Below, one piece after another: positions 1 through 64,000 of a stretch of 64,000 bases of DNA. Every line of letters starts with the position of its first letter. Position 1 is the first letter of the stretch. The notes beneath the pieces were generated by a model. The model ran no database searches. It was not told the DNA's origin and saw nothing but the letters and a program-made list of their open reading frames with translations. The position numbers and the translations under genes were made by a program. This DNA is from Sphingomonas sp. (GTDB lineage Bacteria; Pseudomonadota; Alphaproteobacteria; Sphingomonadales; Sphingomonadaceae), in NCBI RefSeq assembly GCF_004799495.1, contig NZ_SSMY01000005.1, forward strand, positions 1-64,000. Direction: 5' to 3'.

Positions 1-93
1 GCAGGTCGCCGTGTCCCCCGGACACGGCTAAACCGTCCGGGGGACGGTTTACCTGCGCATCGTCACTTGCTTGCGCGTAGCTTTGGCTACGCG
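1..93. repeat. Clustered palindromes at the window edge, cloverleaf-like
   Basis: Bases 1-6 (GCAGGT) pair with 51-56 (ACCTGC). Between them lie two hairpins with 9-bp stems, 8-28 (loop CCC at 17-19) and 30-50 (loop GGG at 39-41). The two loops are complementary to each other. A further hairpin, GCGTAGC-TTTG-GCTACGC, lies at 75-92. The stretch is downstream of xrtA, so it could end that transcript, but there is no T-run. It looks like a structured intergenic repeat and may extend beyond the window start. Confidence 0.6.
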
Positions 94-146
94 ACTGCGC
101 TGCGTTCCTTGCCAGCGGGCTTCTCCGGGCGATCACGATCCCCATC

Positions 147-1697
147 CTAATTGAGTTTGGACCCTGAGTTCGCCATCCCCGCGCTGCGATCCGCCAGCCC
201 ATCGAGCGGGCCGAGCGCCGCGAGGAACCTCGCCATCGCCGCGCGCGCATCATGCCCCGGCAGTACTTCGGCCGACAGATGGATCGCCACCGCGCGTTGC
301 GGACCACCGAACAATTTGGCCTTGAGCGTCTGGAGCTTCACGATCTTCCCGCTGCTGGTCGTCACGTCGCCGACGCGGTACCATGTTGCGACGTAACGCT
401 CCACCGGTCCCGCCGCGGTCATGTCGATCACTTCGCCGCCGTCGAGGTCGTCGAGTTTCTTGACGAACACCCAGCGGTCGTCCTGCTGCATGATGCCGAT
501 TCCGAACCCGACAATCTCCTTGCCCTGGCGCTGGCTGCCATAGACCGCGATAGCGAGATCGACCGCGTTGCCGTCGGCGTCGACATAGCGGCCGAACAAT
601 TGGTGGTCGGCGCCGGGATAGGTCGGCGTCCACGGCGCGCGGGTGCTGACCGGGCCGCGAGTCCAACCCGCGACTTCGGGCAAGTCGATATGCGCGGGGA
701 GCGGTTGCGACCGGCCGGCGATCGCCGCGCTCCACGCCGGGAACACCGCAGCGGTCGCCAGCACCAGCGCGCCCGCGACAGCGAGATCGAGCCGCCAGCG
801 GATTGGCCCCTGCAACTTTGCCGGATCGAATGCCGGCGCATCGGGCGCGCGGTCGAACCACTTCCACCCGATCGCCAGCACCGCCGCCATCACCAGCCCG
901 AAGAACACCCAGCCGAACACGATATGGTCGTACCCCGTCGCTTGCTCGACGCTGGTCAGCACCGCGGCGTAGATCGTCCCGAACGCGCGCACGCCGTTCG
1001 CCAGCACCGGCACGACGATCGCCATCGCCATGAAGACCATGCGCCGCGGCCAGGTGCGATAGCAGAGGTTGGCGACGAGCACGCCATACGCCACCATCGC
1101 GATCACAAACTTAGAGCCCGAGCATGCTTCCGCCACCTCGAAATATTTGTCGCCCGCGGTGATCAGCACGCCGTTCACCGTCGCGGCCACGCCGACGAGG
1201 TGCAGCAAATGCATCGTGATCCACACCGTGATCGTCTGGAGCGGCGGCTCGAGGAAATCGCCGAACGGCACAAGGAACAGCGCATAGGCAAGCGGGAAGA
1301 GCAGCCCGCGCGCGACATTTGGACCGAGCGTCGTCACCGCCGCGCCCTGCAGCATCATCACCAACCCGAGATGCCGCGCGAACGACACCCCCGCCGCATC
1401 GCCGAGCAGCCAGCCGAATCCGCCCGCCGCGACGAGCGCCAGCCCCGGCGCCCACGACTGCGGCGTCAGCTGCGCGAGTTCCCCGCGTCGGATCCATACC
1501 AGCCAGGCGATCACCGGCGCGATGAACAGGCAATGCCCGAAGGTCGTGTTGGTCCAGTAGAGCGTCGCCAGATCGCCGACGTCGCGGCGAAACATCAGCA
1601 ACAGCGCCGCCGCGACGATGCCGAGCGCGAGCAGCGGCCGGCGCCAGGCGGGCGCGACCACGAAACTCTTCGGAACGCGTTGGGCGATACTGGTCAT
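147..1697 (-). CDS. xrtA: Exosortase A with fused EpsI domain
   Basis: This is a 516-residue protein. It should be an inner-membrane transpeptidase-like enzyme that cleaves and sorts PEP-CTERM proteins. The N-terminal 280 residues are a run of hydrophobic helices carrying the exosortase catalytic residues: Cys192 in EACSGS, Arg237 in NGVRAF and His258 in YDHIVFGW. After a linker, residues about 310-510 form a soluble EpsI-type domain, a fusion known for exosortase A. It is the last gene of the minus-strand run and overlaps the upstream glycosyltransferase gene by 4 nt (ATGA), so it is probably translationally coupled to it. Family assignment is firm. The sorted substrates are not in this window. 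Confidence 0.93.
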   Translation of the reverse strand: MTSIAQRVPKSFVVAPAWRRPLLALGIVAAALLLMFRRDVGDLATLYWTNTTFGHCLFIAPVIAWLVWIRRGELAQLTPQSWAPGLALVAAGGFGWLLGDAAGVSFARHLGLVMMLQGAAVTTLGPNVARGLLFPLAYALFLVPFGDFLEPPLQTITVWITMHLLHLVGVAATVNGVLITAGDKYFEVAEACSGSKFVIAMVAYGVLVANLCYRTWPRRMVFMAMAIVVPVLANGVRAFGTIYAAVLTSVEQATGYDHIVFGWVFFGLVMAAVLAIGWKWFDRAPDAPAFDPAKLQGPIRWRLDLAVAGALVLATAAVFPAWSAAIAGRSQPLPAHIDLPEVAGWTRGPVSTRAPWTPTYPGADHQLFGRYVDADGNAVDLAIAVYGSQRQGKEIVGFGIGIMQQDDRWVFVKKLDDLDGGEVIDMTAAGPVERYVATWYRVGDVTTSSGKIVKLQTLKAKLFGGPQRAVAIHLSAEVLPGHDARAAMARFLAALGPLDGLADRSAGMANSGSKLN

Positions 1698-2890
1698 GCC
1701 GCATCCCTCACGGATCGCTCGGCACTAATAAACGCGTCAAGCGGCGCGAGCCGAGCGGCCCAGCCATAGCGCTTGCGCACCTGCTCGCGCGCACGCCGCC
1801 CCAAGGCTTCCGCCTGATCTTGGTCCTCGAGCAGACCGTTCACCGCCTGCGCGATTCCGTTCGCTCCCCGGCCAACGCGGATAGCGTCCTCGTGATCGAT
1901 GCCCTCTGCCGCTGGCCCGCTCACGACGACGGGCCGCGCCATCGCCATCGCTTCGAGCACCTTGTTCTGGATCCCGCGCGCGATCTTGAGCGGCGCGACG
2001 ACGCACGCCGCCGCCGCAAGCCAGCCGCGTACATCGGGGACTTCGCCGGTGACGATGACCGCATCGCTCGCCAACGCGCGGACCTCCACAGTCGGATTGC
2101 GCCCGACGACAGCGAACCGCGCGGCGGGGTGCGTCGCGCGGATAGTCGGCAGGATGTCACGCGCGAACCACGTCATCGCATCGACATTTGGCCGGTAATC
2201 CATCTGGCCAGTGAAGACGATGAGCGGCCCACCCCCGCCCACCGCGTCGAACCGCGCGGCAGGATCGAATAAATCGGTGTCGATCCCGTTCTCGACCACC
2301 ATCACGTTCGCCGCGCCCGTCTTCTGCCGAAACAGATCAGCCTCCGCCGCACTGACAAACAGGCTCGCATCGACGCGGCGCGCGGTCGCCCGCTCGAACG
2401 CTTCCAGCTTGTCCGCCTCGCGCGTCATCAGCCAACGCATCGGGCCGTGCGCGTCCTTCGCGTAATCGGCGAACTTCAGCGAATCCATGTCGCAGAAATC
2501 CATGATCACGCGCCCACCGAAATCCGCCGGGACGTACTGCGCCATCTGGCCAGAGAAGACGTAGATCGTGTCGATCGCTTCGCGCGCCAGCACGTCGGCG
2601 ACCGCATCGCGCATCGCCGCGCTGTCGAACGCGGTCAGCGAGGCCGGCTTGCCCTGCGCCAGCGCCTCCAGCGTCGCCGCAACGCGCGACTTGCCGCGCC
2701 ACAGCACCTTGCGGCTTGCGGTGAGCGGCGCCAGCCCGGTATCGTCCAGATCGCGCCGGTCGTCGGCGAAGGCGAGCAAATGCACGCGCTTCTTCGCCGC
2801 CAGATATTTGAGTACGTTATACGCTCGGATCTTGTCCCCGCGGTCGGGCGGGAACGGCGATCGATGCGCAAGGAATAGCAAGTCGCCCAT
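1694..2890 (-). CDS. XrtA-associated glycosyltransferase (TIGR03087 type, GT4-like)
   Basis: This is a 398-residue GT-B glycosyltransferase. The start is the ATG giving MGDLLFLAHRSPFPPDRGDK, typical of the PEP-CTERM/XrtA glycosyltransferase family, with the early R-x-P-x-P-PDRGDKIR signature. The C-terminal half has the sugar-nucleotide-binding region: VVENGID, VFTGQMDYRPN, and the acidic EGIDHEDAI. It should add a sugar to a lipid-linked or nascent exopolysaccharide at the cytoplasmic face; the sugar cannot be told from sequence. Its ATG shares one base with the stop of the FemAB gene upstream, and its end overlaps xrtA. An open frame continues upstream of this ATG but is only a shadow of neighbouring genes. 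Confidence 0.88.
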   Translation of the reverse strand: MGDLLFLAHRSPFPPDRGDKIRAYNVLKYLAAKKRVHLLAFADDRRDLDDTGLAPLTASRKVLWRGKSRVAATLEALAQGKPASLTAFDSAAMRDAVADVLAREAIDTIYVFSGQMAQYVPADFGGRVIMDFCDMDSLKFADYAKDAHGPMRWLMTREADKLEAFERATARRVDASLFVSAAEADLFRQKTGAANVMVVENGIDTDLFDPAARFDAVGGGGPLIVFTGQMDYRPNVDAMTWFARDILPTIRATHPAARFAVVGRNPTVEVRALASDAVIVTGEVPDVRGWLAAAACVVAPLKIARGIQNKVLEAMAMARPVVVSGPAAEGIDHEDAIRVGRGANGIAQAVNGLLEDQDQAEALGRRAREQVRKRYGWAARLAPLDAFISAERSVRDAA

Positions 2891-3963
2891 CAGCCCAGGC
2901 CTTTGGCGATCACCGGCCCCATCGTGTTGGCGAGCCATAGCGGCAGTTTCTTCCACACCGCGACCTGCAGCCGGTATTTGGGGCTCATCGGGTTCATTTC
3001 GCGTGGGCGTTCGCCCGCCGCGACGCGTTTCGCATAGCGCAGCGGCACGCCCTCGAACCCCCAATTCTTCTTGAACGCGGCGACCCCGGTGCCAGCCTTC
3101 GATCGCCCGAAATCGTACCGCGTGCAGCCTTTGTTGGCGCGCGCATGCCGCATCAGTTCGTAATAGAGCCGGTCGTTGGCCTTGAGCGCCCGCGCCTCGC
3201 GCGTGCCGCCGCCCCAGAACGGATAGACGGTGCCGTTGAGATAAAGGCTGAACACCGATGCGTGCGGCGTGCCCTTGTGGCTGATGGTGACCACATCGGC
3301 ACGGTCGCCGAGTTCCTTCGCCACCTCGCGAAACAGCTTCGCCGGGAACACCGGCGTGCCGAGGTTGCGGACGCTTTCCGAAAACACCGTGTAGTGCATC
3401 GCGAGGTCGTTCGGCCAGTTGCCGATGGCGACCTGCAGATCGCCGTCGAGCGACTTTCGCACCTCGGCGCGCTGCTTGCGCGGGATCGCGAGCAGTTCGG
3501 CCTCGTCGTCCTTCGCCAGATCGCGCGAGAAGCCGAGATAGGTCGTTTCGTCGACGATCCACCCCTGCCCCGGCGCCGGGCCGCCGCGCAGTTCGAGGCT
3601 GGGGCAGCCGAGCTTTTCCGCCAGCACCCAAGCCGACGCCGCCAGCGCTTCGGCCACCGCGTCGCGCCGCGTCAGGATGCCGCCATCGACCGCGAACCCG
3701 ATCGACACCAGCGCCTTGCCGAACAAGGGCGAGCGGATTTCGGTGAGCGGCAGCACGCCCGCGATCTCGCCGTCGGCCTGCTCGGCGATCAGGCAATGCG
3801 CGGTCTGGCCGCAGGCGCGCGCGACCGCGACGTTCCAGCCGGCCAGGTGGAACGGCGTCGCATCGGGATGCGCCCGCACATAGTCGTCGATCCGCGCCCG
3901 CGTCGCGGGATCGGTCAGGTCCGCCGGGACGATCGCGACCAGGGTGGAGATGGGCGCGTTCAT
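2890..3963 (-). CDS. FemAB-like XrtA/PEP-CTERM-associated protein
   Basis: This 357-residue protein has the GNAT-like double fold of the FemAB/peptidoglycan-bridge aminoacyltransferase superfamily. The start MNAPISTLVAIVPADLTD fits the exosortase-associated family. The second GNAT half is recognisable from VFSLYLNGTVYPFWGGGT and YELMRHARANKGCTRYDFGRSK. Family members elsewhere move amino acids from aminoacyl-tRNA; in XrtA loci the acceptor is unknown, and a role in decorating the exopolysaccharide is inference. It overlaps the deacetylase gene upstream by 4 nt and abuts the glycosyltransferase downstream, placing it inside one operon. Confidence 0.85.
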   Translation of the reverse strand: MNAPISTLVAIVPADLTDPATRARIDDYVRAHPDATPFHLAGWNVAVARACGQTAHCLIAEQADGEIAGVLPLTEIRSPLFGKALVSIGFAVDGGILTRRDAVAEALAASAWVLAEKLGCPSLELRGGPAPGQGWIVDETTYLGFSRDLAKDDEAELLAIPRKQRAEVRKSLDGDLQVAIGNWPNDLAMHYTVFSESVRNLGTPVFPAKLFREVAKELGDRADVVTISHKGTPHASVFSLYLNGTVYPFWGGGTREARALKANDRLYYELMRHARANKGCTRYDFGRSKAGTGVAAFKKNWGFEGVPLRYAKRVAAGERPREMNPMSPKYRLQVAVWKKLPLWLANTMGPVIAKGLG

Positions 3964-4799
3964 GACAGCCGCTTTGCTTCGGCCGCGACGACCGCATCGA
4001 CCCGGCCCCAATCGTGCCGCGACACCAGCCCGCGCAATTTGCCCGCCATCGCGCCGAGCCGGCTGTAATGCCGCAGCCGCGACTTGAGCGGTGCGCGCGC
4101 GACGCGCGGCTGGTCGGGATCGACCTCCCACGGATGGAAATAGAACACCGCCGGGCGCGCTTCGCCGTTCGCGCGCGCGATTGCGGCATCGGTGATCGAC
4201 GCAGGGAACAGCCGAAAGAACCCGCCGCCCGTCGTGATCGGTTTCCCCGCCACGCTGCCGAGCGTGATCGGCAATTCGATCAAATCCGACCCCGCGACGG
4301 GCCGATAGGCGTGCTTCGGCGCGTCGGCCCAGCCATAATGGTCGTGCGCGAGCGGCGCGACACTCGATGAGTAACGATAGCCCTCTTCGGCCAATACCTG
4401 ATGCGCCCACGGCGTGCGCCGATCGATCGAGAAGCTCGGCGCGCGATAGCCGGTTACCTTCTGCCCCGACGCATTCTCCAGCGCGACGCGCGCGCGCTTC
4501 AAATCCGCGCGAAAGGCATCGACAGTGAAGGTGAACACGCGATCATGGTCCCAGCCATGGCTCGCCACCTCATGCCCCTCGTCGGCGATGCGGCGGATTA
4601 GCGCAGGATAGCGTTCCGCCACCCAGCCGAGCGTGAAGAACGTCGCCTTCACTCCGCTCTCGCCGAACAGGTCGAGCACCTTGCCGGTGTTATATTCGAC
4701 GCGGCTGCCCAGGCCGTCCCAATCGCTCTTCGCGATCACGCGTTCGAACGCGCCGACCTGGAACCATTCCTCGACGTCGACCGACAGGCCGTTCAGCAC
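3960..4799 (-). CDS. XrtA system polysaccharide deacetylase (NodB/DUF3473 type)
   Basis: This 279-residue protein is a NodB-fold deacetylase that should remove N-acetyl groups from a polysaccharide. The metal/catalytic pieces are visible: SVDVEEWFQ near the N-terminus (catalytic and metal Asp), SHGWDHDRVF (the H-x3-H-type metal motif) and RAPSFSID. The C-terminal FYFHPWEVDPDQPR is typical of the DUF3473 extension of exosortase-linked deacetylases. No signal peptide is seen, so it probably acts in the cytoplasm. It is 18 nt after the ATPase gene and overlaps the FemAB gene by 4 nt. Confidence 0.9.
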   Translation of the reverse strand: MLNGLSVDVEEWFQVGAFERVIAKSDWDGLGSRVEYNTGKVLDLFGESGVKATFFTLGWVAERYPALIRRIADEGHEVASHGWDHDRVFTFTVDAFRADLKRARVALENASGQKVTGYRAPSFSIDRRTPWAHQVLAEEGYRYSSSVAPLAHDHYGWADAPKHAYRPVAGSDLIELPITLGSVAGKPITTGGGFFRLFPASITDAAIARANGEARPAVFYFHPWEVDPDQPRVARAPLKSRLRHYSRLGAMAGKLRGLVSRHDWGRVDAVVAAEAKRLS

Positions 4800-4817
4800 G
4801 GTGTCCTCCTCGGGGCG

Positions 4818-5855
4818 TCAGGCCGCGCGGCCGCCGCGCGCGGCCGCCTCGTTACCCTCTACCCAATCGACCAGCAACGCCAGCACGCGGCGCAACGCGG
4901 CATCCTGTTCCTCCAGCCGCGCCTCGATCGCGGCGAAGCGGTCGGGCGACACCGTGACGGCGTCGTTGGCGGGGCGCGACATCGGCAGCGGCTCGGCAAC
5001 GGGCTGGGCCGACGGCGACGGCAACGGCAAGTGAACCACCGGCATGTCGCCCGCGATGTCCGCCGCGACCAGATCGACGGTGCGGCCGTCGATCACGTCG
5101 ATCTTCTCGATCGCGCCATGCAGCAGCACGCGCGCTGCCAACTGGTTGAGCCGGCGCGGCACGCCGTCCGACCCGCGATACAGCGCGGCGAGCGCTTCCT
5201 GCGTGAAATCGGGGCGGCCCTGCCAGCCGGCGAGCGACAGGCGGTGCGCCATGTACGGCTCGACTTCCTCGGGTCCCATCGGGTCGAGGTGATGCACCGC
5301 GATCACGCGCTGGCGAAGCTGTTCGAGCCGGTCGGAGCCGTTGAGCGCCGCGCGGAACTCGGGCTGGCCGAGCAACACGATCTGCAACAGCGCGTGTCCG
5401 CCCGCCTGGAAGTTGGACAACATGCGCAATTCCTCGAGCGCGCCGGTGTGCAGCGCCTGCGCCTCGTCGACGATCAGCAAGGTGCGCCGCCCGGTGCGCG
5501 CCATCGCGTGCAACCCGCGCTCGATCGCCGTCAGCAGCTGCGCCTTGGCGAGGCCGGCGCTGTCGACACCCAGCCCGTCCGCGACCATCCGCAACAAGTC
5601 GTCGGCATCGATCTGGGTCGACACCAGCTTGATCACGTGCAGCCGTTCGCGGTCGATCGTCGCCATCAGGTGCCCGACGAGCGTCGTCTTGCCGGCGCCG
5701 ACATCGCCGGTGATGACGATGAACCCCTCGCCCTGACTCAGGCCATAGCCGAGATAGGCCATCGCCTTGCGGTGCGTGGCGGTATCGAACCAGAATTTCG
5801 GATCGGGCGTCAGCGCGAACGGGCGTTCGCTCAATCCGTAATGGTCTTGATGCAT
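4818..5855 (-). CDS. XrtA-associated AAA/GspA-like ATPase (TIGR03015 type)
   Basis: This 345-residue ATPase has Walker A GDVGAGKT at about residues 50-57 and Walker B LLIVDEAQ. It begins MHQDHYGLSERPFALTPDPK, characteristic of ExeA/GspA-type ATPases. An ATG 9 nt upstream (5864) is possible, but the GAGG ribosome-binding site is better spaced for 5855. The C-terminal tail after about residue 270 is Pro/Ala-rich and low complexity, ending in a short predicted helix. It follows the outer-membrane protein gene by 11 nt. By analogy with GspA it may help assemble the envelope export machine; that is inference. Confidence 0.87.
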   Translation of the reverse strand: MHQDHYGLSERPFALTPDPKFWFDTATHRKAMAYLGYGLSQGEGFIVITGDVGAGKTTLVGHLMATIDRERLHVIKLVSTQIDADDLLRMVADGLGVDSAGLAKAQLLTAIERGLHAMARTGRRTLLIVDEAQALHTGALEELRMLSNFQAGGHALLQIVLLGQPEFRAALNGSDRLEQLRQRVIAVHHLDPMGPEEVEPYMAHRLSLAGWQGRPDFTQEALAALYRGSDGVPRRLNQLAARVLLHGAIEKIDVIDGRTVDLVAADIAGDMPVVHLPLPSPSAQPVAEPLPMSRPANDAVTVSPDRFAAIEARLEEQDAALRRVLALLVDWVEGNEAAARGGRAA

Positions 5856-5866
5856 CGTCACCATCC

Positions 5867-7492
5867 TCAGAACTGATACCGCGCGCCGAGCGTCGCCTGC
5901 GCCTGCGTCTGGTCGTTCTGGCCGTCCTGGCTGAACGTATAGACCCCGACCGACGCGGTCGTGCCGAGCCGTCCGAAGCTGCGCGAGAGTGACCCTGTCC
6001 CTCCCAGGCTCAGGATGCCGGGCGCCAACCCGCTGTCGTAATAATTGGCGAACAGGTCGCCGCTGAACGACGTCCGCGCGCCGATCGCCCGCGAATAGAA
6101 GAATTGCGCGTAATAGCTGTCGTCGCTGACGCCGTTGATCACGACGCCCGGGCTTTGCGGCGCGTAGAATTTGCGCGTGGCATAGCCGGCGCCGAAGCCC
6201 ATCGACGTGCTGCCGCGCGTCAGGCTGATCACGCCGTCGACTCCACGCGCGCGATACGTCGCGTTGGACACCGACTGGAACACCGAATTGAGGCACCCGC
6301 CCGTGGCGCCGCCGCCCGTAGTACCAAACGTGCAGCCGCTGAACTGCTGCATCAGCAGGTCGCGCGTCGCGGTGAATTCCTTGGGCAGGCCGCGGATACC
6401 GCGCTGCAACTGGGTGCCGAACGTCTCGACATCGTCATACACGCCGACCTGGAGCCCGACCCCGGCGCGCGGCGCGTAGCTGAGCGATCCGGTATAGGTC
6501 CACGAATCGTAGCGCCGACCGACCCGCGCCTCCAACGTGGTGCGCGGGCTGGGACGCCACAGCACGCCGGCGTCCCAATAGATGCCGTCGGTATTGTAGG
6601 CGATCCGCCGCGGCGAGTTGGGATCGGTGACGAAGCGGCCGTGGCGGTCGAGCACCGGATTGCCGCCCGCGTCGACCAGCGGGTCGCGCGAGCTGGACTT
6701 GATCTTCTCGTACCCGACGCCGCCTTCGACCGCGAAGGTGCCGCTCAACGGCTGAACGACATCGCCGCGCGCGTAGAGCCCGTCGAAACGGCCGTCGAGC
6801 TGCCCCTGGTCCTCGCGCGTCCACCCCACGCTCAGCGTCGCGCCGAACGGGGCCACCGTGCCCGACTTGAACCCGACCGACGCGGTCGCGAGCTGAGTCG
6901 TCGAATCGTCGAAATAATCGAGCGACGGGCTGCCCGGGGCGACCCCGGTCGAATTCGGCTGAGTCACCTTGGTGTAGCCGAACAGGTACGACGCGTTGAT
7001 CCCGATCGGGCCGCGCCCAGTCGACAGCGTCGGGCCGATATAGGCCGAATAGACGTTGCTGACGTTGCGGTCGTTGTTGCCGAAGAAGATCGGCGCCGCG
7101 CCGCGGATATCGGTCCGCGAGCGAGTCGCGATCCCGCCCGCGTCGATCGACAGCCCGCGCGCGACGCGCACCTGCGCGTTGGCGAGGCCTGTCACGACAT
7201 CGGCATCGCTCGACCTTTTGTCGTAGGCGAACTGATGCTCGTAGCGCGCGCTGATATTGACCGACACGCGCTGCGTCTCGACCGACGCATCGACCCCGGC
7301 CGCGGCCGAGGTGTAGGTCAGCACGTCGTCCGACTGCGAATCCCAGGTCAGCACCTGGTCGAGCTCGATATACGGAGTGATGCTCACCCGCCGCTGGCTC
7401 TTCGCCGCCCCTGCATCGCGGTCCTGCGCGACCGCCGGCGTCGCCGCCAGCAGCATCGCGAGCGCGACCCCGCCTGAAATCCTGCCGATCAT
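5867..7492 (-). CDS. XrtA/PEP-CTERM-associated outer-membrane beta-barrel (TIGR03016 type)
   Basis: This 541-residue protein has a signal peptide (MIGRISGGVALAMLLAATPA, cleavage after AVA-Q). The rest is alternating polar and aromatic strands ending in Phe (GARYQF), the usual C-terminal signature of outer-membrane barrels. It matches the PEP-CTERM-associated outer-membrane family by context and composition. It is probably a channel or scaffold for exopolysaccharide export, but function is not established. The ATG overlaps the stop of the tyrosine kinase gene upstream by 4 nt, which fixes the start. Confidence 0.85.
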   Translation of the reverse strand: MIGRISGGVALAMLLAATPAVAQDRDAGAAKSQRRVSITPYIELDQVLTWDSQSDDVLTYTSAAAGVDASVETQRVSVNISARYEHQFAYDKRSSDADVVTGLANAQVRVARGLSIDAGGIATRSRTDIRGAAPIFFGNNDRNVSNVYSAYIGPTLSTGRGPIGINASYLFGYTKVTQPNSTGVAPGSPSLDYFDDSTTQLATASVGFKSGTVAPFGATLSVGWTREDQGQLDGRFDGLYARGDVVQPLSGTFAVEGGVGYEKIKSSSRDPLVDAGGNPVLDRHGRFVTDPNSPRRIAYNTDGIYWDAGVLWRPSPRTTLEARVGRRYDSWTYTGSLSYAPRAGVGLQVGVYDDVETFGTQLQRGIRGLPKEFTATRDLLMQQFSGCTFGTTGGGATGGCLNSVFQSVSNATYRARGVDGVISLTRGSTSMGFGAGYATRKFYAPQSPGVVINGVSDDSYYAQFFYSRAIGARTSFSGDLFANYYDSGLAPGILSLGGTGSLSRSFGRLGTTASVGVYTFSQDGQNDQTQAQATLGARYQF

Positions 7493-8445
7493 TGGCCCTC
7501 GTCCTCCTGGCCGTAATAGCTGCCGAAGCGTGCCCCCCCCGGGGCGAACGAAACGCTGTTCAACAAAAGCTGGATGTGCTCGCACCCGTCGAGCCGGTGC
7601 ACCGCGTCGCGGATGTCGCTTTCGGGCGTGCGGTCGGCACGCACCACGAGCATCACTTGCCCGACGTGCAGCGCCAGCACCGACGCCGGGGATGCGGCCA
7701 GCGCGGGCGGCGAATCGAAGATCACGACACGTTCGGGATCGGCGGCGAGCAACTGCGCGATCAGTTCGGGCGTGCGCCCGCTCGCGATCAACTCGGTGTC
7801 GGAGGTCGACCCGGCGCCCGCGGGCAACAGGCTGAGATTGGGGATGTCGGTACCGACGATGCACGGCTCCACGTCGATCGCCGGATCGCCTAGCGCGTCC
7901 ATCAGGCCGGGACCGTCGGACACGCCGAGGCGGTTCATCACGCCCGGCTTGGCGAAATCGGCATCGACCAGCAGTACGCGCAGGTCGCGCTCCGCCGCCA
8001 TCGAGATCGCGAGATTGACCGCGCAATAGGTTTTGCCGTCGCCCGGCTTGGGCGAACAGACGAGCATCGTGCGCGCCTTGGCCGGATCGCTTGCGGCGAG
8101 GCGGCGTGCGGTCAGCAGCAACTCGCGCTTGGCGAGCCGGAATTCCTCGGCGAGCACGCCGACCGGGGCGCCGGGCACGAGCAGGCCGTTGTCGGCCAGC
8201 AGCGCGCGGTCGATCTCGGCGTGGCGGCTCGGGACCGGCGGCGCGCTGCGCGGCACGGGCGCGAACGCGACCGGCGACGGCGCGACCGGAGCGGCTGCCG
8301 CCGGCGCGCTGATCGGCCTGGCCACCGGCGCGGGCGGCAAATCGTCGAGCGGGATCGGCGCGCTGCGGAAATGCGCCGAGAAATCGTACGCTTCTGCCGC
8401 GCGTTCGAGCAGCGAACCCTGTTTGTTGATGATCGGCTTGTTCAT
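7489..8445 (-). CDS. XrtA-associated tyrosine autokinase (CpsD/CapB family)
   Basis: This 318-residue cytoplasmic BY-kinase has Walker A SPKPGDGKT at residues 131-139 and Walker A' VDADF at about 160-164. A Pro/Ala-rich N-terminal segment (about 37-80) precedes the kinase core. The C-terminus carries only a Tyr pair (GSYYGQE) instead of a long Tyr cluster. Such kinases pair with a Wzz-like membrane partner, here the next gene upstream, which overlaps by 4 nt, to control exopolysaccharide chain length and export by cycles of autophosphorylation. Confidence 0.9.
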   Translation of the reverse strand: MNKPIINKQGSLLERAAEAYDFSAHFRSAPIPLDDLPPAPVARPISAPAAAAPVAPSPVAFAPVPRSAPPVPSRHAEIDRALLADNGLLVPGAPVGVLAEEFRLAKRELLLTARRLAASDPAKARTMLVCSPKPGDGKTYCAVNLAISMAAERDLRVLLVDADFAKPGVMNRLGVSDGPGLMDALGDPAIDVEPCIVGTDIPNLSLLPAGAGSTSDTELIASGRTPELIAQLLAADPERVVIFDSPPALAASPASVLALHVGQVMLVVRADRTPESDIRDAVHRLDGCEHIQLLLNSVSFAPGGARFGSYYGQEDEGQ

Positions 8446-9953
8446 GCCGCGAGCCCCCGCATCAGCATTTCGACGCCCAGCAGCCCGACGAACGCGACCG
8501 CCAGCCCTCCGGCCGCCCCCGCGAACAGCACGAGCTTGCGGCGGCGCAAGGCCGCATCGGCGCGCGACACGCGCTCGCTAATCGATCCGATCACGGGCAG
8601 CCCGGTCGCCTTTTCGAGACGCCCCGCGGTCGCGAAGGTCGGCTTCAACTGCGCCACGCCGAACGCCGCGGCGAGGCCGCCGCCGATCGCCAGGATCAGC
8701 ACGCCGAACAGCAGCAACGGACGGTTGGGCGCGGCCGGCGCGCGCGGTGCCGCCGGCGGGTCGATCGTGCGGAACTTGATCGCATCGGTCTGCGCCTGCG
8801 CCTCCGCGCGGACGCGCAATTCCTCGCGGTCGCTCAGCACCTTATCGTATTGGTCCTTGAGCACCTGATAATCGCGCTCGATCTGGCTCTGCTCGCTGGC
8901 GACCGCGGGGTCGCCGTTCAGCTTCGCCATGATCGCGTTCATGTCGCCCTGCAGCTGGCTTTTCCGCGCGCTAAGCGCCGCGACCGCCGCCTGCTTGTCG
9001 GCCTGCATCGACTTGAGCGACAGATAGACCGGGTTAGGCGTGCCGCCCCCGCCCGCGCCGATCGGCTCGCTCGCCGCCGCGGCGCGCGCCGAGGCGAGCT
9101 GGCTCTTGAGCGCGACGACGTCGGGATGGCTTTCGGTATAGCCCCGCGCCCGCGCATCGGCGAGCTGGCCTTCGATCGCCGCCAGCCGCGCGCGCGCCGG
9201 GCCACCGGCGACACCGTTCGCGCCCGCGACGGTCTGCTGCGTCCCCGCCATCTGGCCGTTGATCGCCGCGAGGCTGGTCTGCGCGCCGGCCAGGTCGCCG
9301 TCGATCTGCGCCATCTGCGTGCGCGCCTGCGACATTCGGTCCTGCAACGTGCCGCTCCCGGGCAGCGCGCCGAGATATTGCGTCTGGAACGCAGTGCGCT
9401 TCGCATCGGCGTCGGCCAGCCGGTTCTGCATCTGCTCGACCTGGCTGTCGAGGAAGCGCAACGTCGTCTGCGTGTCGTTGCGGTCGTCCGACAGATTCTG
9501 GTCGACGAAGATCGAGATCAGCTTGTCGACGATCTGCTTGGCGAGCTTGGGGCTCGAGGCCGACGCCGTGATCTGGAACAAATTGTTCTGCTGCGCGACG
9601 ATCTGGATGTTGGTCTGCAGCCCCGCGACGCGGTCGGCGATGTCCTGCGGGCTCGACACCGTGTTGGCGAGGTCGGTGCCGCGCACGACCTTTTCCAGAT
9701 TGACCGCGCTGGTCAGCGTCTGGCGGATCGTATCGACATCGTTCTGCTGTTCCTGCGCGTTGATGCCGACCTTCGCCGACAGCACTTGCCCCATCTGGAC
9801 GAACACGCGCGCCTTGGCTTCGTAGCGGTTGGGCAGCTGGCTGACGACCAGCCAGCCGAGGATCGCAATCCCCCACGCCACCGCCAGCGCGAGCCAGCGG
9901 CGTTGCCAGATCGAGTGCATTGCGACGCGAAGTTCGTCGTACAGGCCGTTCAC
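8442..9953 (-). CDS. XrtA system polysaccharide chain-length determinant (Wzz/GumC-like)
   Basis: This 503-residue inner-membrane protein has one hydrophobic helix near residues 18-38, a long periplasmic region rich in coiled coil (about 150-400) and a second membrane segment near 475-495. This is the Wzz/PCP topology. The RYEAKARVFVQMGQVLS stretch after the first helix is the usual Wzz N-terminal domain, and [14 protein letters not shown] before a C-terminal hydrophobic segment matches the Pro-rich motif. It should set chain length of the exopolysaccharide together with the neighbouring kinase. It overlaps the kinase gene by 4 nt and lies 15 nt after the export lipoprotein gene. Confidence 0.9.
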   Translation of the reverse strand: MNGLYDELRVAMHSIWQRRWLALAVAWGIAILGWLVVSQLPNRYEAKARVFVQMGQVLSAKVGINAQEQQNDVDTIRQTLTSAVNLEKVVRGTDLANTVSSPQDIADRVAGLQTNIQIVAQQNNLFQITASASSPKLAKQIVDKLISIFVDQNLSDDRNDTQTTLRFLDSQVEQMQNRLADADAKRTAFQTQYLGALPGSGTLQDRMSQARTQMAQIDGDLAGAQTSLAAINGQMAGTQQTVAGANGVAGGPARARLAAIEGQLADARARGYTESHPDVVALKSQLASARAAAASEPIGAGGGGTPNPVYLSLKSMQADKQAAVAALSARKSQLQGDMNAIMAKLNGDPAVASEQSQIERDYQVLKDQYDKVLSDREELRVRAEAQAQTDAIKFRTIDPPAAPRAPAAPNRPLLLFGVLILAIGGGLAAAFGVAQLKPTFATAGRLEKATGLPVIGSISERVSRADAALRRRKLVLFAGAAGGLAVAFVGLLGVEMLMRGLAA

Positions 9954-9968
9954 TGGTCCCGGCCTCCC

Positions 9969-10616
9969 TTAGAACATCGATTCGGGGATGATGATGACGT
10001 CGCCCGGCTCCAGCCGGACGTTGGCCGACGGGTCGCCGTTCTTCAGCAGCTTGCCGATCCGGATGTTGAATTCCTGCTGCTTGCCGGTATCGCGGTTGTA
10101 GCGGATCAGCCGCGCGCGGTTGCCCGCCGCGTACTGGTTGAGCCCGCCGACCGCGATCATCGCGTCGAGCAAAGTCATGTTGGCGCGATACGGCAGCGAC
10201 GCTGGCTTTTCGGTCGCGCCGACGATGCGGATCTGCTGGCTGAACGTGCTCTGCGCCGATTCGACGATGACCGAGACGATCGGGTCCTTGATGTAGGTCG
10301 ACAGCGCGATCTTCATGTCGTCGGCGAGCATCGCGGGGGTCTTGCCGACCGCGGGCATGTCGCTGACCAGCGGCGTGGTGATGCGGCCGTCGGGACGCAC
10401 CTGGACCTTCGCCGAGAGCTCGGGATTGCGCCACACGAAGATGCTGAGCTGGTCGAGCGGGCCGATGACATATTCCTCGCCCGGCTGCTCCTTCGCCGCG
10501 ACGAACGGCGCGGACGGCAGCGAGCCACGGTCGCCGCCACCGCCAAGGCACCCCGTCAGCGCGCTCGCGCTGACGCCGACGAGGGCCAACGCCCTGGAAA
10601 CATGCAAGAAACGCAT
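9969..10616 (-). CDS. XrtA system polysaccharide export lipoprotein (Wza-like)
   Basis: This 215-residue protein has a lipoprotein signal (LTGC, Cys23) followed by the polysaccharide biosynthesis/export domain: EEYVIGPLDQLSIFVWRNP and VRPDGRITTPLV, then a SLBB-like part with IRIVGATEKPA and VGGLNQYAAGNRARLIR. It should form the outer-membrane exit pore or its periplasmic ring. It is the first gene of the minus-strand export run, with ribosome-binding site GGAGG 6 nt before the ATG. The 103-nt gap upstream (10617-10719) is the likely promoter region for the operon; no promoter boxes are clear to me. Confidence 0.92.
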   Translation of the reverse strand: MRFLHVSRALALVGVSASALTGCLGGGGDRGSLPSAPFVAAKEQPGEEYVIGPLDQLSIFVWRNPELSAKVQVRPDGRITTPLVSDMPAVGKTPAMLADDMKIALSTYIKDPIVSVIVESAQSTFSQQIRIVGATEKPASLPYRANMTLLDAMIAVGGLNQYAAGNRARLIRYNRDTGKQQEFNIRIGKLLKNGDPSANVRLEPGDVIIIPESMF

Positions 10617-10719
10617 AACCGGCCTCCGTGCTCACGCTTCAGATGCCGGTGACGTCATTCCGGCGCATGAGACTTTCGGGGCCGGCTATGCGGCCGGGCA
10701 GGTAAAGATAGCGTTAGGA

Positions 10720-11895
10720 TTACGCGATCGCACCGACCAGCAGTTCGGCGGGGCGCGCGTGCCCGAGGAACTCCCACGGCGACGCGGTCAGGCCGTAGGC
10801 GCCGGCCATGAACACCGCAATGACGTCACCCGGTTGGGCGACGGGCAGCTCGACCTGGTCGGCGAGGCGGTCGAGCGGGGTGCAGAGTGGACCGACGACG
10901 GTCACCGTCTCAGCCGGGGCGCCGGACGCGGCGGTGACGACGGCGAGTGGATAGTTGCGACGCACAACAGTGCCGAGGTTGCCGGTCGCTGCCAACTGAT
11001 GGTTGAGCCCGCCGTCGCACACCAAGAAGGTCTCGCCGCGGCTTACTTTCCTGTCGACGACGCGCGTGAAATACACGCCGGCCTCGCCGACCAGCCAGCG
11101 CCCGAGCTCGATCGCGAAGCGCGTGTCGGGAAATGATGCCAAACGCGGCACGAGTGCCGCGCCGATCGCCTCGACATCGACCGGCGCTTCACCCGGGAAA
11201 TAGGGAATGCCGAACCCGCCGCCCAGGTTGACGAGCGGCGGCGCGGCGCCCGCCTCGTCGGACAGCCGCGCGACGAGGTCGATCGTGTGCGCTTGGCTGT
11301 CGATGATCGCCTGCGCATCGAGCGCCTGCGACCCGGCAAACACGTGGAACCCCTGCCAGTCCGCCCCCGCCACTATCAGCCGCTTGACCAAGGCCGGCAC
11401 GCGGTCGGCATCGACCCCGAACGGCGACGCGCGCCCGCCCATCCGCATTCCCGATCCGCGCAGCTCGAACTCGGGGTTCACGCGCACCGCAAGCCGCGGC
11501 GTCTCCCCAATCTGCCCGGCGAAGGCGAGCGCACGATCGGCTTCGCCTTCGCTTTCGAGGTTGATCGTGATCCCGCTGCCGATTGCCATCGCCAGCTCGC
11601 CGTTGGTCTTGCCCGGCCCGGCAAAGCTGACCGGCTTGCCGTACATCGACACCCGCCCCGCTTCGCCGATCGACGCGGCGTCGAACCCGTCGACCAGCGG
11701 CGCCAGCGCCTCGAGCAGTGCGCCGAACGGATTGGCCTTCACGGCATAGTGGAGATCGATCCCAGGAAATGCTGCGCGGAACCGGGCGATGCGGTCGGCG
11801 ACGATGCTGGTGTGATAGACGAACGCGGGCGTCGCGTCGGGAATGGCCAGCGCCAGATCGTCGAAATCGCGCGGGATTGCGCCCATCGGCTTCAT
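10720..11895 (-). CDS. PLP-dependent decarboxylase, exosortase A-associated
   Basis: This 391-residue fold-type III (alanine racemase-like) decarboxylase is related to diaminopimelate and ornithine decarboxylases. The PLP lysine is Lys53 in YAVKANPFG. The glycine-rich phosphate loop GGGFGIPYFPGE and the later CDGGLNHQLA and GPLCTPLDRL motifs are in the usual order. It overlaps the acyl-CoA ligase gene upstream by 4 nt, an arrangement known from XrtA loci (TIGR03099 with TIGR03098). The amino acid substrate is unknown. The product may be loaded on the adjacent carrier protein, which is inference. Confidence 0.9.
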   Translation of the reverse strand: MKPMGAIPRDFDDLALAIPDATPAFVYHTSIVADRIARFRAAFPGIDLHYAVKANPFGALLEALAPLVDGFDAASIGEAGRVSMYGKPVSFAGPGKTNGELAMAIGSGITINLESEGEADRALAFAGQIGETPRLAVRVNPEFELRGSGMRMGGRASPFGVDADRVPALVKRLIVAGADWQGFHVFAGSQALDAQAIIDSQAHTIDLVARLSDEAGAAPPLVNLGGGFGIPYFPGEAPVDVEAIGAALVPRLASFPDTRFAIELGRWLVGEAGVYFTRVVDRKVSRGETFLVCDGGLNHQLAATGNLGTVVRRNYPLAVVTAASGAPAETVTVVGPLCTPLDRLADQVELPVAQPGDVIAVFMAGAYGLTASPWEFLGHARPAELLVGAIA

Positions 11896-13379
11896 GACGT
11901 CACTTCCCCCTTCAGCCGCGCGCGGTCGAACTTTCCGTTGGCGTTACGCGGCAATTCCGCGCGCCAATCATAGCGTGCAGGCTGCATGAAGTTCGGTAGC
12001 TCGCGGCGCAAGCGTTCGCGCAAAGCTCCCTCGGCCGATCCGTCCCCCTTCGCGACGACCAGAATCGCCTGGCCGAGCTTGTCGTCGGGTACGCCGAGCG
12101 CCACCGCCTCGCTCGTCTCGCCGCCAGCGGTGACCGCCTCCTCGATCTCGGTCGGGCTGATCCGGTTGCCCGCCGACTTTATCATCTCGTCGTCGCGCCC
12201 GACGAAGCGGAGCAGCCCGTCGGCGTCCGCGACCACGGTATCGCCTGACCACACCGCCATTCCACCCGATTTCGCCCAATCCGGCGCCGGCCGGAAGCGC
12301 ACCGCCGTGCGATCGTCGTCGCGCCAATAGCCCTGCGCGACCAGCGGGCCGGCGTGGACCAGCTCGCCCGCCTCGCCCGGTCCAGCGCGGCCGCCATCGG
12401 GGCGGACGACCATCACCTCCGCGAACGGCACCGCGCGGCCGATCGAGTCGGGGTGATCGGCGACCAGCGCCGCGTCGAGACAGGTCGAGCGGAATGCTTC
12501 GGTCAGTCCGTACATCGGATAGAGATCGGCTTGCGGGAAACGATCGCGTAAACCGGCTATCATCTGCCGCGTCAGCGCACCGCCAGAATTTGTCACCCTC
12601 TTCAAGCTATTTAGCGATATTTCCTGTAGATCGATGTCAAGTAGTTGCACCCACAGGGGCGGCACGCCGGCCAGCGTCGTGATCCGCTCGCGCTCGATCG
12701 CGAGATACACGTCGCGCGGCAGGAGATAGTCGAACGGCACGACGCTCGCCCCGGCGGCCCAGGTCGAAAACAGCTGGTTCTGCCCGTAGTCGAAGCTGAG
12801 CGGCAGCACGCCGAGCACGCGGTCGGAGGGCGTGAGCTTGAGATAATGCGCCACGCTGATCGCGCCGAGCCACAGGTTCGCGTGGCTGAGCATCACGCCC
12901 TTGGGCCGCCCGGTCGATCCGGAGGTGTAGAGCAACGCCACGAGCGCATTCGGATCGGCTTCGGACGGCGGCAAACCCGGCCCGTCGAGCGGTGGCTCGT
13001 CGGTCACGACGCGGCAAGCGACGTCATCCAGCGTTTCCGCTCGCGCGGCCTGCGTCAGCAACAACGCCGCACCGCTGTCCGCCAGAATATGCTGGACCTG
13101 CAACTGCTTGAGCAACGGATTGATCGGCACATGCACCAATCCCGCGCGCGCCGCCGCGAGCGGCATCAGGCAGGCGATCCGCGTCTTGGGCAGCCATGTC
13201 GCGACGCGATCGCCCGGTGCTAGCCGTTGCCCCGCCAGCCACGCGGCCAGCGCGCCGACCGCTGCCTCCAGCCCGGCATAATCGAGCGCGCCCTCGCGCG
13301 TCACCAGCGCCACATTGCCCGGCGCCCCACACAACGTCAGGTGATCGATCGGGCGCGGCACGGGATCGAGCGGGATCAT
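11892..13379 (-). CDS. Acyl-CoA ligase (AMP-forming), exosortase A-associated
   Basis: This 495-residue ANL-superfamily adenylating enzyme has the P-loop LLYTSGSTGRPKGVMLSH, the A5-type motif MYGLTEAF and the hinge/A8 region with SGDTV, GRDDEMIKSAGNRISPTEIE. The invariant C-terminal lysine is in NGKFDR. The ATG at 13379 (MIPLDPVPRPIDHL) has an AGGG 5 nt upstream; a longer open frame upstream is less likely. It probably activates an acid and passes it to the divergent acyl carrier protein. A short internal stretch (12589-12647) is strikingly AT-rich. Confidence 0.9.
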   Translation of the reverse strand: MIPLDPVPRPIDHLTLCGAPGNVALVTREGALDYAGLEAAVGALAAWLAGQRLAPGDRVATWLPKTRIACLMPLAAARAGLVHVPINPLLKQLQVQHILADSGAALLLTQAARAETLDDVACRVVTDEPPLDGPGLPPSEADPNALVALLYTSGSTGRPKGVMLSHANLWLGAISVAHYLKLTPSDRVLGVLPLSFDYGQNQLFSTWAAGASVVPFDYLLPRDVYLAIERERITTLAGVPPLWVQLLDIDLQEISLNSLKRVTNSGGALTRQMIAGLRDRFPQADLYPMYGLTEAFRSTCLDAALVADHPDSIGRAVPFAEVMVVRPDGGRAGPGEAGELVHAGPLVAQGYWRDDDRTAVRFRPAPDWAKSGGMAVWSGDTVVADADGLLRFVGRDDEMIKSAGNRISPTEIEEAVTAGGETSEAVALGVPDDKLGQAILVVAKGDGSAEGALRERLRRELPNFMQPARYDWRAELPRNANGKFDRARLKGEVTS

Positions 13380-13459
13380 GGCCGCCCTGATAGCCGTCCC
13401 GCGCGGCTTCCCCAACATACTTCCCAACGCGGACCGGCACAGGTAACGCGCGGGACACG

Positions 13460-13732
13460 ATGACCACGCGCCATGCCCCTTCCGTCGACACTGTCGTCCG
13501 TACCGTCCTGAAGGATGTGCTCGCGCTCAGCGACAAGCGCGTCGCGGCGTTCGACGATGCGACGCCGCTGTTCGGCAGCCTGCCCGAGCTCGATTCGATG
13601 GCGGTGGCGGGCGTGCTGACCGAGCTCGAAGACCGGCTCGGCATCCTGATCGAGGACGACGAAGTCGACGGCGAAATGCTTGAAACGTTCGGCGCGTTGC
13701 GCCGCTTCGCCGAGCACAAGGTGAAGGGTTGA
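13460..13732 (+). CDS. Acyl carrier protein-like, XrtA locus
   Basis: This 90-residue protein has the four-helix carrier fold by composition. The phosphopantetheine-attachment Ser46 is in PELDSMAV, the usual D-S-[LM] context. It diverges from the acyl-CoA ligase across an 80-nt gap and is the first of three plus-strand genes. Its stop overlaps the TTG start of hydrolase 2. It should carry an acyl or aminoacyl group made by the ligase and/or PLP decarboxylase. The cargo is unknown. Confidence 0.87.
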   Translation: MTTRHAPSVDTVVRTVLKDVLALSDKRVAAFDDATPLFGSLPELDSMAVAGVLTELEDRLGILIEDDEVDGEMLETFGALRRFAEHKVKG

Positions 13733-14421
13733 GCGGCTTCTACAATTGGGCGGGCGGGCGCGAGGCGATGACGCGCTTCGGCCCCGCGGCGGGGCCGGCC
13801 GTGCTACTCGCGCTGCCGCTGTTCGAGGAAGCCAATCGCACGCGCACCTTCGCGGTCAGATTGCTACGGCACCTCGCCGTGCGCGGGATCGGCGGCGCGC
13901 TGCCCGACCTGCCTGGGCAGAACGAAAGCCCGGTCGCGACCGAGCACGCCATGCTCGCCGGCTGGCGCGCAGCGTTCGCGGCGGCGGTCGCATCAATCGG
14001 GTGCCCGGTCCACAGCGTGACGATGCGCGGCGGGGCGCTTATCGATCACGACGCCCAAGTCGTCAGCCGCTGGCAGCTGGCGCCCGCCAAGGGCGAGGCA
14101 TTGATCCGCGAGCTGTTCCGCACCGCGCAGGCCAGGGGCGAGCCCATCAAGATCGAACTCGACGCCTGGAGCGACGAAGGCGGCCCGGTGACGATCGCCG
14201 GCAACCGCATCGGTAGGCCGCTGTTGCGCGACATCAACGCCGCCGATTGCGTGCGCGACGGCAAGGTGCGCGTCGTGCGGCTCGACACCGACCCTGCGGT
14301 TGCCGACCGCAAGGTAGAGGGCACGCCGTTGTGGCGGCGCAGCGAACCGGGCGACGACCCGGCGCTCGCCGCGCTGCTGGCCGACGACATCGCCGACTGG
14401 ATCGCGAAATGCGCGAGCTGA
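13729..14421 (+). CDS. Exosortase A-associated hydrolase 2-like protein
   Basis: This 230-residue protein resembles the TIGR03101 alpha/beta hydrolases of XrtA loci. The start is TTG: AAGG lies 7 nt before it and TTGA overlaps the ACP stop, indicating coupling. An internal ATG at 13768 is the fallback. The fold is suggested by VLLALPLFEEANRTRTF and GIGGALPDLPGQNESP (oxyanion/strand regions). The position of the nucleophile elbow reads VTMRGGAL, with no G-x-S-x-G. It may be a non-catalytic relative or use other chemistry. Confidence is good for family, low for activity. Confidence 0.75.
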   Translation: MSGFYNWAGGREAMTRFGPAAGPAVLLALPLFEEANRTRTFAVRLLRHLAVRGIGGALPDLPGQNESPVATEHAMLAGWRAAFAAAVASIGCPVHSVTMRGGALIDHDAQVVSRWQLAPAKGEALIRELFRTAQARGEPIKIELDAWSDEGGPVTIAGNRIGRPLLRDINAADCVRDGKVRVVRLDTDPAVADRKVEGTPLWRRSEPGDDPALAALLADDIADWIAKCAS

Positions 14422-15173
14422 TTTCCTTCCCGTGCGAGGGCGACACGCTCGCCGGAACGCTCGACGACGCGCCGCGCAGCACCGGTCTGCTGATCGTGTC
14501 CGGCGGCAACGAAATCCGCTGCGGCGCGCATCGCGGCATGGCGCTGCTCGCGGCAGAGCTGGCCGGGGGCGGCGTACCCGTGTTCCGCTTCGACCGGCGC
14601 GGGATCGGCGATTCGGACGGACACAACCACGGCTATGCCGAAAGCGGGCCGGACATCGCCGCCGCCGTGCAATCGTTCCGTACGCTCGCGCCGCAGGTGA
14701 AGCGCATCGTCGGGTTCGGCAATTGCGACGCCGCGACCGCGCTCGCGCTGTTTCATCGCGACGCCGGGATCGAGTCGCTGGTGCTCGCCAACCCTTGGGT
14801 CGGTGAAGAGCATGACGGGCTGCCGCCAGCCGAAGCGATCCGCTCGCATTATGCCGACCGGGTGAAAGACCCGAAGCAATGGCTACGGCTCGCGACCGGT
14901 AGCATCAATATCGGCAAGGTGTTCAAAGGCTTGCGCAAGGCTTCTACCGCGCTGTCTGACACCGGCAATCCGATCGTCGAGCGGATGGCAGCAGCGCTGG
15001 AGGGCACACCGCATCGTTTCCTGCTGGCGAACCGCGATAACACCGCGATCCGCTTCGCCGGCGCGTGGCCGTATGGCGGCGACAAGCGCGAATGCTCGAC
15101 CGACAGCCACAGCTTCGCGCGGCCCGGCGACGCTGCGTGGCTGGCAGCGCAGTTGAGGGAAGCGCTGAGCTAA
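14409..15173 (+). CDS. Exosortase A-associated hydrolase 1
   Basis: This 254-residue alpha/beta hydrolase matches the TIGR03100 type: IVSGGNEIRCGAHRG near the N-terminus, FRFDRRGIGDSDG and VLANPWVGEE. The expected nucleophile elbow is GFGNCDAAT, so Cys/Asn replace the usual Ser. A terminal His is available in STDSHSF. The ATG overlaps the hydrolase 2 gene by 13 nt. It is the last gene of the ACP operon, followed by a strong hairpin. A role in releasing or editing the ACP-bound group is inference. Confidence 0.85.
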   Translation: MRELISFPCEGDTLAGTLDDAPRSTGLLIVSGGNEIRCGAHRGMALLAAELAGGGVPVFRFDRRGIGDSDGHNHGYAESGPDIAAAVQSFRTLAPQVKRIVGFGNCDAATALALFHRDAGIESLVLANPWVGEEHDGLPPAEAIRSHYADRVKDPKQWLRLATGSINIGKVFKGLRKASTALSDTGNPIVERMAAALEGTPHRFLLANRDNTAIRFAGAWPYGGDKRECSTDSHSFARPGDAAWLAAQLREALS

Positions 15174-15175
15174 TT

Positions 15176-15199
15176 CCCCTCCCGGAAGGCCGGGAGGGG
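15176..15199. terminator. Hairpin between convergent hydrolase 1 and trxB
   Basis: The stem CCCCTCCCGG/CCGGGAGGGG is 10 bp and perfect, with loop AAGG. It lies 3 nt after the hydrolase 1 stop and 10 nt after the trxB stop. Neither side has a strong T-run, so it may end both transcripts weakly or stabilise their 3' ends. Confidence 0.55.
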
Positions 15200-15208
15200 A
15201 GAAAGACG

Positions 15209-16177
15209 TTATTCCGCCGCCTCGGCGACCTTTTCGAAATCGGCCTCGGCCAGGAACTTCTCGGCATCCAGCGCCGCCATGCAGCCCGTCCCTGCGGCGG
15301 TCACCGCCTGGCGATAGACCTTGTCCATCACGTCGCCGCACGCGAACACGCCGGGGACGCTGGTGCGCGTCGACCCGGTCTCGACCTCGATATAATGGTC
15401 GGCATCGAGCTTCAGATGCCCGCGAAACAGTTCGGTCGCGGGATGATGCCCGATCGCGACGAACCCGCCCTCGACATCGACCCGCGACAGTTCCCCGGTC
15501 ACCGTGTCGCGCAGCTCGAGCGCGACGAGCCCCGCCGTCCCGCCGCCGTCGACGAAGCTTTCGACTTCCTTGTTCCAGATCACCTTGATCTTGTCGTTGG
15601 CGTGGAGCCTTTCCTGGAGGATCTTCTCGGCGCGCAAGCTGTCGCGCCGATGGATCAGCGTCACGTCGGGCGAATGGTTGGTGAGGTACAGCGCCTCCTC
15701 GACCGCGGTGTTGCCGCCACCGATCACCGCGACCTTCTTGCCGCGATAGAAGAAGCCGTCGCACGTCGCACAGGCGCTGACGCCCTTCCCCTTCAACGCT
15801 TCCTCGCTGTCGAGCCCGAGCCACTTGGCCTGCGCGCCCGTCGCGATCACCAGCACCTCGCCCTCGTAGACATCGCCGCCGTCGCCGACGAGGCGGAAAG
15901 GACGCTTGGTCAAGTCGACCTCGACGATCGTGTCCCACATCATCCGCGTGCCGACATGCTCGGCCTGCGCCTGCATCTCCTGCATCAGCCACGGGCCCTG
16001 GATGACCTCGCGGAAGCCCGGATAATTCTCGACATCGGTGGTGGTGGTCAGCTGGCCGCCGGGCTGGATGCCCTGCACGACGATCGGCGAGAGGCCCGCG
16101 CGCGCGCCGTAGATTGCGGCGCTGAGGCCGGCGGGGCCGGAGCCGAGGATAAGCATGCGAGTGGTGTGCGTGGTCAT
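15209..16177 (-). CDS. trxB: Thioredoxin-disulfide reductase
   Basis: This 322-residue flavoprotein reduces thioredoxin with NADPH. FAD-binding GSGPAGLSAAIYGARAG is at the N-terminus. The redox-active pair is Cys136-Ala-Thr-Cys139 followed by Asp140. The NADPH-binding GGGNTAVEEALYL and the C-terminal FAD motif GVFACGDVMDKVYRQA are present. Length is normal for the bacterial low-Mr enzyme. It stands alone on the minus strand. Confidence 0.97.
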   Translation of the reverse strand: MTTHTTRMLILGSGPAGLSAAIYGARAGLSPIVVQGIQPGGQLTTTTDVENYPGFREVIQGPWLMQEMQAQAEHVGTRMMWDTIVEVDLTKRPFRLVGDGGDVYEGEVLVIATGAQAKWLGLDSEEALKGKGVSACATCDGFFYRGKKVAVIGGGNTAVEEALYLTNHSPDVTLIHRRDSLRAEKILQERLHANDKIKVIWNKEVESFVDGGGTAGLVALELRDTVTGELSRVDVEGGFVAIGHHPATELFRGHLKLDADHYIEVETGSTRTSVPGVFACGDVMDKVYRQAVTAAGTGCMAALDAEKFLAEADFEKVAEAAE

Positions 16178-16228
16178 GCGTGAAGTCCTACGGGCGAAGG
16201 CCCGGTCGGTGCAAACGTGGGTGCGCGG

Positions 16229-16237
16229 TTATCCACA
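16229..16237. other. Perfect DnaA-box sequence
   Basis: TTATCCACA is an exact match to the consensus DnaA box. It lies in the 142-nt gap between divergent trxB and the esterase gene. Only one copy is seen, so this is not an origin; it could titrate DnaA, regulate trxB, or be chance. Confidence 0.3.
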
Positions 16238-16319
16238 ACAAGGTGATGGCGGCGCGTAGAATTGCTTGCCTGACCCCAAGCGCCGCAACACGATCCGCCT
16301 TCCCAACGAGGAGACGATC

Positions 16320-17324
16320 GTGCTGCGCTTTCGGTTACCGCTGCTCGGCGCGCTAGCGCTGACGAGCATAGCGTGCGGCGCTTCCCCTGCACCGCAAGCG
16401 GACAAGCAATTCCCGCCCGCCAAGAACGAGCCGCCGGTCCGCACCACCGGCGTTTGGCAACCCGCGGCGGGGCTGACGCAGCAGCCGATCTGGCCGGGCA
16501 GCCCGCCCGACGGGACGCTCAACCCGCAGCCGCCCGAAAGCGTCGATACCTACCAGGAGCCGCCCGAATTCGGCGGCAAATCCTATGCCGTCAACGACAT
16601 CGCCATCCCGACGATGACGGTCATGCCGCCCAAGGGCCGCAACACCGGCACTGCCGTGATTGTCTTCCCCGGCGGCGGCTTCCAGAAGGTGTTCGTCACG
16701 CTGGAGGGGACTGAAATCTGCGACTGGCTGGTCGCAAGAGGCATCACCTGCATCGTGTCCAAATATCGCGCGCCGGGCGGCAACGATTATTGGAATGCAG
16801 CGCTCAGGCGCCAGATCACGCCCAAAATCCCGCGCGCATTGCAGGATGCACAGCGCACGATCCGGCTGGTGCGGTCCAAGGCGAAGGAACTCGGCATCGA
16901 CCCGAACAGGATCGGCGTGATGGGCTTCTCGGCAGGCGGCTATCTCGTCGCGCAGACCAGCAACATCCTGACGCCCACGTACAAGCCGGTCGACGCAATC
17001 GACAGCATCAGCAGCCGCCCCGACTTCGCCGTCGCGCTCTATCCCGGCCATATCTGCCGCGATGACGGCAAGACGTTCGATCCCAAGCTGCCGGTCATCA
17101 AGACCGCTCCGCCGACCTTCATCGCGCAGGCATGGGACGACCCGACCGACCCGATCTGCAACAGCCTGATGTACGCCAGCGCGCTCGATAAAGCGGGTGT
17201 ATCGACGGAGGTTCATTTGTTCGCGAAGGGGGGTCACGCCTTCGGACTGCGAAAGAGGGGCCAACCGGTAGGCGAGTGGCCAGAGCTGGTCGAGCGGTGG
17301 CTGAACCAGATCGGCATGATGTAA
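16320..17324 (+). CDS. Alpha/beta hydrolase (esterase), predicted lipoprotein
   Basis: This is a 334-residue BD-FAE/esterase-like hydrolase. I chose the GTG at 16320 because GAGGAG lies 6 nt upstream and the resulting N-terminus is a lipoprotein signal (LTSIAC, Cys19). A longer ATG-initiated frame would ruin the signal. The core shows VIVFPGGGFQ (oxyanion loop), the nucleophile GFSAGG, and GGHAFGLR with the catalytic His. The domain resembles acetylxylan-esterase/lipase-type enzymes. Substrate is unknown. It is a single gene divergent from trxB. Confidence 0.85.
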   Translation: MLRFRLPLLGALALTSIACGASPAPQADKQFPPAKNEPPVRTTGVWQPAAGLTQQPIWPGSPPDGTLNPQPPESVDTYQEPPEFGGKSYAVNDIAIPTMTVMPPKGRNTGTAVIVFPGGGFQKVFVTLEGTEICDWLVARGITCIVSKYRAPGGNDYWNAALRRQITPKIPRALQDAQRTIRLVRSKAKELGIDPNRIGVMGFSAGGYLVAQTSNILTPTYKPVDAIDSISSRPDFAVALYPGHICRDDGKTFDPKLPVIKTAPPTFIAQAWDDPTDPICNSLMYASALDKAGVSTEVHLFAKGGHAFGLRKRGQPVGEWPELVERWLNQIGMM

Positions 17325-17394
17325 CGTGAGGATCGAAGTACCGGCAGCTACGACCCAATTGCGGACGTCGGTTTGATCGGCGATAAGCATCGAT

Positions 17395-17574
17395 ATGGCG
17401 ACAAAGCGGTTGGTCGCCCTACTAATCTTTGCCGTCGTGCTACTCACGCTGATCGCGGTCGCTGCTCAATTTGGCCAAGGCTGTGCGACCCTAAATGGTA
17501 GGGGTGTCGTGCATCACAAAACCGACCCATCAGCTCATTGTGAGCGGTTCGGTTTCTGGCAGCGCTTCTTTTAA
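17395..17574 (+). CDS. Possible small membrane protein (59 aa)
   Basis: An open frame of 59 codons starts ATG GCG ACA AAG CGG. It encodes one strongly hydrophobic helix (about residues 6-24) with basic residues before it, then a short polar tail with two Cys. No good ribosome-binding site is visible (GATAAG about 6 nt before the ATG). Codon use is less GC-biased than its neighbours. It could be a real small protein or a chance frame; I recognise no family. Confidence 0.35.
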   Translation: MATKRLVALLIFAVVLLTLIAVAAQFGQGCATLNGRGVVHHKTDPSAHCERFGFWQRFF

Positions 17575-17632
17575 GCGCGCGTGATGGCGGGTCTGACCGC
17601 CAGCTTCCCACTCACTTGCAGCCAAGCCTTGA

Positions 17633-17843
17633 AATGTAGGATTTCGCCTGACACGCTCGCGGTTTGCTCTTTGACATCGTGAGTCGGCGACGATCTGTCG
17701 TTTTTTGTAAACGCCGCAAGGGCGACGGCGGGCCAGTATACCATCCCATAGCCAGTGCGAACTTTGGGAACATTCGGCCGTCGGGATCGCGGAGCCCCGC
17801 CGCTCGCGCTGGTGGCAACGTGCTAGTGTGAAGCTAGTGTGAA
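17633..17843 (+). repeat. Compound intergenic element, copy 1
   Basis: In order it holds AATGTAGGATTTCG (17633-17646), a boxA-like TGCTCTTTGACATCG (17665-17679), a GTGCGAAC/GGGAACATTCGGCCG block (about 17756-17780), and a perfect 11-bp tandem GCTAGTGTGAA x2 (17822-17843). The first two blocks and the tandem recur at 25145; the first block and the GAAC block recur, inverted, at 49738. The stretch 17575-17855 has no convincing gene. Confidence 0.65.
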
Positions 17844-17855
17844 GTTAGCCGGCGA

Positions 17856-19052
17856 TCAGGGTATCTCGAACAACCCCGCAGCGCCCATCCCGCCCGCGGT
17901 GCACATCGACACGACGACGTGGCGCACCCCGCGCTTGCGGCCCTCGATCAGCGCGTGGCCTACCAGGCGGCTGCCGGTCATCCCGAACGGATGCCCTACC
18001 GCGATCGCGCCGCCATTGACGTTGAGCTTCTCGGGATCGATCCCCAGCGTGTCGCGGCAATAGAGGCATTGCGACGCGAATGCCTCGTTGATTTCCCACA
18101 GGCCGATGTCCGCGACGCTAAGCCCGGCGCGCTTGAGCAGTTTGGGGATCGCGAAGACCGGGCCGATCCCCATTTCGTCGGGCTCGCACCCGGCGACCTG
18201 GAAGCCGCGATAGATGCCGAGAATGTCCTTGCCCTCGGCGTCCGCCGTCTTGCGCTCCATCAGGATCTGCGCCGCCGCACCGTCCGACAGCTGGCTGGCA
18301 TTGCCCGCGGTGATGTTCCTGCCTTCCTTGATGACCATGCCGTCCTTGAACACGGTGCGCAGGCCCGAAAGAATTTCCGCCGTCGTCCCGCCGCGAATGC
18401 CCTCGTCCTGCGTGACGGTGACCTGTTCGGTGCCGGTCTGGTTGCCTTCCTTGTCGAAGTTCGCCTTCTCGACCGTGATCGGCGCGATTTCCTCGGCGAA
18501 CGCGCCCTTCTGCAGCCCGTCGAAAGCGCGCTGCTGGCTCATCGCGGCGAATTCGTCCTGCGCCGCGCGGCTTATGCCGTAGCGCTCCGCCACTACCTCC
18601 GCCGTCTCTATCATCGGCATGTAGGCATAGGGCTTGGCCGCGATGACCGAGGCGTTCTGGTACGGCTTGGGCGCCTGTTTCATCGTCAGCGTGATCGATT
18701 CCATCCCGCCCGCCAGCGCGACGTCGAGCTCGTCGCACATGATCCCGCGCGCCGCGAGCGCGATCGCGGTCAGGCCCGAACCGCACTTCCGGTCGAGCGT
18801 GAACGCCGGCACGCTGGTCGGCAGCCCCGCCGCGAAGATCGTGTTGCGCGCGACGTTGTACCCCTGCGTCCCCCATTCGTTGCCCGCGCCGTAAAACACG
18901 TCGTCGATCCGCGCCGGGTCGATCCCCGCCCGCTCGACCGCGGCGTTCATCACGTGCGCGCCCAGCACCGGCGCCTCGGTCGCGTTGAAATAGCCGCGCC
19001 CGGCCTTGCCGATGCCGGTGCGGGCGGTGGACACGATGACGGCTTCGCGCAT
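17856..19052 (-). CDS. Acetyl-CoA C-acetyltransferase family thiolase
   Basis: This is a 398-residue thiolase. The start MREAVIVSTARTGIGKAGRG is preceded by GGAG 8 nt upstream. Catalytic residues are in place: Cys90 (DRKCGSG, acyl-enzyme), His354 (GHPFG) and Cys384 (MCTAGGMG). The annotation could be acetoacetyl-CoA thiolase or a 3-ketoacyl-CoA thiolase of fatty-acid breakdown; sequence alone does not decide. It diverges from the CoA-ester lyase gene, and together they suggest acyl-CoA metabolism. Confidence 0.93.
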   Translation of the reverse strand: MREAVIVSTARTGIGKAGRGYFNATEAPVLGAHVMNAAVERAGIDPARIDDVFYGAGNEWGTQGYNVARNTIFAAGLPTSVPAFTLDRKCGSGLTAIALAARGIMCDELDVALAGGMESITLTMKQAPKPYQNASVIAAKPYAYMPMIETAEVVAERYGISRAAQDEFAAMSQQRAFDGLQKGAFAEEIAPITVEKANFDKEGNQTGTEQVTVTQDEGIRGGTTAEILSGLRTVFKDGMVIKEGRNITAGNASQLSDGAAAQILMERKTADAEGKDILGIYRGFQVAGCEPDEMGIGPVFAIPKLLKRAGLSVADIGLWEINEAFASQCLYCRDTLGIDPEKLNVNGGAIAVGHPFGMTGSRLVGHALIEGRKRGVRHVVVSMCTAGGMGAAGLFEIP

Positions 19053-19117
19053 GGCGCTCTCCTGCTGGTATCGCGAGGACACTAGCGCGTGAGCGCCACC
19101 TCCGCCAGAATGCGGGC

Positions 19118-19990
19118 ATGACGATCGCACCCCTCGCCGCCCGCTCGCTCCTGTTCGCGCCGGGCGATTCGCCGCGAAAGCTCGAGAAGGCCGGGCTGAG
19201 CGCTGCCGACCTGGTGATCGTTGATCTAGAGGATGCCGTCGCGGAAAGTGCCAAGCCCGACGCGCGCATCGCGGTGGCCGAGCACCTCAAGGCGACGCAC
19301 CGCCGCCAGCCGCATTGGGTCCGCATCAACCCGCTCGACACGCCGCATGCGCTCCCGGACCTCGCGGCGATCGTCGCCTCGCGCCCCGATGGCGTCATGC
19401 TGCCAAAGGCGACGCGCGCCGATGCCGACCGGCTCGACAATTATCTGACCGCGCTGGAGACAGCCGCCGGCCTGCCGGTGGGCGAGATCGCCGTGCTGGT
19501 GCTCGCGACGGAGACCGCCGCTGGCATCTTCGACCTCGGCAACTACGCCGGTTGCCCGCGTCTCGTGGCACTGAGCTGGGGCGCCGAGGACAGCGCGACC
19601 GCGCTCGGCGCGACGGGCAACCGCGACGAGACCGGGGCGTACGACTTTCCCTACCAGATGTTCCGCGCGCTGACACTGACCGGCGCGGCGGCGGCCGGAG
19701 TGACCGCGATCGAGACGATCCATGGCGATTTCCGCGACACGGAAGGGTTGGACAAGGTCGCCCGCACCGCGCGCCGCGCGGGCTTCCGCGGGATGCTCGC
19801 GATCCATCCCGACCAGGTGCCGGTGATCAACGCCGCCTTCTCGCCCAGTGCCGAAGAAATCGCCCACGCCGAAGCAATCGTCGCTGCATTCGACGCCAAT
19901 CCCGGCGCGGGCACGGTCGGCCTGAACGGCGCGATGCTCGACATGCCCCACCTGAAGCGCGCGCGCGCAGTGCTGGCGATGAAGCGGTAA
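19118..19990 (+). CDS. HpcH/HpaI-citrate lyase beta-like CoA ester lyase
   Basis: This 290-residue TIM-barrel lyase is of the CitE-like/malyl-CoA lyase class. Family signatures are RSLLFAPGDSPRKLEKA (CoA site), VDLEDAVAESAK (Mg ligand region), WVRINPLD and LSWGAEDSATALGA. It should cleave or form a 3-hydroxyacyl-CoA C-C bond. The exact substrate (malyl-, citramalyl- or methylmalyl-CoA) is not evident. It has its own promoter region of 65 nt shared with the divergent thiolase gene. Confidence 0.88.
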   Translation: MTIAPLAARSLLFAPGDSPRKLEKAGLSAADLVIVDLEDAVAESAKPDARIAVAEHLKATHRRQPHWVRINPLDTPHALPDLAAIVASRPDGVMLPKATRADADRLDNYLTALETAAGLPVGEIAVLVLATETAAGIFDLGNYAGCPRLVALSWGAEDSATALGATGNRDETGAYDFPYQMFRALTLTGAAAAGVTAIETIHGDFRDTEGLDKVARTARRAGFRGMLAIHPDQVPVINAAFSPSAEEIAHAEAIVAAFDANPGAGTVGLNGAMLDMPHLKRARAVLAMKR

Positions 19991-20005
19991 GCTGCCCAAG
20001 CCCAT

Positions 20006-20087
20006 CGCCATTGCGAGGAGCACAGCGACGCGGCAATCCAGACTGGCGCGCTGATGATGGATTGCTTCGCTACGCTCGCAATAGCGA
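20006..20087. repeat. Palindromic repeat family A, copy 1
   Basis: It begins CGCCATTGCGAG and ends CTCGCAATAGCG, with inner arms GCAATCCA/TGGATTGC. The same layout recurs at 56018 and 61941. It lies between the CoA lyase gene and tRNA-Met, and could fold into one long hairpin. Confidence 0.7.
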
Positions 20088-20112
20088 GAAAGAGTTGGAC
20101 GCCGACCAAAAG

Positions 20113-20189
20113 TGGTAGCGGAGGAGGGACTTGAACCCCCGACCCCAGGATTATGATTCCCGTGCTCTAACCAGCTGAGCTACTCCGCC
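20113..20189 (-). tRNA. tRNA-Met (CAT), elongator type
   Basis: This is a 77-nt cloverleaf with encoded CCA. The anticodon loop is ATCATAA (CAT), with a 5-bp anticodon stem CGGGA/TCCTG and T-arm GGGGGTTCAAGTCCCTC. The G1-T72 wobble replaces the C1-A72 mismatch of initiator tRNA, so it is the elongator. A CAT tRNA read as Ile2 is possible but the body matches alphaproteobacterial Met. Confidence 0.93.
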
Positions 20190-20244
20190 CCGAAAGGCCC
20201 GCGTTGCCGCGAGCGGCGGGCTATAGGTAGCACCCCCGAGGCGG

Positions 20245-20751
20245 TCAAGCGCACATGTGGCGCGACAGCGGCTCCCACGGCCCGCCGCGATACCACCAGG
20301 CGGCATAGCCCGCGATTTCGACGGCACGCGGGCGAAAATCGGCCTGCAATCCGGCAAGCAACGCCTTGGCGGCGGCGGGCTCGACCTTGTTCTGGATCGT
20401 GACGTGCGGTCGCCACACGCTCGCGTCCTGCGGGGTCAGCAGCGGCGCCCAGCGATCGACCAGCGCCGCGCGGATTTCCGCCAGGCCGTCGCTTTCGATC
20501 CGATAGGCGACGCCACGCCCAAGCGACACCAATCCCGCGATCCGCGCCGCCGGCCGCCCCTCGCGCGCCGCCGCCGCGAGTTGCTCGCGCACCTCGTTGG
20601 CCAAGGACGGCGGCAAGTGATGGAACATCGTCAGATGCGCCGACAGGACATTGCGCTCGGGCGGGAAATACGCGTCGCGCTGCCGGTCGAACCACACCTG
20701 ATCCTCGCGGCCGAACAATGCGGTCACCACGATCGGCGCCGGACCGGTCAA
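20245..20751 (-). CDS. 2'-5' RNA ligase/2H phosphoesterase family protein
   Basis: This 168-residue protein has the two H-x-T motifs of the 2H superfamily: HLT at 39-41 and HVT at 116-118. The start is assigned to TTG at 20751, which overlaps the kup stop (TTGA) and has AGG about 11 nt upstream. No ATG gives a complete protein. Such enzymes cleave or ligate 2',3'-cyclic or 2'-5' phosphodiester bonds; the natural substrate here is unknown. Confidence 0.82.
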
Positions 20752-22688
20752 ATCTCGACCTGGCTCCCCAGCTCGACCACGCGGTTGGTCGGCAGGCGGA
20801 AGAATTCCATCGCGCTTTCGGCGTTCCGCAGCATCCACGCGAACAGCTTTTCGCGCCACAGCGCCATTCCCGGCTTGGCCGAGGGCAGCAGAGTCTGGCG
20901 CGCGAGGAAGAAGCTGGTGTCCATCATCTTGAACTTGTCGCCGCACCCGGTGACCAGGGCGAGCGCGGCGGGCACGTCGGCTTCCTCCATGAAACCGTAT
21001 TTGATAACCACGCGGTGGAAGCCGTGGCCGAGATGATCAAGATAGATGCGCTCGCCGACCGGGTGATACGGCACATCGGCGATCTTAACGGTCAGCAGGA
21101 TGATGCGTTCGTGCAGCACCTTGTTGTGCTTGAGGTTGTGGAGCAGCGCGTGCGGCACGCCGTCGGGCGACGAGGTCATGAACACCGCGGTGCCGGGCAC
21201 GCGGCTCGCCGACGTCGCGGCGGACTGGATGAACACCTTGATCGGCATCGCCGCCTCGCGCAGCCGCGCCATCATCAGCTGACGCCCCTTCGCCCAGGTC
21301 GTCAGCACGGTGAACACGATCAGCCCGACCAAGAGCGGGAACCAGCCGCCGTCGGGAATCTTGGTCAGGTTCGCGCTCAGGTACGCGCCATCGACCAGGA
21401 AGAAGAGCCCGAGCAGCGGCGCGATCGCCCATTTCGGCCAATTCCACACGCGGTACAGCGCGACCCCGAGCAGGCAGGTATCGATCGCCATCGCCCCCGT
21501 CACCGCGATCCCGTACGCGCTCGTCAGGTTGGACGAGGTGCGGAAGAAGGCAACGAGCAACAGCACCATCACCAGCAGCATCCAGTTGATCAGCGGGATG
21601 TAGATCTGCCCGGCGGTCGATGCGCTGGTGTGCTCGATCCGGAGGCGCGGCACGAAGCCGAGCTGGATCGCCTGCTGCGTGACTGAAAACGCGCCCGAGA
21701 TCACCGCTTGCGACGCGATCACCGCCGCCGCGGTCGCCAGGATGACCAGCGGGAGCTGGAGATATTCGGGGGCGAGCAGGTAGAACGGGCTTTCGAGCGC
21801 CGAGTGCCCGGTGCGGGTCAGCAACGCCGCTTGCCCCATGTAATTGAGGATCAGCGCCGGCAGCACGAAGAACAGCCACGAAATGCCGATCGGCTTGCGC
21901 CCGAAATGCCCCATATCGGCGTACAGCGCCTCCGCGCCCGTCACCGCCAGCACGACCGAGCCGAGCGCGAGAAACGCGCGGCGCGGATCGATCAGGAAGA
22001 ATTCGACCGCATAATGCGGCGAGAAGGCCGCGAGCACGCCCGGCGTCTGAACGACACTGAGCAAGCCGAGCGTCGCGATCACCGCGAAATAGAGCAGCAT
22101 GATCGGTCCGAAAAACAGGCCGACCTTGGCCGTGCCCTGCTTCTGGATCGCGAATAGGAAGATCAGGATCGCGGCGACGATCGGCAGGACGAGATGCCCG
22201 AGTCCCGGCTGCGCCACCGCGAGGCCCTCGACCGCCGACAGTACCGACACCGCCGGCGTGATCATGCTGTCGCCATAGAACAGCGACGTCGCGAACACGC
22301 CGAGCAGGATGATCCCGGTCGTCCAGCGCTTGGTCTTGGTCCGTCCCGACACCAGTGCGAGCAGCGCGAGACTGCCGCCCTCGCCCTTGTTGTCGAACCG
22401 CATGATGATCGCGACGTACTTGACCGTCACGACGATCATCATCGACCAGAACATCAGGCTGGTGACGCCCATGATGTGGGGGTGATCGAGGCTCAGTTTG
22501 TGGTGACCGTTGAACGTTTCGCGGAACGCGTAGAGCGGGCTGGTGCCGATGTCGCCGAACACGATGCCGATCGCGCCGATCGCCAGCTTGATCAGCCCGT
22601 CATTGCCGTGGCCGTGCGCGTGTGCCGCGGGCGCGATATCCTCGCGCCCGATGGGTTCGGTGCCGGCGGGTGAAGTCGCTTCGCTCAC
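20748..22688 (-). CDS. kup: KUP/HAK/KT family potassium uptake protein
   Basis: This 646-residue inner-membrane protein has about 12 hydrophobic helices followed by a cytoplasmic tail of about 150 residues. Family signatures include [20 protein letters not shown] near the N-terminus, [19 protein letters not shown], and [13 protein letters not shown]. It should import K+ with H+. The N-terminus (about 30 residues, His-rich HAHGHGN) is polar. It is followed by the coupled 2H phosphoesterase gene. Confidence 0.95.
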
Positions 22689-22790
22689 GCGATCGCACGA
22701 AAGGTCATGATGACCGTTGATAGCCCCTGTTCACGGTGGCGGCGCGGTAGCATCCGACTGCAACGCCCGCAATGCGGATTGGATGCATCG

Positions 22791-23234
22791 TTACGGACGG
22801 CGAATTACCTCGCGGATGACGAAGTGCGAGGCGAGCCGGGTCACGCCGGGCAGCCGCGACAGCGTCTCGCGGTGGATTCGTTCGAAACTGTCGTCGCGCT
22901 TGACCTCGACGTGGAGCATGTAATCGGCCTCCCCGCTCATCAGAAAGCAGTCGTGCACCTCGGGAATGTCGCGGATTTCCGCCTCGAACGCCGCCATCGT
23001 CTCCTGCCGCTGGTCGCGGAGCGTCACGTTGACCATCACGACGCTGGGATTGCCGCGCGCTTCTTGCGACAGCACCGCGCGGAACCCCGCGATCAGCCCG
23101 CGGTCGCGCAATTGTCCGACGCGGCGATGCGCGGCGCTGGCCGACAGCCCGACCTTCTCGCCGAGCTCGGCGCTGGTCAGGTCGGAATTGGCCACGAGCT
23201 GGCTAAGAATCTTGCGGTCAAGCGCGTCGAGCAT
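22791..23234 (-). CDS. Lrp/AsnC family regulator, likely of ald
   Basis: This 147-residue protein has an N-terminal winged HTH (LDRKILSQLVANSDLTSAEL through SASAAHRRVGQLRDRGLI) and a C-terminal RAM/AsnC effector domain (VMVNVTLRDQ, MSGEADYMLHVEV). It is divergent from alanine dehydrogenase with an inverted repeat between them. In alphaproteobacteria such AldR-type proteins activate ald with alanine as effector; applied here this is inference from position. Confidence 0.92.
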   Translation of the reverse strand: MLDALDRKILSQLVANSDLTSAELGEKVGLSASAAHRRVGQLRDRGLIAGFRAVLSQEARGNPSVVMVNVTLRDQRQETMAAFEAEIRDIPEVHDCFLMSGEADYMLHVEVKRDDSFERIHRETLSRLPGVTRLASHFVIREVIRRP

Positions 23235-23260
23235 GATTTCGCGTCCTATCGGTATTCGAT

Positions 23261-23303
23261 GCAAGATTATCCCGCTATTCGTCGCAACTACGGATAATTT
23301 TGC
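23261..23303. promoter_or_regulatory. Inverted-repeat operator between lrp-type gene and ald
   Basis: The arms are GCAAGATTATCC (23261-23272) and GGATAATTTTGC (23292-23303), 12 bp with one mismatch around a 19-bp spacer. The centre lies about 77 nt before the ald ATG and 48 nt before the regulator ATG. It is the obvious binding site for the Lrp-type protein. Confidence 0.7.
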
Positions 23304-23358
23304 GAACCTCTCCCGGCCGTCTGGCGGTATTCCCGCCGCAGCACAATAGGAGAGCGAA

Positions 23359-24465
23359 ATGCGAGTCGGTGTCCCCAAGGAAATCAAGAACCACGAATAC
23401 CGCGTCGGGCTGACCCCCGCCTCGGTCGCCGAGCTGGTCCACGCCGGGCACGAAGTCATCGTCGAGACCAAGGCGGGCTGCGGCATCGATTTCGACGACA
23501 GCGCCTACACCGACGCCGGCGCGCGGATCGTGCCGACCGCGCAGGACGTGTTCGACCAGGCGGAGATGATCGTGAAGGTCAAGGAGCCGCAAGCCGTCGA
23601 GATCGCGATGCTCAAGCCGCATCACTTGCTCTTCACCTACCTCCACCTCGCCGCCGACAAGCCGCAGGCCGAAGGACTGATGAAGTCGGGCGCGACGTGC
23701 ATCGCCTACGAGACGGTGACCGACCGCAAGGGCGGGCTCCCGCTGCTCAAGCCGATGTCTGAAGTCGCGGGCCGTATGTCGGTCCAGGTCGGCGCGCATT
23801 ATCTCGAGAAGGAACAGGGCGGCCGCGGCGTCTTGCTCGGCGGCGTCCCCGGCGTGGCGCCGGCCAAGGTCGCGATCCTCGGCGGCGGCATCTCCGGCGT
23901 CAACGCCGCGCAGATGGCGGTCGGCATGCGCGCCGACGTCACGATCTACGACATTTCGAACGACCGGCTGGCCGAACTCGACATGTTCTTCTCGTCGCAA
24001 ATCAAGACCGAATATGCCTCCAAGGCGGCGATCGCGAAGGCGGTGCAGGAAGCCAGCCTGGTGATTGGCGCGGTGCTCGTCCCAGGCGCGGCGGCGCCCA
24101 AGCTCGTCACGCGCGAGATGATCAAGACGATGCAGCGCGGTTCGGTGCTGGTCGACATTGCGATCGACCAGGGCGGTTGCTTCGAGACGAGCCATGCGAC
24201 GACGCACGAGGACCCGGTGTTCCTGGTCGACGATGTGATCCATTATTGCGTTGCCAACATGCCCGGCGCGGTCGCGCGCACGTCTGCATTTGCGTTGAAC
24301 AACGCGACGCTCCCGTTCGCGCTCAAGCTCGCCAACATGGGCGCCGAAGCCGCGATGAAGGCCGACCCGCACCTCGCGGCTGGCCTCAATGTCTACAAGG
24401 GCAAGATCGCGTTCAAGGCGGTCGCCGACGACCTCGACCTGCCGTTCGAGGCGTGGAACGGCTGA
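23359..24465 (+). CDS. ald: Alanine dehydrogenase
   Basis: This 368-residue enzyme converts L-alanine to pyruvate and ammonia with NAD+. The expected residues are present: Lys75 (IVKVKEPQ) binding substrate and catalytic His96 (TYLHLAAD). The N-terminus MRVGVPKEIKNHEYRVGLTP is diagnostic. The NAD Rossmann motif is ILGGGISGVNAAQMAVG. Ribosome-binding site AGGAGAG lies 7 nt before the ATG. It is regulated probably by the divergent Lrp-type protein. Confidence 0.97.
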   Translation: MRVGVPKEIKNHEYRVGLTPASVAELVHAGHEVIVETKAGCGIDFDDSAYTDAGARIVPTAQDVFDQAEMIVKVKEPQAVEIAMLKPHHLLFTYLHLAADKPQAEGLMKSGATCIAYETVTDRKGGLPLLKPMSEVAGRMSVQVGAHYLEKEQGGRGVLLGGVPGVAPAKVAILGGGISGVNAAQMAVGMRADVTIYDISNDRLAELDMFFSSQIKTEYASKAAIAKAVQEASLVIGAVLVPGAAAPKLVTREMIKTMQRGSVLVDIAIDQGGCFETSHATTHEDPVFLVDDVIHYCVANMPGAVARTSAFALNNATLPFALKLANMGAEAAMKADPHLAAGLNVYKGKIAFKAVADDLDLPFEAWNG

Positions 24466-24491
24466 GTTTGCGAGCCGCGCGCCGTCGCGGG

Positions 24492-25130
24492 TTACTGCGG
24501 CGGCGCGGCGCCTGCTTGCGCAATATAAGCGTCGAGCATCGCTAGGCGTTGCGCGATGCCGTCGCGATACTCGGATTGTTGCGGCGCGAGCGCGAGCGCG
24601 AGCGCCCAATATTGCCGCGCCACCACGGGCTGGCCGTCGCGTAGATAGGCGAAACCGAGGAAGAAGGGCGGCCCCGGGTACTGCGGTGACAGCTGCATCG
24701 CTCGCTTGAACGCGAACAGCGCGGTCGGCGAGACGGCGCCGTGGTCGTTGATCGCGAGAACGTTGCCGAGCTCGGTCCAGAACGCCGTATTCTTCGGCGC
24801 GTATTGCACCGCACCGATCAGCACCGACGCCGCAGCCCGCGGATCACCCCCGCCGAGCTGGCTGTCGGAAATGCCGAAATAGATCGATTCGCCGCCGAAC
24901 CGCCCGAACATCGCGTCGCGCATGTCCTTGTACGCTGGATCGACGGGATATTTCACCGCGTCGGCGACCACCGGATGCGCAGCCAGTGCCGGTTGGCCCT
25001 GCCACGCATAGCCCGCCGCCCCGAGCATCAGGAACGACGCCACCAGCGACCACAGCAACCGCGGCACGCGTAGCGCGACGAGCAGCCCCGCCGCCGCGAT
25101 CCCGATCCCCGCGAGTGTGAACCAGCCCAT
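24492..25130 (-). CDS. Membrane-anchored TPR protein (CcmH/NrfG-like)
   Basis: This 212-residue protein has two hydrophobic segments near the N-terminus (about 3-20 and 25-45) and then a periplasmic or soluble region with tetratricopeptide-like helices (GAVQYAPKNTAFWTELGNVL, ALFAFKRAMQLSPQYP, QYWALALALAP). This resembles the C-terminal half of the cytochrome c biogenesis factors CcmI/NrfG, but no other ccm gene is nearby. It is convergent with ald. Function is not assigned. Confidence 0.75.
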   Translation of the reverse strand: MGWFTLAGIGIAAAGLLVALRVPRLLWSLVASFLMLGAAGYAWQGQPALAAHPVVADAVKYPVDPAYKDMRDAMFGRFGGESIYFGISDSQLGGGDPRAAASVLIGAVQYAPKNTAFWTELGNVLAINDHGAVSPTALFAFKRAMQLSPQYPGPPFFLGFAYLRDGQPVVARQYWALALALAPQQSEYRDGIAQRLAMLDAYIAQAGAAPPQ

Positions 25131-25144
25131 GGATCAGCACTTCC

Positions 25145-25247
25145 AATGTAGGATTTCGTGTGTCAACGTCGCAGATCGCTCTTTGACATCGCGGCACCTT
25201 TACGCTCGGCCGTTCCGACGTGCGCGCTAGTGTGACCCTAGTGTGAT
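25145..25247 (+). repeat. Compound intergenic element, copy 2
   Basis: AATGTAGGATTTCG (25145-25158) and boxA-like CGCTCTTTGACATCG (25177-25191) sit with the same 32-nt start-to-start spacing as at 17633. An 11-bp tandem follows: GCTAGTGTGAC and CCTAGTGTGAT (25226-25247). It fills most of the gap between the TPR gene and the dehydrogenase gene. Confidence 0.65.
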
Positions 25248-25271
25248 CTTTCACCGCTCGGCCGCGGCCGA

Positions 25272-26321
25272 TCAGCCCCGACCAATTAAACGCCGCGCGA
25301 TCGCGTCCGCCACGTCCGACGCCGGCGCACCGGTACGGTCGCTTTCGTCCCACACCTCGACCAGCCGGTCGGGGATACGCGCGATCCGCGCCTCGACCTC
25401 GGCCTGGTCGCCCTGGCCGAGATATTCGAGTCCAACGTTGATGATCCCGCCCGCGTTGATCACGTAATCGGGTGCGTAGAGGATGCCGCGGGCGTGGAGC
25501 CGCGCACCGTCTTCCCTGGTCGCGAGCTGGTTGTTCGCGCCGCCCGCGATCACCCTGGTGTTGAGCGCCGCGATCGACGCTTCGGTCAGGATCGCGCCGA
25601 GCGCGTTGGGGCTAACCACGTCGGCCTCGATCGACAAGATGTCGTCGGTCGACACCGTCTCCGCACCGAGTTCCGCCGCCAACGCCTTCGCGCGGTCGGC
25701 GTTGACGTCGGCCAGCGTCAGCTTCGCCCCGTCCTTCGCCAGCAATTTCGCCAGCCCGCCGCCGACGCTGCCTACGCCCTGGATCGCGACATGCACGCCC
25801 GCCACCGTCTCGACGCCCAGCCCGCGCCGCGCGGCCGCGACGACGCCTTGATACACGCCGCTCGCGGTGTACGGCCCGGGATCGCCGCCCGCCCCGCCCG
25901 CCGCGACGGGCAAGCCGGAGACGTGACGCGTCCTGGTCGCGATGATCTTCATGCTCGCTTCGGACATCCCGACATCCTCGGCCGTCACGTAGCGCCCGCC
26001 GAGCGACTCGACCGCACGGCCGAACGCCTCCAACTGCGCGTCGGTGATCGTGTCGCCGGGCTTTGCCGCCAGCACCACGCCCTTGCCGCCGCCCAATGGC
26101 AGGCCGGCCATCGCGTTCTTGTAGCTCATCCCGCGCGACAGGCGCAGCGCGTCGGTGATCGCGCGGTCGCTGTCGGCGTAATGCCAGAAGCGCACGCCGC
26201 CCGCCGCGGGGCCCAGGGTGGTCGAATGCACCGCGATCACGGCCTGCAGCCCCGATGCCGGGTCGGTGAACAGATGGACGCCTTCGTGGTCGTCGAAGTC
26301 AGGGAAACCCCAGTTGGTCAC
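25272..26321 (-). CDS. Glu/Leu/Phe/Val dehydrogenase (leucine-dehydrogenase type)
   Basis: This is a 349-residue enzyme. The GTG start at 26321 (VTNWGFPDFDDHEGV) has AAGG about 9 nt upstream. A longer ATG frame would run into tRNA-His and is rejected. The substrate-binding region GPAAGGVRFW and the catalytic-lysine motif GLPLGGGKGVVL are intact, as is the NAD-binding IQGVGSVGGGLAK. It should deaminate branched-chain or aromatic amino acids to 2-oxo acids; the exact preference is not clear. Confidence 0.93.
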   Translation of the reverse strand: MTNWGFPDFDDHEGVHLFTDPASGLQAVIAVHSTTLGPAAGGVRFWHYADSDRAITDALRLSRGMSYKNAMAGLPLGGGKGVVLAAKPGDTITDAQLEAFGRAVESLGGRYVTAEDVGMSEASMKIIATRTRHVSGLPVAAGGAGGDPGPYTASGVYQGVVAAARRGLGVETVAGVHVAIQGVGSVGGGLAKLLAKDGAKLTLADVNADRAKALAAELGAETVSTDDILSIEADVVSPNALGAILTEASIAALNTRVIAGGANNQLATREDGARLHARGILYAPDYVINAGGIINVGLEYLGQGDQAEVEARIARIPDRLVEVWDESDRTGAPASDVADAIARRLIGRG

Positions 26322-26340
26322 GGATGAGCCTTTGAAAGAA

Positions 26341-26418
26341 TGGGGCGACCGACGGGACTTGAACCCGCAACTTCCGGCATCACAAGCCGGCGCTCTAACC
26401 AATTGAACTACGGTCGCC
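26341..26418 (-). tRNA. tRNA-His (GTG)
   Basis: This is a 78-nt cloverleaf with encoded CCA. The anticodon loop is TTGTGAT (GTG), with stem CCGGC/GCCGG. The extra 5' G(-1) paired to C73, specific for tRNA-His, is present. It is 19 nt upstream of the dehydrogenase GTG start on the same strand. Confidence 0.96.
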
Positions 26419-26464
26419 GCGAAGCCGTGGCCCCTAGCGGGCGGTGGGGCGCATGGTCAAGGTA

Positions 26465-27184
26465 TCAGAAGTTGCCCGCGACGGTCAGGCTGTATCCGGC
26501 GCCGACCTGCCTGAAGCCCGCGGCCAACAACCCGGTCGCGACTGTCGGGTCGGTTGGGCGCACCGACAGGACCGCGCGGTACTTGCCGTCGGCCTCGATC
26601 GTCAGGGCGATCGATTCGGTCTGCGCCTGACCGGTCAGTGGCACGAGCAGCGCGCCGCCCTCGCACCGGACGTTGCCCGATAGCGTCGGCGGCAAAGCGA
26701 GTTGCGGCATCGTCGCGGCGATGTTCGCGGTGATCTTGCCCTCTGCGCGTTCGCAGCGGCCGTCGCGGAAGCGCACGCTGACGTCGTCGAAGCCGATCGA
26801 GGCGATCGGTACCGGCGCGAAGGCATCGCCCGCCGGCACGGTCGCGGTGACGTCATCCATGCCCGCGGTGTTGCGGCTGAAGCTGAGCGCGCCATGCAGA
26901 CTTTCGTTGGGCATGCCCTGCTGCCCTTCGACGTCGATCCGCGCGCGGCCGACGAACAGCTGGATCGGCGACAGCCCGGCGCTCACGTCGCCCAGCGCGA
27001 CATTGCCGTAATGCGCCTCGTTCACGCCGCCCCACCAGACCGGTCCGGTCACTTCGCGCGCGCTCAGACCCTCGTCGGCCAGTCCGAACGCGCCGAGCGC
27101 CAGCCGCAGCGGGAAGAGCGCGACCAGCGCCACCGTCAGCATCGCGCCGAACAGCGCGACGGGGCGAGTCCTGAGCCCGATCAT
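26465..27184 (-). CDS. gspN: Type II secretion protein N
   Basis: This 239-residue protein has an N-terminal membrane anchor (about residues 8-32) and a periplasmic domain. The family is recognised by LSAREVTGPVWWGGVNEA and the N-terminal layout, and by position as the last gene of a gspCDEFGHIJKLMN series. Role: accessory inner-membrane subunit of the secretion platform. It overlaps gspM by 4 nt. Confidence 0.85.
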   Translation of the reverse strand: MIGLRTRPVALFGAMLTVALVALFPLRLALGAFGLADEGLSAREVTGPVWWGGVNEAHYGNVALGDVSAGLSPIQLFVGRARIDVEGQQGMPNESLHGALSFSRNTAGMDDVTATVPAGDAFAPVPIASIGFDDVSVRFRDGRCERAEGKITANIAATMPQLALPPTLSGNVRCEGGALLVPLTGQAQTESIALTIEADGKYRAVLSVRPTDPTVATGLLAAGFRQVGAGYSLTVAGNF

Positions 27185-27654
27185 GGCGCCATCATCCGGA
27201 AGGTGATATCGGCGGCGACATTGTGGTTGCCGGCATCGGTGACGCTGAGCTGGTCGACCAGCACACCCTGCCCCTCGAGCTCGCCCAGCCAGCCGAGCAG
27301 CGCCCCCCCGCGCGCCGAGGCGATATGGACGCGCAACTTCGCCCCGTCCGCCGCGACCGAATCGAGCGCGAACCCGGCGTTCGACGCCGATTGCCGGACG
27401 ACCAGATCAATCGGATCGGCCAGCACCACCGGCCGCGTACGGCGCAGGGCGCGAACCGCGTCGACCTGCCCGCGCGTCTGCGCCAGCTGGATCGCAGCGT
27501 CGGCGTTGCGTCGCCGCGCCGATGACAGCGCGTCGTCGATCGGCAGCACCACTAGCCACACGATCGTCACGCCGAGCAGCGCGAGCATGACCAGAATCAT
27601 CCACTTCTCGCGCCGGCTACGGCCGTCGAACCAGGTTCTGAAGCGCGCGATCAT
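27181..27654 (-). CDS. gspM: Type II secretion protein M
   Basis: This 157-residue bitopic protein has a short cytoplasmic start MIARFRTWFDGRSRREKW, one membrane helix (about 19-40), and then a periplasmic ferredoxin-like region with SNAGFALDSVAADGAKLRVH. It binds GspL and helps place it in the inner-membrane platform. Both ends overlap its neighbours by 4 nt. The longer open frame upstream in this phase is a gspL shadow. Confidence 0.85.
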   Translation of the reverse strand: MIARFRTWFDGRSRREKWMILVMLALLGVTIVWLVVLPIDDALSSARRRNADAAIQLAQTRGQVDAVRALRRTRPVVLADPIDLVVRQSASNAGFALDSVAADGAKLRVHIASARGGALLGWLGELEGQGVLVDQLSVTDAGNHNVAADITFRMMAP

Positions 27655-28748
27655 TGCGGGCTCACCGTCAGCACGCCCGTCAGCCGCCCGGCGGTGCCGG
27701 TAAAGGTGCTCGGGTCGGCGTTGAACCCCTCGGCGGCGAGGCGCGTCTGGACGTCGACGATCTGCCCTTGGTTCGCCGCCGCCAGATTGACGCGCAGCTT
27801 GCCGGCGGGGTCGAATGACAGCCCGGTGATCTCCGCCCCCGGCACCGCCGCAACCGCCGCCGCGACGCTCGCGGCGGTCTGGCTGAACCCCGCGCCGCCG
27901 CCGCGCAACCGGACGAGGCGGTCGCTTAGCTGCTGGCCGGCGTCGTTGACCGCCTCGCCCCGCGCCAGCCCGGTTCGCGCCAGCGCATCGGCTTTGGCTT
28001 CGAGCGCGTCGGCGGACAGATTGTACTGCACGATCTTCACGAGCGTGATGAGCAGCGTCACGCTCATGATCGCGACGATCAGCCAGGCGAGCCGGCGCAC
28101 CAACGGCCAGTCGATCGCGGCGCGCTTGCGCAGCGCAAACGCCCCTTGCCTTAGGTCGAGCGGTGGATCGGCGAGCGCGGTCACGACCGCCGCCTCCAAC
28201 GCTTCGCCGTCGAGCGTCTCGACCGGCGCGTCGCCGACGATCAATGCCGTCAGTCCGTCTTCGTCGGCGAACCCGCTCGCCGCACCGCGCACGACGCGGC
28301 CATCGCCGAGATCGCCGATCACATATCCCTCGTCGGGACGCGGCAGCAGCATCGGCGCGGGCACGATCGACACCGGCTCGAGTCCCGCGTCGTGCAGCGC
28401 CGCGAGCCACGTGACCATTTGCGCAACGGCGACGACGCCGATTGGGCGCTCGACGACGTCCGCCTCCCGTCCCACCGCAACGTGAAGATCGCCGACCGGA
28501 GTAACGCTGGCCTCGGCGACGAGCAGCCGCGCGGCGGCGACCGCCTGCGCGAGCGATCGGTCGGGCAGATCGGCCCAATGCAGCGAGACCGCCTCAGCGG
28601 GAGCGATCGCGACGATAGCGGTATCGGCCGGCTGGTCCGGATTGGGCAGCCCTTCGGCCCGCGTCACGATGGCGCCATCACGAATCGCGAGCCAGCGCCA
28701 CGGCGCATCGGCCTGCGCGGGCAGGAACAGAGCGAGCACCTCGCTCAT
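27651..28748 (-). CDS. gspL: Type II secretion protein L
   Basis: This 365-residue protein has a cytoplasmic actin-like part (residues 1 to about 230, MSEVLALFLPAQ, LHWADLPDRSLAQAVAAARL), a membrane helix near 240-260 (LAWLIVAIMSVTLLITLV) and a periplasmic ferredoxin-like domain. GspL links the GspE ATPase to the membrane platform. The start overlaps the gspK stop by 4 nt. Confidence 0.9.
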   Translation of the reverse strand: MSEVLALFLPAQADAPWRWLAIRDGAIVTRAEGLPNPDQPADTAIVAIAPAEAVSLHWADLPDRSLAQAVAAARLLVAEASVTPVGDLHVAVGREADVVERPIGVVAVAQMVTWLAALHDAGLEPVSIVPAPMLLPRPDEGYVIGDLGDGRVVRGAASGFADEDGLTALIVGDAPVETLDGEALEAAVVTALADPPLDLRQGAFALRKRAAIDWPLVRRLAWLIVAIMSVTLLITLVKIVQYNLSADALEAKADALARTGLARGEAVNDAGQQLSDRLVRLRGGGAGFSQTAASVAAAVAAVPGAEITGLSFDPAGKLRVNLAAANQGQIVDVQTRLAAEGFNADPSTFTGTAGRLTGVLTVSPQ

Positions 28749-29722
28749 CCCCCCTCGCCCCATTGCCGCGCAACGAGCCGTGGGTGCGCTTGCGACGCGT
28801 CGATAAGCCCGGTCTGGCGCAGCGATGTGCGCCCGATCGTAACGTCGGTGACCAACGCGAACCATTGCGTGGTAACCGCGGTCGCGGCGAGCGCATCGCC
28901 CGGCGCGGCACCCGCCAGCGCACCCCTTGACCAAAAGTCGTTGGTCGATGCCCAACCGGCATCGGGCCGCGTCAGTAACGCCTGGCGAACTTGCTCGACG
29001 CCGACGGTATCGGGCGCCATCGCCGCGATCAGCGCGGCGCGCTCCGGTTCGATCGTGTTGACGTTGATCCGCGCGGGCTGCGTCGTCGGGAACGTGCAGA
29101 CGAACGGGCGGATTTTGTCATAAGTCTGCGGCGTCACCCCCAGCACCGCGCGCAACTCGCTCGGGTCGGCCATCAACGTGTCGGCGGGGCGATAGGCGGG
29201 TTGCAACCCGCTGTACGCCGCATCTTCCGCCCCGCCCGCGATCGGCGCATTGTCGCTGTCGATCCAGTCGGCGCTCGCCGCGGCGATCGAGTCGCCGCCG
29301 GAAATGCCGATCAGCCGCATCAGGCGGGCGAACTGCGCGACGCCCGGCATCCGCACGCCATAGGTATCAGGGCCAGTCTGAACGACGAGACTGTTGAGGT
29401 TGAAGCAATTGCCGCCGTCATGGACGCGCACGGTTACTGTGCCGTCGGGGATCGGCAGCGGAAATGGCCGGTCGCTCCATCCGCCGACCAGCGACACGCG
29501 CGAGCGGTCCTGCCCCAGCACCGCCTCGATCCGGATCAGCGCCATCGTCGCCGCCGCCTGCGACCAGCCGCGCGCCTGTTCCATGGCCTTCGCATTCGAC
29601 GCCTGCCGCGTCGCGAGGTTGAGCTTTTCGAGCGTCGCCGCCGCCATCGCGCCGACGATCGCGACGAGCAGTAGCACGGTCAGCAACGCCGCGCCGCGCT
29701 CGCTGTGGCGGTCATCCCGCAT
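28745..29722 (-). CDS. gspK: Type II secretion minor pseudopilin K
   Basis: This 325-residue protein has a type III (prepilin) signal: basic start MRDDRHSERG followed by AALLTVLLLVAIVGAMAA. GspK lacks the usual Glu5, and here too the position is not Glu. The large C-terminal domain with SADWIDSDNAP and NVNTIEPERAALIAAM is characteristic. It caps the pseudopilus tip with GspI and GspJ. It overlaps gspJ by 11 nt. Confidence 0.92.
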   Translation of the reverse strand: MRDDRHSERGAALLTVLLLVAIVGAMAAATLEKLNLATRQASNAKAMEQARGWSQAAATMALIRIEAVLGQDRSRVSLVGGWSDRPFPLPIPDGTVTVRVHDGGNCFNLNSLVVQTGPDTYGVRMPGVAQFARLMRLIGISGGDSIAAASADWIDSDNAPIAGGAEDAAYSGLQPAYRPADTLMADPSELRAVLGVTPQTYDKIRPFVCTFPTTQPARINVNTIEPERAALIAAMAPDTVGVEQVRQALLTRPDAGWASTNDFWSRGALAGAAPGDALAATAVTTQWFALVTDVTIGRTSLRQTGLIDASQAHPRLVARQWGEGG

Positions 29723-30326
29723 TGGTCGCCCCCGCCGCCATGGCATTGCCCGTACCGACCAGGAACAGTTCGCGAAAGACCGTACCGTCGGTGCGCGCAA
29801 TCGTCATCTCGACCGCGTCGGGCAACGGGACGTTGGGCCGCGCCTGCCACGTGTCGCTCCATGCGCCGGCGAGGCGATAGCGCAGGCGGACCGACCCGAC
29901 ATTGGTCAGCATCGTCGCGGGCGGCAACGGCGCGGCGCCGTCGAGCATCGGATAGGCGACGCGCTGTATCGTGCCGTCGTCGGTGAGCACATACGCCAGC
30001 TTCTGCACGCTCGCGCGCGGCGCGCCGTCGATATTGTCCCAGCCGCTCCGCACCAGCCGCAACAGTGTCCGCCCGTCGCTCCCCTCGAATGCGGGATGCA
30101 CGCTCCCGCTTTCGTCGCGCGTCCGGCGCGGCACCGCCTGCGCGAGGTCGGCGACCATGACGCCGTCGAGCCGCGACAGTGCCGCGACATCGTCGAGCTT
30201 CTTCCCCGCCACGGCCTGCGCGCGCACCCCGAACGACAGCAGCGACACCCCCGCCGCCGCGAGCAGCCCGAAGATCAGCAGCGCAATCATCATTTCTACG
30301 AGGGTGAAGCCGCGCTCGTTGGTCAT
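29712..30326 (-). CDS. gspJ: Type II secretion minor pseudopilin J
   Basis: This 204-residue protein has the prepilin N-terminus MTNERG/FTLVEMMIALLIFGLLA, cleavage after Gly6 and Glu5 of the mature protein. The rest is a beta-rich globular domain with RLDGVMVADLAQAVPRR, matching GspJ. It is part of the pseudopilus tip complex. It is coupled to gspI by a 4-nt overlap. Confidence 0.93.
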   Translation of the reverse strand: MTNERGFTLVEMMIALLIFGLLAAAGVSLLSFGVRAQAVAGKKLDDVAALSRLDGVMVADLAQAVPRRTRDESGSVHPAFEGSDGRTLLRLVRSGWDNIDGAPRASVQKLAYVLTDDGTIQRVAYPMLDGAAPLPPATMLTNVGSVRLRYRLAGAWSDTWQARPNVPLPDAVEMTIARTDGTVFRELFLVGTGNAMAAGATNAG

Positions 30327-30730
30327 GGCGTCGGCGTTGGGCTGGGCGTTGGAACTGGCGCGGGCGGCGGATTATCGCGCAGCACGGTGAGCTTGCCCGC
30401 CGTCCCTTGGGCATCCGCGACCGTAATGTCGACGCGCAACACGCGGTTGCCGTCGCCGACCGGCGCCACGGTCCGCGTCCAGCGCCACGCGCGATGGCCG
30501 TTCGTCTCGTCGCCCTGCGTCGTGCCGAGCACCGGCGGCTGGGCTGAGGTCAGCGCATCGACCGCGACGTTGCGCGCCACGATCCCGGCGAGCAGCGAGC
30601 GGTCGACTGTCGCCGCGCCGCGAAAGCTCGCACCTTCCAGGCGGATCAGCGCGAGCGCCGCCAGGCTGAACACGACGAGCGCGACCATCATCTCGATCAG
30701 CGTAAATCCACGTTGCGAGCGCTTACCCAC
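30323..30730 (-). CDS. gspI: Type II secretion minor pseudopilin I
   Basis: This 135-residue protein has the prepilin N-terminus MGKRSQRG/FTLIEMMVALVVFSLAA with Glu5. The globular part includes RNVAVDALTSAQPP and WRWTRTVAPV, typical for GspI. The C-terminus ends in a Pro/Thr-rich tail (PPPAPVPTPSPTPTP), unusual for the family. It overlaps gspH by 8 nt. Confidence 0.9.
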   Translation of the reverse strand: MGKRSQRGFTLIEMMVALVVFSLAALALIRLEGASFRGAATVDRSLLAGIVARNVAVDALTSAQPPVLGTTQGDETNGHRAWRWTRTVAPVGDGNRVLRVDITVADAQGTAGKLTVLRDNPPPAPVPTPSPTPTP

Positions 30731-31166
30731 CGACCCGCACCGCCCCGTTGACGCCGATCGATACGCGCTCCGACTGTCCGTCGCGGCGCAGCTCGACCAG
30801 CAGCGGCTGGTCGCTCATCCCGGTCGGATCGAATATCACGCGGTCGCGCCCGTTCGCCGCCGTCGTCACCGCCTGCACGCCCTTGCCCCATTGCACGACG
30901 CGCAAGGCCTTGTCGCCCATCGCCTGCCAACGTCCGCCAGCGCGCTCGTCGAAACCATAGCCGCCCGCCGTCACCCACACGCTGACCGGTCGTGCCTCGA
31001 CGATCGCCGCGTCGTGCGCAGCCCGGATGCGCGAGGCAAAGCGCTCGGCATCGTCGCGCACGCCCCCGCGCGGGTCGGGAATCACCATCACGACAACGAC
31101 CGACGCGAGCGCGAAGATCGTCAGGACGATCATCAATTCTATGAGGGTGAAGCCGTTCTGGCGCAT
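30723..31166 (-). CDS. gspH: Type II secretion pseudopilin H
   Basis: This 147-residue protein has the prepilin N-terminus MRQNG/FTLIELMIVLTIFALAS with Glu5. The body with RFASRIRAAHDAAIVEARPV and the C-terminal IGVNGAVRVGG fits GspH. It connects the tip complex to the major pseudopilin. It lies 6 nt after gspG. Confidence 0.9.
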   Translation of the reverse strand: MRQNGFTLIELMIVLTIFALASVVVVMVIPDPRGGVRDDAERFASRIRAAHDAAIVEARPVSVWVTAGGYGFDERAGGRWQAMGDKALRVVQWGKGVQAVTTAANGRDRVIFDPTGMSDQPLLVELRRDGQSERVSIGVNGAVRVGG

Positions 31167-31172
31167 GGCCGC

Positions 31173-31619
31173 CTATTGCCAGCTGCCGATATCGGCGTCG
31201 GCACCGGTGCCGCCTTCCTTGCCGTCGGCGCCCAGGCTCCAGACGTCGAACGCACCGTGCTGGCCGGGCGAGGCGTAGAGATACGGGCGCCCCCACGGGT
31301 CCTTCTCGAGCTTCTTGATGTACCCGCCCTTCTGGTATTGCGACGGATCGCTCAGGTCTGCAGGCGGCGATACCAGCGCCTGCAACCCGTCCGCGGTCGA
31401 CGGATAGCTCCCCATCGACAGCTGATACGCGTTCACTGCGCTTTCGATCGTCGCGATATCAGACTTGGCCTTCACCACGCGCGCCTTGTCGCCGAACGGC
31501 ACGACATTGATCACGACGATTGCCGCGAGCAGGCCGAGGATGACGATCACGACCATCAGCTCGACCAGGGTAAACCCCTGTTCGTCGCCGCGGCGGCGAT
31601 CCGGGTTCAGAATACGCAT
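31173..31619 (-). CDS. gspG: Type II secretion major pseudopilin G
   Basis: This 148-residue protein has the start MRILNPDRRRGDEQG/FTLVELMVVIVILGLLAA, a prepilin signal with Glu5. The ribosome-binding site GAGG is 5 nt before the ATG. The calcium-loop region with YPSTADGLQALV, DPWGRPYLY and FDVWSLGADG is the signature of the GspG major subunit. Hundreds of copies form the pseudopilus. Confidence 0.96.
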   Translation of the reverse strand: MRILNPDRRRGDEQGFTLVELMVVIVILGLLAAIVVINVVPFGDKARVVKAKSDIATIESAVNAYQLSMGSYPSTADGLQALVSPPADLSDPSQYQKGGYIKKLEKDPWGRPYLYASPGQHGAFDVWSLGADGKEGGTGADADIGSWQ

Positions 31620-31626
31620 AAACACC

Positions 31627-32853
31627 TCATTGTCCGGCCAGGGTTTCGAGTTGCAGGATCGGCAGCAGGATCGAGAGAACGATCGATGCGACCACACCGC
31701 CCATCACAACGATGATCAATGGTTCGAGCAGCGACAGCGCGGTCGCGGTGAAGCGGTCGAACTCGCGCTCGAGATAGTCGGCGGCGCGTTCGAGCATCTC
31801 GTCGAGCCGCCCCGCTGCTTCGCCCGACGCCGCCATATAGGTCAGGAGGGGCGGGAAGACGGCGGACCGCCGCATCGCGGTCGACAGGCTGCCGCCACCG
31901 CGAATCGCATTGACAATCTCGTCGGTCGCCAGGCGCAGGCGCAGGTTATTGATCGTCCCAGCCGTCAAAGTCAGCCCGTCGAGCAGCGGCAGCCGGCTCG
32001 CCACCATCGTCGCCAGCGTCCGCGCCATCCGCGCGGCATGGAGATCGCGGATCAGCCGGCCGAGGAACGGCAGCCGCAGCAGCCAGCTGTCGAACCGCAG
32101 CTTGAACGCCGGGCTCTTCATCAGACGCCAGAACGCAAACCCAAGCCCCGCGACGACGATCAGCGCGAGCCACCAATAATGCGCCATTACCCACGACACG
32201 CCCATCACCGCGCTCGTCAGGAACGGCAGTTGCTGGCCGACATTGTCGAACTGCTCGACGACTTGCGGCACGACGAAGATCATCAGCGCGGTCACCACGA
32301 CGACCGCGACCAGCGCGAGCACGCTGGGATAGGCGAGCGCGGTGATGATCTTGCCGCGGATCTCCGCCTGGCGTTCGAGCAGGATCGCAAGCCGGTCTAG
32401 GATCGTCGGCAAGGTCCCCGATCCCTCGCCCGCCGCGACCATTGCACGGTAGAGCGGGGGGAAGCTCTTGGGCTCGCGCGCCATCGCGTCGGACAGGCGG
32501 CGGCCCTCGACCACTCCCACATGGACGTTCTCGACCACCGCGCGAACCGCATCCTGCTCGGTCTGGCGGACGATCGTGCGGAGCGATTCCTCGAGCGGGG
32601 CGACACGGTTGAGCGTCGCGAGCTGGCGCGTAAAGAGCGTCAGCGCCTTACCGTTCATCCGCTTGGTGCCGCCAATTTCAAGCGTTAACAGCCCGCGCGA
32701 CCTGGGCGGCGCGCCCGCCCCCTCCTCGATCCGGACGACGTACATTCGCCGCCGGTCGAGCGCGATCCGTGCATCGTCGATCGACGGCGCGGCGATATGC
32801 CCCTTCTTCTCGCGGCCGCCGGTGTCGATCGCGATGTAATCGAAGTCAGCCAT
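31627..32853 (-). CDS. gspF: Type II secretion inner-membrane protein F
   Basis: This 408-residue protein has two T2SSF repeats (about residues 70-195 and 270-395) and three membrane helices, near 170-195, 220-245 and 375-400. KALTLFTRQLATLNRV and GEGSGTLPTILDRLA are characteristic. It is the platform protein that couples GspE ATP hydrolysis to pseudopilus growth. It lies 7 nt before gspG and is separated from gspE by an 89-nt gap holding a palindromic repeat. Confidence 0.94.
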   Translation of the reverse strand: MADFDYIAIDTGGREKKGHIAAPSIDDARIALDRRRMYVVRIEEGAGAPPRSRGLLTLEIGGTKRMNGKALTLFTRQLATLNRVAPLEESLRTIVRQTEQDAVRAVVENVHVGVVEGRRLSDAMAREPKSFPPLYRAMVAAGEGSGTLPTILDRLAILLERQAEIRGKIITALAYPSVLALVAVVVVTALMIFVVPQVVEQFDNVGQQLPFLTSAVMGVSWVMAHYWWLALIVVAGLGFAFWRLMKSPAFKLRFDSWLLRLPFLGRLIRDLHAARMARTLATMVASRLPLLDGLTLTAGTINNLRLRLATDEIVNAIRGGGSLSTAMRRSAVFPPLLTYMAASGEAAGRLDEMLERAADYLEREFDRFTATALSLLEPLIIVVMGGVVASIVLSILLPILQLETLAGQ

Positions 32854-32867
32854 GCCGACCTCTTTCG

Positions 32868-32932
32868 CCGTTCGCTTCGAGCGAAGTCGAGAAGCACTGC
32901 CAGCGTGTCTCGACTTCGCTCGACACGAACGG
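32868..32932. repeat. Paired palindromic repeat between gspE and gspF
   Basis: Two 28-nt arms, 32868-32895 and 32905-32932, are reverse complements except at four places. Each arm alone is also a palindrome around CGAGCGAAGTCGAG, and the differences preserve pairing within each arm (CTT/AAG versus GTG/CAC flanks). This is the layout of REP/BIME elements. It may stabilise or attenuate the transcript inside the operon. Confidence 0.7.
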
Positions 32933-32942
32933 AGAGTCTGTA

Positions 32943-34505
32943 TCAGCCATCGTCGGGCAGCTCGGCCATGTCGGCGCGCGACACGCGGACCGCTTCCTCG
33001 GGCGTGGTCAGCCCGTCGCGGACGAGCTGACGCGCCGCGGCGGCGAGGTCGGAGGACTTGGTGAACGCATGCTTGGCGATCGCGGTTTCGTCGGCGCCGT
33101 CATTGATGAGGCGGCGGATCGTCTCGTCGATCCGCACCGCCTCGAACACGCCGATGCGGCCCTTGAACCCGGTCTGCGAGCATTGATCGCACCCAGCTGG
33201 CTCATACACCGTCTCTCCCGCTTTGATCCCAAGCAATGCGGCCATGGACTCAGTTGCGGGTTCAGCTTTGCGGCAAACCTCGCACAACCGCCGCACCAGC
33301 CGCTGCGCGATCACCGCGCGCAGCGTGCTCGCGAGCAGGAACGGCTCAACCTTCATGTCGCGCATCCGCGTGATCGCGCCGACCGCGTCGTTGGTGTGGA
33401 CGGTCGACAGCACGAGATGCCCGGTCAACGACGCCTGTACCGCGATCTCCGCCGTCTCGCGGTCGCGGATTTCGCCGACCATCACGACCTCGGGATCCTG
33501 CCGCAGGATCGCGCGCAGCCCGGCGGCGAAGGTCAGCCCGACCTTCGGGTTGACCTGCGTCTGGCTGACCCCCTCGATCGCATATTCGACCGGGTCCTCG
33601 ATCGTCAGGATGTTACGCGTGCCGTCGTTGAGCAGCCGTAGCGCGCCGTAGAGCGTCGTGGTCTTGCCCGATCCGGTCGGACCGGTGACCAGAATGATCC
33701 CGTTGGGCTCGGCCAGCGCGCGCTTGAGCAGCTTGTTGGTGGCGGGCGTCATCCCGAGCACGTCGAGGTCGATTCCGGCATTGTCCTTGTCGAGGATGCG
33801 CAGCACGACGCGCTCGCCCGCCCGGCTGGGTAACGTTGAGACGCGCACATCGAGCAGCTTGCCGCCGAGCGTCAGGCCGATCCGCCCATCCTGTGGCACG
33901 CGGCGCTCGGCGATGTCGAGCCGCGCCATCACCTTGATCCGGCTGACCACCACCGGCGCGACGTGCGGCGGCATCCTGAGCGTCTCGCGCAGCACGCCGT
34001 CGATCCGCATCCGGACGACCAGCCCGGTCTCGTACGGCTCGATATGAATGTCCGACACGCCGTTGCGCGCCGCATCGGCGATGATGCCGTTGATGAGGCG
34101 GATCGCGGGGGCGTCGTCGGCGGTGTCGAGCAGATCGTCGGCGGTGGGCAGGTCGGTCGCGAGCATGTCGAGCTCGCCGATCCCGAGCGACCCAGCCGCC
34201 ATCGCAGTCGCCTGCCCGTCCATCGCGTAGCGGTCGCCGAGCAAGCGGTCGAATGCGTCCGCCGCGACGCTTTCGACCGAGAATGGCCGTCCCAGCGCGC
34301 GGCGCAGCTCGAGAAGGACTTTGGGGTCGGCGCCCTCGCGCATGCTCACCGACAGCGCCTCGCCGTCACGATCGAGCACCACGCCGAAGCGCCGGGCGAA
34401 CAGATACGGCACCGCGACCATCTCGACCGGCAGCACAGCGGGCTCGGGCAGCACGATCGCCTCGTCCCCCGTCGCGATCATCTCGCCGGTGCGGATGACG
34501 GTCAT
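32943..34505 (-). CDS. gspE: Type II secretion ATPase E
   Basis: This 520-residue cytoplasmic hexameric ATPase has an N-terminal domain of about 140 residues and then a catalytic core: Walker A GPTGSGKTTTLYGAL, Asp box ILTIEDPVEY, Walker B VMVGEIRDRETAEIA and His box GHLVLSTVHTNDA. The tetracysteine zinc motif CEVC...CDQC is intact. The start overlaps the gspD stop by 4 nt, which fixes it. It powers pseudopilus assembly. Confidence 0.97.
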   Translation of the reverse strand: MTVIRTGEMIATGDEAIVLPEPAVLPVEMVAVPYLFARRFGVVLDRDGEALSVSMREGADPKVLLELRRALGRPFSVESVAADAFDRLLGDRYAMDGQATAMAAGSLGIGELDMLATDLPTADDLLDTADDAPAIRLINGIIADAARNGVSDIHIEPYETGLVVRMRIDGVLRETLRMPPHVAPVVVSRIKVMARLDIAERRVPQDGRIGLTLGGKLLDVRVSTLPSRAGERVVLRILDKDNAGIDLDVLGMTPATNKLLKRALAEPNGIILVTGPTGSGKTTTLYGALRLLNDGTRNILTIEDPVEYAIEGVSQTQVNPKVGLTFAAGLRAILRQDPEVVMVGEIRDRETAEIAVQASLTGHLVLSTVHTNDAVGAITRMRDMKVEPFLLASTLRAVIAQRLVRRLCEVCRKAEPATESMAALLGIKAGETVYEPAGCDQCSQTGFKGRIGVFEAVRIDETIRRLINDGADETAIAKHAFTKSSDLAAAARQLVRDGLTTPEEAVRVSRADMAELPDDG

Positions 34506-36709
34506 TTGGGCCGCTTGATCCGGGCGGTGGTGGTCGAGGTGCTGATCGTCGGCACGGCGATGCGCGGGTCGTCGATGTTGCCGGGGATCGGCGCGGACGG
34601 GATCAGCGGTGCGGCGCCCATGTAATCGCGCACGAGCTGGTCGATCGACGGCTCCTCGTCGGGGCGCTGCCCGGCCTGTTGCAGGCGCAGATAGCCGTAA
34701 CGCTGCTCGGTCACGCGCCGCGTGTCTTCGGGCGTGCGCAGGATCGTCGGGCGGATGAACACCATCAGATTGGTCTTGGCGCGCGACTTGCCCTTCGACT
34801 TGAACAGATTGCCGAGCACCGGAATGTCGCCGAGCAGCGGGATCTTCTCGATCGTCCGCCGCTCGTCGTCGCTCAGCAATCCGCCGATCACCGCGATCTG
34901 ACCGTCGTCGACCGTCAGCACGGTCTCCACCTCGCGCTTGTTGAGGATCAGGTCGGAATTGTCGTTGCTCACCGGTCCGGCGATCGAACTGACCTGCTGG
35001 CGCAGATACAGTTTGATCGCGCCGGACGAATTGACCTGCGGGCGCACCTGCAACTGGATCCCGACATTTTCGCGCTGCGTCGTGCGGAACGCATTGTCGA
35101 AATTGCTCGACAGCGCCTGACCCGTGGTCACCGGCACTTCTTGGCCGACCAGGATTCGCGCCTCGGTATTGTCGATCACCACCACCGACGGCGCCTGCAG
35201 CAGATTCGACGTCGTGTCGCTCTTCACCGCGTTGATGATCGACCCGAAAATCGCGTCCTTGCCGATGTTGAACGCGCCGCCGCCGAACCCGCCGCTCGCG
35301 CCGAGGATCGAGCTGATCGCCGACTGCGCGAGGCTGTCGCTGGCGGCGCTGCCGGTCGTCGTGACCGTCGTCGTGCCGTTGACCGTGGTCGTCGTGCTGG
35401 CGAGCGACCGCGCACCGATCGCGCCGGCGATCGTCAGCAGGTTCGGCGCCGAATTGCTGAAGGTGGAGGCGAAGCTGGGGATGCCGCTGCCCGGCAGCCC
35501 GCCGAGCAGGAACTGGACGCCCAGCTTCGACGCGGTGGTATCGGATACTTCGGCGACGATCGCCTCGACCAGCACCTGTTCGCGCCGCGTATCGAGCTTG
35601 GCGATGACGTCGGCGAGTTGGCGCTGAACCTCGGCGGGCGCGGCGATGACGATCGCGTTGGCGCCGGCGAAGCGCGTGATCACCGACGCGCTGCGCCCGC
35701 CGACCCCGGTGATCGCGGGCGTCCCGCCGCCGGTCGTGGTGGTCGTCGTGACCGGCACCGCAGCGACTGGCGCGCTGGTCGTGGTCGTCGTGGTGCCGCT
35801 CGACGCGCTCCCGCCGAGATTGCTCGCCGGACTCAGCCCCTGCGTCTCGGGCGGCTGCGTCACCGCCTGCCCGACAAGCTGCTGGAGCACCGGCAGCAAT
35901 TGCGCGGCATCGGCGTTTTCGAGGAACACGACGCGGATTTCCTGCCCGCTCCTGGCCTTGCGGTCGAGGTCCTGCGCCAGCACCGCGAGCCGCGACACCG
36001 TCGCCGCGTCGCCGCGGATCGCGACAGCATTGGAGCTTTCGATCGCCACCACGCTGGCGTTCGACGTCCCCGTTCCTGGCCCGCCCGCCGCACCGCCCCC
36101 GATCAGCGCGGTCAGCGCCGCCGCGATTTCCTTGGCATTGGCGTTCTGCAACCCGACCACGCGAGTCGAGGCGCCATCGGTGTCGAGCCGCCGCAGCACT
36201 TCGCGCACGCGGCGGACATTGTCGGCGAAATCGACCACGACGATCGCGTTGCTGCCGCGGTTGGCGCTGACCGATCCTTGCGGGCTGACGAGGCTGCGCA
36301 CGCTGTCGACCGCTTGCGTCGCGTCGACCGAGCGCAAGCGGATGATCTCGGTCACGAACTGGTTGCGGTTGGCGCCCGTCGCGCCGATCCGGCTGGGTTG
36401 CGCGGCGGCGCCCTCGATCGGCTGGATGCGGAACGCGCCGTTGGTGGTCGGCACCGCGACCAGGCCGTTGGCGCGCAGCGTCGACAGGAACATCTCGAAA
36501 TATTCGGATCGCGACAGCGGCCGTTCGCTCACGACGGTCACCTTGCCCTGCACCCGGCTGTCGATGATGAAGGTGCGCCCGGTGACGCGTGCGGCGTCGG
36601 CGATGAACGCGCGGATATCGGCATCGCGGACGTTGACCGTGGTCTGCGCCAGCAACGGATCGGCGAGCGTCAGCGCGATCAGCGCGGCGGCGAGCGTAAA
36701 CTTTTTCAT
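34502..36709 (-). CDS. gspD: Type II secretion secretin D
   Basis: This 735-residue outer-membrane channel has a signal peptide (MKKFTLAAALIALTLADPLL), N0-N3 domains (TFIIDSRVQGKVTVVSERPL, then three ring-building repeats) and the secretin core with NNEVPVTTGQ-like VGQEVPVTTGQ and GGLLSDDERRTIEKIPLLGD. Several long Ser/Thr/Gly loops (about residues 300-330 and 440-480) are low complexity. It forms the exit pore for folded proteins. The start overlaps gspC by 4 nt. Confidence 0.96.
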   Translation of the reverse strand: MKKFTLAAALIALTLADPLLAQTTVNVRDADIRAFIADAARVTGRTFIIDSRVQGKVTVVSERPLSRSEYFEMFLSTLRANGLVAVPTTNGAFRIQPIEGAAAQPSRIGATGANRNQFVTEIIRLRSVDATQAVDSVRSLVSPQGSVSANRGSNAIVVVDFADNVRRVREVLRRLDTDGASTRVVGLQNANAKEIAAALTALIGGGAAGGPGTGTSNASVVAIESSNAVAIRGDAATVSRLAVLAQDLDRKARSGQEIRVVFLENADAAQLLPVLQQLVGQAVTQPPETQGLSPASNLGGSASSGTTTTTTSAPVAAVPVTTTTTTGGGTPAITGVGGRSASVITRFAGANAIVIAAPAEVQRQLADVIAKLDTRREQVLVEAIVAEVSDTTASKLGVQFLLGGLPGSGIPSFASTFSNSAPNLLTIAGAIGARSLASTTTTVNGTTTVTTTGSAASDSLAQSAISSILGASGGFGGGAFNIGKDAIFGSIINAVKSDTTSNLLQAPSVVVIDNTEARILVGQEVPVTTGQALSSNFDNAFRTTQRENVGIQLQVRPQVNSSGAIKLYLRQQVSSIAGPVSNDNSDLILNKREVETVLTVDDGQIAVIGGLLSDDERRTIEKIPLLGDIPVLGNLFKSKGKSRAKTNLMVFIRPTILRTPEDTRRVTEQRYGYLRLQQAGQRPDEEPSIDQLVRDYMGAAPLIPSAPIPGNIDDPRIAVPTISTSTTTARIKRPK

Positions 36710-37536
36710 TGGCCTCTAATCGTGACGGTGATCGGGAGCGTCTCTGCACCACGCTCCACGGTGATCGAAAGACTGCCGCCGGGGGTGACACCGGTCAGTA
36801 CGCGGTCGAGGTCGGCCGGCGCAGTGATCGCGCGGCCGCCGGCGGCGGTGACGACGTCGCCGTCCTTCAGCCCGATCGCGCGAAACGCCGCGCCGCTGCC
36901 CTGCGCGCGGACGACGAGTCCGGTGACTCGCCCGCCATCGATGCGCGGCGTGAACTGCACGTCCGATCTGATCTGCGACGCGGCAATGCCTGGACCGGCA
37001 TTGCCGGACGCGCCGAGCGGCGCGTTCCCCGGCGCAGGTGCCGCTACCGCAGGTGCCGCGGCGACCGATTGGTCGATGTACAATTCCTCGACCTTGCCGC
37101 TGCGGTCGATCGTGACGTGATCGAACGCGACCGACTTGAGCCGGACGCCGGGAACGATCTCCTCGCCCACGCCGACGCTGTTCTGAATCCCGTCGGGGCC
37201 GGCGATGATCGCCGCGCTCGTGCCCCCGGCGTCGTCGATCCGCGTGCCGAACAGCGTGAGCTGGAGCGAAGTCACGGTCGAAGTCGATACCGTCGCGCCG
37301 CTCACGCGGAAGAACGGGTCGGACCCGCGCAGGATCGCGACCGGCGACCCGCCCACCCCGGGCTGCGCGAGCCGCCAGTCGCCGAGCGGCCCGACCGGCG
37401 TGACCAGCGCCCAGAACAGCCGCGCGCACTGTACTGCCAGCACCGCGAGCAGGAACAGCTCGCCGAGCGAGTACAGGTTCACCGCCGGTATCCGGCGCAG
37501 TATCGCGCGCAGGCGTGGGCTGGGGCTAAGGCGCAT
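36706..37536 (-). CDS. gspC: Type II secretion protein C
   Basis: This 276-residue inner-membrane protein has a membrane helix at about 20-42, a homology region at about 60-170 that contacts GspD, and a C-terminal PDZ-like domain (IGLKDGDVVTAAGGRAIT). It is the first gene of the gspC-N operon. It is divergent from the hydroxylase gene across 67 nt, which must hold both promoters. Confidence 0.92.
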   Translation of the reverse strand: MRLSPSPRLRAILRRIPAVNLYSLGELFLLAVLAVQCARLFWALVTPVGPLGDWRLAQPGVGGSPVAILRGSDPFFRVSGATVSTSTVTSLQLTLFGTRIDDAGGTSAAIIAGPDGIQNSVGVGEEIVPGVRLKSVAFDHVTIDRSGKVEELYIDQSVAAAPAVAAPAPGNAPLGASGNAGPGIAASQIRSDVQFTPRIDGGRVTGLVVRAQGSGAAFRAIGLKDGDVVTAAGGRAITAPADLDRVLTGVTPGGSLSITVERGAETLPITVTIRGQ

Positions 37537-37603
37537 AGGGGCATGGTTTTAGCGACTCAGGCTGATGTGGCGACAACCAAATTCGTTGGCTAGGTGAATA
37601 ACG

Positions 37604-38290
37604 ATGACCGCGCCTGCTTCCTCTGCGACGAAACCCGGTTTCGGGTCGGGTCACCCGTCCGAGCCCGTCGTCGCACACATCCTGTCGCATCCCGGCGTTC
37701 AGCGCACGCCGAGCGCCAAGCTGACCTTGTTCCAACAGCGCGGCTTTCTGCTGCCAGACCTATGTGCCGATTTGATCGCGCTGATCGACGCGCGCCGCCG
37801 CCCGTCGACGGTGTCGGATTATAATGGCGACGACGCCTATCGCACGAGCGAGACATGCGACCTCGACTCCGCGATTCCCGTCGTCGCCGAGGTCGAGCGG
37901 CGGATCATCGAGTTCATCGGGCTCGACGCGGCGCATGGCGAACCGATCCAAGGGCAGCGCTACGCCGTCGGGCAGGAGTTTAAGGGCCACACCGACTATT
38001 TCGAGCCGCAGGGCCTCGACTTCCACAAATTCTGCGCGGTCGCGGGCAACCGCACCTGGACGGTGATGCTCTACCTCAACGAGCCCGAGGCCGGCGGCGC
38101 GACTCGCTTCAAGGCGATCGACAAGACGATCCAGCCGGAGATAGGCAAATTGCTCGCGTGGAATAACCTTCGCCCCGATGGATCACCCAACCCGAGCACC
38201 ATCCATCAGGGGATGAAGGTGCGTGCAGGCGTCAAGTACGTGATAACCAAATGGTTTCGCGAACGGCGCTGGGGGTTCAGCGAGGCCTGA
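37604..38290 (+). CDS. 2OG-Fe(II) oxygenase, prolyl 4-hydroxylase type
   Basis: This 228-residue enzyme has the Fe ligands His129-x-Asp131 (GHTDYF) and His201 (IHQGMKV), and the 2-oxoglutarate-binding Lys211 (VKYVITKW). The double-stranded beta-helix core is complete. It belongs to the bacterial P4H-like family; the protein hydroxylated is unknown. The N-terminal 35 residues are extra. It is divergent from the T2SS operon and upstream of a TonB receptor gene. Confidence 0.88.
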   Translation: MTAPASSATKPGFGSGHPSEPVVAHILSHPGVQRTPSAKLTLFQQRGFLLPDLCADLIALIDARRRPSTVSDYNGDDAYRTSETCDLDSAIPVVAEVERRIIEFIGLDAAHGEPIQGQRYAVGQEFKGHTDYFEPQGLDFHKFCAVAGNRTWTVMLYLNEPEAGGATRFKAIDKTIQPEIGKLLAWNNLRPDGSPNPSTIHQGMKVRAGVKYVITKWFRERRWGFSEA

Positions 38291-38350
38291 CCGTCACCGA
38301 ACCGTCACAAGAGTCTCCAAAGCTTCATCCAACCGTTACGCACGCGTCAC
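38291..38350 (+). promoter_or_regulatory. Two Pho-box-like tandem repeats upstream of TonB receptor
   Basis: CCGTCAC-CGAA-CCGTCAC (38291-38308) and CCGTTAC-GCAC-GCGTCAC (38333-38350) are 7-bp direct repeats with 4-nt spacers (11-bp period), the layout of PhoB boxes. The two pairs start 42 nt apart, about four helical turns. The match to the CTGTCAT consensus is only partial. Confidence 0.35.
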
Positions 38351-38490
38351 GCAACTGACCCCGAAGAGTCGCGCGGCCTTCCTAGAGCAGCCTTCGACGA
38401 GGCCACGCGGGGGATACCGATTCGCGGGCGGATCGTCGGCACTTTGATCGCTTGGCGACGCTTCGCCGCGCCACTCTGGGGACCGAAAAC

Positions 38491-41148
38491 ATGTACGCTG
38501 ACCGACGCCTTCGCGCTCATCTGCTGCTGGGCAGCGCGCTGCTGGCCTTCACCGCCACGCCCGCGCTCGCGCAGACCACGCCGGCCACGCCACAATCGAC
38601 GCCAACCCCCGCGCCGGCATCCACCGACGACAATGGCGAAGGCTTGAAGGACATCGTCGTCACCGCGACCAAGGTCTCGACCAACCTGCAGAAGACGCCG
38701 ATCTCGATCAGCGTGGTCGACACCAAGGCGCTCGCCGACCGCCACGTCCTCAGCCTGTTCAACCTGGCCGACGGCTCGGTCCCGTCGCTGCGCGTCGCGA
38801 CGTTCGAGGCGCGCCAGTCGGCGCTGACTATCGGCATCCGCGGCATCGTCCCCTACGACCAGAACCAGACCGCGCGCGATGGCGGGGTCAGCGTCTATAT
38901 CGACGGGGTCGCGCTGGGTAAGACGCAGGGGCTCAACGCCGCGCTGTTCGACATCGAGCGGATCGAAGTGCTTAAGGGGCCGCAGGGCACGCTGTTCGGC
39001 CGCAACACGGAAGGCGGCGCGCTGTCGCTCGTCACCAAGGCGCCGACGGGTGAGCTCGGCGGCAACTTCACGGCCGGCGTCGGCAACTACGGCAGCCGCA
39101 ACGCCAACTTCAACATCGACCTGTCCGAGTTCTTGGGCTTTTCGTTCAAGTTCGACGGCGTCTACCAGCACCAGGACGCGACCGTGAAGGATCCGCTCGC
39201 GGGCTCGACCGGCTGGAATTATTACGACCGCAAGGGTGGCCGGGTCGCGGCGCGCTGGAAGCCGTTCAGCGGGTTCACCGCCGACTTCGCCTATGACTAT
39301 GCGAAGGACGACAATACCCCGCAATACAGCCAGCTGCTTAACTACAACCCGAACGGCTACACCGTCGGCACGTTCGTCAACCCGCTGACCGGCACGGTCG
39401 ACGCATCGCCGACGCTGTATCTGCCGGGCACCCCGGCCGGCATGGCCGGCACCAAGTGCGGCGGTACCATAACCGCCGGCGCGACGACGCCGATCTGCAT
39501 CGCGCCCAAGGCACCGCTCGTCGGCGTTCATCCCGGCCGCCAGACCGTCGCCGATGTCGGTGTGCCGCAGCAGCCGAGCGTCGACATCACGCATGGTTTC
39601 TCGGCGAACCTGCGTTACACCGCCGCACCGTGGCTCGAGTTGCGCTCGATCACCGCGTGGCGTGGCGTTTCCACCGACCAGTGGGATAACTCGGGCGGGC
39701 CGGAGCGCGTGACGTTCCAGCCCGGCGTTTCGGCGTCCACGGGCCTGTTCAGCCGCTACAGCCTGTCGTACCTCCGCCAGCACCAGTTCAGCCAGGAACT
39801 CCAGGCAGTCGGCAGCTTCGACAAGTTCAATTACGTCGTCGGTGCCTACTACTACACCGAGCATGCTACCGAATATGCGGCGACTCCGTCGAGCAATCAG
39901 TGGAACATCGACGGCACGGCTTACACGATCCGCAGCCCGATCGTGACCGGCACCGTCACCTCGGCCAATTCGGGTTATCAGCCTTATGCGGCGTCATGCA
40001 TCAACACGCTGGCGACCACCGTCCCGCAGTTCGCCAACAGCTGCCAGTTCATCACGCGCGCCAGCGAAGCGTATGACCACAACTACTCGCTGTTCGGCAA
40101 TCTCACCTATTCGCCGATGGACACGGTCCACATCTCCCTCGGCGGGCGCTGGACCAGAGACAAGCGCCGTGGCCAGCTCTATGTCGTGAACAATCGCGCC
40201 GACCTTGTTACCGCCGGCACCGTGTCACCGTTCACGTTTTCGAACAGCATCAGCCGGTTCGACCCGATGGTGAACATCGCGATCGACGCGACGCCGGATG
40301 TCCACCTCTACGCCAAATACTCGACCGGCTTCCGCGCCGGCGGCGCCAACGACCGGTCGCAGCGCTTCGACCAGTTCGGGCCGGAATCGGTGAAGTCGTA
40401 CGAAATCGGTCTCAAGACCGATTTCTGGGAGCATCGCGGGCGCTTCAACCTGGCCGGCTACATCATGGACCGGACCAACACCCAGTTCGACTTCGACATT
40501 TATGATACGCAGGCAGGCAGCCCGACCTTCAACAGCCATATCGAGCAGACGGTGAACGCGGGGAGCAGCAAGATCCGCGGCATCGAAGCCGACCTGACGT
40601 TGAAGCCGATCCCGCAGCTGCAGCTGTCGGCGTCGTACGCCTACACCTACTGGAAGGCGCCATCGGCGGTGAACCCGACGCTGGGCGGCCCGCCGCAGCA
40701 GTTGTACATCGTCTACACACCGAGGAATGCGGCGTCGGGCGCGATCGACTTCGAGCAGCCGGTCGGCGGCGGCAGCGCCAAGGTGCGCGTCCACCTCGAC
40801 GCGAACTATGCGAGCAGCCAGTATAGCTTCCAGCTCGAGCCGACCAAGACCGACCCCAGCTTCATCGTGAACGGCCGGATTTCGCTGGCGGACATCGCCG
40901 TGTCGGCCAACGACAAGGCCACGCTGGCATTCTGGGTGCGCAACCTGTTCGACCGGACGTACATCTATCGCCGGTCGGCGGCGAACTCGGCGCCGGTGCT
41001 CAACTATTGCGGCAGCAACGGCTTGAACGGCGCCACGCCGTGCACGCCGAACACGCTGATCTCGACCAACTATGGCGGCATCCTGGGCGACTACGGCAAC
41101 CTCAACCCGCCACGGACCTGGGGTTTCGAGCTCAGCGCTAAATTTTGA
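38491..41148 (+). CDS. TonB-dependent receptor
   Basis: This is an 885-residue outer-membrane transporter. The start MYADRRLRAHLLLGSALLAF has GGGGA 8 nt upstream and gives a signal peptide cut after ALA. A Pro/Thr-rich linker leads to a TonB-box-like DIVVTATK, then the plug domain (about 60-180, with ISISVVDTKAL, VSVYIDGVAL, GPQGTLFGRNTEGGAL) and a 22-strand barrel ending in Phe (ELSAKF). It should import a scarce ligand; the type is of the large sphingomonad receptor family and the ligand is unknown. Tandem repeats upstream may mean phosphate control. Confidence 0.94.
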   Translation: MYADRRLRAHLLLGSALLAFTATPALAQTTPATPQSTPTPAPASTDDNGEGLKDIVVTATKVSTNLQKTPISISVVDTKALADRHVLSLFNLADGSVPSLRVATFEARQSALTIGIRGIVPYDQNQTARDGGVSVYIDGVALGKTQGLNAALFDIERIEVLKGPQGTLFGRNTEGGALSLVTKAPTGELGGNFTAGVGNYGSRNANFNIDLSEFLGFSFKFDGVYQHQDATVKDPLAGSTGWNYYDRKGGRVAARWKPFSGFTADFAYDYAKDDNTPQYSQLLNYNPNGYTVGTFVNPLTGTVDASPTLYLPGTPAGMAGTKCGGTITAGATTPICIAPKAPLVGVHPGRQTVADVGVPQQPSVDITHGFSANLRYTAAPWLELRSITAWRGVSTDQWDNSGGPERVTFQPGVSASTGLFSRYSLSYLRQHQFSQELQAVGSFDKFNYVVGAYYYTEHATEYAATPSSNQWNIDGTAYTIRSPIVTGTVTSANSGYQPYAASCINTLATTVPQFANSCQFITRASEAYDHNYSLFGNLTYSPMDTVHISLGGRWTRDKRRGQLYVVNNRADLVTAGTVSPFTFSNSISRFDPMVNIAIDATPDVHLYAKYSTGFRAGGANDRSQRFDQFGPESVKSYEIGLKTDFWEHRGRFNLAGYIMDRTNTQFDFDIYDTQAGSPTFNSHIEQTVNAGSSKIRGIEADLTLKPIPQLQLSASYAYTYWKAPSAVNPTLGGPPQQLYIVYTPRNAASGAIDFEQPVGGGSAKVRVHLDANYASSQYSFQLEPTKTDPSFIVNGRISLADIAVSANDKATLAFWVRNLFDRTYIYRRSAANSAPVLNYCGSNGLNGATPCTPNTLISTNYGGILGDYGNLNPPRTWGFELSAKF

Positions 41149-41173
41149 TTTTCCTCTCCGGAAAAACACTAAG

Positions 41174-41203
41174 GGGCGGCCTTCGCGGGCCGCCCTTTCT
41201 TTT
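41174..41203 (+). terminator. Rho-independent terminator of the TonB receptor gene
   Basis: Stem GGGCGGCC/GGCCGCCC is 8 bp with loop TTCGCG, followed by TTTCTTTT. It lies 25 nt after the receptor stop. Confidence 0.85.
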
Positions 41204-41276
41204 GCGCGGGCGTACAGCGAGTACGCGAAGCAGCCTCGTCTGACGGCGTGGTGTTCTGGTGCAGGAATGGATGCAG

Positions 41277-41362
41277 CGCCGCGGCAAAGCCGCGGCGTCG
41301 GACCTCGGCGACGCCGAGGCCGGCCGCGCTTGGCGGGCCTGCGGATTAGCTTCGCTAATCCG
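41277..41362. repeat. Three tandem perfect hairpins before tRNA-Val
   Basis: Three stems lie in a row: 41277-41297 (CGCCGCGGC, loop AAA), 41303-41319 (CCTCGGC, loop GAC) and 41342-41362 (CGGATTAGC, loop TTC). They sit just past the 3' end of tRNA-Val (minus strand) and could stop its transcript or be a repeat cluster. No gene lies in 41204-41379. Confidence 0.6.
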
Positions 41363-41379
41363 TCTCGCCGCCGGCGCGA

Positions 41380-41454
41380 TGGTGGGCGCGACAGGGATTG
41401 AACCTGTGACCCCACCCGTGTGAAGGGTGTGCTCTACCGCTGAGCTACGCGCCC
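41380..41454 (-). tRNA. tRNA-Val (CAC)
   Basis: This is a 75-nt cloverleaf with encoded CCA and a 7-bp acceptor stem GGGCGCG/CGCGCCC. The anticodon loop TTCACAC gives CAC, and the T-arm is ACAGGTTCAATCCCTGT. It is downstream of hup on the same strand. Confidence 0.96.
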
Positions 41455-41509
41455 CGATCCCGTCGGGAGAGCGCGCCTTAGAGAGCGGCGCGCAGGCTGT
41501 CCAGCCGCT

Positions 41510-41782
41510 TTAGTTGACCGAGTCCTTCAGGCCCTTGCCCGCCTTGAACTTGGGCTGGGTCGACGCCTTGATCGTCATCGGCTCGCCGGTGCGCGGGTTG
41601 CGGCCGGTCGACGCCTTGCGCTTCGACACGGAGAAGGTGCCGAACCCGACCAGGCGGACCTCGTCGCCCTTCTTGAGCGAACCGCTGATCACGTCGAACA
41701 CGGCCTCGACCGCTTTCGAGGCATCGCCTTTGCTCAGGCCGGCCGTGTCGGCGACAGAAGCGATCAGCTCTTGCTTGTTCAT
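41510..41782 (-). CDS. hup: HU family DNA-binding protein
   Basis: This is a 90-residue histone-like protein. MNKQELIASVADTAGLSKGD, the GFGTFSVSKRKASTGRNPRTG arm and the terminal KFKAGKGLKDSVN are textbook HU-beta. It bends and compacts DNA as a dimer. It follows lon on the same strand across 167 nt, as hupB does in other proteobacteria. Confidence 0.97.
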   Translation of the reverse strand: MNKQELIASVADTAGLSKGDASKAVEAVFDVISGSLKKGDEVRLVGFGTFSVSKRKASTGRNPRTGEPMTIKASTQPKFKAGKGLKDSVN

Positions 41783-41949
41783 CGGACTCGAAACCCCCGT
41801 TTTGAGTTTGCTGTCGGTAAGAGACTCGCCGTTGGCGGCAAGTCGCGCAGTAAGGCGATTGACCCCAGCCGAGTCAAACCGAATCCGCCGCAAATCCAAT
41901 CCCGTCGGGGGAATTTGCGGCGGACCGTTTCGGTTGCGGATCGAGGCCC

Positions 41950-44343
41950 CTAATGGTGCATTTCGCCGGCGGGCGCGATCGGCGCGGGTGGTTGCGCGGC
42001 CAATTCGTCCGCTTCGGTCCAGTCGATCGCTTCGAGCGGCCCGGTCAGCGCAAGTCGCAGCACTTCGTCGACATGCTCGACCGGCACGATCTTGAGCGCG
42101 CTCAGGATGTTCGCCGGAATTTCGGCGAGATCCTTCTCGTTCTCCTTGGGAATCAGCACGGTCTCGATCCCACCGCGCATCGCCGCGAGCAGCTTTTCCT
42201 TCAAGCCACCGATCGGCAGCACGCGCCCGCGCAGCGTGACCTCGCCGGTCATCGCGACTTCGCGTCGCACGGGCACCCCGGTCAGCGTCGAGACGATCGA
42301 CGTCACCAGCCCGACGCCCGCTGACGGCCCGTCCTTCGGCACCGCGCCCTCGGGCAAGTGGACGTGGATGTCCTTGCGCCCGAACAGGCTCGGCTTGATG
42401 CCGTAGGACGGCGACCGCGCCTTGATGAAGCTCATCGCGGTCTCGGCCGACTCCTTCATCACCTCGCCGAGTTTGCCCGTCAGCTTGATTGCGCCTTTCC
42501 CGGGCACCGTCACGCTCTCGATCGTCAGCAACTCACCGCCGACCTCGGTCCAGGCGAGCCCGGTGACCGCGCCGATCTGATGCTCGGTTTCCGACAGGCC
42601 GTGACGATACTTCTGCACGCCGGCGAATTCGTGAAGGTTGTCGGGCGTGATCGTCACGCTCGTCACCTTGCCCTCGAGGATCTGGCGGAGCGCCTTGCGC
42701 GCCAGCTTGGCAATCTCGCGTTCGAGTGTGCGGACCCCCGCCTCACGCGTGTAGCGCTGGATCAGCGCGCGCAGGCCTTCGTGGGTCAACTCGAACTCGT
42801 CGGGCTTCAGGCCATGCGCCTCGATCTGCTTCTGGAGCAGGTGCCGTTCGGCGATCTCGACCTTCTCGTCCTCGGTATAGCCCTCCAGGCGGATGATCTC
42901 CATGCGGTCGAGCAGCGGCTGCGGCAGGTTGAGCGTGTTCGCGGTGGTCACGAACATCACGTCCGACAGGTCGATGTCGATTTCGAGATAATGATCGTTG
43001 AACTTGTTGTTCTGTTCGGGGTCGAGCACCTCAAGCAGCGCAGAGGCGGGGTCGCCGCGGAAATCCTGGCCGAGCTTGTCGATCTCGTCGAGCAGGAATA
43101 ACGGGTTTGACGCCCCCGCCTTCTTGAGGTTGGTGACGATCTTGCCCGGCAGCGAGCCGATATAGGTGCGCCGGTGGCCGCGAATCTCGGCCTCATCGCG
43201 CACGCCGCCGAGCGACTGGCGGATGAACTCGCGCCCCGTCGCCTTGGCGATCGACTTGCCGAGCGAGGTCTTGCCGACGCCGGGAGGCCCGACGAGGCAC
43301 AGGATCGGGCCCTTGAGCTTGTTGGTCCGCGCTTGCACCGCGAGATATTCGACGATCCGGTCCTTGACCTTCTCGAGCGCGTAATGGTCCTCGTCGAGCA
43401 CCGCCTGCGCCGCCGCAATATCCTTCTTGAGCTTGGACTTCTTGCCCCACGGGAGACCGAGCAGCACATCGAGATAGTTGCGCACGACGGTCGCCTCGGC
43501 CGACATCGGCGCCATCGTCTTCAATTTCTTGAGCTCGGCGGTCGCCTTGGTGCGCGCTTCCTTCGACAGCTTGAGCGTGGCGATCTTCTGCGTCAGCTCG
43601 GCGATCTCGTCGCCGTCGCCTTCCTCGCCCTCGTTGCCGAGTTCGCGCTGGATCGCCTTCAGCTGCTCGTTGAGGTAATATTCGCGCTGGGTCTTCTCCA
43701 TCTGGCGCTTGACCCGCGACTTGATCTTCTTCTCGACCTGCAGGACGCCGAGCTCGCCTTCCATGAAGGCATAGACCATCTCGAGCCGCTTCGACTGGTC
43801 GAGCTCGACCAGCAGCGACTGCTTGTCGGCGACCTTGATCGCAATGTTGCCGGCGATAGCGTCCGACAGATGGCTGGCGATGTCGATCTCCGAAAGCTGA
43901 ACGGCTGTTTCGGCGGGCAATTTACGGTTGAGCTTGGAATAATTTTCGAACTGCTCCACGACCGATCGCATCAACGCAGCAATTTCGACACCCGACATCG
44001 GCGGCTCGTCGATCCGCTCGATCGTCGCGGTCAGGTGATCGCCGCTGCCCGACAATTCCTTCAGCGTCGCGCGTGCCTTGCCTTCGACCAGCACGCGCAC
44101 CGTGCCGTCGGGAAGCTTGAGCAGTTGCAGGATCGTCGCGACGACGCCCATGTCATAGAGGTCGTCTCGTCCAGGGTCGTCCTGGCCGGGATCGAGTTGG
44201 GCGACGAGGAAAATCTCCTTGTCGGCGGCCATCGCGCTTTCGAGCGCCGCAACCGACTTGTCGCGGCCGACGAACAGCGGCACGATCATGTGCGGAAAGA
44301 CAACGATGTCGCGCAGCGGCAGTACGGGGAAGGATTGGGTCAT
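41950..44343 (-). CDS. lon: ATP-dependent protease Lon
   Basis: This 797-residue protein has an N-terminal LON substrate domain ([20 protein letters not shown]), coiled coil (about 180-270), AAA+ module with Walker [14 protein letters not shown], and a C-terminal protease domain with catalytic Ser in PKDGPSAG and Lys in the following GLKEKLLAA. It degrades misfolded and regulatory proteins. The start codon shares bases with the divergent metallopeptidase gene (CATG). Its promoter must lie within that gene's 5' end. Confidence 0.97.
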
Positions 44344-46135
44344 GGATACTCCGACGGCGCCCGATCCGGACGCATTTGCCCTCTTATATGGGAATGGTGA
44401 GCGAACCATCAATCGCACGCGCCGTTTTGCCGCAGCATTGCTGGGGATAAGCGCGGTGCTGGCGGTCGCGGCGAGTGCGGCGACCTTGCCGAAGAAAGGC
44501 GAACCGCCGATCAGCGCGCAGACGCAGCGGTCGGGCGGGCCGATCGATCCCGACCAGGCCAAGCTGCAATTCGACGTCGCCGATCTGGCGATGGAAGTGC
44601 TGCCCGAAACGGAGCAGATCAAGGGGCTCGCCCGCCTCGCCTTCACCGCCAAGGCGCCGATCGACAAACTGGTGATCGACCTCGACACCAACCTCGGCCC
44701 GACTGCGATCGCGATCGACGGCCAGCGGCTGCCCGCAACGGCGTTCGCCAATCCCGACGGGCGGCTGACGATCAAATTGCCCCGCACCTACGCAGCCGGT
44801 GAAAAACTGGTCGCCACGATCGCTTATGGCGGCACGCCGCACGTCGCGGTCAACGCGCCGTGGGACGACGGCATGGTCTGGTCGAAGACCAGGGACGGCC
44901 GCCCGTGGATCGCGAGTACCAGCGAGGGCTATGGCTGCGACATCCTCTGGCCCTGCCTCGACTTCCCGACCGGCGAGCCGGACAAGGTGATGCTCCACAT
45001 CACCGTGCCCAAGGGGTTGAAGGCGCCGGCCAACGGCGTGTTCAAGGGGATGGATACCGAAGCCGACGGCCGCACGACGTGGAACTGGGAGGTGCGGCAT
45101 CCGAACACCTATGCGATCGCGCTCAACATCGCGCCGTACGAGGTGATCGAGGGCAGCTACAAGAGTCGCTTCGGCAACACGATCCCGATGTTCTACTGGT
45201 ACCTGCCGGGCGAGGAAGCGCAGGCCAAGGCGCTGTTCGCCGAATTCGCCCCGACGCTCGATTTCTACGAGGCTAACATCGGCCCCTACCCGTTCGGCGA
45301 CGAGAAGGTCGGCGTGGTCGAAACGCCGCATCTCGGCATGGAGCACCAGACGATCAACGCCTACGGCAATGCCTATCGCAAGGCGCCCGAGGGGTTCGAC
45401 TGGCTGTTCCAGCACGAATTCGGCCACGAATGGTTCGGCAACCAGATGACGGCGGCCAATTGGGACGATTACTGGCTGCATGAGGGATACGAGCAATACA
45501 TGCAGCCCGCCTACGGCCTGTGGCGCGAAGGGTTCGCGCGATACGCGACGATGATGGACAAGCAGCGCAACCAGGTCCTCAACCTCGTCCCGATGGTGCG
45601 CGACCGCGAAGTGACCGAAGAGGAAGTCTACGAACTCGACAAGGGCGGGCCGGGCCAGGATATCTACAACAAGGGATCGTGGATGCTCCACACCCTGCGC
45701 TGGCTGATCGGCGACAAGGACTTCTGGGAGGTGACTCGGCTGGAGGTCTACGGGCGTACCGACCCCAAGCCCGGCAATTTCGCGCCACGCTACGGTTCGA
45801 CGCGCGAATATCAGGGGTTCGTCAACAAGGTGACGGGCAAGGATTACGACTGGTTCTTCGACGTGTACCTGCGCCGCGCGGCGCTCCCCGAACTGGTCGA
45901 GGCACGGAGTGGCGACAAGCTGACCCTATTGTGGATCACGCCCGACAATCTCCCCTTCCCGATGCCGGTCGAGGTGATGGTCGGCGACAGACTGACCAAG
46001 GTGGCGATGCCCGACGGCACGGCGACGATCGACGCACCCGCCGATGCCCATGTCGTAGTTGATCCGTATGCCCGAGTGCTCAAGCGGTCGAAGGCGGTCG
46101 AGGATTATCAAAGGGGCCTGCGCAAGCCGAGTTGA
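44342..46135 (+). CDS. M1 family metallopeptidase
   Basis: This is a 597-residue zinc aminopeptidase-like enzyme. Zinc motif HEFGH (358-362) with the third ligand Glu381 fits HExxH-x18-E. The exopeptidase motif GMEHQT replaces GAMEN. A signal-like hydrophobic stretch begins about residue 28 after an odd polar extension. The ATG at 44342 is the only ATG start in frame, yet it overlaps the lon start, so the true start may be a later non-ATG codon. It is probably periplasmic or outer-membrane associated. Confidence 0.9.
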   Translation: MDTPTAPDPDAFALLYGNGERTINRTRRFAAALLGISAVLAVAASAATLPKKGEPPISAQTQRSGGPIDPDQAKLQFDVADLAMEVLPETEQIKGLARLAFTAKAPIDKLVIDLDTNLGPTAIAIDGQRLPATAFANPDGRLTIKLPRTYAAGEKLVATIAYGGTPHVAVNAPWDDGMVWSKTRDGRPWIASTSEGYGCDILWPCLDFPTGEPDKVMLHITVPKGLKAPANGVFKGMDTEADGRTTWNWEVRHPNTYAIALNIAPYEVIEGSYKSRFGNTIPMFYWYLPGEEAQAKALFAEFAPTLDFYEANIGPYPFGDEKVGVVETPHLGMEHQTINAYGNAYRKAPEGFDWLFQHEFGHEWFGNQMTAANWDDYWLHEGYEQYMQPAYGLWREGFARYATMMDKQRNQVLNLVPMVRDREVTEEEVYELDKGGPGQDIYNKGSWMLHTLRWLIGDKDFWEVTRLEVYGRTDPKPGNFAPRYGSTREYQGFVNKVTGKDYDWFFDVYLRRAALPELVEARSGDKLTLLWITPDNLPFPMPVEVMVGDRLTKVAMPDGTATIDAPADAHVVVDPYARVLKRSKAVEDYQRGLRKPS

Positions 46136-46147
46136 AGAGGACAGGCG

Positions 46148-46753
46148 ATGCTGAAGTATTTTCCGAACGACCCGGTCGGGCTGCCGGGTTTCTTCATGAT
46201 CATGCTCTGGTTCGTGGTGTTCATTGCCGCACTGGCGGTGGCACGGGCGCGGGTGAAGCGCGTCGCGGCAGCGCCCATTTCGCAGAGTGCCCCGATCACG
46301 CGGCTGTGGATCGTCGTACAGGGGATCGGCATCGGCGCCGCAGGGTTCGGCCCGATCCGCATCGCGCTCGATCCATGGTCGATCACGGCGATCGTCGAGG
46401 CGATCGCGATCGCGCTGTTGATGGGTGGCGCGACCGCGCTGTTCAACGCCTCGTCGCGCGCGATGGGCGCGAACTGGGCGATCGTGGCGCAAACCCGTAG
46501 CGACCATGTCCTCGTCCAGACCGGCCCCTTCGCCTGGGTGCGCAACCCGATCTATGTCGCGATGACGCTGTTCCTGTTCGCGATGACGCTGGCGTTCGGG
46601 CATTGGCGCAACCTGATCGTCGCGGTCCCGGTCTTCGCGCTCGGGACGTGGATGCGCGTGGTGCGCGAGGAGGGGCTGCTGCGCAGGCAATTCGGCGCGG
46701 CGTACGATGACTATGCTGCGCGGGTGAAAAGGTTCATCCCTGGGCTATTCTAG
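46148..46753 (+). CDS. Membrane methyltransferase family protein (isoprenylcysteine/PEMT-like)
   Basis: This 201-residue protein has about five hydrophobic helices. The C-terminal RNPIYVAMTLFLFAMTLAFG and EEGLLRRQFGAAYDDYAARV fit the isoprenylcysteine carboxyl methyltransferase/phospholipid methyltransferase fold, whose conserved RxPxY and ExxL...Y patterns bind S-adenosylmethionine. The substrate is unknown. It follows the M1 peptidase gene by 12 nt, with AGG upstream, and overlaps the convergent GNAT gene by 4 nt. Confidence 0.85.
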   Translation: MLKYFPNDPVGLPGFFMIMLWFVVFIAALAVARARVKRVAAAPISQSAPITRLWIVVQGIGIGAAGFGPIRIALDPWSITAIVEAIAIALLMGGATALFNASSRAMGANWAIVAQTRSDHVLVQTGPFAWVRNPIYVAMTLFLFAMTLAFGHWRNLIVAVPVFALGTWMRVVREEGLLRRQFGAAYDDYAARVKRFIPGLF

Positions 46754-47328
46754 GCCGGGCGCAGCATCGACCAGAATTTGGGACCGCCCCTGGGCACGTG
46801 CCATTCGCTCGTCACCTCGAAACCGAGCGATTGGTAGAGCCCGACGTTGCGCTCGGTCGCGGTCTCCAGATAGGCGGGCAGTCCGTCCCCCGCGACGCGC
46901 GCCAGCCCTTCGCGGATCGAGGCGCCGCCCAGTCCCTTCCCCTGTCGCGCCGGATCGACCCCGGCGATGTGGAGATACCAGTGCCGCTCGGGCGGAGCGT
47001 GCTCGTCGAGCGCAGCGCCCACGCGCATTGCGCGTGGTAAGGCCAGCCCCAGCGCGCCGAGCAGCGGGCCGGCGCGGCGCAGCGCGTCGAACAGGGTCGG
47101 CGCGGGCGTGCCCGGGCGCTGCCACAAGGTCGTGGCCTCGGCGTCCCCGGTGATCAGCCGCATCCCCGGCGCGTCGGCATCGAACAGCAGCGCGAACAGG
47201 CGCGGCAGACGCTTGGCGCGATCGCGCGGGTCGGGGAAGATATAGCTCATCGCCGGATCGTCGGCGAACGCGCGTGCCAGCATCGCCGCGACGGGTTCGC
47301 GATCGGCGAGAGCAGCGTCGCGTATCAT
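46750..47328 (-). CDS. GNAT family N-acetyltransferase
   Basis: This is a 192-residue acetyltransferase. Its start MIRDAALADREPVAAMLARAF overlaps the DUF1272 gene stop by 4 nt. The acetyl-CoA-binding motif A is HIAGVDPARQGKGLGGASI and the C-terminal NVGLYQSLGFEV is motif B-like. The target is unknown. The longer frame upstream belongs to a shadow. Confidence 0.9.
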   Translation of the reverse strand: MIRDAALADREPVAAMLARAFADDPAMSYIFPDPRDRAKRLPRLFALLFDADAPGMRLITGDAEATTLWQRPGTPAPTLFDALRRAGPLLGALGLALPRAMRVGAALDEHAPPERHWYLHIAGVDPARQGKGLGGASIREGLARVAGDGLPAYLETATERNVGLYQSLGFEVTSEWHVPRGGPKFWSMLRPA

Positions 47329-47573
47329 ACCGCCGCTTCGCACCCCTCGGGCTTCAGCACGCGCTCGGTCGACGCCGGATAGCGTTCGAGCATCGCCGCC
47401 GGGCGGATCGGCCGCGGCACGAACCCGCCGCCGCAATTGGGGCAAACGCCGGCGAGCAAGCCATCGACGCAATCGGCGCAAAAGGTGCACTCGAACGTGC
47501 AGATGCGCGCGTCCGCACTATCCGGCGGCAAGTCGCGGTCGCAACATTCGCAGTTGGGCCGCAACGCCAGCAT
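47325..47573 (-). CDS. DUF1272 zinc-ribbon-like protein
   Basis: This 82-residue protein is Cys-rich: CECCDRDLPPDS, CTFECTFCADC and CPNCGGG give several Cys pairs that should bind zinc. The sequence fits the short DUF1272 family. Function is unknown. It sits between clpX and the GNAT gene with 1- and 4-nt overlaps, so it is likely co-transcribed with clpX. Confidence 0.88.
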   Translation of the reverse strand: MLALRPNCECCDRDLPPDSADARICTFECTFCADCVDGLLAGVCPNCGGGFVPRPIRPAAMLERYPASTERVLKPEGCEAAV

Positions 47574-48838
47574 CAGGCGGCGTCGCCGGTCTTTTCCTTC
47601 TTGGCATAGACCCGAATCGGCTCCTTGGTGCCCGCGACCACGTCCTTGTCGATCATCACCTCGTCAACGCCGTCCATGCCGGGCAGGTCGAACATCGTGT
47701 CGAGCAGGATGCCTTCGAGGATCGAGCGCAGCCCGCGCGCGCCGGTCTTGCGGTCGATCGCCTTCTTCGCGACCGTCACCAGCGCGTCGTCGGTGAAGCC
47801 GAGCTTCACGTCCTCCATGTCGAACAGCTTCTGATACTGTTTGACCAAGGCGTTCTTCGGCTCGGCGAGGATCTTCACCAGCGCGTCGGTGTCGAGGTCC
47901 TCGAGCGTCGCGATCACCGGCAGGCGTCCGACGAATTCGGGGATCAGCCCGAACTTGAGCAGATCCTCGGGCTCGACATTCTTGAGCACGTCACCAGTGC
48001 GGCGCTCGTCGGGCGCGGCGACATGCGCGCCGAAGCCCATCGATTTGCCTTCCAGGCGGTCGCCGATGATCTTTTCGAGGCCCGAGAACGCGCCGCCGCA
48101 GATGAACAGGATGTTGGTCGTGTCGACCTGGAGGAATTCCTGCTGCGGATGCTTGCGGCCGCCTTGCGGGGGGACGCTCGCGACGGTGCCTTCCATCATC
48201 TTGAGCAGCGCCTGCTGCACGCCCTCGCCCGACACGTCGCGCGTGATCGAGGGATTCTCCGCCTTGCGGCTGATCTTGTCGATCTCGTCGATGTAAACGA
48301 TCCCGCGCTGCGCCCGCTCGACGTTATAGTCCGAGGCCTGGAGCAGCTTGAGGATGATGTTCTCGACGTCCTCGCCGACATACCCCGCCTCGGTCAGCGT
48401 TGTCGCATCGGCCATCGTGAACGGCACGTCGAGGATGCGCGCGAGCGTCTGCGCGAGCAGCGTCTTGCCGCATCCGGTCGGGCCGACGAGCAGGATGTTC
48501 GACTTGGCGAGCTCGACATCGGCGCCCTTCGCGCCGTGGTTCAGCCGCTTGTAATGGTTGTGCACCGCCACCGACAGCACGCGCTTGGCGCGGCGCTGGC
48601 CGATCACGTAATCGTCGAGCACGTCGCAGATTTCCTGCGGCGTGGGCACGCCCCCATCCTTCTTCGAGACGAGCGCCGACTTGGTTTCCTCGCGGATGAT
48701 GTCGTTGCACAGCTCGACGCATTCGTCGCAGATGAACACCGTCGGGCCGGCGATGAGCTTCCTCACCTCGTGCTGCGACTTGCCGCAGAACGAGCAATAG
48801 AGCGTGCTTTTCGAATCGCCGCCGCTGAGTTTCGTCAT
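47573..48838 (-). CDS. clpX: ATP-dependent Clp protease ATP-binding subunit ClpX
   Basis: This 421-residue AAA+ unfoldase has the N-terminal zinc domain Cys15/Cys18/Cys37/Cys40, Walker [13 protein letters not shown], Walker [10 protein letters not shown], and the IGF-type loop in [13 protein letters not shown]. It recognises tagged proteins and feeds them to ClpP. It is 113 nt downstream of clpP. Confidence 0.97.
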
Positions 48839-48951
48839 TCAAATCTTCCTTCGCCCGAACCGGGCTTGAGCGCCGGGCAGTGTAACCCGACGCTCCCGAA
48901 TACCACAATCACCAAAATCAGGCGTTTACGACGCTGCCGCTTAACCCCGTC

Positions 48952-49629
48952 TTACGCCGCGGGCGTCTCACCGTCGGCGGGCGCCGGGCGCTTGTCGAAC
49001 ACTTCGTCGACCAGCCCGAATTCCTTCGCCTCGTCGGCCTCGAGGAATTTGTCGCGGTCCATCGCCCGCTCGATCACCTCGAGCGGCTGGCCGGTGTACT
49101 TCGAATAGAGCGTGTTCATCCGGTGCCGGATGCGCAGGATTTCCTTGGCCTGGATCTCGATGTCCGACGCCATGCCCTGCGCGCCGCCCGACGGCTGGTG
49201 GATCATGATCCGCGCGTTGGTGAGCGCGACGCGCATCCCCGGCTCGCCCGCCGCGAGCAGGAAGCTGCCCATCGACGCCGCCTGGCCCATGCACACCGTC
49301 CCGACGCGCGGGCGGATGTATTGCATCGTGTCGTGGATCGCCATGCCCGCCGTGACGACCCCGCCCGGCGAGTTGATGTACATGAAGATGTCCTTCTTCG
49401 GATTTTCCGATTCGAGGAACAGCAGCTGCGCGCAGATGACCGAGGCCATCATGTCCTCGACCCCGCCGGTCACGAAGATGATGCGTTCGCGCAACAGCCG
49501 CGAGTAGATGTCGAAGCTGCGCTCGCCGCGGTTCGACTGTTCGATGACGATCGGCACCAGGCCACCGGTGATCGGGTCGACGCGAAAGCCCGGAGGCGCG
49601 AAATTGCCGGTGTCGAACGGGTTATGCAT
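48952..49629 (-). CDS. clpP: ATP-dependent Clp protease proteolytic subunit
   Basis: This 225-residue serine peptidase starts [19 protein letters not shown]. Catalytic residues are Ser119 (GQAASMGS), His144 (MIHQPSGG) and a C-terminal Asp (Asp193 by position). It has the usual SPGGVVTAG and pore residues. The start follows a 310-nt upstream region that contains the repeat element copy 3. Confidence 0.97.
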
Positions 49630-49737
49630 AGAAAGTCTCGTGGTCCTTATGCCCTTGCGAGAGCCTACATCGGCGCTCGGTTCGCGGGGCGCAAGGGGGG
49701 CACGTGGTGAATGGTCAGGCGCCGCGGTTCGCATTGG

Positions 49738-49878
49738 AAGATTACAAAGATTACACACTCTCCCCCGGGTTTTGACGCGGCCGAATGTTCCCAATGTTCG
49801 CACTCGCCATGGCGGCGCTCGGAAGGGCCATCGCCCCGAGACGCCGATATCGCTGGTTGACGGGCGAAATCCTACATT
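49738..49878 (-). repeat. Compound intergenic element, copy 3 (diverged, inverted)
   Basis: Read on the minus strand it has AATGTAGGATTTCG (49865-49878), then GTGCGAACATTGGGAACATTCGGCCG-like (about 49776-49802), then a 9-bp tandem, TAATCTTTG type (49738-49755). No boxA-like block. It occupies the gap between clpP and the divergent epimerase-like gene (49630-49939), where I see no gene. Confidence 0.55.
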
Positions 49879-49939
49879 GCCAGCGCAATCTTGCGCCGTG
49901 GCGCGCCGCGTCCCAGATTGGCGCCGAAGGGGAGCGGTC

Positions 49940-50965
49940 ATGAGCACGGTTCTGGTCACCGGCGGGTCCGGGTTCGTCGGCGGGCATGTCATCCTGCAAT
50001 TGCTCGCGGCGGGGCACGAGGTGCGGACGACGGTACGCAACCTCGCCAAGGAAGACGCGGTGCGCGACACGCTGGCAAGTGCGGGCGCGACCGATCTTGG
50101 CAAGCTGACCTTCTTCGCCGCCGATCTCGAAAAGGACGCCGGTTGGGCAGAAGCGGTCGCGGGGTGCGACTATGTCCAGCACGTCGCCTCCCCCTTCCCG
50201 ATCGCCCAGCCCAAGGACGAGAACGAACTGATCCGCCCCGCGGTCGACGGCACCTTGCGCGTCCTGCGCGCGGCGCGCGACGCCGGGGTGAAGCGCGTCG
50301 TCCAGACCTCCAGCTTCGCCGCGGTGGGGTACGGTCACGGGCACCGCGATACGCCCTACACCGAGGAAGACTGGACCGACGTCGACGGCCCCGCGGTCCA
50401 GCCGTACATGAAATCCAAAACGCTAGCCGAGCGCGCCGCGTGGGACTTTATCGCGCGCGAAGGCAACGGGATGGAGCTTGCCGTGGTCAACCCGGTCGGC
50501 ATCTTCGGCCCGGCGCTCAACAACGACCTGTCGACCTCGATCGAGCTGGTCAAGCGGATGCTCGAAGGCGCGCTTCCGGGCGCGCCCAGGCTCTACCTCG
50601 GCGCGGTCGACGTGCGCGACGTGGCGGGGCTACAGGTCAAGGCGATGACCGACCCGGCGGCCGCGGGGCAGCGCTTCCTGGCGGTCGCGGACGGCGCGCT
50701 GTCGATGTTCGAAATGTCCGAGATCCTGCGCCGCAACCTGGGCGACAAGGCCGCGAAGGCGAAATTCCGCGAACTGCCCGACTGGCTGGTCAAGCTGGTC
50801 GCGATCTTCAGCCCGCTGGCGCGCGAGGCGGTGCCGCGGCTGGGCATCAAGGGCGAGGCGAGCAACGAAAAGGCGCGGCGCGTGCTCGGCTGGCAGTTTC
50901 GCTCCAACGACGAAGCCATCGCCGCGTCGGGCGAGAGCCTGTTCGCGCTGGAGATCGTCCGATGA
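49940..50965 (+). CDS. NAD(P)-dependent epimerase/dihydroflavonol-reductase family oxidoreductase
   Basis: This 341-residue extended SDR has Rossmann motif [12 protein letters not shown] at the N-terminus and the YMKSK form of the catalytic YxxxK. A strong AAGGGGAG ribosome-binding site is 6 nt before the ATG. The [13 protein letters not shown] region is typical of dihydroflavonol-4-reductase-like bacterial reductases. The substrate is unknown. It overlaps the following gene by 4 nt. Confidence 0.9.
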
Positions 50966-51360
50966 CCGGCGCCAACGACAATGCGCCGTGGCACGCGCAC
51001 ATCTATTACGAGCCGAGCGATCGCGACACGGCGGAAGCGCTGCGCGGGCGGTTCGCGGAGATGATGACGGACGACGAACTGCCGATCCTGTTCGTCGGAC
51101 GGATGACCGACCGCCCGGTCGGCCCGCACCCGATCCCACAATTCGAGATTCATTTCCCGGCGAGCGCGGGCGGCGTGGTGACGCGGGCGATCGAGCAGAC
51201 GGGGTTGCGCGCGCTGATCCACCCGCTGACCGACGACGACGTCGCGGACCACACGAGCCTGGGGCACTGGATCGGGGAGCCCCTCGCGCTGGACCTGGCC
51301 GTGCTCGACCCGCCGGGCGAGAACAAGGGCGTCAAGCGGTTCGGGAAGAGCGACTTCTAG
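50962..51360 (+). CDS. DOPA 4,5-dioxygenase family protein
   Basis: This 132-residue protein fits the small DOPA dioxygenase-like family: WHAHIYYEP at the start and PQFEIHFP with metal-binding His residues, plus LGHWIGEPLALDL near the end. Extradiol ring cleavage is the known activity of the family; whether it acts on DOPA here is not known. It is coupled to the reductase gene upstream by a 4-nt overlap. Confidence 0.88.
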   Translation: MTGANDNAPWHAHIYYEPSDRDTAEALRGRFAEMMTDDELPILFVGRMTDRPVGPHPIPQFEIHFPASAGGVVTRAIEQTGLRALIHPLTDDDVADHTSLGHWIGEPLALDLAVLDPPGENKGVKRFGKSDF

Positions 51361-51388
51361 CGCCGGTGCTGAGCGATGGAGCAGCGGG

Positions 51389-51505
51389 TCAGCGGCCAAC
51401 CCAGCCCATCCAAATAAGCGCGCCATGCATCATCATCACAAACACGGCGACGATCAGGATTCCGCCGGATATCAAGACGATGTCCGCGATCCTGCGCTTC
51501 ATCAT
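51389..51505 (-). CDS. Tiny membrane protein coupled to glycosyltransferase
   Basis: This open frame of 38 codons starts at 51505, where its ATG overlaps the stop of the GT2 gene (ATGA). The protein starts MMKRRIADIVLISGGILIVA, has one hydrophobic helix (about 7-32, with Met-rich MMMHG) and a short basic tail. The exact 4-nt coupling and clear membrane helix argue for a real gene. No family recognised. Confidence 0.6.
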   Translation of the reverse strand: MMKRRIADIVLISGGILIVAVFVMMMHGALIWMGWVGR

Positions 51506-52440
51506 ACCGACTTTTCACCGCCCGGCGCCTTATGCGCCAGATACGCCAGCCGACGAACCTCGCGCCGTCCCCGCACCACCGTGTCGAGAATCAGGCCAGC
51601 GAAGAAGCATAACGCCGCAAGGATGATCAGCCCCGTCGCCAGGATCGCGGTAGGCAAGCGTGGGACGAGGTGGGTGTGCATGTACGTCACCGCGAGCGGG
51701 ATCGCGAGGATCACGGCGAGCGCGGCGAGCAGCGCGCCGATGCTGCCGAAGAACAGCAGCGGCCGCTCGATGCGGTAGAGCGTGGCGATCGTCTTGGTGA
51801 TCCGCCAGCCGTCGCCATAGGTGTTGAGCTTCGACACCGATCCCTCGGGCCGCGCGAAATAGCGCGTCTCGACCTCGCCCACCGGCATGCGCAATTCGAG
51901 CGCATGGACGCTGATCTCGGTCTCGATCTCGAACCCCCCGGTCAGCACCGGGAAGCTTTTCACGAAGCGCCGCGAGAACACGCGATAGCCCGAAAAGATG
52001 TCGGTGAAGCTGCGCCCGAACAGCCCGGCGAGCAGCCCGGTCATCGCCTTGTTGCCCATCACGTGCCCGCGGCGATACGCCTCCGCCGCCTCATGGACGC
52101 GCGTGCCGACGACCATGTCGAGTTGCTCGTCGACCAGCCGCTCGACGAGTTGCGGCGCGGCCTCGGCGTCGTAGGTCGCGTCACCGTCGGCCATGACGTA
52201 GATATCGGCGTCGACGTCGGCGAACATGCGGCGGACGACGTTGCCCTTGCCCTGCATACGCTCGCTGCGAACGATGGCGCCCGCCGCGGTCGCGACCTCG
52301 ACCGTGCGGTCCTTCGAATTGTTGTCGTAGACGTAGATCGCGGCGCCCGGTAGCGCTGCGCGGAACCCCGCGACGGTCTGCGCGATCGCGGCTTCCTCGT
52401 TATAGCAGGGCAGCAGGACTGCGATGCGTGGTTCTGTCAT
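51502..52440 (-). CDS. Glycosyltransferase family 2 with C-terminal membrane helices
   Basis: This 312-residue GT-A enzyme starts MTEPRIAVLLPCYNEEAAI. DNNSKDRTVE and DGDATYDAEAA (DxD-type metal site) mark the GT2 core. Two hydrophobic helices (about 230-255 and 265-290) anchor it, as in dolichol/polyprenyl phosphate sugar synthases. It may add a sugar to polyprenyl phosphate. Downstream is the tiny membrane ORF. It follows the trigger factor terminator. Confidence 0.9.
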   Translation of the reverse strand: MTEPRIAVLLPCYNEEAAIAQTVAGFRAALPGAAIYVYDNNSKDRTVEVATAAGAIVRSERMQGKGNVVRRMFADVDADIYVMADGDATYDAEAAPQLVERLVDEQLDMVVGTRVHEAAEAYRRGHVMGNKAMTGLLAGLFGRSFTDIFSGYRVFSRRFVKSFPVLTGGFEIETEISVHALELRMPVGEVETRYFARPEGSVSKLNTYGDGWRITKTIATLYRIERPLLFFGSIGALLAALAVILAIPLAVTYMHTHLVPRLPTAILATGLIILAALCFFAGLILDTVVRGRREVRRLAYLAHKAPGGEKSV

Positions 52441-52463
52441 CCCGGCCGGCGCCCACCCCAATC

Positions 52464-52496
52464 AAAAACCCCGGCCCGTGATAGCACGGACCGGGG
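52464..52496 (-). terminator. Rho-independent terminator of tig
   Basis: On the minus strand CCCCGGTCCGTG pairs with CACGGGCCGGGG around a CTAT loop, followed by TTTTT. It lies 6 nt after the tig stop. Confidence 0.93.
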
Positions 52497-52502
52497 AAAT
52501 TG

Positions 52503-54101
52503 TTACTTCTTCGCCGGCGCCTTCTTGGCGGCAGGCTTCTTGGCCGGCTCGGCCTTGGCGGCGGGCGCGGCCTTGGTCGCCGCCTTCTTCACGGGCTCCG
52601 CAGCCTTCGGCTCGTCCTTGGGCGCCGCAACCTTCTTGTCGGTCTTGGACGGCGCGGCCTTGGCGGCGGCCTTCTTCGCCGGTTCCTCGACCTTGGCAGC
52701 GGCCTTCTTCTTCGCCGCCTTGGGCTTGTGGTTGTCGTGGTCGTGGGTGTGCGTGCCGGTCGCGAAGCCGTCCTCGCTCTCGATCGCTTCCTCGAGCTCC
52801 TCGCGAGTCACGTCGCGGTCGCTGATCTCGGCCTTGCCGAACAGGAAGTCGACGACCTTGTCCTCATATAGCGGCGCGCGCAGCTGCGCGGCCGCCATCG
52901 GCTCCTGCTGGATGTACTGGATGAAGCGCTGCTGGTCTTCGGGACCGTATTGCTGCGCGGCCTGCGCGATCAGGCGGTTCATTTCCTGGCTCGTCACCTC
53001 GATGCCGTTGGCCTGGCCGATTTCGGACAGGAGCAAGCCAAGCCGCACGCGGCGCTCGGCGATCGCGCGGTAATCGTCCTTTTCCTTTTCCATCTCCGCC
53101 AGTGCGGCCTCGGGGTCAGGCTCGTGCGTCGCTTCGTGCTTCAGCTGTTCCCAGATCTGCGCGAACTCGGCCTCGACCATCGACGGCGGCACCGGGAAAT
53201 CGTGCCCCGCGGCGAGCTGGTCGAGCAGCTTGCGCTTCATGTGCGTGCGCGTGAGGCCGTTCAATTCCTGCTCGACCTGGCCCTGCAGCAGCCCCTTGAG
53301 CTGATCGAGATCCTTGAGCCCCAGCGAGGTCGCCAGGCTGTCGTCGATCTTGGTCGTGCCCGCGGTCTTCACCGACTTGGCGACGAGGTCGAACGTCGCG
53401 GGCTTCCCGGCCAGTTCTTTCGCGCCGTAATCCTCGGGGAAGGTGACCTTGATCTGTTTTTCGTCGCCCGCCTTCATGCCGACGACCTGATCCTCGAAGC
53501 CGGGGATCAGGCGACCGCCGCCGATCTCGACCGCCATGTCGATGCCGGTGCCGCCGTCGAACGCGACGCCGTCGGCGGTCTTGCCGACGAAATCGACCGT
53601 GACGAGGTCGCCGTGCTTGGCCTTGTAGCCGTCCTTGGTATCGTCCCAGCTCTTCTGCTGGTCGGCGAACTTCTGGAGCTGCGCCTGCAGCGCGGCCTCG
53701 TCGGTCGGCACGCTCAGCCGCTCGAGCTTCAGCTTGTCGATCGCCGGGGTCGGCACGTCCGGCAGGATTTCCAGCTCGACCTTTAGCTCGGCGTCCTTGC
53801 CGGCTTCATAGTCGTTCTCGAGGTTGACCGACGGCTGCATCGCGGGGCGCAGCTTGTTCTTCGCGATCAGCGACTGGATGCCGTCCTGGATCGCCGCGTT
53901 GAGCGCGTCCTGCGTCAGCGCCGGGCCGTGCATCTTGCGGATCAGGTTCGCGGGCACCTTGCCGGGGCGGAAACCGGGCATGCGGATCTGCGGCGCGACC
54001 TTCCTGACCTCGGCATCGACCTTCGCGTCGATTTCCTTGGCGGTGATGGTGAGCGTGTAGGCGCGCTTCAGCCCTTCGTTCAACGTCTCGACAGTCTGCA
54101 T
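52503..54101 (-). CDS. tig: Trigger factor with basic low-complexity tail
   Basis: This 532-residue ribosome-bound chaperone/PPIase starts MQTVETLNEGLKRAYTLTIT; an ATG at 54122 would add 7 residues but is less typical. The ribosome-binding GFRPGKVPANLI motif is near residue 50. The FKBP domain (about 160-245, GDLVTVDFVGKTADG) and the C-terminal arms follow. The last 90 residues (443-532) are a His-rich bit (HTHDHDNH) and a Lys/Ala/Pro repeat like histone H1, about 80 residues longer than common trigger factors. Confidence 0.95.
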   Translation of the reverse strand: MQTVETLNEGLKRAYTLTITAKEIDAKVDAEVRKVAPQIRMPGFRPGKVPANLIRKMHGPALTQDALNAAIQDGIQSLIAKNKLRPAMQPSVNLENDYEAGKDAELKVELEILPDVPTPAIDKLKLERLSVPTDEAALQAQLQKFADQQKSWDDTKDGYKAKHGDLVTVDFVGKTADGVAFDGGTGIDMAVEIGGGRLIPGFEDQVVGMKAGDEKQIKVTFPEDYGAKELAGKPATFDLVAKSVKTAGTTKIDDSLATSLGLKDLDQLKGLLQGQVEQELNGLTRTHMKRKLLDQLAAGHDFPVPPSMVEAEFAQIWEQLKHEATHEPDPEAALAEMEKEKDDYRAIAERRVRLGLLLSEIGQANGIEVTSQEMNRLIAQAAQQYGPEDQQRFIQYIQQEPMAAAQLRAPLYEDKVVDFLFGKAEISDRDVTREELEEAIESEDGFATGTHTHDHDNHKPKAAKKKAAAKVEEPAKKAAAKAAPSKTDKKVAAPKDEPKAAEPVKKAATKAAPAAKAEPAKKPAAKKAPAKK

Positions 54102-54201
54102 TTCAGGCTTCGTCTTTCTCATGAATGTTTGCGACCCCTCGCTTGCGCTCGGGAGTTGCGCTGCCAAAAGCGTGCCCCGCACGCCTTTGAGTCAGCGCAA
54201 C

Positions 54202-54286
54202 TGGTGCGGGCGAAGGGACTCGAACCCCCACATCTTGCGATACTGGAACCTAAATCCAGCGCGTCTACCAGTTCCGCCACGCCCGC
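54202..54286 (-). tRNA. tRNA-Leu (TAG)
   Basis: This is an 85-nt class II tRNA with encoded CCA and acceptor stem GCGGGCG/CGCCCGC. The anticodon loop TTTAGGT gives TAG, and the stem is CTGGA/TCCAG. It has the long variable arm. It lies 101 nt upstream of the tig start, same strand. Confidence 0.96.
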
Positions 54287-54380
54287 TTGGGACACCGCCG
54301 GTCGGCGGCGTCTATAGCAAGTGCGCCCGTTGGGGCAACCCGGTTCGCATCGGCGCGTTGGGGATGCGAAAGGAACCCCC

Positions 54381-54530
54381 ATGGCCACCCAGCCCCCGCC
54401 CGAATTCCCCGAGCCGAGCCAGCCCGGCACACCCGACACCGCACCGCCCGAGGTCACGCCGCCAGCACCCGATACCGACGTCCCCTCCCCTGGCGAGCAA
54501 CCCACCGGCCCCGCCAACCCGCAGGGATAA
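54381..54530 (+). CDS. Small proline-rich protein (49 aa)
   Basis: An open frame of 49 codons starts with ATG preceded by AGGA 7 nt upstream. The protein is about 40% Pro with Thr, Asp and Glu, has no hydrophobic segment and no recognised family. It is followed 4 nt later by another small frame, suggesting an operon. It may be a disordered stress or spacer protein. Confidence 0.55.
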   Translation: MATQPPPEFPEPSQPGTPDTAPPEVTPPAPDTDVPSPGEQPTGPANPQG

Positions 54531-54534
54531 GACG

Positions 54535-54672
54535 ATGCCAGACCCCGATCCGCATCCCGACAGCCTACCCGACGAGGACAACGACAAGCGTGCCGACGTC
54601 GAACAGGCGACGGAGAATGAAGACGACGCCCAGCGCGGCGAAGTCCGCAACCAGGGCGCCAACGCGCAGTAG
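54535..54672 (+). CDS. Small acidic protein (45 aa)
   Basis: An open frame of 45 codons with AGGG 8 nt before the ATG. The protein is rich in Asp, Glu and Gln (ATENEDDAQRGEV), hydrophilic throughout and likely disordered. It lies 4 nt after the proline-rich ORF and just before a strong terminator, supporting a two-gene transcript. No family recognised. Confidence 0.55.
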   Translation: MPDPDPHPDSLPDEDNDKRADVEQATENEDDAQRGEVRNQGANAQ

Positions 54673-54692
54673 GATGGCGATGATCGCCACGG

Positions 54693-54734
54693 AAAAAAAG
54701 GGCACCGCCGAACGAGTCGGCGGTGCCCTTTTTT
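54693..54734. terminator. Bidirectional rho-independent terminator
   Basis: The stem GGGCACCGCCGA/TCGGCGGTGCCC is flanked by an A-run on the left and TTTTTT on the right, so it works on both strands. It separates the small ORFs (plus) from the lipoprotein gene (minus). Confidence 0.95.
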
Positions 54735-54750
54735 CAACCGCGAAGCGCGA

Positions 54751-55095
54751 TCAGTTGGCCGGGCCGCTCACCTGCGTGCCGATGCACTGCTTCCAGGCAG
54801 CGCCGATGATGCCGAACTGGTTGCGGACCTCGGTCCGGCTACCCGTACCGCGCTCATGCACGGTGATCGCGATCGCCACGCCGCCATAGCCGTTCTTGAT
54901 CAGCACGACGTGGCTGCCATCAGCCTGTTCGAGCGCCGGCACGTTGTTCTTGTTTTGCAGGCAGAACAGTACTTCCTTCGCCGACTTGTCCGATTCGTAG
55001 ATCGCCGTTGGCGGCTTATCGAGCACCTTCTGGGTCGAGGCACAGCCGGCCAGCGCGACCGCGCTGCCGATCACTAACGATACTGCCAGTTTCAC
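54751..55095 (-). CDS. Small lipoprotein of unknown function
   Basis: This 114-residue protein starts at GTG 55095, with AAGGGG 7 nt upstream. The lipobox LAGC (Cys18) follows a hydrophobic signal. The mature part has EVLFCLQNKNNVPALEQ and a C-terminal KQCIGTQV. It is probably anchored to a membrane of the envelope. No family recognised. Upstream, 55096-55371 holds no gene I can support. Confidence 0.7.
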   Translation of the reverse strand: MKLAVSLVIGSAVALAGCASTQKVLDKPPTAIYESDKSAKEVLFCLQNKNNVPALEQADGSHVVLIKNGYGGVAIAITVHERGTGSRTEVRNQFGIIGAAWKQCIGTQVSGPAN

Positions 55096-55371
55096 TCTTT
55101 TTCCCCTTATGAGCGTTGCGTTGTTCGCGTCCCAGCCGCGAGAGCTGGCACGATGCCGGATTGCGTAGAGGCGTGATCGATTGATGGACAAACCGCCGGG
55201 CAGACGCAGGACGGTCGCGTACAAACGTTGCCCTGCGGGCACCCGGCAAATCAAAGTCGCGCTATTCCCCCCTCGCCGCACCCCTCAGCGGCGTCACCAT
55301 GCTGGCGTCAGAATATTCAGATCGCAAGGGAATTTTGAAGGGCGCGATTTTTCTCGCAGCGCGTGGCGCGT

Positions 55372-56007
55372 TCACGGCGATTTCACCCGCCGCGCCGACA
55401 CGATCCGGACCGGCGCCACCGGCACCTCGCCCCGGAACGCGCCGCGGATCGACCCGGTCGGATTGTCGGGCGCGTCGAAGATCTTGAGCACGACATCCAT
55501 CCCCTCGACCACTCGGCCAAATGCGGCATAGCCGAGGTTGTCGCCGGGCTTGGACGGATCGGCGTCCATCGACGGGCGCTGATCGCCGAGCATGATCGTG
55601 AAGTCGCCGCGCGCGCTGCCGGGGCGAAGCCGCGGCGTCGACAGCACACCGTCGAGATGCTGGATGCCGGTCAGCGTGGTCGGCTCGTGCTTGATCGGCG
55701 GCAGCACCTTGGCGGGGTCACCGTTGACGCCGAACTGGACGAACCCGAACCGATCCGCCGCCTTGACCACGCGATAAAAGGTGACGCCGTCGAGTTTCTT
55801 CATATCGACATAGCGCAGGAAATTGCCCGCGGTGATCGGCGCGCGCCTGGTGTCCGCCTCGACCACGATACGCCCGGCGGTGGTCTGGATCGCGACCAGC
55901 GGCAGGCCCGGAGTCGGCGGCGCGGGGGTGGCGGTCGGCGCGGGCGTGGTCTGCGCGAGAAGCGGAGCGGCCAGCATCCCCACGATGATTGTCACCAGCT
56001 TGCGCAT
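55372..56007 (-). CDS. Peptidyl-prolyl cis-trans isomerase (cyclophilin type), exported
   Basis: This 211-residue protein has a signal peptide and a Pro/Thr-rich linker (TTPAPTATPAPPTPG), then a cyclophilin-type domain with VAIQTTAGRIVVE, FYRVVKA, GDFTIMLGDQRPSMD and AFGRVVEGMDVV. The classic FHRVI, QGGD and F-M-A-N motifs are changed (FYRVV, GFVQFG, GDFTIMLGD), so isomerase activity is uncertain. It is likely periplasmic. Confidence 0.87.
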   Translation of the reverse strand: MRKLVTIIVGMLAAPLLAQTTPAPTATPAPPTPGLPLVAIQTTAGRIVVEADTRRAPITAGNFLRYVDMKKLDGVTFYRVVKAADRFGFVQFGVNGDPAKVLPPIKHEPTTLTGIQHLDGVLSTPRLRPGSARGDFTIMLGDQRPSMDADPSKPGDNLGYAAFGRVVEGMDVVLKIFDAPDNPTGSIRGAFRGEVPVAPVRIVSARRVKSP

Positions 56008-56017
56008 GTAATCCCCC

Positions 56018-56098
56018 CGCCATTGCGAGCGCAGCGACGCAATCTATCGCGCGGCCCAACCGCTAGATTGCCGCGCGGCTGCGCCGCTCGCAATGGCG
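56018..56098. repeat. Palindromic repeat family A, copy 2
   Basis: It begins CGCCATTGCGAG and ends CTCGCAATGGCG; inner arms are GCAATCTA/TAGATTGC. The arms differ from the other copies by a paired change (CCA/TGG to CTA/TAG). It lies between the cyclophilin gene and the GNAT gene. Confidence 0.75.
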
Positions 56099-56100
56099 AT

Positions 56101-56553
56101 TTAATCGGGCGACCAGCGATAGTGCGCGACGATGCGCTCGGGTTTTTCGGGATGCGGACCAGTGCTTTCGTGGACCATGCCGCGGCGCTCGTAGAACGCC
56201 CGGGCGCGCGCGTTCGCTTCCTGCGTCCACAAGGTGAAGCCGCCGGGCATCAGCCGCTTGGCCTCGGCGAACAACGCCTTGCCGACGCCCCTGCCCTTCC
56301 AGTCGGGGTCGAGGAAAATCTGGTCAAGCTTGCCCGGATGGGTCGCGAGCATGCCGATCACAGTGCCGGCCGTCTCGGCAACGGTGAGTGTCCAGTCGGG
56401 CTTGGCGAGATCAGCGGCGAGCCGTTCGCGCATCTCGGCGGGCGTCGGCGGGATGCCCTTTTCGAGGCCCGTCGACAGCCATCCCGCCAGCCATACGTCG
56501 GCAACCGCATCGAAATCCGCCGGGGTCGCCGGCCGGATCAGGATGTCGTTCAG
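56101..56553 (-). CDS. GNAT family N-acetyltransferase, probable CTG start
   Basis: This is a 150-residue acetyltransferase. The N-terminus ([20 protein letters not shown]) is normal for GNAT but the frame has no ATG, GTG or TTG before it. The best start is CTG at 56553, which overlaps the gatB stop (CTGA) and so is coupled. Motif A is [18 protein letters not shown] and motif [15 protein letters not shown]. The substrate is unknown. Confidence 0.82.
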
Positions 56554-58037
56554 GACAGCGCCTTCTTGAGCAGCTCGTTGACCACCGCCGGATTGGCCTT
56601 GCCCTGCATCGCCTTCATCGTCTGGCCGACGAAGAAGCCGAACAGCGCTTCCTTGCCGCCGCGATATTGTTCGAGCTGGCCGGGGTTCTTCGCGAGCACG
56701 TCGGCGATCACCGCCTCGATCGCCCCGGTGTCGCTGGTCTGCTTGAGCCCGCGTTCCTCGACGATCTTGCCGGGCGCGTCGCCGGTTTCGAGCATCACTT
56801 CGAACACCTGCTTGGCGAGACTGCCCGACAGCGTGCCGTCCGCGACGAGCGCGAGCAGCTCGGCGGCCTGACCCGGCAGCACCGGGCTTTCGCTGATGTC
56901 CTTGCCGATCCGGTTGAGCGCGCCGAACAGCTCCGACGACACCCAGTTCGCCGCGGCGACCGGCTTCGCGCCCTGATCGAGCAACGCGTCGAACCAGCGC
57001 GCGGTCTCGACCTCGGCGGTCAGGACGTTCGCCTGGTACGGGGTGATCCCCAGCCCTTCGTACCGCTTGCGCTTGGCGTCGGGGAGTTCGGGCAGGCTCG
57101 CCTTGCACTCGTCGAGGAACGCGTCATCGAGCTCGAGCGGGAGCAGGTCGGGATCGGGGAAATAGCGGTAATCGTGCGCGTCCTCCTTCGACCGCATCGA
57201 CCGCGTCGTGCCGGTGTCGGGATTGAACAGCCGCGTTTCCTGGACGATCGACCCGCCGCCTTCGAGCACGTCGACCTGGCGCGATGCCTCGTGCTCGATC
57301 GCCTGCATGACGAAGCGGATCGAGTTGACGTTCTTGGTCTCGGTCCGCGTGCCGAACTCGCCACCGGGCTTGCGCACCGACACGTTGACGTCGGCGCGCA
57401 TCGACCCCTGGTCCATGTTGCCGTCGCAGCTGCCGACATAGCGCAGGATCGAGCGCAGCTTGGTCAAATACGCCCCCGCCTCGGCGGGCGAACGCATGTC
57501 GGGGCGGCTGACGATCTCCATCAGCGCGACGCCCGAGCGGTTGAGATCGACGTAGGAGCGCGTCGGGTGCTGGTCGTGCATCAGCTTGCCGGCGTCCTGC
57601 TCGACATGGATTCGCTCGACCCCGATCTTTTTCGTGGACTCGGCCTCGCCCTCGAGCTCGATCTCGACCGAGCCTTCGCCGACCAAAGGATGGTAGAGCT
57701 GGCTGATCTGATACCCCTGCGGCAGATCGGCGTAGAAGTAATTCTTGCGGTCGAACCGCGACCATTTGTTGATCTGCGCGTCGATCGCCATCCCGGTGCG
57801 GACGGCCTGGCGGATGCATTCGCGGTTGGGCACGGGCAACATGCCGGGCATCGCAGCATCGACCAGCGACACTTGCGTGTTGGGTTCGGCACCGAACGCG
57901 GTCGCGGCGCCGGAGAACAGCTTGGCGTTCGAGGTGACCTGGGCGTGGACCTCAAGCCCGATGATCACTTCCCACTCGCCGGTCGCGCCGTGGATGCGGT
58001 ACGAGGACGGGGCGGCTTTGCTGAGGACGTCGGTCAT
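56550..58037 (-). CDS. gatB: Asp-tRNA(Asn)/Glu-tRNA(Gln) amidotransferase subunit B
   Basis: This 495-residue subunit of GatCAB binds misacylated tRNA and activates the acyl group. [22 protein letters not shown], the [14 protein letters not shown] motif, the [11 protein letters not shown] segment and the C-terminal YqeY-like helical domain ([18 protein letters not shown]) are all present. gatA and gatC are not in the window. Start [17 protein letters not shown]. Confidence 0.97.
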
Positions 58038-58077
58038 GCCCGCGCGAATAGCCGCAGCGCGGCGTCCGCCGCAAGGC

Positions 58078-58518
58078 TCAGGCGACGACGGTCTGCTCGA
58101 ACAGCGAAAAACCGCGCGGCAGGCGGCGCGGGCGGGGGCGGCCCTGCAACTGCCCATCCACCGCGGCGATCGCGGCGATCAGGTCGGCGGGGCGGTAGGG
58201 CTTGGCGAGGCAGCCGCGCGCGAACGCCCTGCCCCCTTCCGGACAATCGCCGGTACAAAATATCACCGCCACACCGCGCGCATGGGCGTGGCGCGCGATG
58301 TCGATGCCGCTGCCGTCGGTCAGGTTGACGTCGACAAGCACGAGATCGATGTCGGCATTGGCCTCCAGCACCGCGATCGCATCGGCGACGCGATCGACCG
58401 TGGCGACGACCTCGAACCCTTCCTCCGTGAGCGAGTGTTCGTTGTCGAACGCGACCAGCGGCTCGTCCTCGACGACGAGGAGCCGCGAGATCACTCTTTT
58501 CTTCCGGCCAAACACCAT
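58078..58518 (-). CDS. Single-domain response regulator
   Basis: This 146-residue receiver domain has acidic pocket Glu17/Asp18, phosphoacceptor Asp63 ([12 protein letters not shown]), Thr89 and Lys106 (LAKPYRP). It has no output domain, just a short basic C-terminal tail ([11 protein letters not shown]). It may be a phosphorelay intermediate or a modulator. No kinase is nearby. Confidence 0.9.
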
Positions 58519-58650
58519 GGTCGCTATCCTGAACTCGCACGCGGATCGTTACGTCCGCGCGTCGTTACGCTGCCGTCGCTTAACGCGCGGCAACGAAGTC
58601 GGGTGCAAATTTTAGGTTCGCCCCGGACAAAACGGTATATTGGCGCGACC

Positions 58651-59739
58651 ATGCCCGCAGAAAAGAACACCGGCGATCAGCGGATCGCAAAATTATTGGC
58701 CCGCGCGGGCGTCGCCTCACGGCGCGAGGTCGAGCGGATGATCGCCGACGGGCGCGTTGCGCTGAACGGCGTGGCGATCGAGACGCCCGCGACCTTGCTC
58801 GCCTCGCTCGACGGGGTGACGGTCGACGGCAATCCGGTCGAGGCGCCGAGCGATGCGCGGCTGTTCCTCTATCACAAGCCGAGCGGGCTGTTGGTGACCG
58901 AGCGCGACCCCGGTGGACGGCCGACGATCTACGACCGCTTGCCCAAGGGACTGCCGCGCGTGGTGCCGGTCGGGCGGCTCGATCTGAATACCGAGGGGTT
59001 GTTGCTGCTCACCACCGACGGCGGGTTGAAGCGCCAGCTCGAGCTGCCCGCGACCGGGGTCGAGCGGGCGTACCGCGCGCGGGCCTATGGCAATGTGACG
59101 CAGGAACAACTCGAGGATTTGATCGAGGGCGTCGAAATCGAGGGGGTGCGCTACGGCTCGATCGATGCCAATCTGGAGCGGCGCACGGGCGCGAACGTGT
59201 GGATCGAGATGATCCTGACCGAGGGCAAGAACCGCGAAGTGCGGCGCGTGCTCGAACATCTGGGGCTGAAGGTCAGCCGCTTGATCCGCACGCGTTATGG
59301 CCCGTTCGTACTCGGCGATTTGCCGGTCGGCCAAGTCGGCGAGGTGCGGGCGCACGACGTCGAATCGTTCCGCAAGAACCCGACCCGGATCGATCTGCCG
59401 CAACCGGCACGGTCGCGCGAGGCCGCGGTGAAGTCGGTCGAGCCGCGCGCCGCGGCCACACCCACACCGCGTACCGCTGCGCCGAGGCGCGAGCCCGAGC
59501 GCCCCTCGGCCCGGCCGGCGCGCCCTGCCCGCCCCAGCAAGCCCGCCAAGGCACCGCGCCAGCGCGCCGACGGGTCGCTCGCGATCCGCGCTGGCGCGTC
59601 CGATACGTCGCGCAAAGCACGGTCGCGTAACTTCCGCGCGGAGCGGGGCGACGCCCCTGCCCGGCCGACCGCTCCGGCGAAGGGCCCGGCCGGCGGTCGC
59701 GGCAGACCCGGCGCGCGACCGCCGCGTAAGCGCCCGTAA
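58651..59739 (+). CDS. rluB: Pseudouridine synthase, RsuA/RluB family
   Basis: This 362-residue protein has an S4 RNA-binding domain (RIAKLLARAGVASRREVERM) and a catalytic domain with Asp in VGRLDLNTEGLLLLT. It likely makes pseudouridine in 23S rRNA. The last 110 residues are a Pro/Arg/Ala-rich basic tail (RPARPARPSKPAKAP type), longer than in many relatives. Start ATG at 58651. It overlaps rsmD by one base. Confidence 0.9.
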   Translation: MPAEKNTGDQRIAKLLARAGVASRREVERMIADGRVALNGVAIETPATLLASLDGVTVDGNPVEAPSDARLFLYHKPSGLLVTERDPGGRPTIYDRLPKGLPRVVPVGRLDLNTEGLLLLTTDGGLKRQLELPATGVERAYRARAYGNVTQEQLEDLIEGVEIEGVRYGSIDANLERRTGANVWIEMILTEGKNREVRRVLEHLGLKVSRLIRTRYGPFVLGDLPVGQVGEVRAHDVESFRKNPTRIDLPQPARSREAAVKSVEPRAAATPTPRTAAPRREPERPSARPARPARPSKPAKAPRQRADGSLAIRAGASDTSRKARSRNFRAERGDAPARPTAPAKGPAGGRGRPGARPPRKRP

Positions 59740-60275
59740 TGCGGATCATCGCCGGTACGTGGCGCGGGCGAGCGATCGCTGCGCCCAAGGGCGACGCGAC
59801 GCGCCCGACCGCCGACCGCACGCGCGAGGCGTTGTTCTCGATGCTGGTCAGCCGGGTCGGCAGTTTCGAAGGGCTGGCGGTCGCCGATCTGTTCGCCGGC
59901 TCGGGCGCGCTGGGCCTCGAAGCGCTGTCGCGCGGCGCGGCGTCGTGTCTGTTCGTCGAGCAGGACAAGGCCGCGCTCGACGCTCTGCGCGCCAACATCG
60001 CCAAGCTCGGCGCGAAAGCCGACGTGCGCGCGCAATCGGTGATGGCGCTCGGCCCTGTCCCTGCGGCGCTCGATGTGGTGATGATGGACCCGCCCTATGG
60101 CACCGGCGCGGGCGCGGTGGCGCTCGACCGGCTCGCGCGGCTCGGCTGGGTCGGCCCGGCGACATGGGTGAGCATCGAGACCAAGCGCGACGAAGCGGTC
60201 GAGGTCGCCGGCTTCGCGATCGATGCCGACAAGATTTACGGTAAGGCGCGGGTGACGTTGCTGCGGCAACACTAA
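59739..60275 (+). CDS. rsmD: 16S rRNA guanine(966)-N2 methyltransferase
   Basis: This 178-residue SAM-dependent methyltransferase has MRIIAGTWRGRAI, the SAM site VADLFAGSGALGLEALSRGA and the catalytic DPPYG motif in VVMMDPPYG. It methylates G966 of 16S rRNA. It starts on the last base of rluB, so the two form an rRNA-modification operon. It is followed by a large inverted repeat. Confidence 0.94.
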   Translation: MRIIAGTWRGRAIAAPKGDATRPTADRTREALFSMLVSRVGSFEGLAVADLFAGSGALGLEALSRGAASCLFVEQDKAALDALRANIAKLGAKADVRAQSVMALGPVPAALDVVMMDPPYGTGAGAVALDRLARLGWVGPATWVSIETKRDEAVEVAGFAIDADKIYGKARVTLLRQH

Positions 60276-60402
60276 CCCTCTCCCTTTCGGGAGAGGGTCG
60301 AGCGGCGAATGCCGCGAGGGGTGAGGGCTAGGTCGAAACGCTTTCGACCCTGCCTCACCCGGCTTCGCTTCGCTCCCCACCCTCTCCCGAAAGGGAGAGG
60401 GT
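60276..60402. repeat. Long inverted repeat between rsmD and monooxygenase genes
   Basis: CCCTCTCCCTTTCGGGAGAGGG (60276-60297) is mirrored by CCCTCTCCCGAAAGGGAGAGGG (60380-60401). Each arm is itself a palindrome (stem CCCTCTCCC/GGGAGAGGG), and the two arms can pair across about 80 nt. It sits between convergent genes and may terminate both. Confidence 0.75.
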
Positions 60403-61866
60403 TCAGGCCGCTTCCTTCACTCGCTTCGGCACGGGATTCGAAAACACCATCTCGTTGTCGACCGACCCGAACTTGAGCGCCATCAGGTCGAGCGCGTAAT
60501 TCTGGTGGACCTTCCACGGCTTGCGCCCACCCTGCTTGGGGAATTTGTCCATCGCGCGCTGGACGTAGCTCGAGGTGAAGTCGAGGAACGGCTCCTCGCC
60601 CACCGCGCCGTTCGGAGTCGGCGTCGCCTGGCGCAGCCCGCGCTTCGTCATCGTGTTGAGCAGACGGCACACATAGGCGCAGGTCAGGTCGGCCTTGAGC
60701 GTCCACGAGGCGTTGGTGTAGCCGAACGACGACGCCATGTTGGGCACGCCCGAATACATCATGCCCTTGTAATTGGTGGTCTTCGACAGATCGACCGCCT
60801 TGCCGTCGACCGAGAATTGCACGTCGCTGAGCAATTGCAGCTCGAGCCCCGTCGCGGTGACGATCACGTCGGCGGGAAGCGTCTTGCCCGAGGCGAGCTT
60901 GATTCCCTCGGGCACGAAACGCTCGATCGTGTCGGTCACCACCTCCGCCTTGCCTTCGCGGATTGCCGCGAACAGGTCGCCGTCCGGAACGAGGCACAGG
61001 CGCTGGTCCCACGGATTGTAGCGCGGGGTGAAATGCGTCGCGATGTCCGCGTCGGGCAATTCCTCGCGCACCATGCCGAGCAGGCGTTCCTTGACTTTCT
61101 CGGGCTTCTTGCGCGCCATGCGGAAGAAGAACATCCCGAACAGCACGTTGCGCCAGCGGGTCAGGCCGTACGCCATCTTCGACGGGAGCTTGGCGCGCAG
61201 CCAGTTGGCCATCGCGTCCTCGGCGGGCCGGGCGACGATGTAGGTCGGCGAGCGCTGGAGCATCGTGATGTGCTTCGTCTTGGGCGCCATCGCGGGCACC
61301 AGCGTTACCGCGGTCGCGCCGCTGCCGATCACCACGACATTCTTGCCGCTGTAATCCAAGTCGGCGGGCCAGAATTGCGGATGGACGATCCGCCCGGCGA
61401 AGTCTTCGGCGCCCGCGAACTCGGGCGAATGGCCCTTGGCATAATTGTAATAGCCCGAGCACATGAAGAGGAAATTGCACGTCATCGTGACCGGCCCGTC
61501 GGGGCCTTGCGACGTCACCGTCCAGCGCGCCTCGTCGCTCGACCAGGCCGCCGTCTTGACGTGGTGGTTGTAGCGGATCTTCCGGTCGATCCCGTAGTCG
61601 GCGGCGGTGCGCTGGAGGTAGCTCAGGATGTTGGGCCCGTCGGCGATCGCCTTCGCCTCGGTCCACGGCCGGAACGCATAGCCGAGCGTGTACATGTCCG
61701 AATCCGACCGGATGCCGGGATAGCGGAACAGGTCCCACGTCCCGCCGAGCTGCCCGCGCCCTTCGAGGATCGCGTAGCTGCGGTCGGGGCACATCGTCTG
61801 CAGGTAATAGCCCGCGCCGATCCCCGAAATTCCCGCGCCCACCACCAGCACGTCGACATGTTCCAT
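60403..61866 (-). CDS. FAD-dependent monooxygenase, Baeyer-Villiger type
   Basis: This is a 487-residue flavoprotein. FAD motif GAGISGIGAG is at the N-terminus, the NADPH motif GSGATAV near residue 182, and the BVMO fingerprint FAGRIVHPQFW (F-x-G-x3-H-x3-W) intact. FRYPGIRSDSDMYTLGYAF is the usual active-site arginine region. It may convert ketones to esters; the substrate is unknown. Start MEHVDVLVVGAGISG has AGGG about 7 nt upstream. Confidence 0.93.
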   Translation of the reverse strand: MEHVDVLVVGAGISGIGAGYYLQTMCPDRSYAILEGRGQLGGTWDLFRYPGIRSDSDMYTLGYAFRPWTEAKAIADGPNILSYLQRTAADYGIDRKIRYNHHVKTAAWSSDEARWTVTSQGPDGPVTMTCNFLFMCSGYYNYAKGHSPEFAGAEDFAGRIVHPQFWPADLDYSGKNVVVIGSGATAVTLVPAMAPKTKHITMLQRSPTYIVARPAEDAMANWLRAKLPSKMAYGLTRWRNVLFGMFFFRMARKKPEKVKERLLGMVREELPDADIATHFTPRYNPWDQRLCLVPDGDLFAAIREGKAEVVTDTIERFVPEGIKLASGKTLPADVIVTATGLELQLLSDVQFSVDGKAVDLSKTTNYKGMMYSGVPNMASSFGYTNASWTLKADLTCAYVCRLLNTMTKRGLRQATPTPNGAVGEEPFLDFTSSYVQRAMDKFPKQGGRKPWKVHQNYALDLMALKFGSVDNEMVFSNPVPKRVKEAA

Positions 61867-61940
61867 ACGGCTACCCTCTCGCACCGTACCGGATATTCGA
61901 TCGGGGAGCGGAAGGCAACTTACATGAGTGTCAATTACTC

Positions 61941-62022
61941 CGCCATTGCGAGCGAAGCGAAGCAATCCAGGGCAACGCGCGCCGCGCTGGATTGCCGCGT
62001 CGCTCCGCTCCTCGCAATGGCG
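61941..62022. repeat. Palindromic repeat family A, copy 3
   Basis: It begins CGCCATTGCGAG and ends CTCGCAATGGCG, with inner arms GCAATCCAG/CTGGATTGC around a GC-rich loop. It lies between the monooxygenase start and the tamB 3' end. Confidence 0.75.
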
Positions 62023-62028
62023 GGAGAG

Positions 62029-64000
62029 TTAGAACGTCTTCTGATACTTAACACTGGCGCCCGACCCGCCGAACGAGCTCATCTGCGACAGGATGCTCAG
62101 GCTCTTCGACAGCGAAATCTCGAGCTGGGTCGCGGTGAAGCCGCGCGCGTCGGTGATGATCTCGATATAGATGTTGCGCGTGATGTACTTGCCCGCAGCG
62201 AGCGCGGTGCCGCGCCCCGTCGTCTCGTCCGCACCGAGGATGCGCAACCGGTCGATGCCGAGCGCGCCGCGCAGCTTGCCGAGCGGGTTGAGCCCCCCGC
62301 CCCCGCCGCGCAGCGAGTTGAGCGCGGCGGCCAGCTGCAGCGCTTCGGGCGCCGACAGATTCTCCGGGTTGGTCCCGAACAGCAACCGGCTGAGCACTTC
62401 GTCCTGCGGCAGCGCGGGGGTCGAGGTGAAGGTGATCTGCGGGCGCTGGCCGGTGCCGGCGATGTTGATCACGGCGGTGATGCCGTTGGTGTCGGTGGTC
62501 GCCGAAATGTCGAGGTCGGGATCGGACAGCGCATTGCCGCTGAACCGTACGTTGCCGCGGTCGATGTCGAAGCGCTTGCCGGCGAATTCGTACGTGCCGC
62601 GCACGATCTCCGCTCGCCCGTTGACGGTCGGCGCGGCGGAGGTACCGCCGACGCGCAGGTTGAGCGACCATTCGGATTCGAGCCCCATGCCGCTGACGAA
62701 CACCTGGTTTGGCGCGCGGATGTGCAGGTCGAGCTTGAAATTGCTTGGCGGCGGCGGCGGTTTGTGCTGGCTGGCGACGTCGGACTTGCGGCGCACGCCC
62801 GCGAGCGCCGGGACCTCGGCCTGCCCCTGGAAGACGACCTGATAGCGCGCGTTGGGGATGCGCAGGTCCCCCTTGATCAGCCCGCCGTCCTTGCCGTTGG
62901 TGACGGTGATCGTGCCGGTCGCGCTGCCCGCCAGCGCATCGCTATCGGCCAGCGTCGCATTGTTGAGTTGTGCCTCGAGGTTGATCGGGAACCCGCTGTC
63001 CGCCGCCAGCCCGATCGACCCGTGCGCATCGACCGTGCCCTTGCCCGCCGTGGCGTGAAGCTGCGTGATGTCGAGCCGGTCGTTGGAGAAGCGCCCGGTC
63101 AACTGCATGGCGGTCAGCTTCGTGCCGTAGGTGCTGTTGATGTACGTCAGGTTGTCGGCGCGGACGATGCCGTTGAGCGACGGCGCGCCGAGCCGCCCGC
63201 CGAAATCGGCCGCGACCGCGATCCCGCCCGACGCCTGCTGGTTGGCGAGGCCCGCGAGCGAGAACAACACCTCGGCCGGCCCGTTGTAGCGCACCCCGCC
63301 CGACAGCGGCGCCGACGTCAGCCGCTCGGTCCAGCTGGCCCCGCTGCCGAGCGGCGCGAGGTTCGCCTGCAACCGCCCGACCGTGGTCGCGCCGCGCTTG
63401 ACCAGCGCGCGCGCGTCGCCGCCCGCCGCGGTCAGCCGGCCGAGGAAGACGATATCGACCGGCCGCGACACGATTTCCGCGCTCGAGCGGGTGAAGCTGG
63501 TGATCGTCAGGCGCGTGTCGATATTGGGCACCGCCGCGCCGTTCGGCTGGGCGTAGTCGATGCTGCCCGTCGCGGACCCGTCGATGTTGAGTCCCGGGAC
63601 CAGCGCATTGGCGACCGACAGGTCGAGATTGTCGAGCCGCGCCTGGAAGTTCGTACCCTTGCCGTAGCTCCCGGCGACGCGCGCGCTGCCCTTGTCGAAC
63701 ACGATCTGCGTCGGTTGCAACCTGTATTCGCCGTCGAGCGGCTCGATCCGCGCGGGGCGCGGCGTGCGAAACGCGATGCCGTTGGCCTTGCCCTGCACCG
63801 CGACGAGCCAGAGCTTGGGCTGAAGCGCGGCGCTGAGCCCCATATTGAACGGCACGCCGCTTGAGCCGTTGGCGAGCGCCTGCACGGTGCCGGCGCCGTT
63901 GGCGTAGTCGATCTTCGCGCGCGCGACCGACAGGACGGTGTCGCCGTAGCGCAGATTGGCGAGCTGCACGTCGGCGAGGATGCGCGGGCCGTTCGGGTAT
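62029..64000 (-). CDS. tamB: Translocation/assembly module TamB, C-terminal part (partial)
   Basis: The frame is open to the window edge and encodes the C-terminal 656 residues of a large protein; the 5' part lies beyond 64000. It is beta-rich throughout, with repeats such as GRAEIVRGTYEFAGKRFDIDR and RITAVINIAGTG-type patterns, ending in the DUF490/TamB C-terminal domain with LPQDEVLSRLLFG, ITRNIYIEIITDARG and a terminal Phe. It bridges the inner and outer membranes for lipid transport or outer-membrane protein insertion with TamA, which is not in the window. Confidence 0.92.
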   Translation of the reverse strand, partial: YPNGPRILADVQLANLRYGDTVLSVARAKIDYANGAGTVQALANGSSGVPFNMGLSAALQPKLWLVAVQGKANGIAFRTPRPARIEPLDGEYRLQPTQIVFDKGSARVAGSYGKGTNFQARLDNLDLSVANALVPGLNIDGSATGSIDYAQPNGAAVPNIDTRLTITSFTRSSAEIVSRPVDIVFLGRLTAAGGDARALVKRGATTVGRLQANLAPLGSGASWTERLTSAPLSGGVRYNGPAEVLFSLAGLANQQASGGIAVAADFGGRLGAPSLNGIVRADNLTYINSTYGTKLTAMQLTGRFSNDRLDITQLHATAGKGTVDAHGSIGLAADSGFPINLEAQLNNATLADSDALAGSATGTITVTNGKDGGLIKGDLRIPNARYQVVFQGQAEVPALAGVRRKSDVASQHKPPPPPSNFKLDLHIRAPNQVFVSGMGLESEWSLNLRVGGTSAAPTVNGRAEIVRGTYEFAGKRFDIDRGNVRFSGNALSDPDLDISATTDTNGITAVINIAGTGQRPQITFTSTPALPQDEVLSRLLFGTNPENLSAPEALQLAAALNSLRGGGGGLNPLGKLRGALGIDRLRILGADETTGRGTALAAGKYITRNIYIEIITDARGFTATQLEISLSKSLSILSQMSSFGGSGASVKYQKTF

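Follow-up and report, generated by a model that had tools for sequence, protein, structure and literature searches.

A carrier-protein gene trio beside an exosortase A locus, with a predicted role in beta-alanine supply in Sphingomonadaceae

The Burkholderia proteins AfcQ, AfcK and AfcP, of the antifungal AFC-BC11, turn L-aspartate into beta-alanine bound as a thioester to a carrier in vitro, according to passages of PMC12186527. A related adenylating enzyme, VinN of vicenistatin biosynthesis, has (methyl)aspartate as its substrate, activates the side-chain carboxyl and binds the amino group with Asp230, as passages of PMC11253843 and PMC7756342 describe. In primary metabolism beta-alanine is needed by PanC, and the aspartate decarboxylase DVU0867 has been shown to rescue an Escherichia coli panD mutant (passages of PMC10102598). 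Alphaproteobacteria are often without PanD (present in 37 of 204 genomes), and Table A2 of the same survey has Sphingomonadales with PanC and without PanD, several of them also without PYD3 or GAD (PMC7142369, in part). We compare with these systems a group of Sphingomonas genes that is associated with exosortase A (XrtA) and that contains what we predict to be a carrier-bound route from aspartate to beta-alanine.

Five genes adjoining the XrtA locus

The window is the whole stretch of DNA analysed, 64,000 nucleotides of Sphingomonas sp. (contig NZ_SSMY01000005.1). Five intact genes occupy 10720-15173 as two divergent units whose likely start codons are 80 bp apart, just as the initial annotation had described them. 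The minus-strand unit consists of a BtrK-like PLP decarboxylase (DC, 10720..11895), scoring 484.2 bits against the TIGR03099 cutoff of 478.45, and a VinN-like ligase (LIG, 11892..13379, likely start ATG at 13377-13379), scoring 607.6 bits with TIGR03098 (cutoff 592.35). The plus-strand unit begins with an acyl or aminoacyl carrier protein (ACP, 13460..13732; PF00550, 22.0 bits, cutoff 20.8). It was credited with a proper attachment serine, and this residue, Ser46 (13595-13597), is indeed conserved in 106 of 106 carriers of related loci found by BLAST. Two genes annotated as exosortase-linked hydrolases follow: hydrolase 1 (14409..15173) deserves the name, with 199.1 bits against the TIGR03100 cutoff of 168.45, and the hydrolase 2-like protein (13729..14421) reaches only 19.1 bits with TIGR03101, below the cutoff of 202.75. 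Family scans were run with slightly shifted starts (13397 and 14421), and LIG residue numbers count from base 13397. The models TIGR03098, TIGR03099, TIGR03100 and TIGR03101 are all typed as hypothetical equivalogs.

The predicted model of the hydrolase 2-like protein has an alpha/beta-hydrolase fold (pLDDT 93.5), with Arg100 at the nucleophile position, invariant in 29 aligned sequences including that of the window. In hydrolase 1 the nucleophile elbow carries a Cys (codon 14724-14726) that is conserved in 69 of 71 relatives.

The five genes adjoin a contiguous XrtA locus (147..10616, minus strand) with a glycosyltransferase (TIGR03087), a FemAB protein (TIGR03019), a deacetylase (TIGR03006), chain-length (TIGR03007) and export (TIGR03027) proteins, an ATPase (TIGR03015, 319.9 against a cutoff of 324.5), a weak match to the outer-membrane protein TIGR03016 and a tyrosine kinase below the TIGR03018 cutoff. 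The XrtA gene itself (147-1697, minus strand) is at the far end, about 9 kb away, and the placement of the five genes next to XrtA is accurate for the locus and not for the gene.

At the other border lies trxB (15209..16177, minus strand; TIGR01292, 385 bits), a conserved flank; of 20 loci that lack the XrtA core, 13 have it next to the carrier gene. In many genomes that lack XrtA it flags the same chromosomal position.

Ligase pocket, decarboxylase and carrier

The best solved match to the LIG pocket region is VinN (43.3 bits). The two stretches of the alignment that hold Asp203, Ser271 and Arg303 are ungapped, with three one-residue gaps between them. Asp203 (codon 12789..12791) is aligned with VinN Asp230, Ser271 (12585..12587) with Ser299, and Arg303 (12489..12491) with Arg331, all three codons being on the minus strand; the published AfcQ counterpart of the last is Arg311. 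Across three sets of ligases compared, the first column is Asp in 111 of 111 covering it (2 more do not), the second holds Ser in 100 of 111 and Thr in the other 11, and the third is Arg in 112 of 112 covering it (1 more does not). VinN Lys330 and Phe231 are not matched; since LIG has Phe302 and Tyr204 in their place (a few relatives have Ala or Phe in the Tyr204 column), we file it as VinN-like and not as a VinN orthologue.

A beta13-beta14 loop shorter by one residue than that of alpha-amino acid domains was taken as a possible sign of the VinN type. Here LIG aligns to VinN without a gap; against LgrA module 2 it shows a gap of one residue, and against LgrA module 1 the gaps fall differently. 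When the LIG model was used for a structure search, mixed adenylating enzymes came up, and VinN is not among the 50 matches listed. First annotated as an AMP-forming acyl-CoA ligase, the protein is better called an amino-acid adenylating enzyme resembling VinN. From the pocket residues we predict that its substrate is L-aspartate, activated at the side-chain carboxyl, and by analogy with passages of PMC12186527 we propose that Arg303 would bind the alpha-carboxylate.

For DC the best solved relative is BtrK, at 224.8 bits; the best diaminopimelate decarboxylase reaches 132.1. Thr replacing the Glu of the LysA motif C-E-x-x-D was taken as a mark of the BtrK/VinO type, and BtrK and DC share C-T-P-x-D. 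The residue concerned, Thr339 of DC (codon 10879-10881), is Thr in BtrK, Glu in the LysA 2p3e, Thr in 114 of 114 relatives from three sets compared, and Glu in the host's own LysA-like gene; since 18 of 18 relatives with lower scores have Thr as well, the residue is no distinguishing mark of the DC subfamily. In a tree of 41 proteins, one side of a branch with support 100/99 is made up of the 23 labelled decarboxylases, 16 of them over the family cutoff; the other 7, from named loci, have no score against it. DC is predicted to decarboxylate carrier-bound aspartate. The closest solved chain to ACP is 2lki (95.9 bits by profile).

In the pathway that we propose, LIG would adenylate the side-chain carboxyl of L-aspartate and load it on the phosphopantetheine arm of ACP, and DC, with PLP, would strip the alpha-carboxyl from Asp-S-ACP to give beta-alanyl-S-ACP. 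We infer this chemistry (L-Asp to Asp-S-carrier to beta-alanyl-S-carrier) from sequence and consider it likely. Free beta-alanine would be released and feed PanC, and through it pantothenate and coenzyme A, replacing PanD in Sphingomonadaceae; hydrolases 1 and 2 may draw on the same beta-alanyl thioester for the exopolysaccharide system. In the loci without the XrtA core, where neighbours were compared by homology and few were named, no recurrent thioesterase was recognized beside the trio. Since ACP needs phosphopantetheine derived from coenzyme A, the cofactor that it would help to build, the route would be circular and partly self-feeding.

Occurrence with XrtA, PanD and PanC

The marker in all genome counts is DC over the TIGR03099 cutoff. 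DC was found in 200 of 239 Sphingomonadaceae genomes and is positively associated with XrtA (both in 150, DC only in 50, XrtA only in 6, neither in 33). A laboratory sphingomonad, Novosphingobium capsulatum NBRC 12533, carries the trio. That 150 of the 156 XrtA genomes have DC favors the strongest alternative to our proposal, a modifier of the XrtA exopolysaccharide: the trio would make beta-alanyl-S-ACP, and hydrolase 1, with its Cys nucleophile, or FemAB would transfer beta-alanyl to the amines that the XrtA deacetylase frees. In the window the trio is contiguous with the XrtA locus, and FemAB and the deacetylase are both there; of 64 full-length named loci, 53 have the XrtA export gene close to the trio. 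The trio also lies near PrsK/PrsR or PrsT in two genomes (G019 and G126) and near glycosyltransferases in another (G107), and outside sphingomonads it is located near PEP-CTERM or glycosyltransferase genes. However, 50 of the 200 DC-bearing Sphingomonadaceae retain DC without an over-cutoff XrtA, with the ligase beside it in 24 of 24 loci read among them, and 20 sphingomonad loci read that have no XrtA core all retain ligase and decarboxylase, 19 of them the carrier too, and none has either hydrolase within the stretch read. An exopolysaccharide modifier would moreover predict neither the exclusion of PanD nor the joint absence with PanC described below, and we judge it unlikely as the main role.

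Among 219 Pseudomonadota genomes, DC occurs without an over-cutoff XrtA in G107 and G155; outside sphingomonads, in G102, there was no ligase in the 19.5 kb read. LIG, ACP and DC are a separable three-gene core within the five, TIGR03098 and TIGR03099 are not strictly bound to XrtA in sphingomonads, and the hydrolases most likely belong mainly to the XrtA side. The linkage to xrtA in other genomes that the initial annotation expected is incomplete, with a quarter of the DC-bearing Sphingomonadaceae having no XrtA over the cutoff.

The host genome has PanC and no PanD. PanD was found in 133 of the 219 Pseudomonadota genomes, yet in none of the 11 with over-cutoff DC, and among the 239 Sphingomonadaceae in 0 of 200 with DC against 8 of 39 others (Fisher p 2.6e-7, uncorrected for kinship). 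PanC is missing in 9 of 227 well-assembled Sphingomonadaceae, all 9 being without over-cutoff DC (p 1e-8, likewise uncorrected); related genomes are not independent data for either test. In one genus (g164) DC is present in three genomes, and PanD takes its place in the fourth. Against what a replacement of PanD would predict, not every PanC genome without PanD carries the trio: 16 of 239 have PanC, no PanD and no DC match above the LysA level, and 4 more have partial DC matches only. Two genomes outside the family (G007 and G015) have XrtA and lack both PanD and over-cutoff DC.

Uracil degradation was considered as a general source of beta-alanine and rejected, from the single enzyme of the route examined: the dihydropyrimidinase TIGR02033 is over its cutoff (393.25 bits) in 0 of 239 Sphingomonadaceae and in 2 of 14 control genomes, two genomes scoring 344.9 and 265.3 bits. 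The transaminase AAM is reported in two trio-bearing strains (passages of PMC7142369).

More doubtful than the exopolysaccharide modifier is a role of the trio product as the starter unit from which an N-acyl beta-alanyl lipid or peptide of the AFC-BC11 or bolagladin kind would be built, the later steps falling to the exosortase acyltransferase TIGR03694 and to hydrolases 1 and 2. In the AFC and bolagladin pathways the corresponding trios supply an N-acylation (passages of PMC12186527 and PMC7756342), and in G019 the carrier, hydrolase 2, hydrolase 1 and TIGR03694 stand in a row; but the window proteins scanned, covering part of the window, include no TIGR03694 match, the trio persists and the hydrolases are missing where sphingomonad loci lack the XrtA core, and the PanD/PanC pattern is not predicted. 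Ordinary housekeeping by a diaminopimelate decarboxylase and a fatty acyl-CoA ligase, whose models also match DC and LIG below their cutoffs, is extremely improbable, both identities being rejected on the closeness of DC to BtrK, on Thr339 where the separate LysA-like gene elsewhere in the host genome has Glu, and on the VinN pocket residues of the ligase.

Because DC excludes PanD, tracks PanC and persists without XrtA, we infer that the main use of the trio in Sphingomonadaceae is beta-alanine supply for coenzyme A, at a probability of roughly 0.6. An XrtA-linked second use of the same beta-alanyl thioester may exist, above all outside sphingomonads. The initial annotation had suggested an acyl or aminoacyl modifier of the exopolysaccharide or of sorted proteins. 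Its aminoacyl-carrier part is backed by the VinN and BtrK relationships; modification of polysaccharide or sorted proteins as the main role is not supported, since the ligase and decarboxylase persist without the XrtA core and hydrolases, and DC mirrors PanD absence and PanC presence. What was taken as one pathway is separated here into two modules. Genes so far credited with a role in cell-surface sugars alone would probably help to make coenzyme A, and the first knockout phenotype predicted is vitamin auxotrophy and not a surface defect.

The proposal offers an answer to the origin of beta-alanine in sphingomonads, and a testable function for exosortase-associated families typed as hypothetical; in a search of open-library literature, none of the listings linked the exosortase-associated trio to beta-alanine or pantothenate supply. 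It is an even bet whether, more broadly, most Sphingomonadaceae make the beta-alanine for vitamin B5 and coenzyme A on a dedicated carrier, with an antibiotic-type adenylating enzyme and a decarboxylase recruited from the exosortase cassette. If true, this would add to pyruvoyl PanD and PLP PanP a third class of enzymes by which primary metabolism decarboxylates aspartate.

Comparison with described systems

Among the exosortase A-associated families, the ligase, decarboxylase and hydrolase 1 of the window pass the TIGR03098, TIGR03099 and TIGR03100 cutoffs, and TIGR03101 is not passed. The closest solved decarboxylase is BtrK of butirosin biosynthesis (2j66 and 7ru7), named in the PDB as acting on carrier-bound glutamate, with the same C-T-P-x-D as DC. 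Its substrate is glutamyl-BtrI, unlike the aspartate proposed for DC. The BtrI carrier is loaded by a non-homologous ligase.

AfcQ, AfcK and AfcP, compared here from their description in passages of PMC12186527, resemble the trio: a PLP decarboxylase goes with a lone carrier and with an adenylating enzyme of the VinN type that has the key Arg. By the same passages the Afc trio sits in a 25-gene antifungal lipopeptide cluster, whereas the sphingomonad trio can stand alone and its decarboxylase occurs with PanD in none of the genomes counted. VinN, VinL and VinO have the same three roles (passages of PMC11284099 and PMC11253843); only VinN was aligned, its Asp230, Ser299 and Arg331 corresponding to Asp203, Ser271 and Arg303. 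It differs in having Lys at 330 against Phe302 here and Phe at 231 against Tyr204, and, in those passages, in using 3-methylaspartate and passing its product to a polyketide. PanD, PanP and DVU0867, as passages of PMC10102598 present them, share the end product proposed here, beta-alanine for PanC; unlike the trio, they act on free aspartate in one step, with neither ATP nor a carrier.

Gene layout and linkage to XrtA

The initial annotation described five XrtA-linked genes, all of which are intact, lie where it placed them and are arranged as two divergent units: a minus-strand unit of PLP decarboxylase (10720-11895) and ligase (11892-13379), and a plus-strand unit of carrier protein (13460-13732) and two hydrolase-like genes (hydrolase 2-like, 13729-14421; hydrolase 1, 14409-15173). 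Their assignment to exosortase A-associated families holds for the ligase (TIGR03098), decarboxylase (TIGR03099) and hydrolase 1 (TIGR03100), which score over curated cutoffs, but not for the second hydrolase, which is below its cutoff (TIGR03101). A contiguous XrtA locus occupies 147-10616, with the XrtA gene at its far end. Just past trxB (15209-16177, minus strand) lies a PaeX-related (pectin acetylesterase) esterase gene (16266-17324; 161.7 bits, below the 550-bit cutoff).

Linkage was assessed in 219 genomes drawn evenly from Pseudomonadota and in 239 Sphingomonadaceae genomes. The decarboxylase over cutoff served as genome-scale marker for the trio of ligase, carrier and decarboxylase; ligase and carrier were checked in read loci only. 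In the phylum sample 11 genomes have the decarboxylase, 11 XrtA and nine both. Among the Sphingomonadaceae, 150 of 156 XrtA genomes also have the decarboxylase, and 50 of the 200 decarboxylase genomes lack XrtA. Four of the six XrtA-only genomes have partial decarboxylase matches, and 33 genomes have neither gene. Two genomes of the phylum sample that lie outside the family, G007 and G015, have XrtA with neither PanD nor an over-cutoff decarboxylase.

We read 24 loci from the 50 decarboxylase-only genomes, a non-random set picked where coordinates were listed; all 24 have the ligase and 22 the carrier. In four (L160, L161, L172, L173) the XrtA-side genes are still there or the locus meets a contig edge. 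For the remaining 20, the stretches read contain neither the XrtA core nor either hydrolase, and the carrier is kept in 19. L170 retains an ATPase, a kinase and a fragment, and L158 has a weak ATPase-like match. Since the carrier is flanked by the same trxB as in the window in 13 of the 20, the trio stayed put while its neighbours were lost. In G155 the trio adjoins a deacetylase and an ATPase, with XrtA and the hydrolases not nearby. All 64 full-length named loci have the trio, accompanied by hydrolases and the XrtA export gene (49), hydrolases only (five), the export gene only (four) or neither (six). From these 64 loci and the 20 core-less ones, we therefore regard hydrolases as following XrtA by tendency, not by rule, and the trio as a module of its own.

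Distribution of PanD and PanC

The trio is proposed to be kept as a PanD substitute, a role not found in the open literature searched on exosortase, carrier-protein and sphingomonad beta-alanine/pantothenate links. In the window genome, which is 99.97% complete, PanC is present and PanD absent. PanD occurs in 133 of the 219 phylum-sample genomes, yet in none of the 11 with an over-cutoff decarboxylase; as a control, it occurs in four of eight genomes whose related decarboxylases fall just under cutoff (405-456 bits). The eight PanD-bearing genomes among the 239 Sphingomonadaceae, which span five genera, all fall among the 39 without an over-cutoff decarboxylase (Fisher p = 2.6e-7, uncorrected for kinship). 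A rough genus-level table (p = 1e-4, likewise uncorrected) compares the five genera that have PanD with the other 91, of which 12 include a clear decarboxylase-less genome. In g164, one of the five, a single genome carries PanD and the other three carry the decarboxylase.

PanC, which lies within ~1 kb of PanD at four of the six PanD loci retrieved, is missing from 14 of the 239 genomes. Nine of 227 good genomes lack it, and all nine lack the decarboxylase; the three PanC-less genomes bearing the decarboxylase are 66-70% complete. Dihydropyrimidinase (uracil route) is over cutoff in none of the 239.

Sixteen of the 239 genomes (G230, G237, G239, G241, G278, G306, G318, G330, G346, G349, G379, G394, G404, G426, G442, G443) have PanC without PanD, a decarboxylase match above LysA level or an over-cutoff dihydropyrimidinase; four more have partial decarboxylase matches only. 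All of these may have another beta-alanine source or be auxotrophs, or some of the 16 may reflect incomplete assembly. The decarboxylase is missing from four small g140 genomes of this sample. One G241 stretch has a GC content of 44.5%, which we take to fit Zymomonas. PMC10370309 describes Zymomonas mobilis, which belongs to the same group as the sphingomonads, as a pantothenate auxotroph for want of aspartate decarboxylase. The whole trio is found in Sphingomonas paucimobilis NBRC 13935 (L097) and Novosphingobium capsulatum NBRC 12533 (L122); for both strains, Table A2 of PMC7142369 gives PanC without ADC, PYD3 or GAD, and lists a transaminase, AAM, which might be an alternative beta-alanine maker.

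Enzymes of the trio and the hydrolases

Solved-structure relatives of the ligase include some acyl and aryl acid ligases but are largely amino-acid adenylating domains, one of which is VinN. For its 151-residue substrate-pocket region VinN is the top solved chain (43.3 bits vs 35.0 for the best non-VinN chain), in a search that only seven distinct sequences passed. Both pocket-residue stretches align gap-free with VinN, with three one-residue gaps between them. Asp203, Ser271 and Arg303 (codons checked; numbered from base 13397) correspond to VinN Asp230, Ser299 and Arg331, pocket residues named in PMC11253843 and PMC7756342. Arg303 is kept in all 112 relatives covering that column, a set of sphingomonad loci (80 named, found via decarboxylase similarity) plus three loci outside the family. 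At two VinN pocket positions the window ligase differs, with Phe for Lys330 and Tyr for Phe231. The shorter loop published for VinN shows up when the ligase is compared with LgrA module 2, though not with module 1; we therefore label the ligase VinN-like. VinN did not stand out in a fold search with the predicted ligase model (pLDDT 88.0). L-Asp activation was measured in the AFC-BC11 ligase study, according to PMC12186527.

The nearest solved protein to the decarboxylase is BtrK, whose substrate is carrier-bound glutamate (224.8 bits vs 132.1 for the best diaminopimelate decarboxylase). Decarboxylase Thr339, like a Thr in BtrK, stands where the LysA motif has the Glu that binds the far end of diaminopimelate; lower-scoring relatives have this Thr too. 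In a 41-protein tree, 23 sphingomonad and other high-scoring decarboxylases, including proteins from XrtA-less genomes, form one side of a branch. The tree also has a second deep BtrK-like clade (L058, L059, L060 and L067, from G001, G052, G180 and G033); such decarboxylases (270-304 bits) are frequent in f22, a small-genome family where PanD is also common. Carrier Ser46 is present in 106 of 106 aligned relatives, and the nearest solved chain is 2lki, a Nitrosomonas structural-genomics carrier protein.

The hydrolase 1 nucleophile is Cys in 69 of 71 relatives, and its gene is absent from the stand-alone trio loci. No recurrent thioesterase was identified beside the trio in the loci lacking the XrtA core, where neighbours were compared by homology and few were named. 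The hydrolase 2-like protein has a predicted alpha/beta-hydrolase fold with an invariant Arg (29 sequences; window codon 14026-14028) at its nucleophile elbow; this protein is perhaps a regulatory or partner subunit of the Cys-bearing hydrolase 1. In G126 (L045:5905-7746) sequences of both share one 613-residue open frame (hydrolase 2-like part 142.7 bits, under cutoff; hydrolase 1 part 170.6 bits, over cutoff), which suggests that they act as a pair.

The trio outside sphingomonads

Four of the 11 decarboxylase genomes in the phylum sample lie outside Sphingomonadaceae (G019, G102, G107, G126). The G019 trio is near PrsK and PrsR as well as hydrolases and an exosortase acyltransferase; at L036:11995-14955 carrier, hydrolase 2 (TIGR03101, 274 bits), hydrolase 1 and the acyltransferase, which scores over the TIGR03694 cutoff at 126 bits, stand in a row. 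This row is possibly a fuller version of the cassette, making an N-acyl beta-alanyl product. The G126 trio is near PrsT. In G107, which has no XrtA match, it adjoins glycosyltransferase-like genes (L037:4128-10485), so there may be a polysaccharide link without XrtA. The stretch read around the G102 decarboxylase yielded no ligase. Because of the G019, G126 and G107 neighbourhoods, the trio likely has an older surface or lipid role outside sphingomonads and may serve both purposes inside them.

The chemistry predicted for the trio would put a known kind of enzyme set to a new use.
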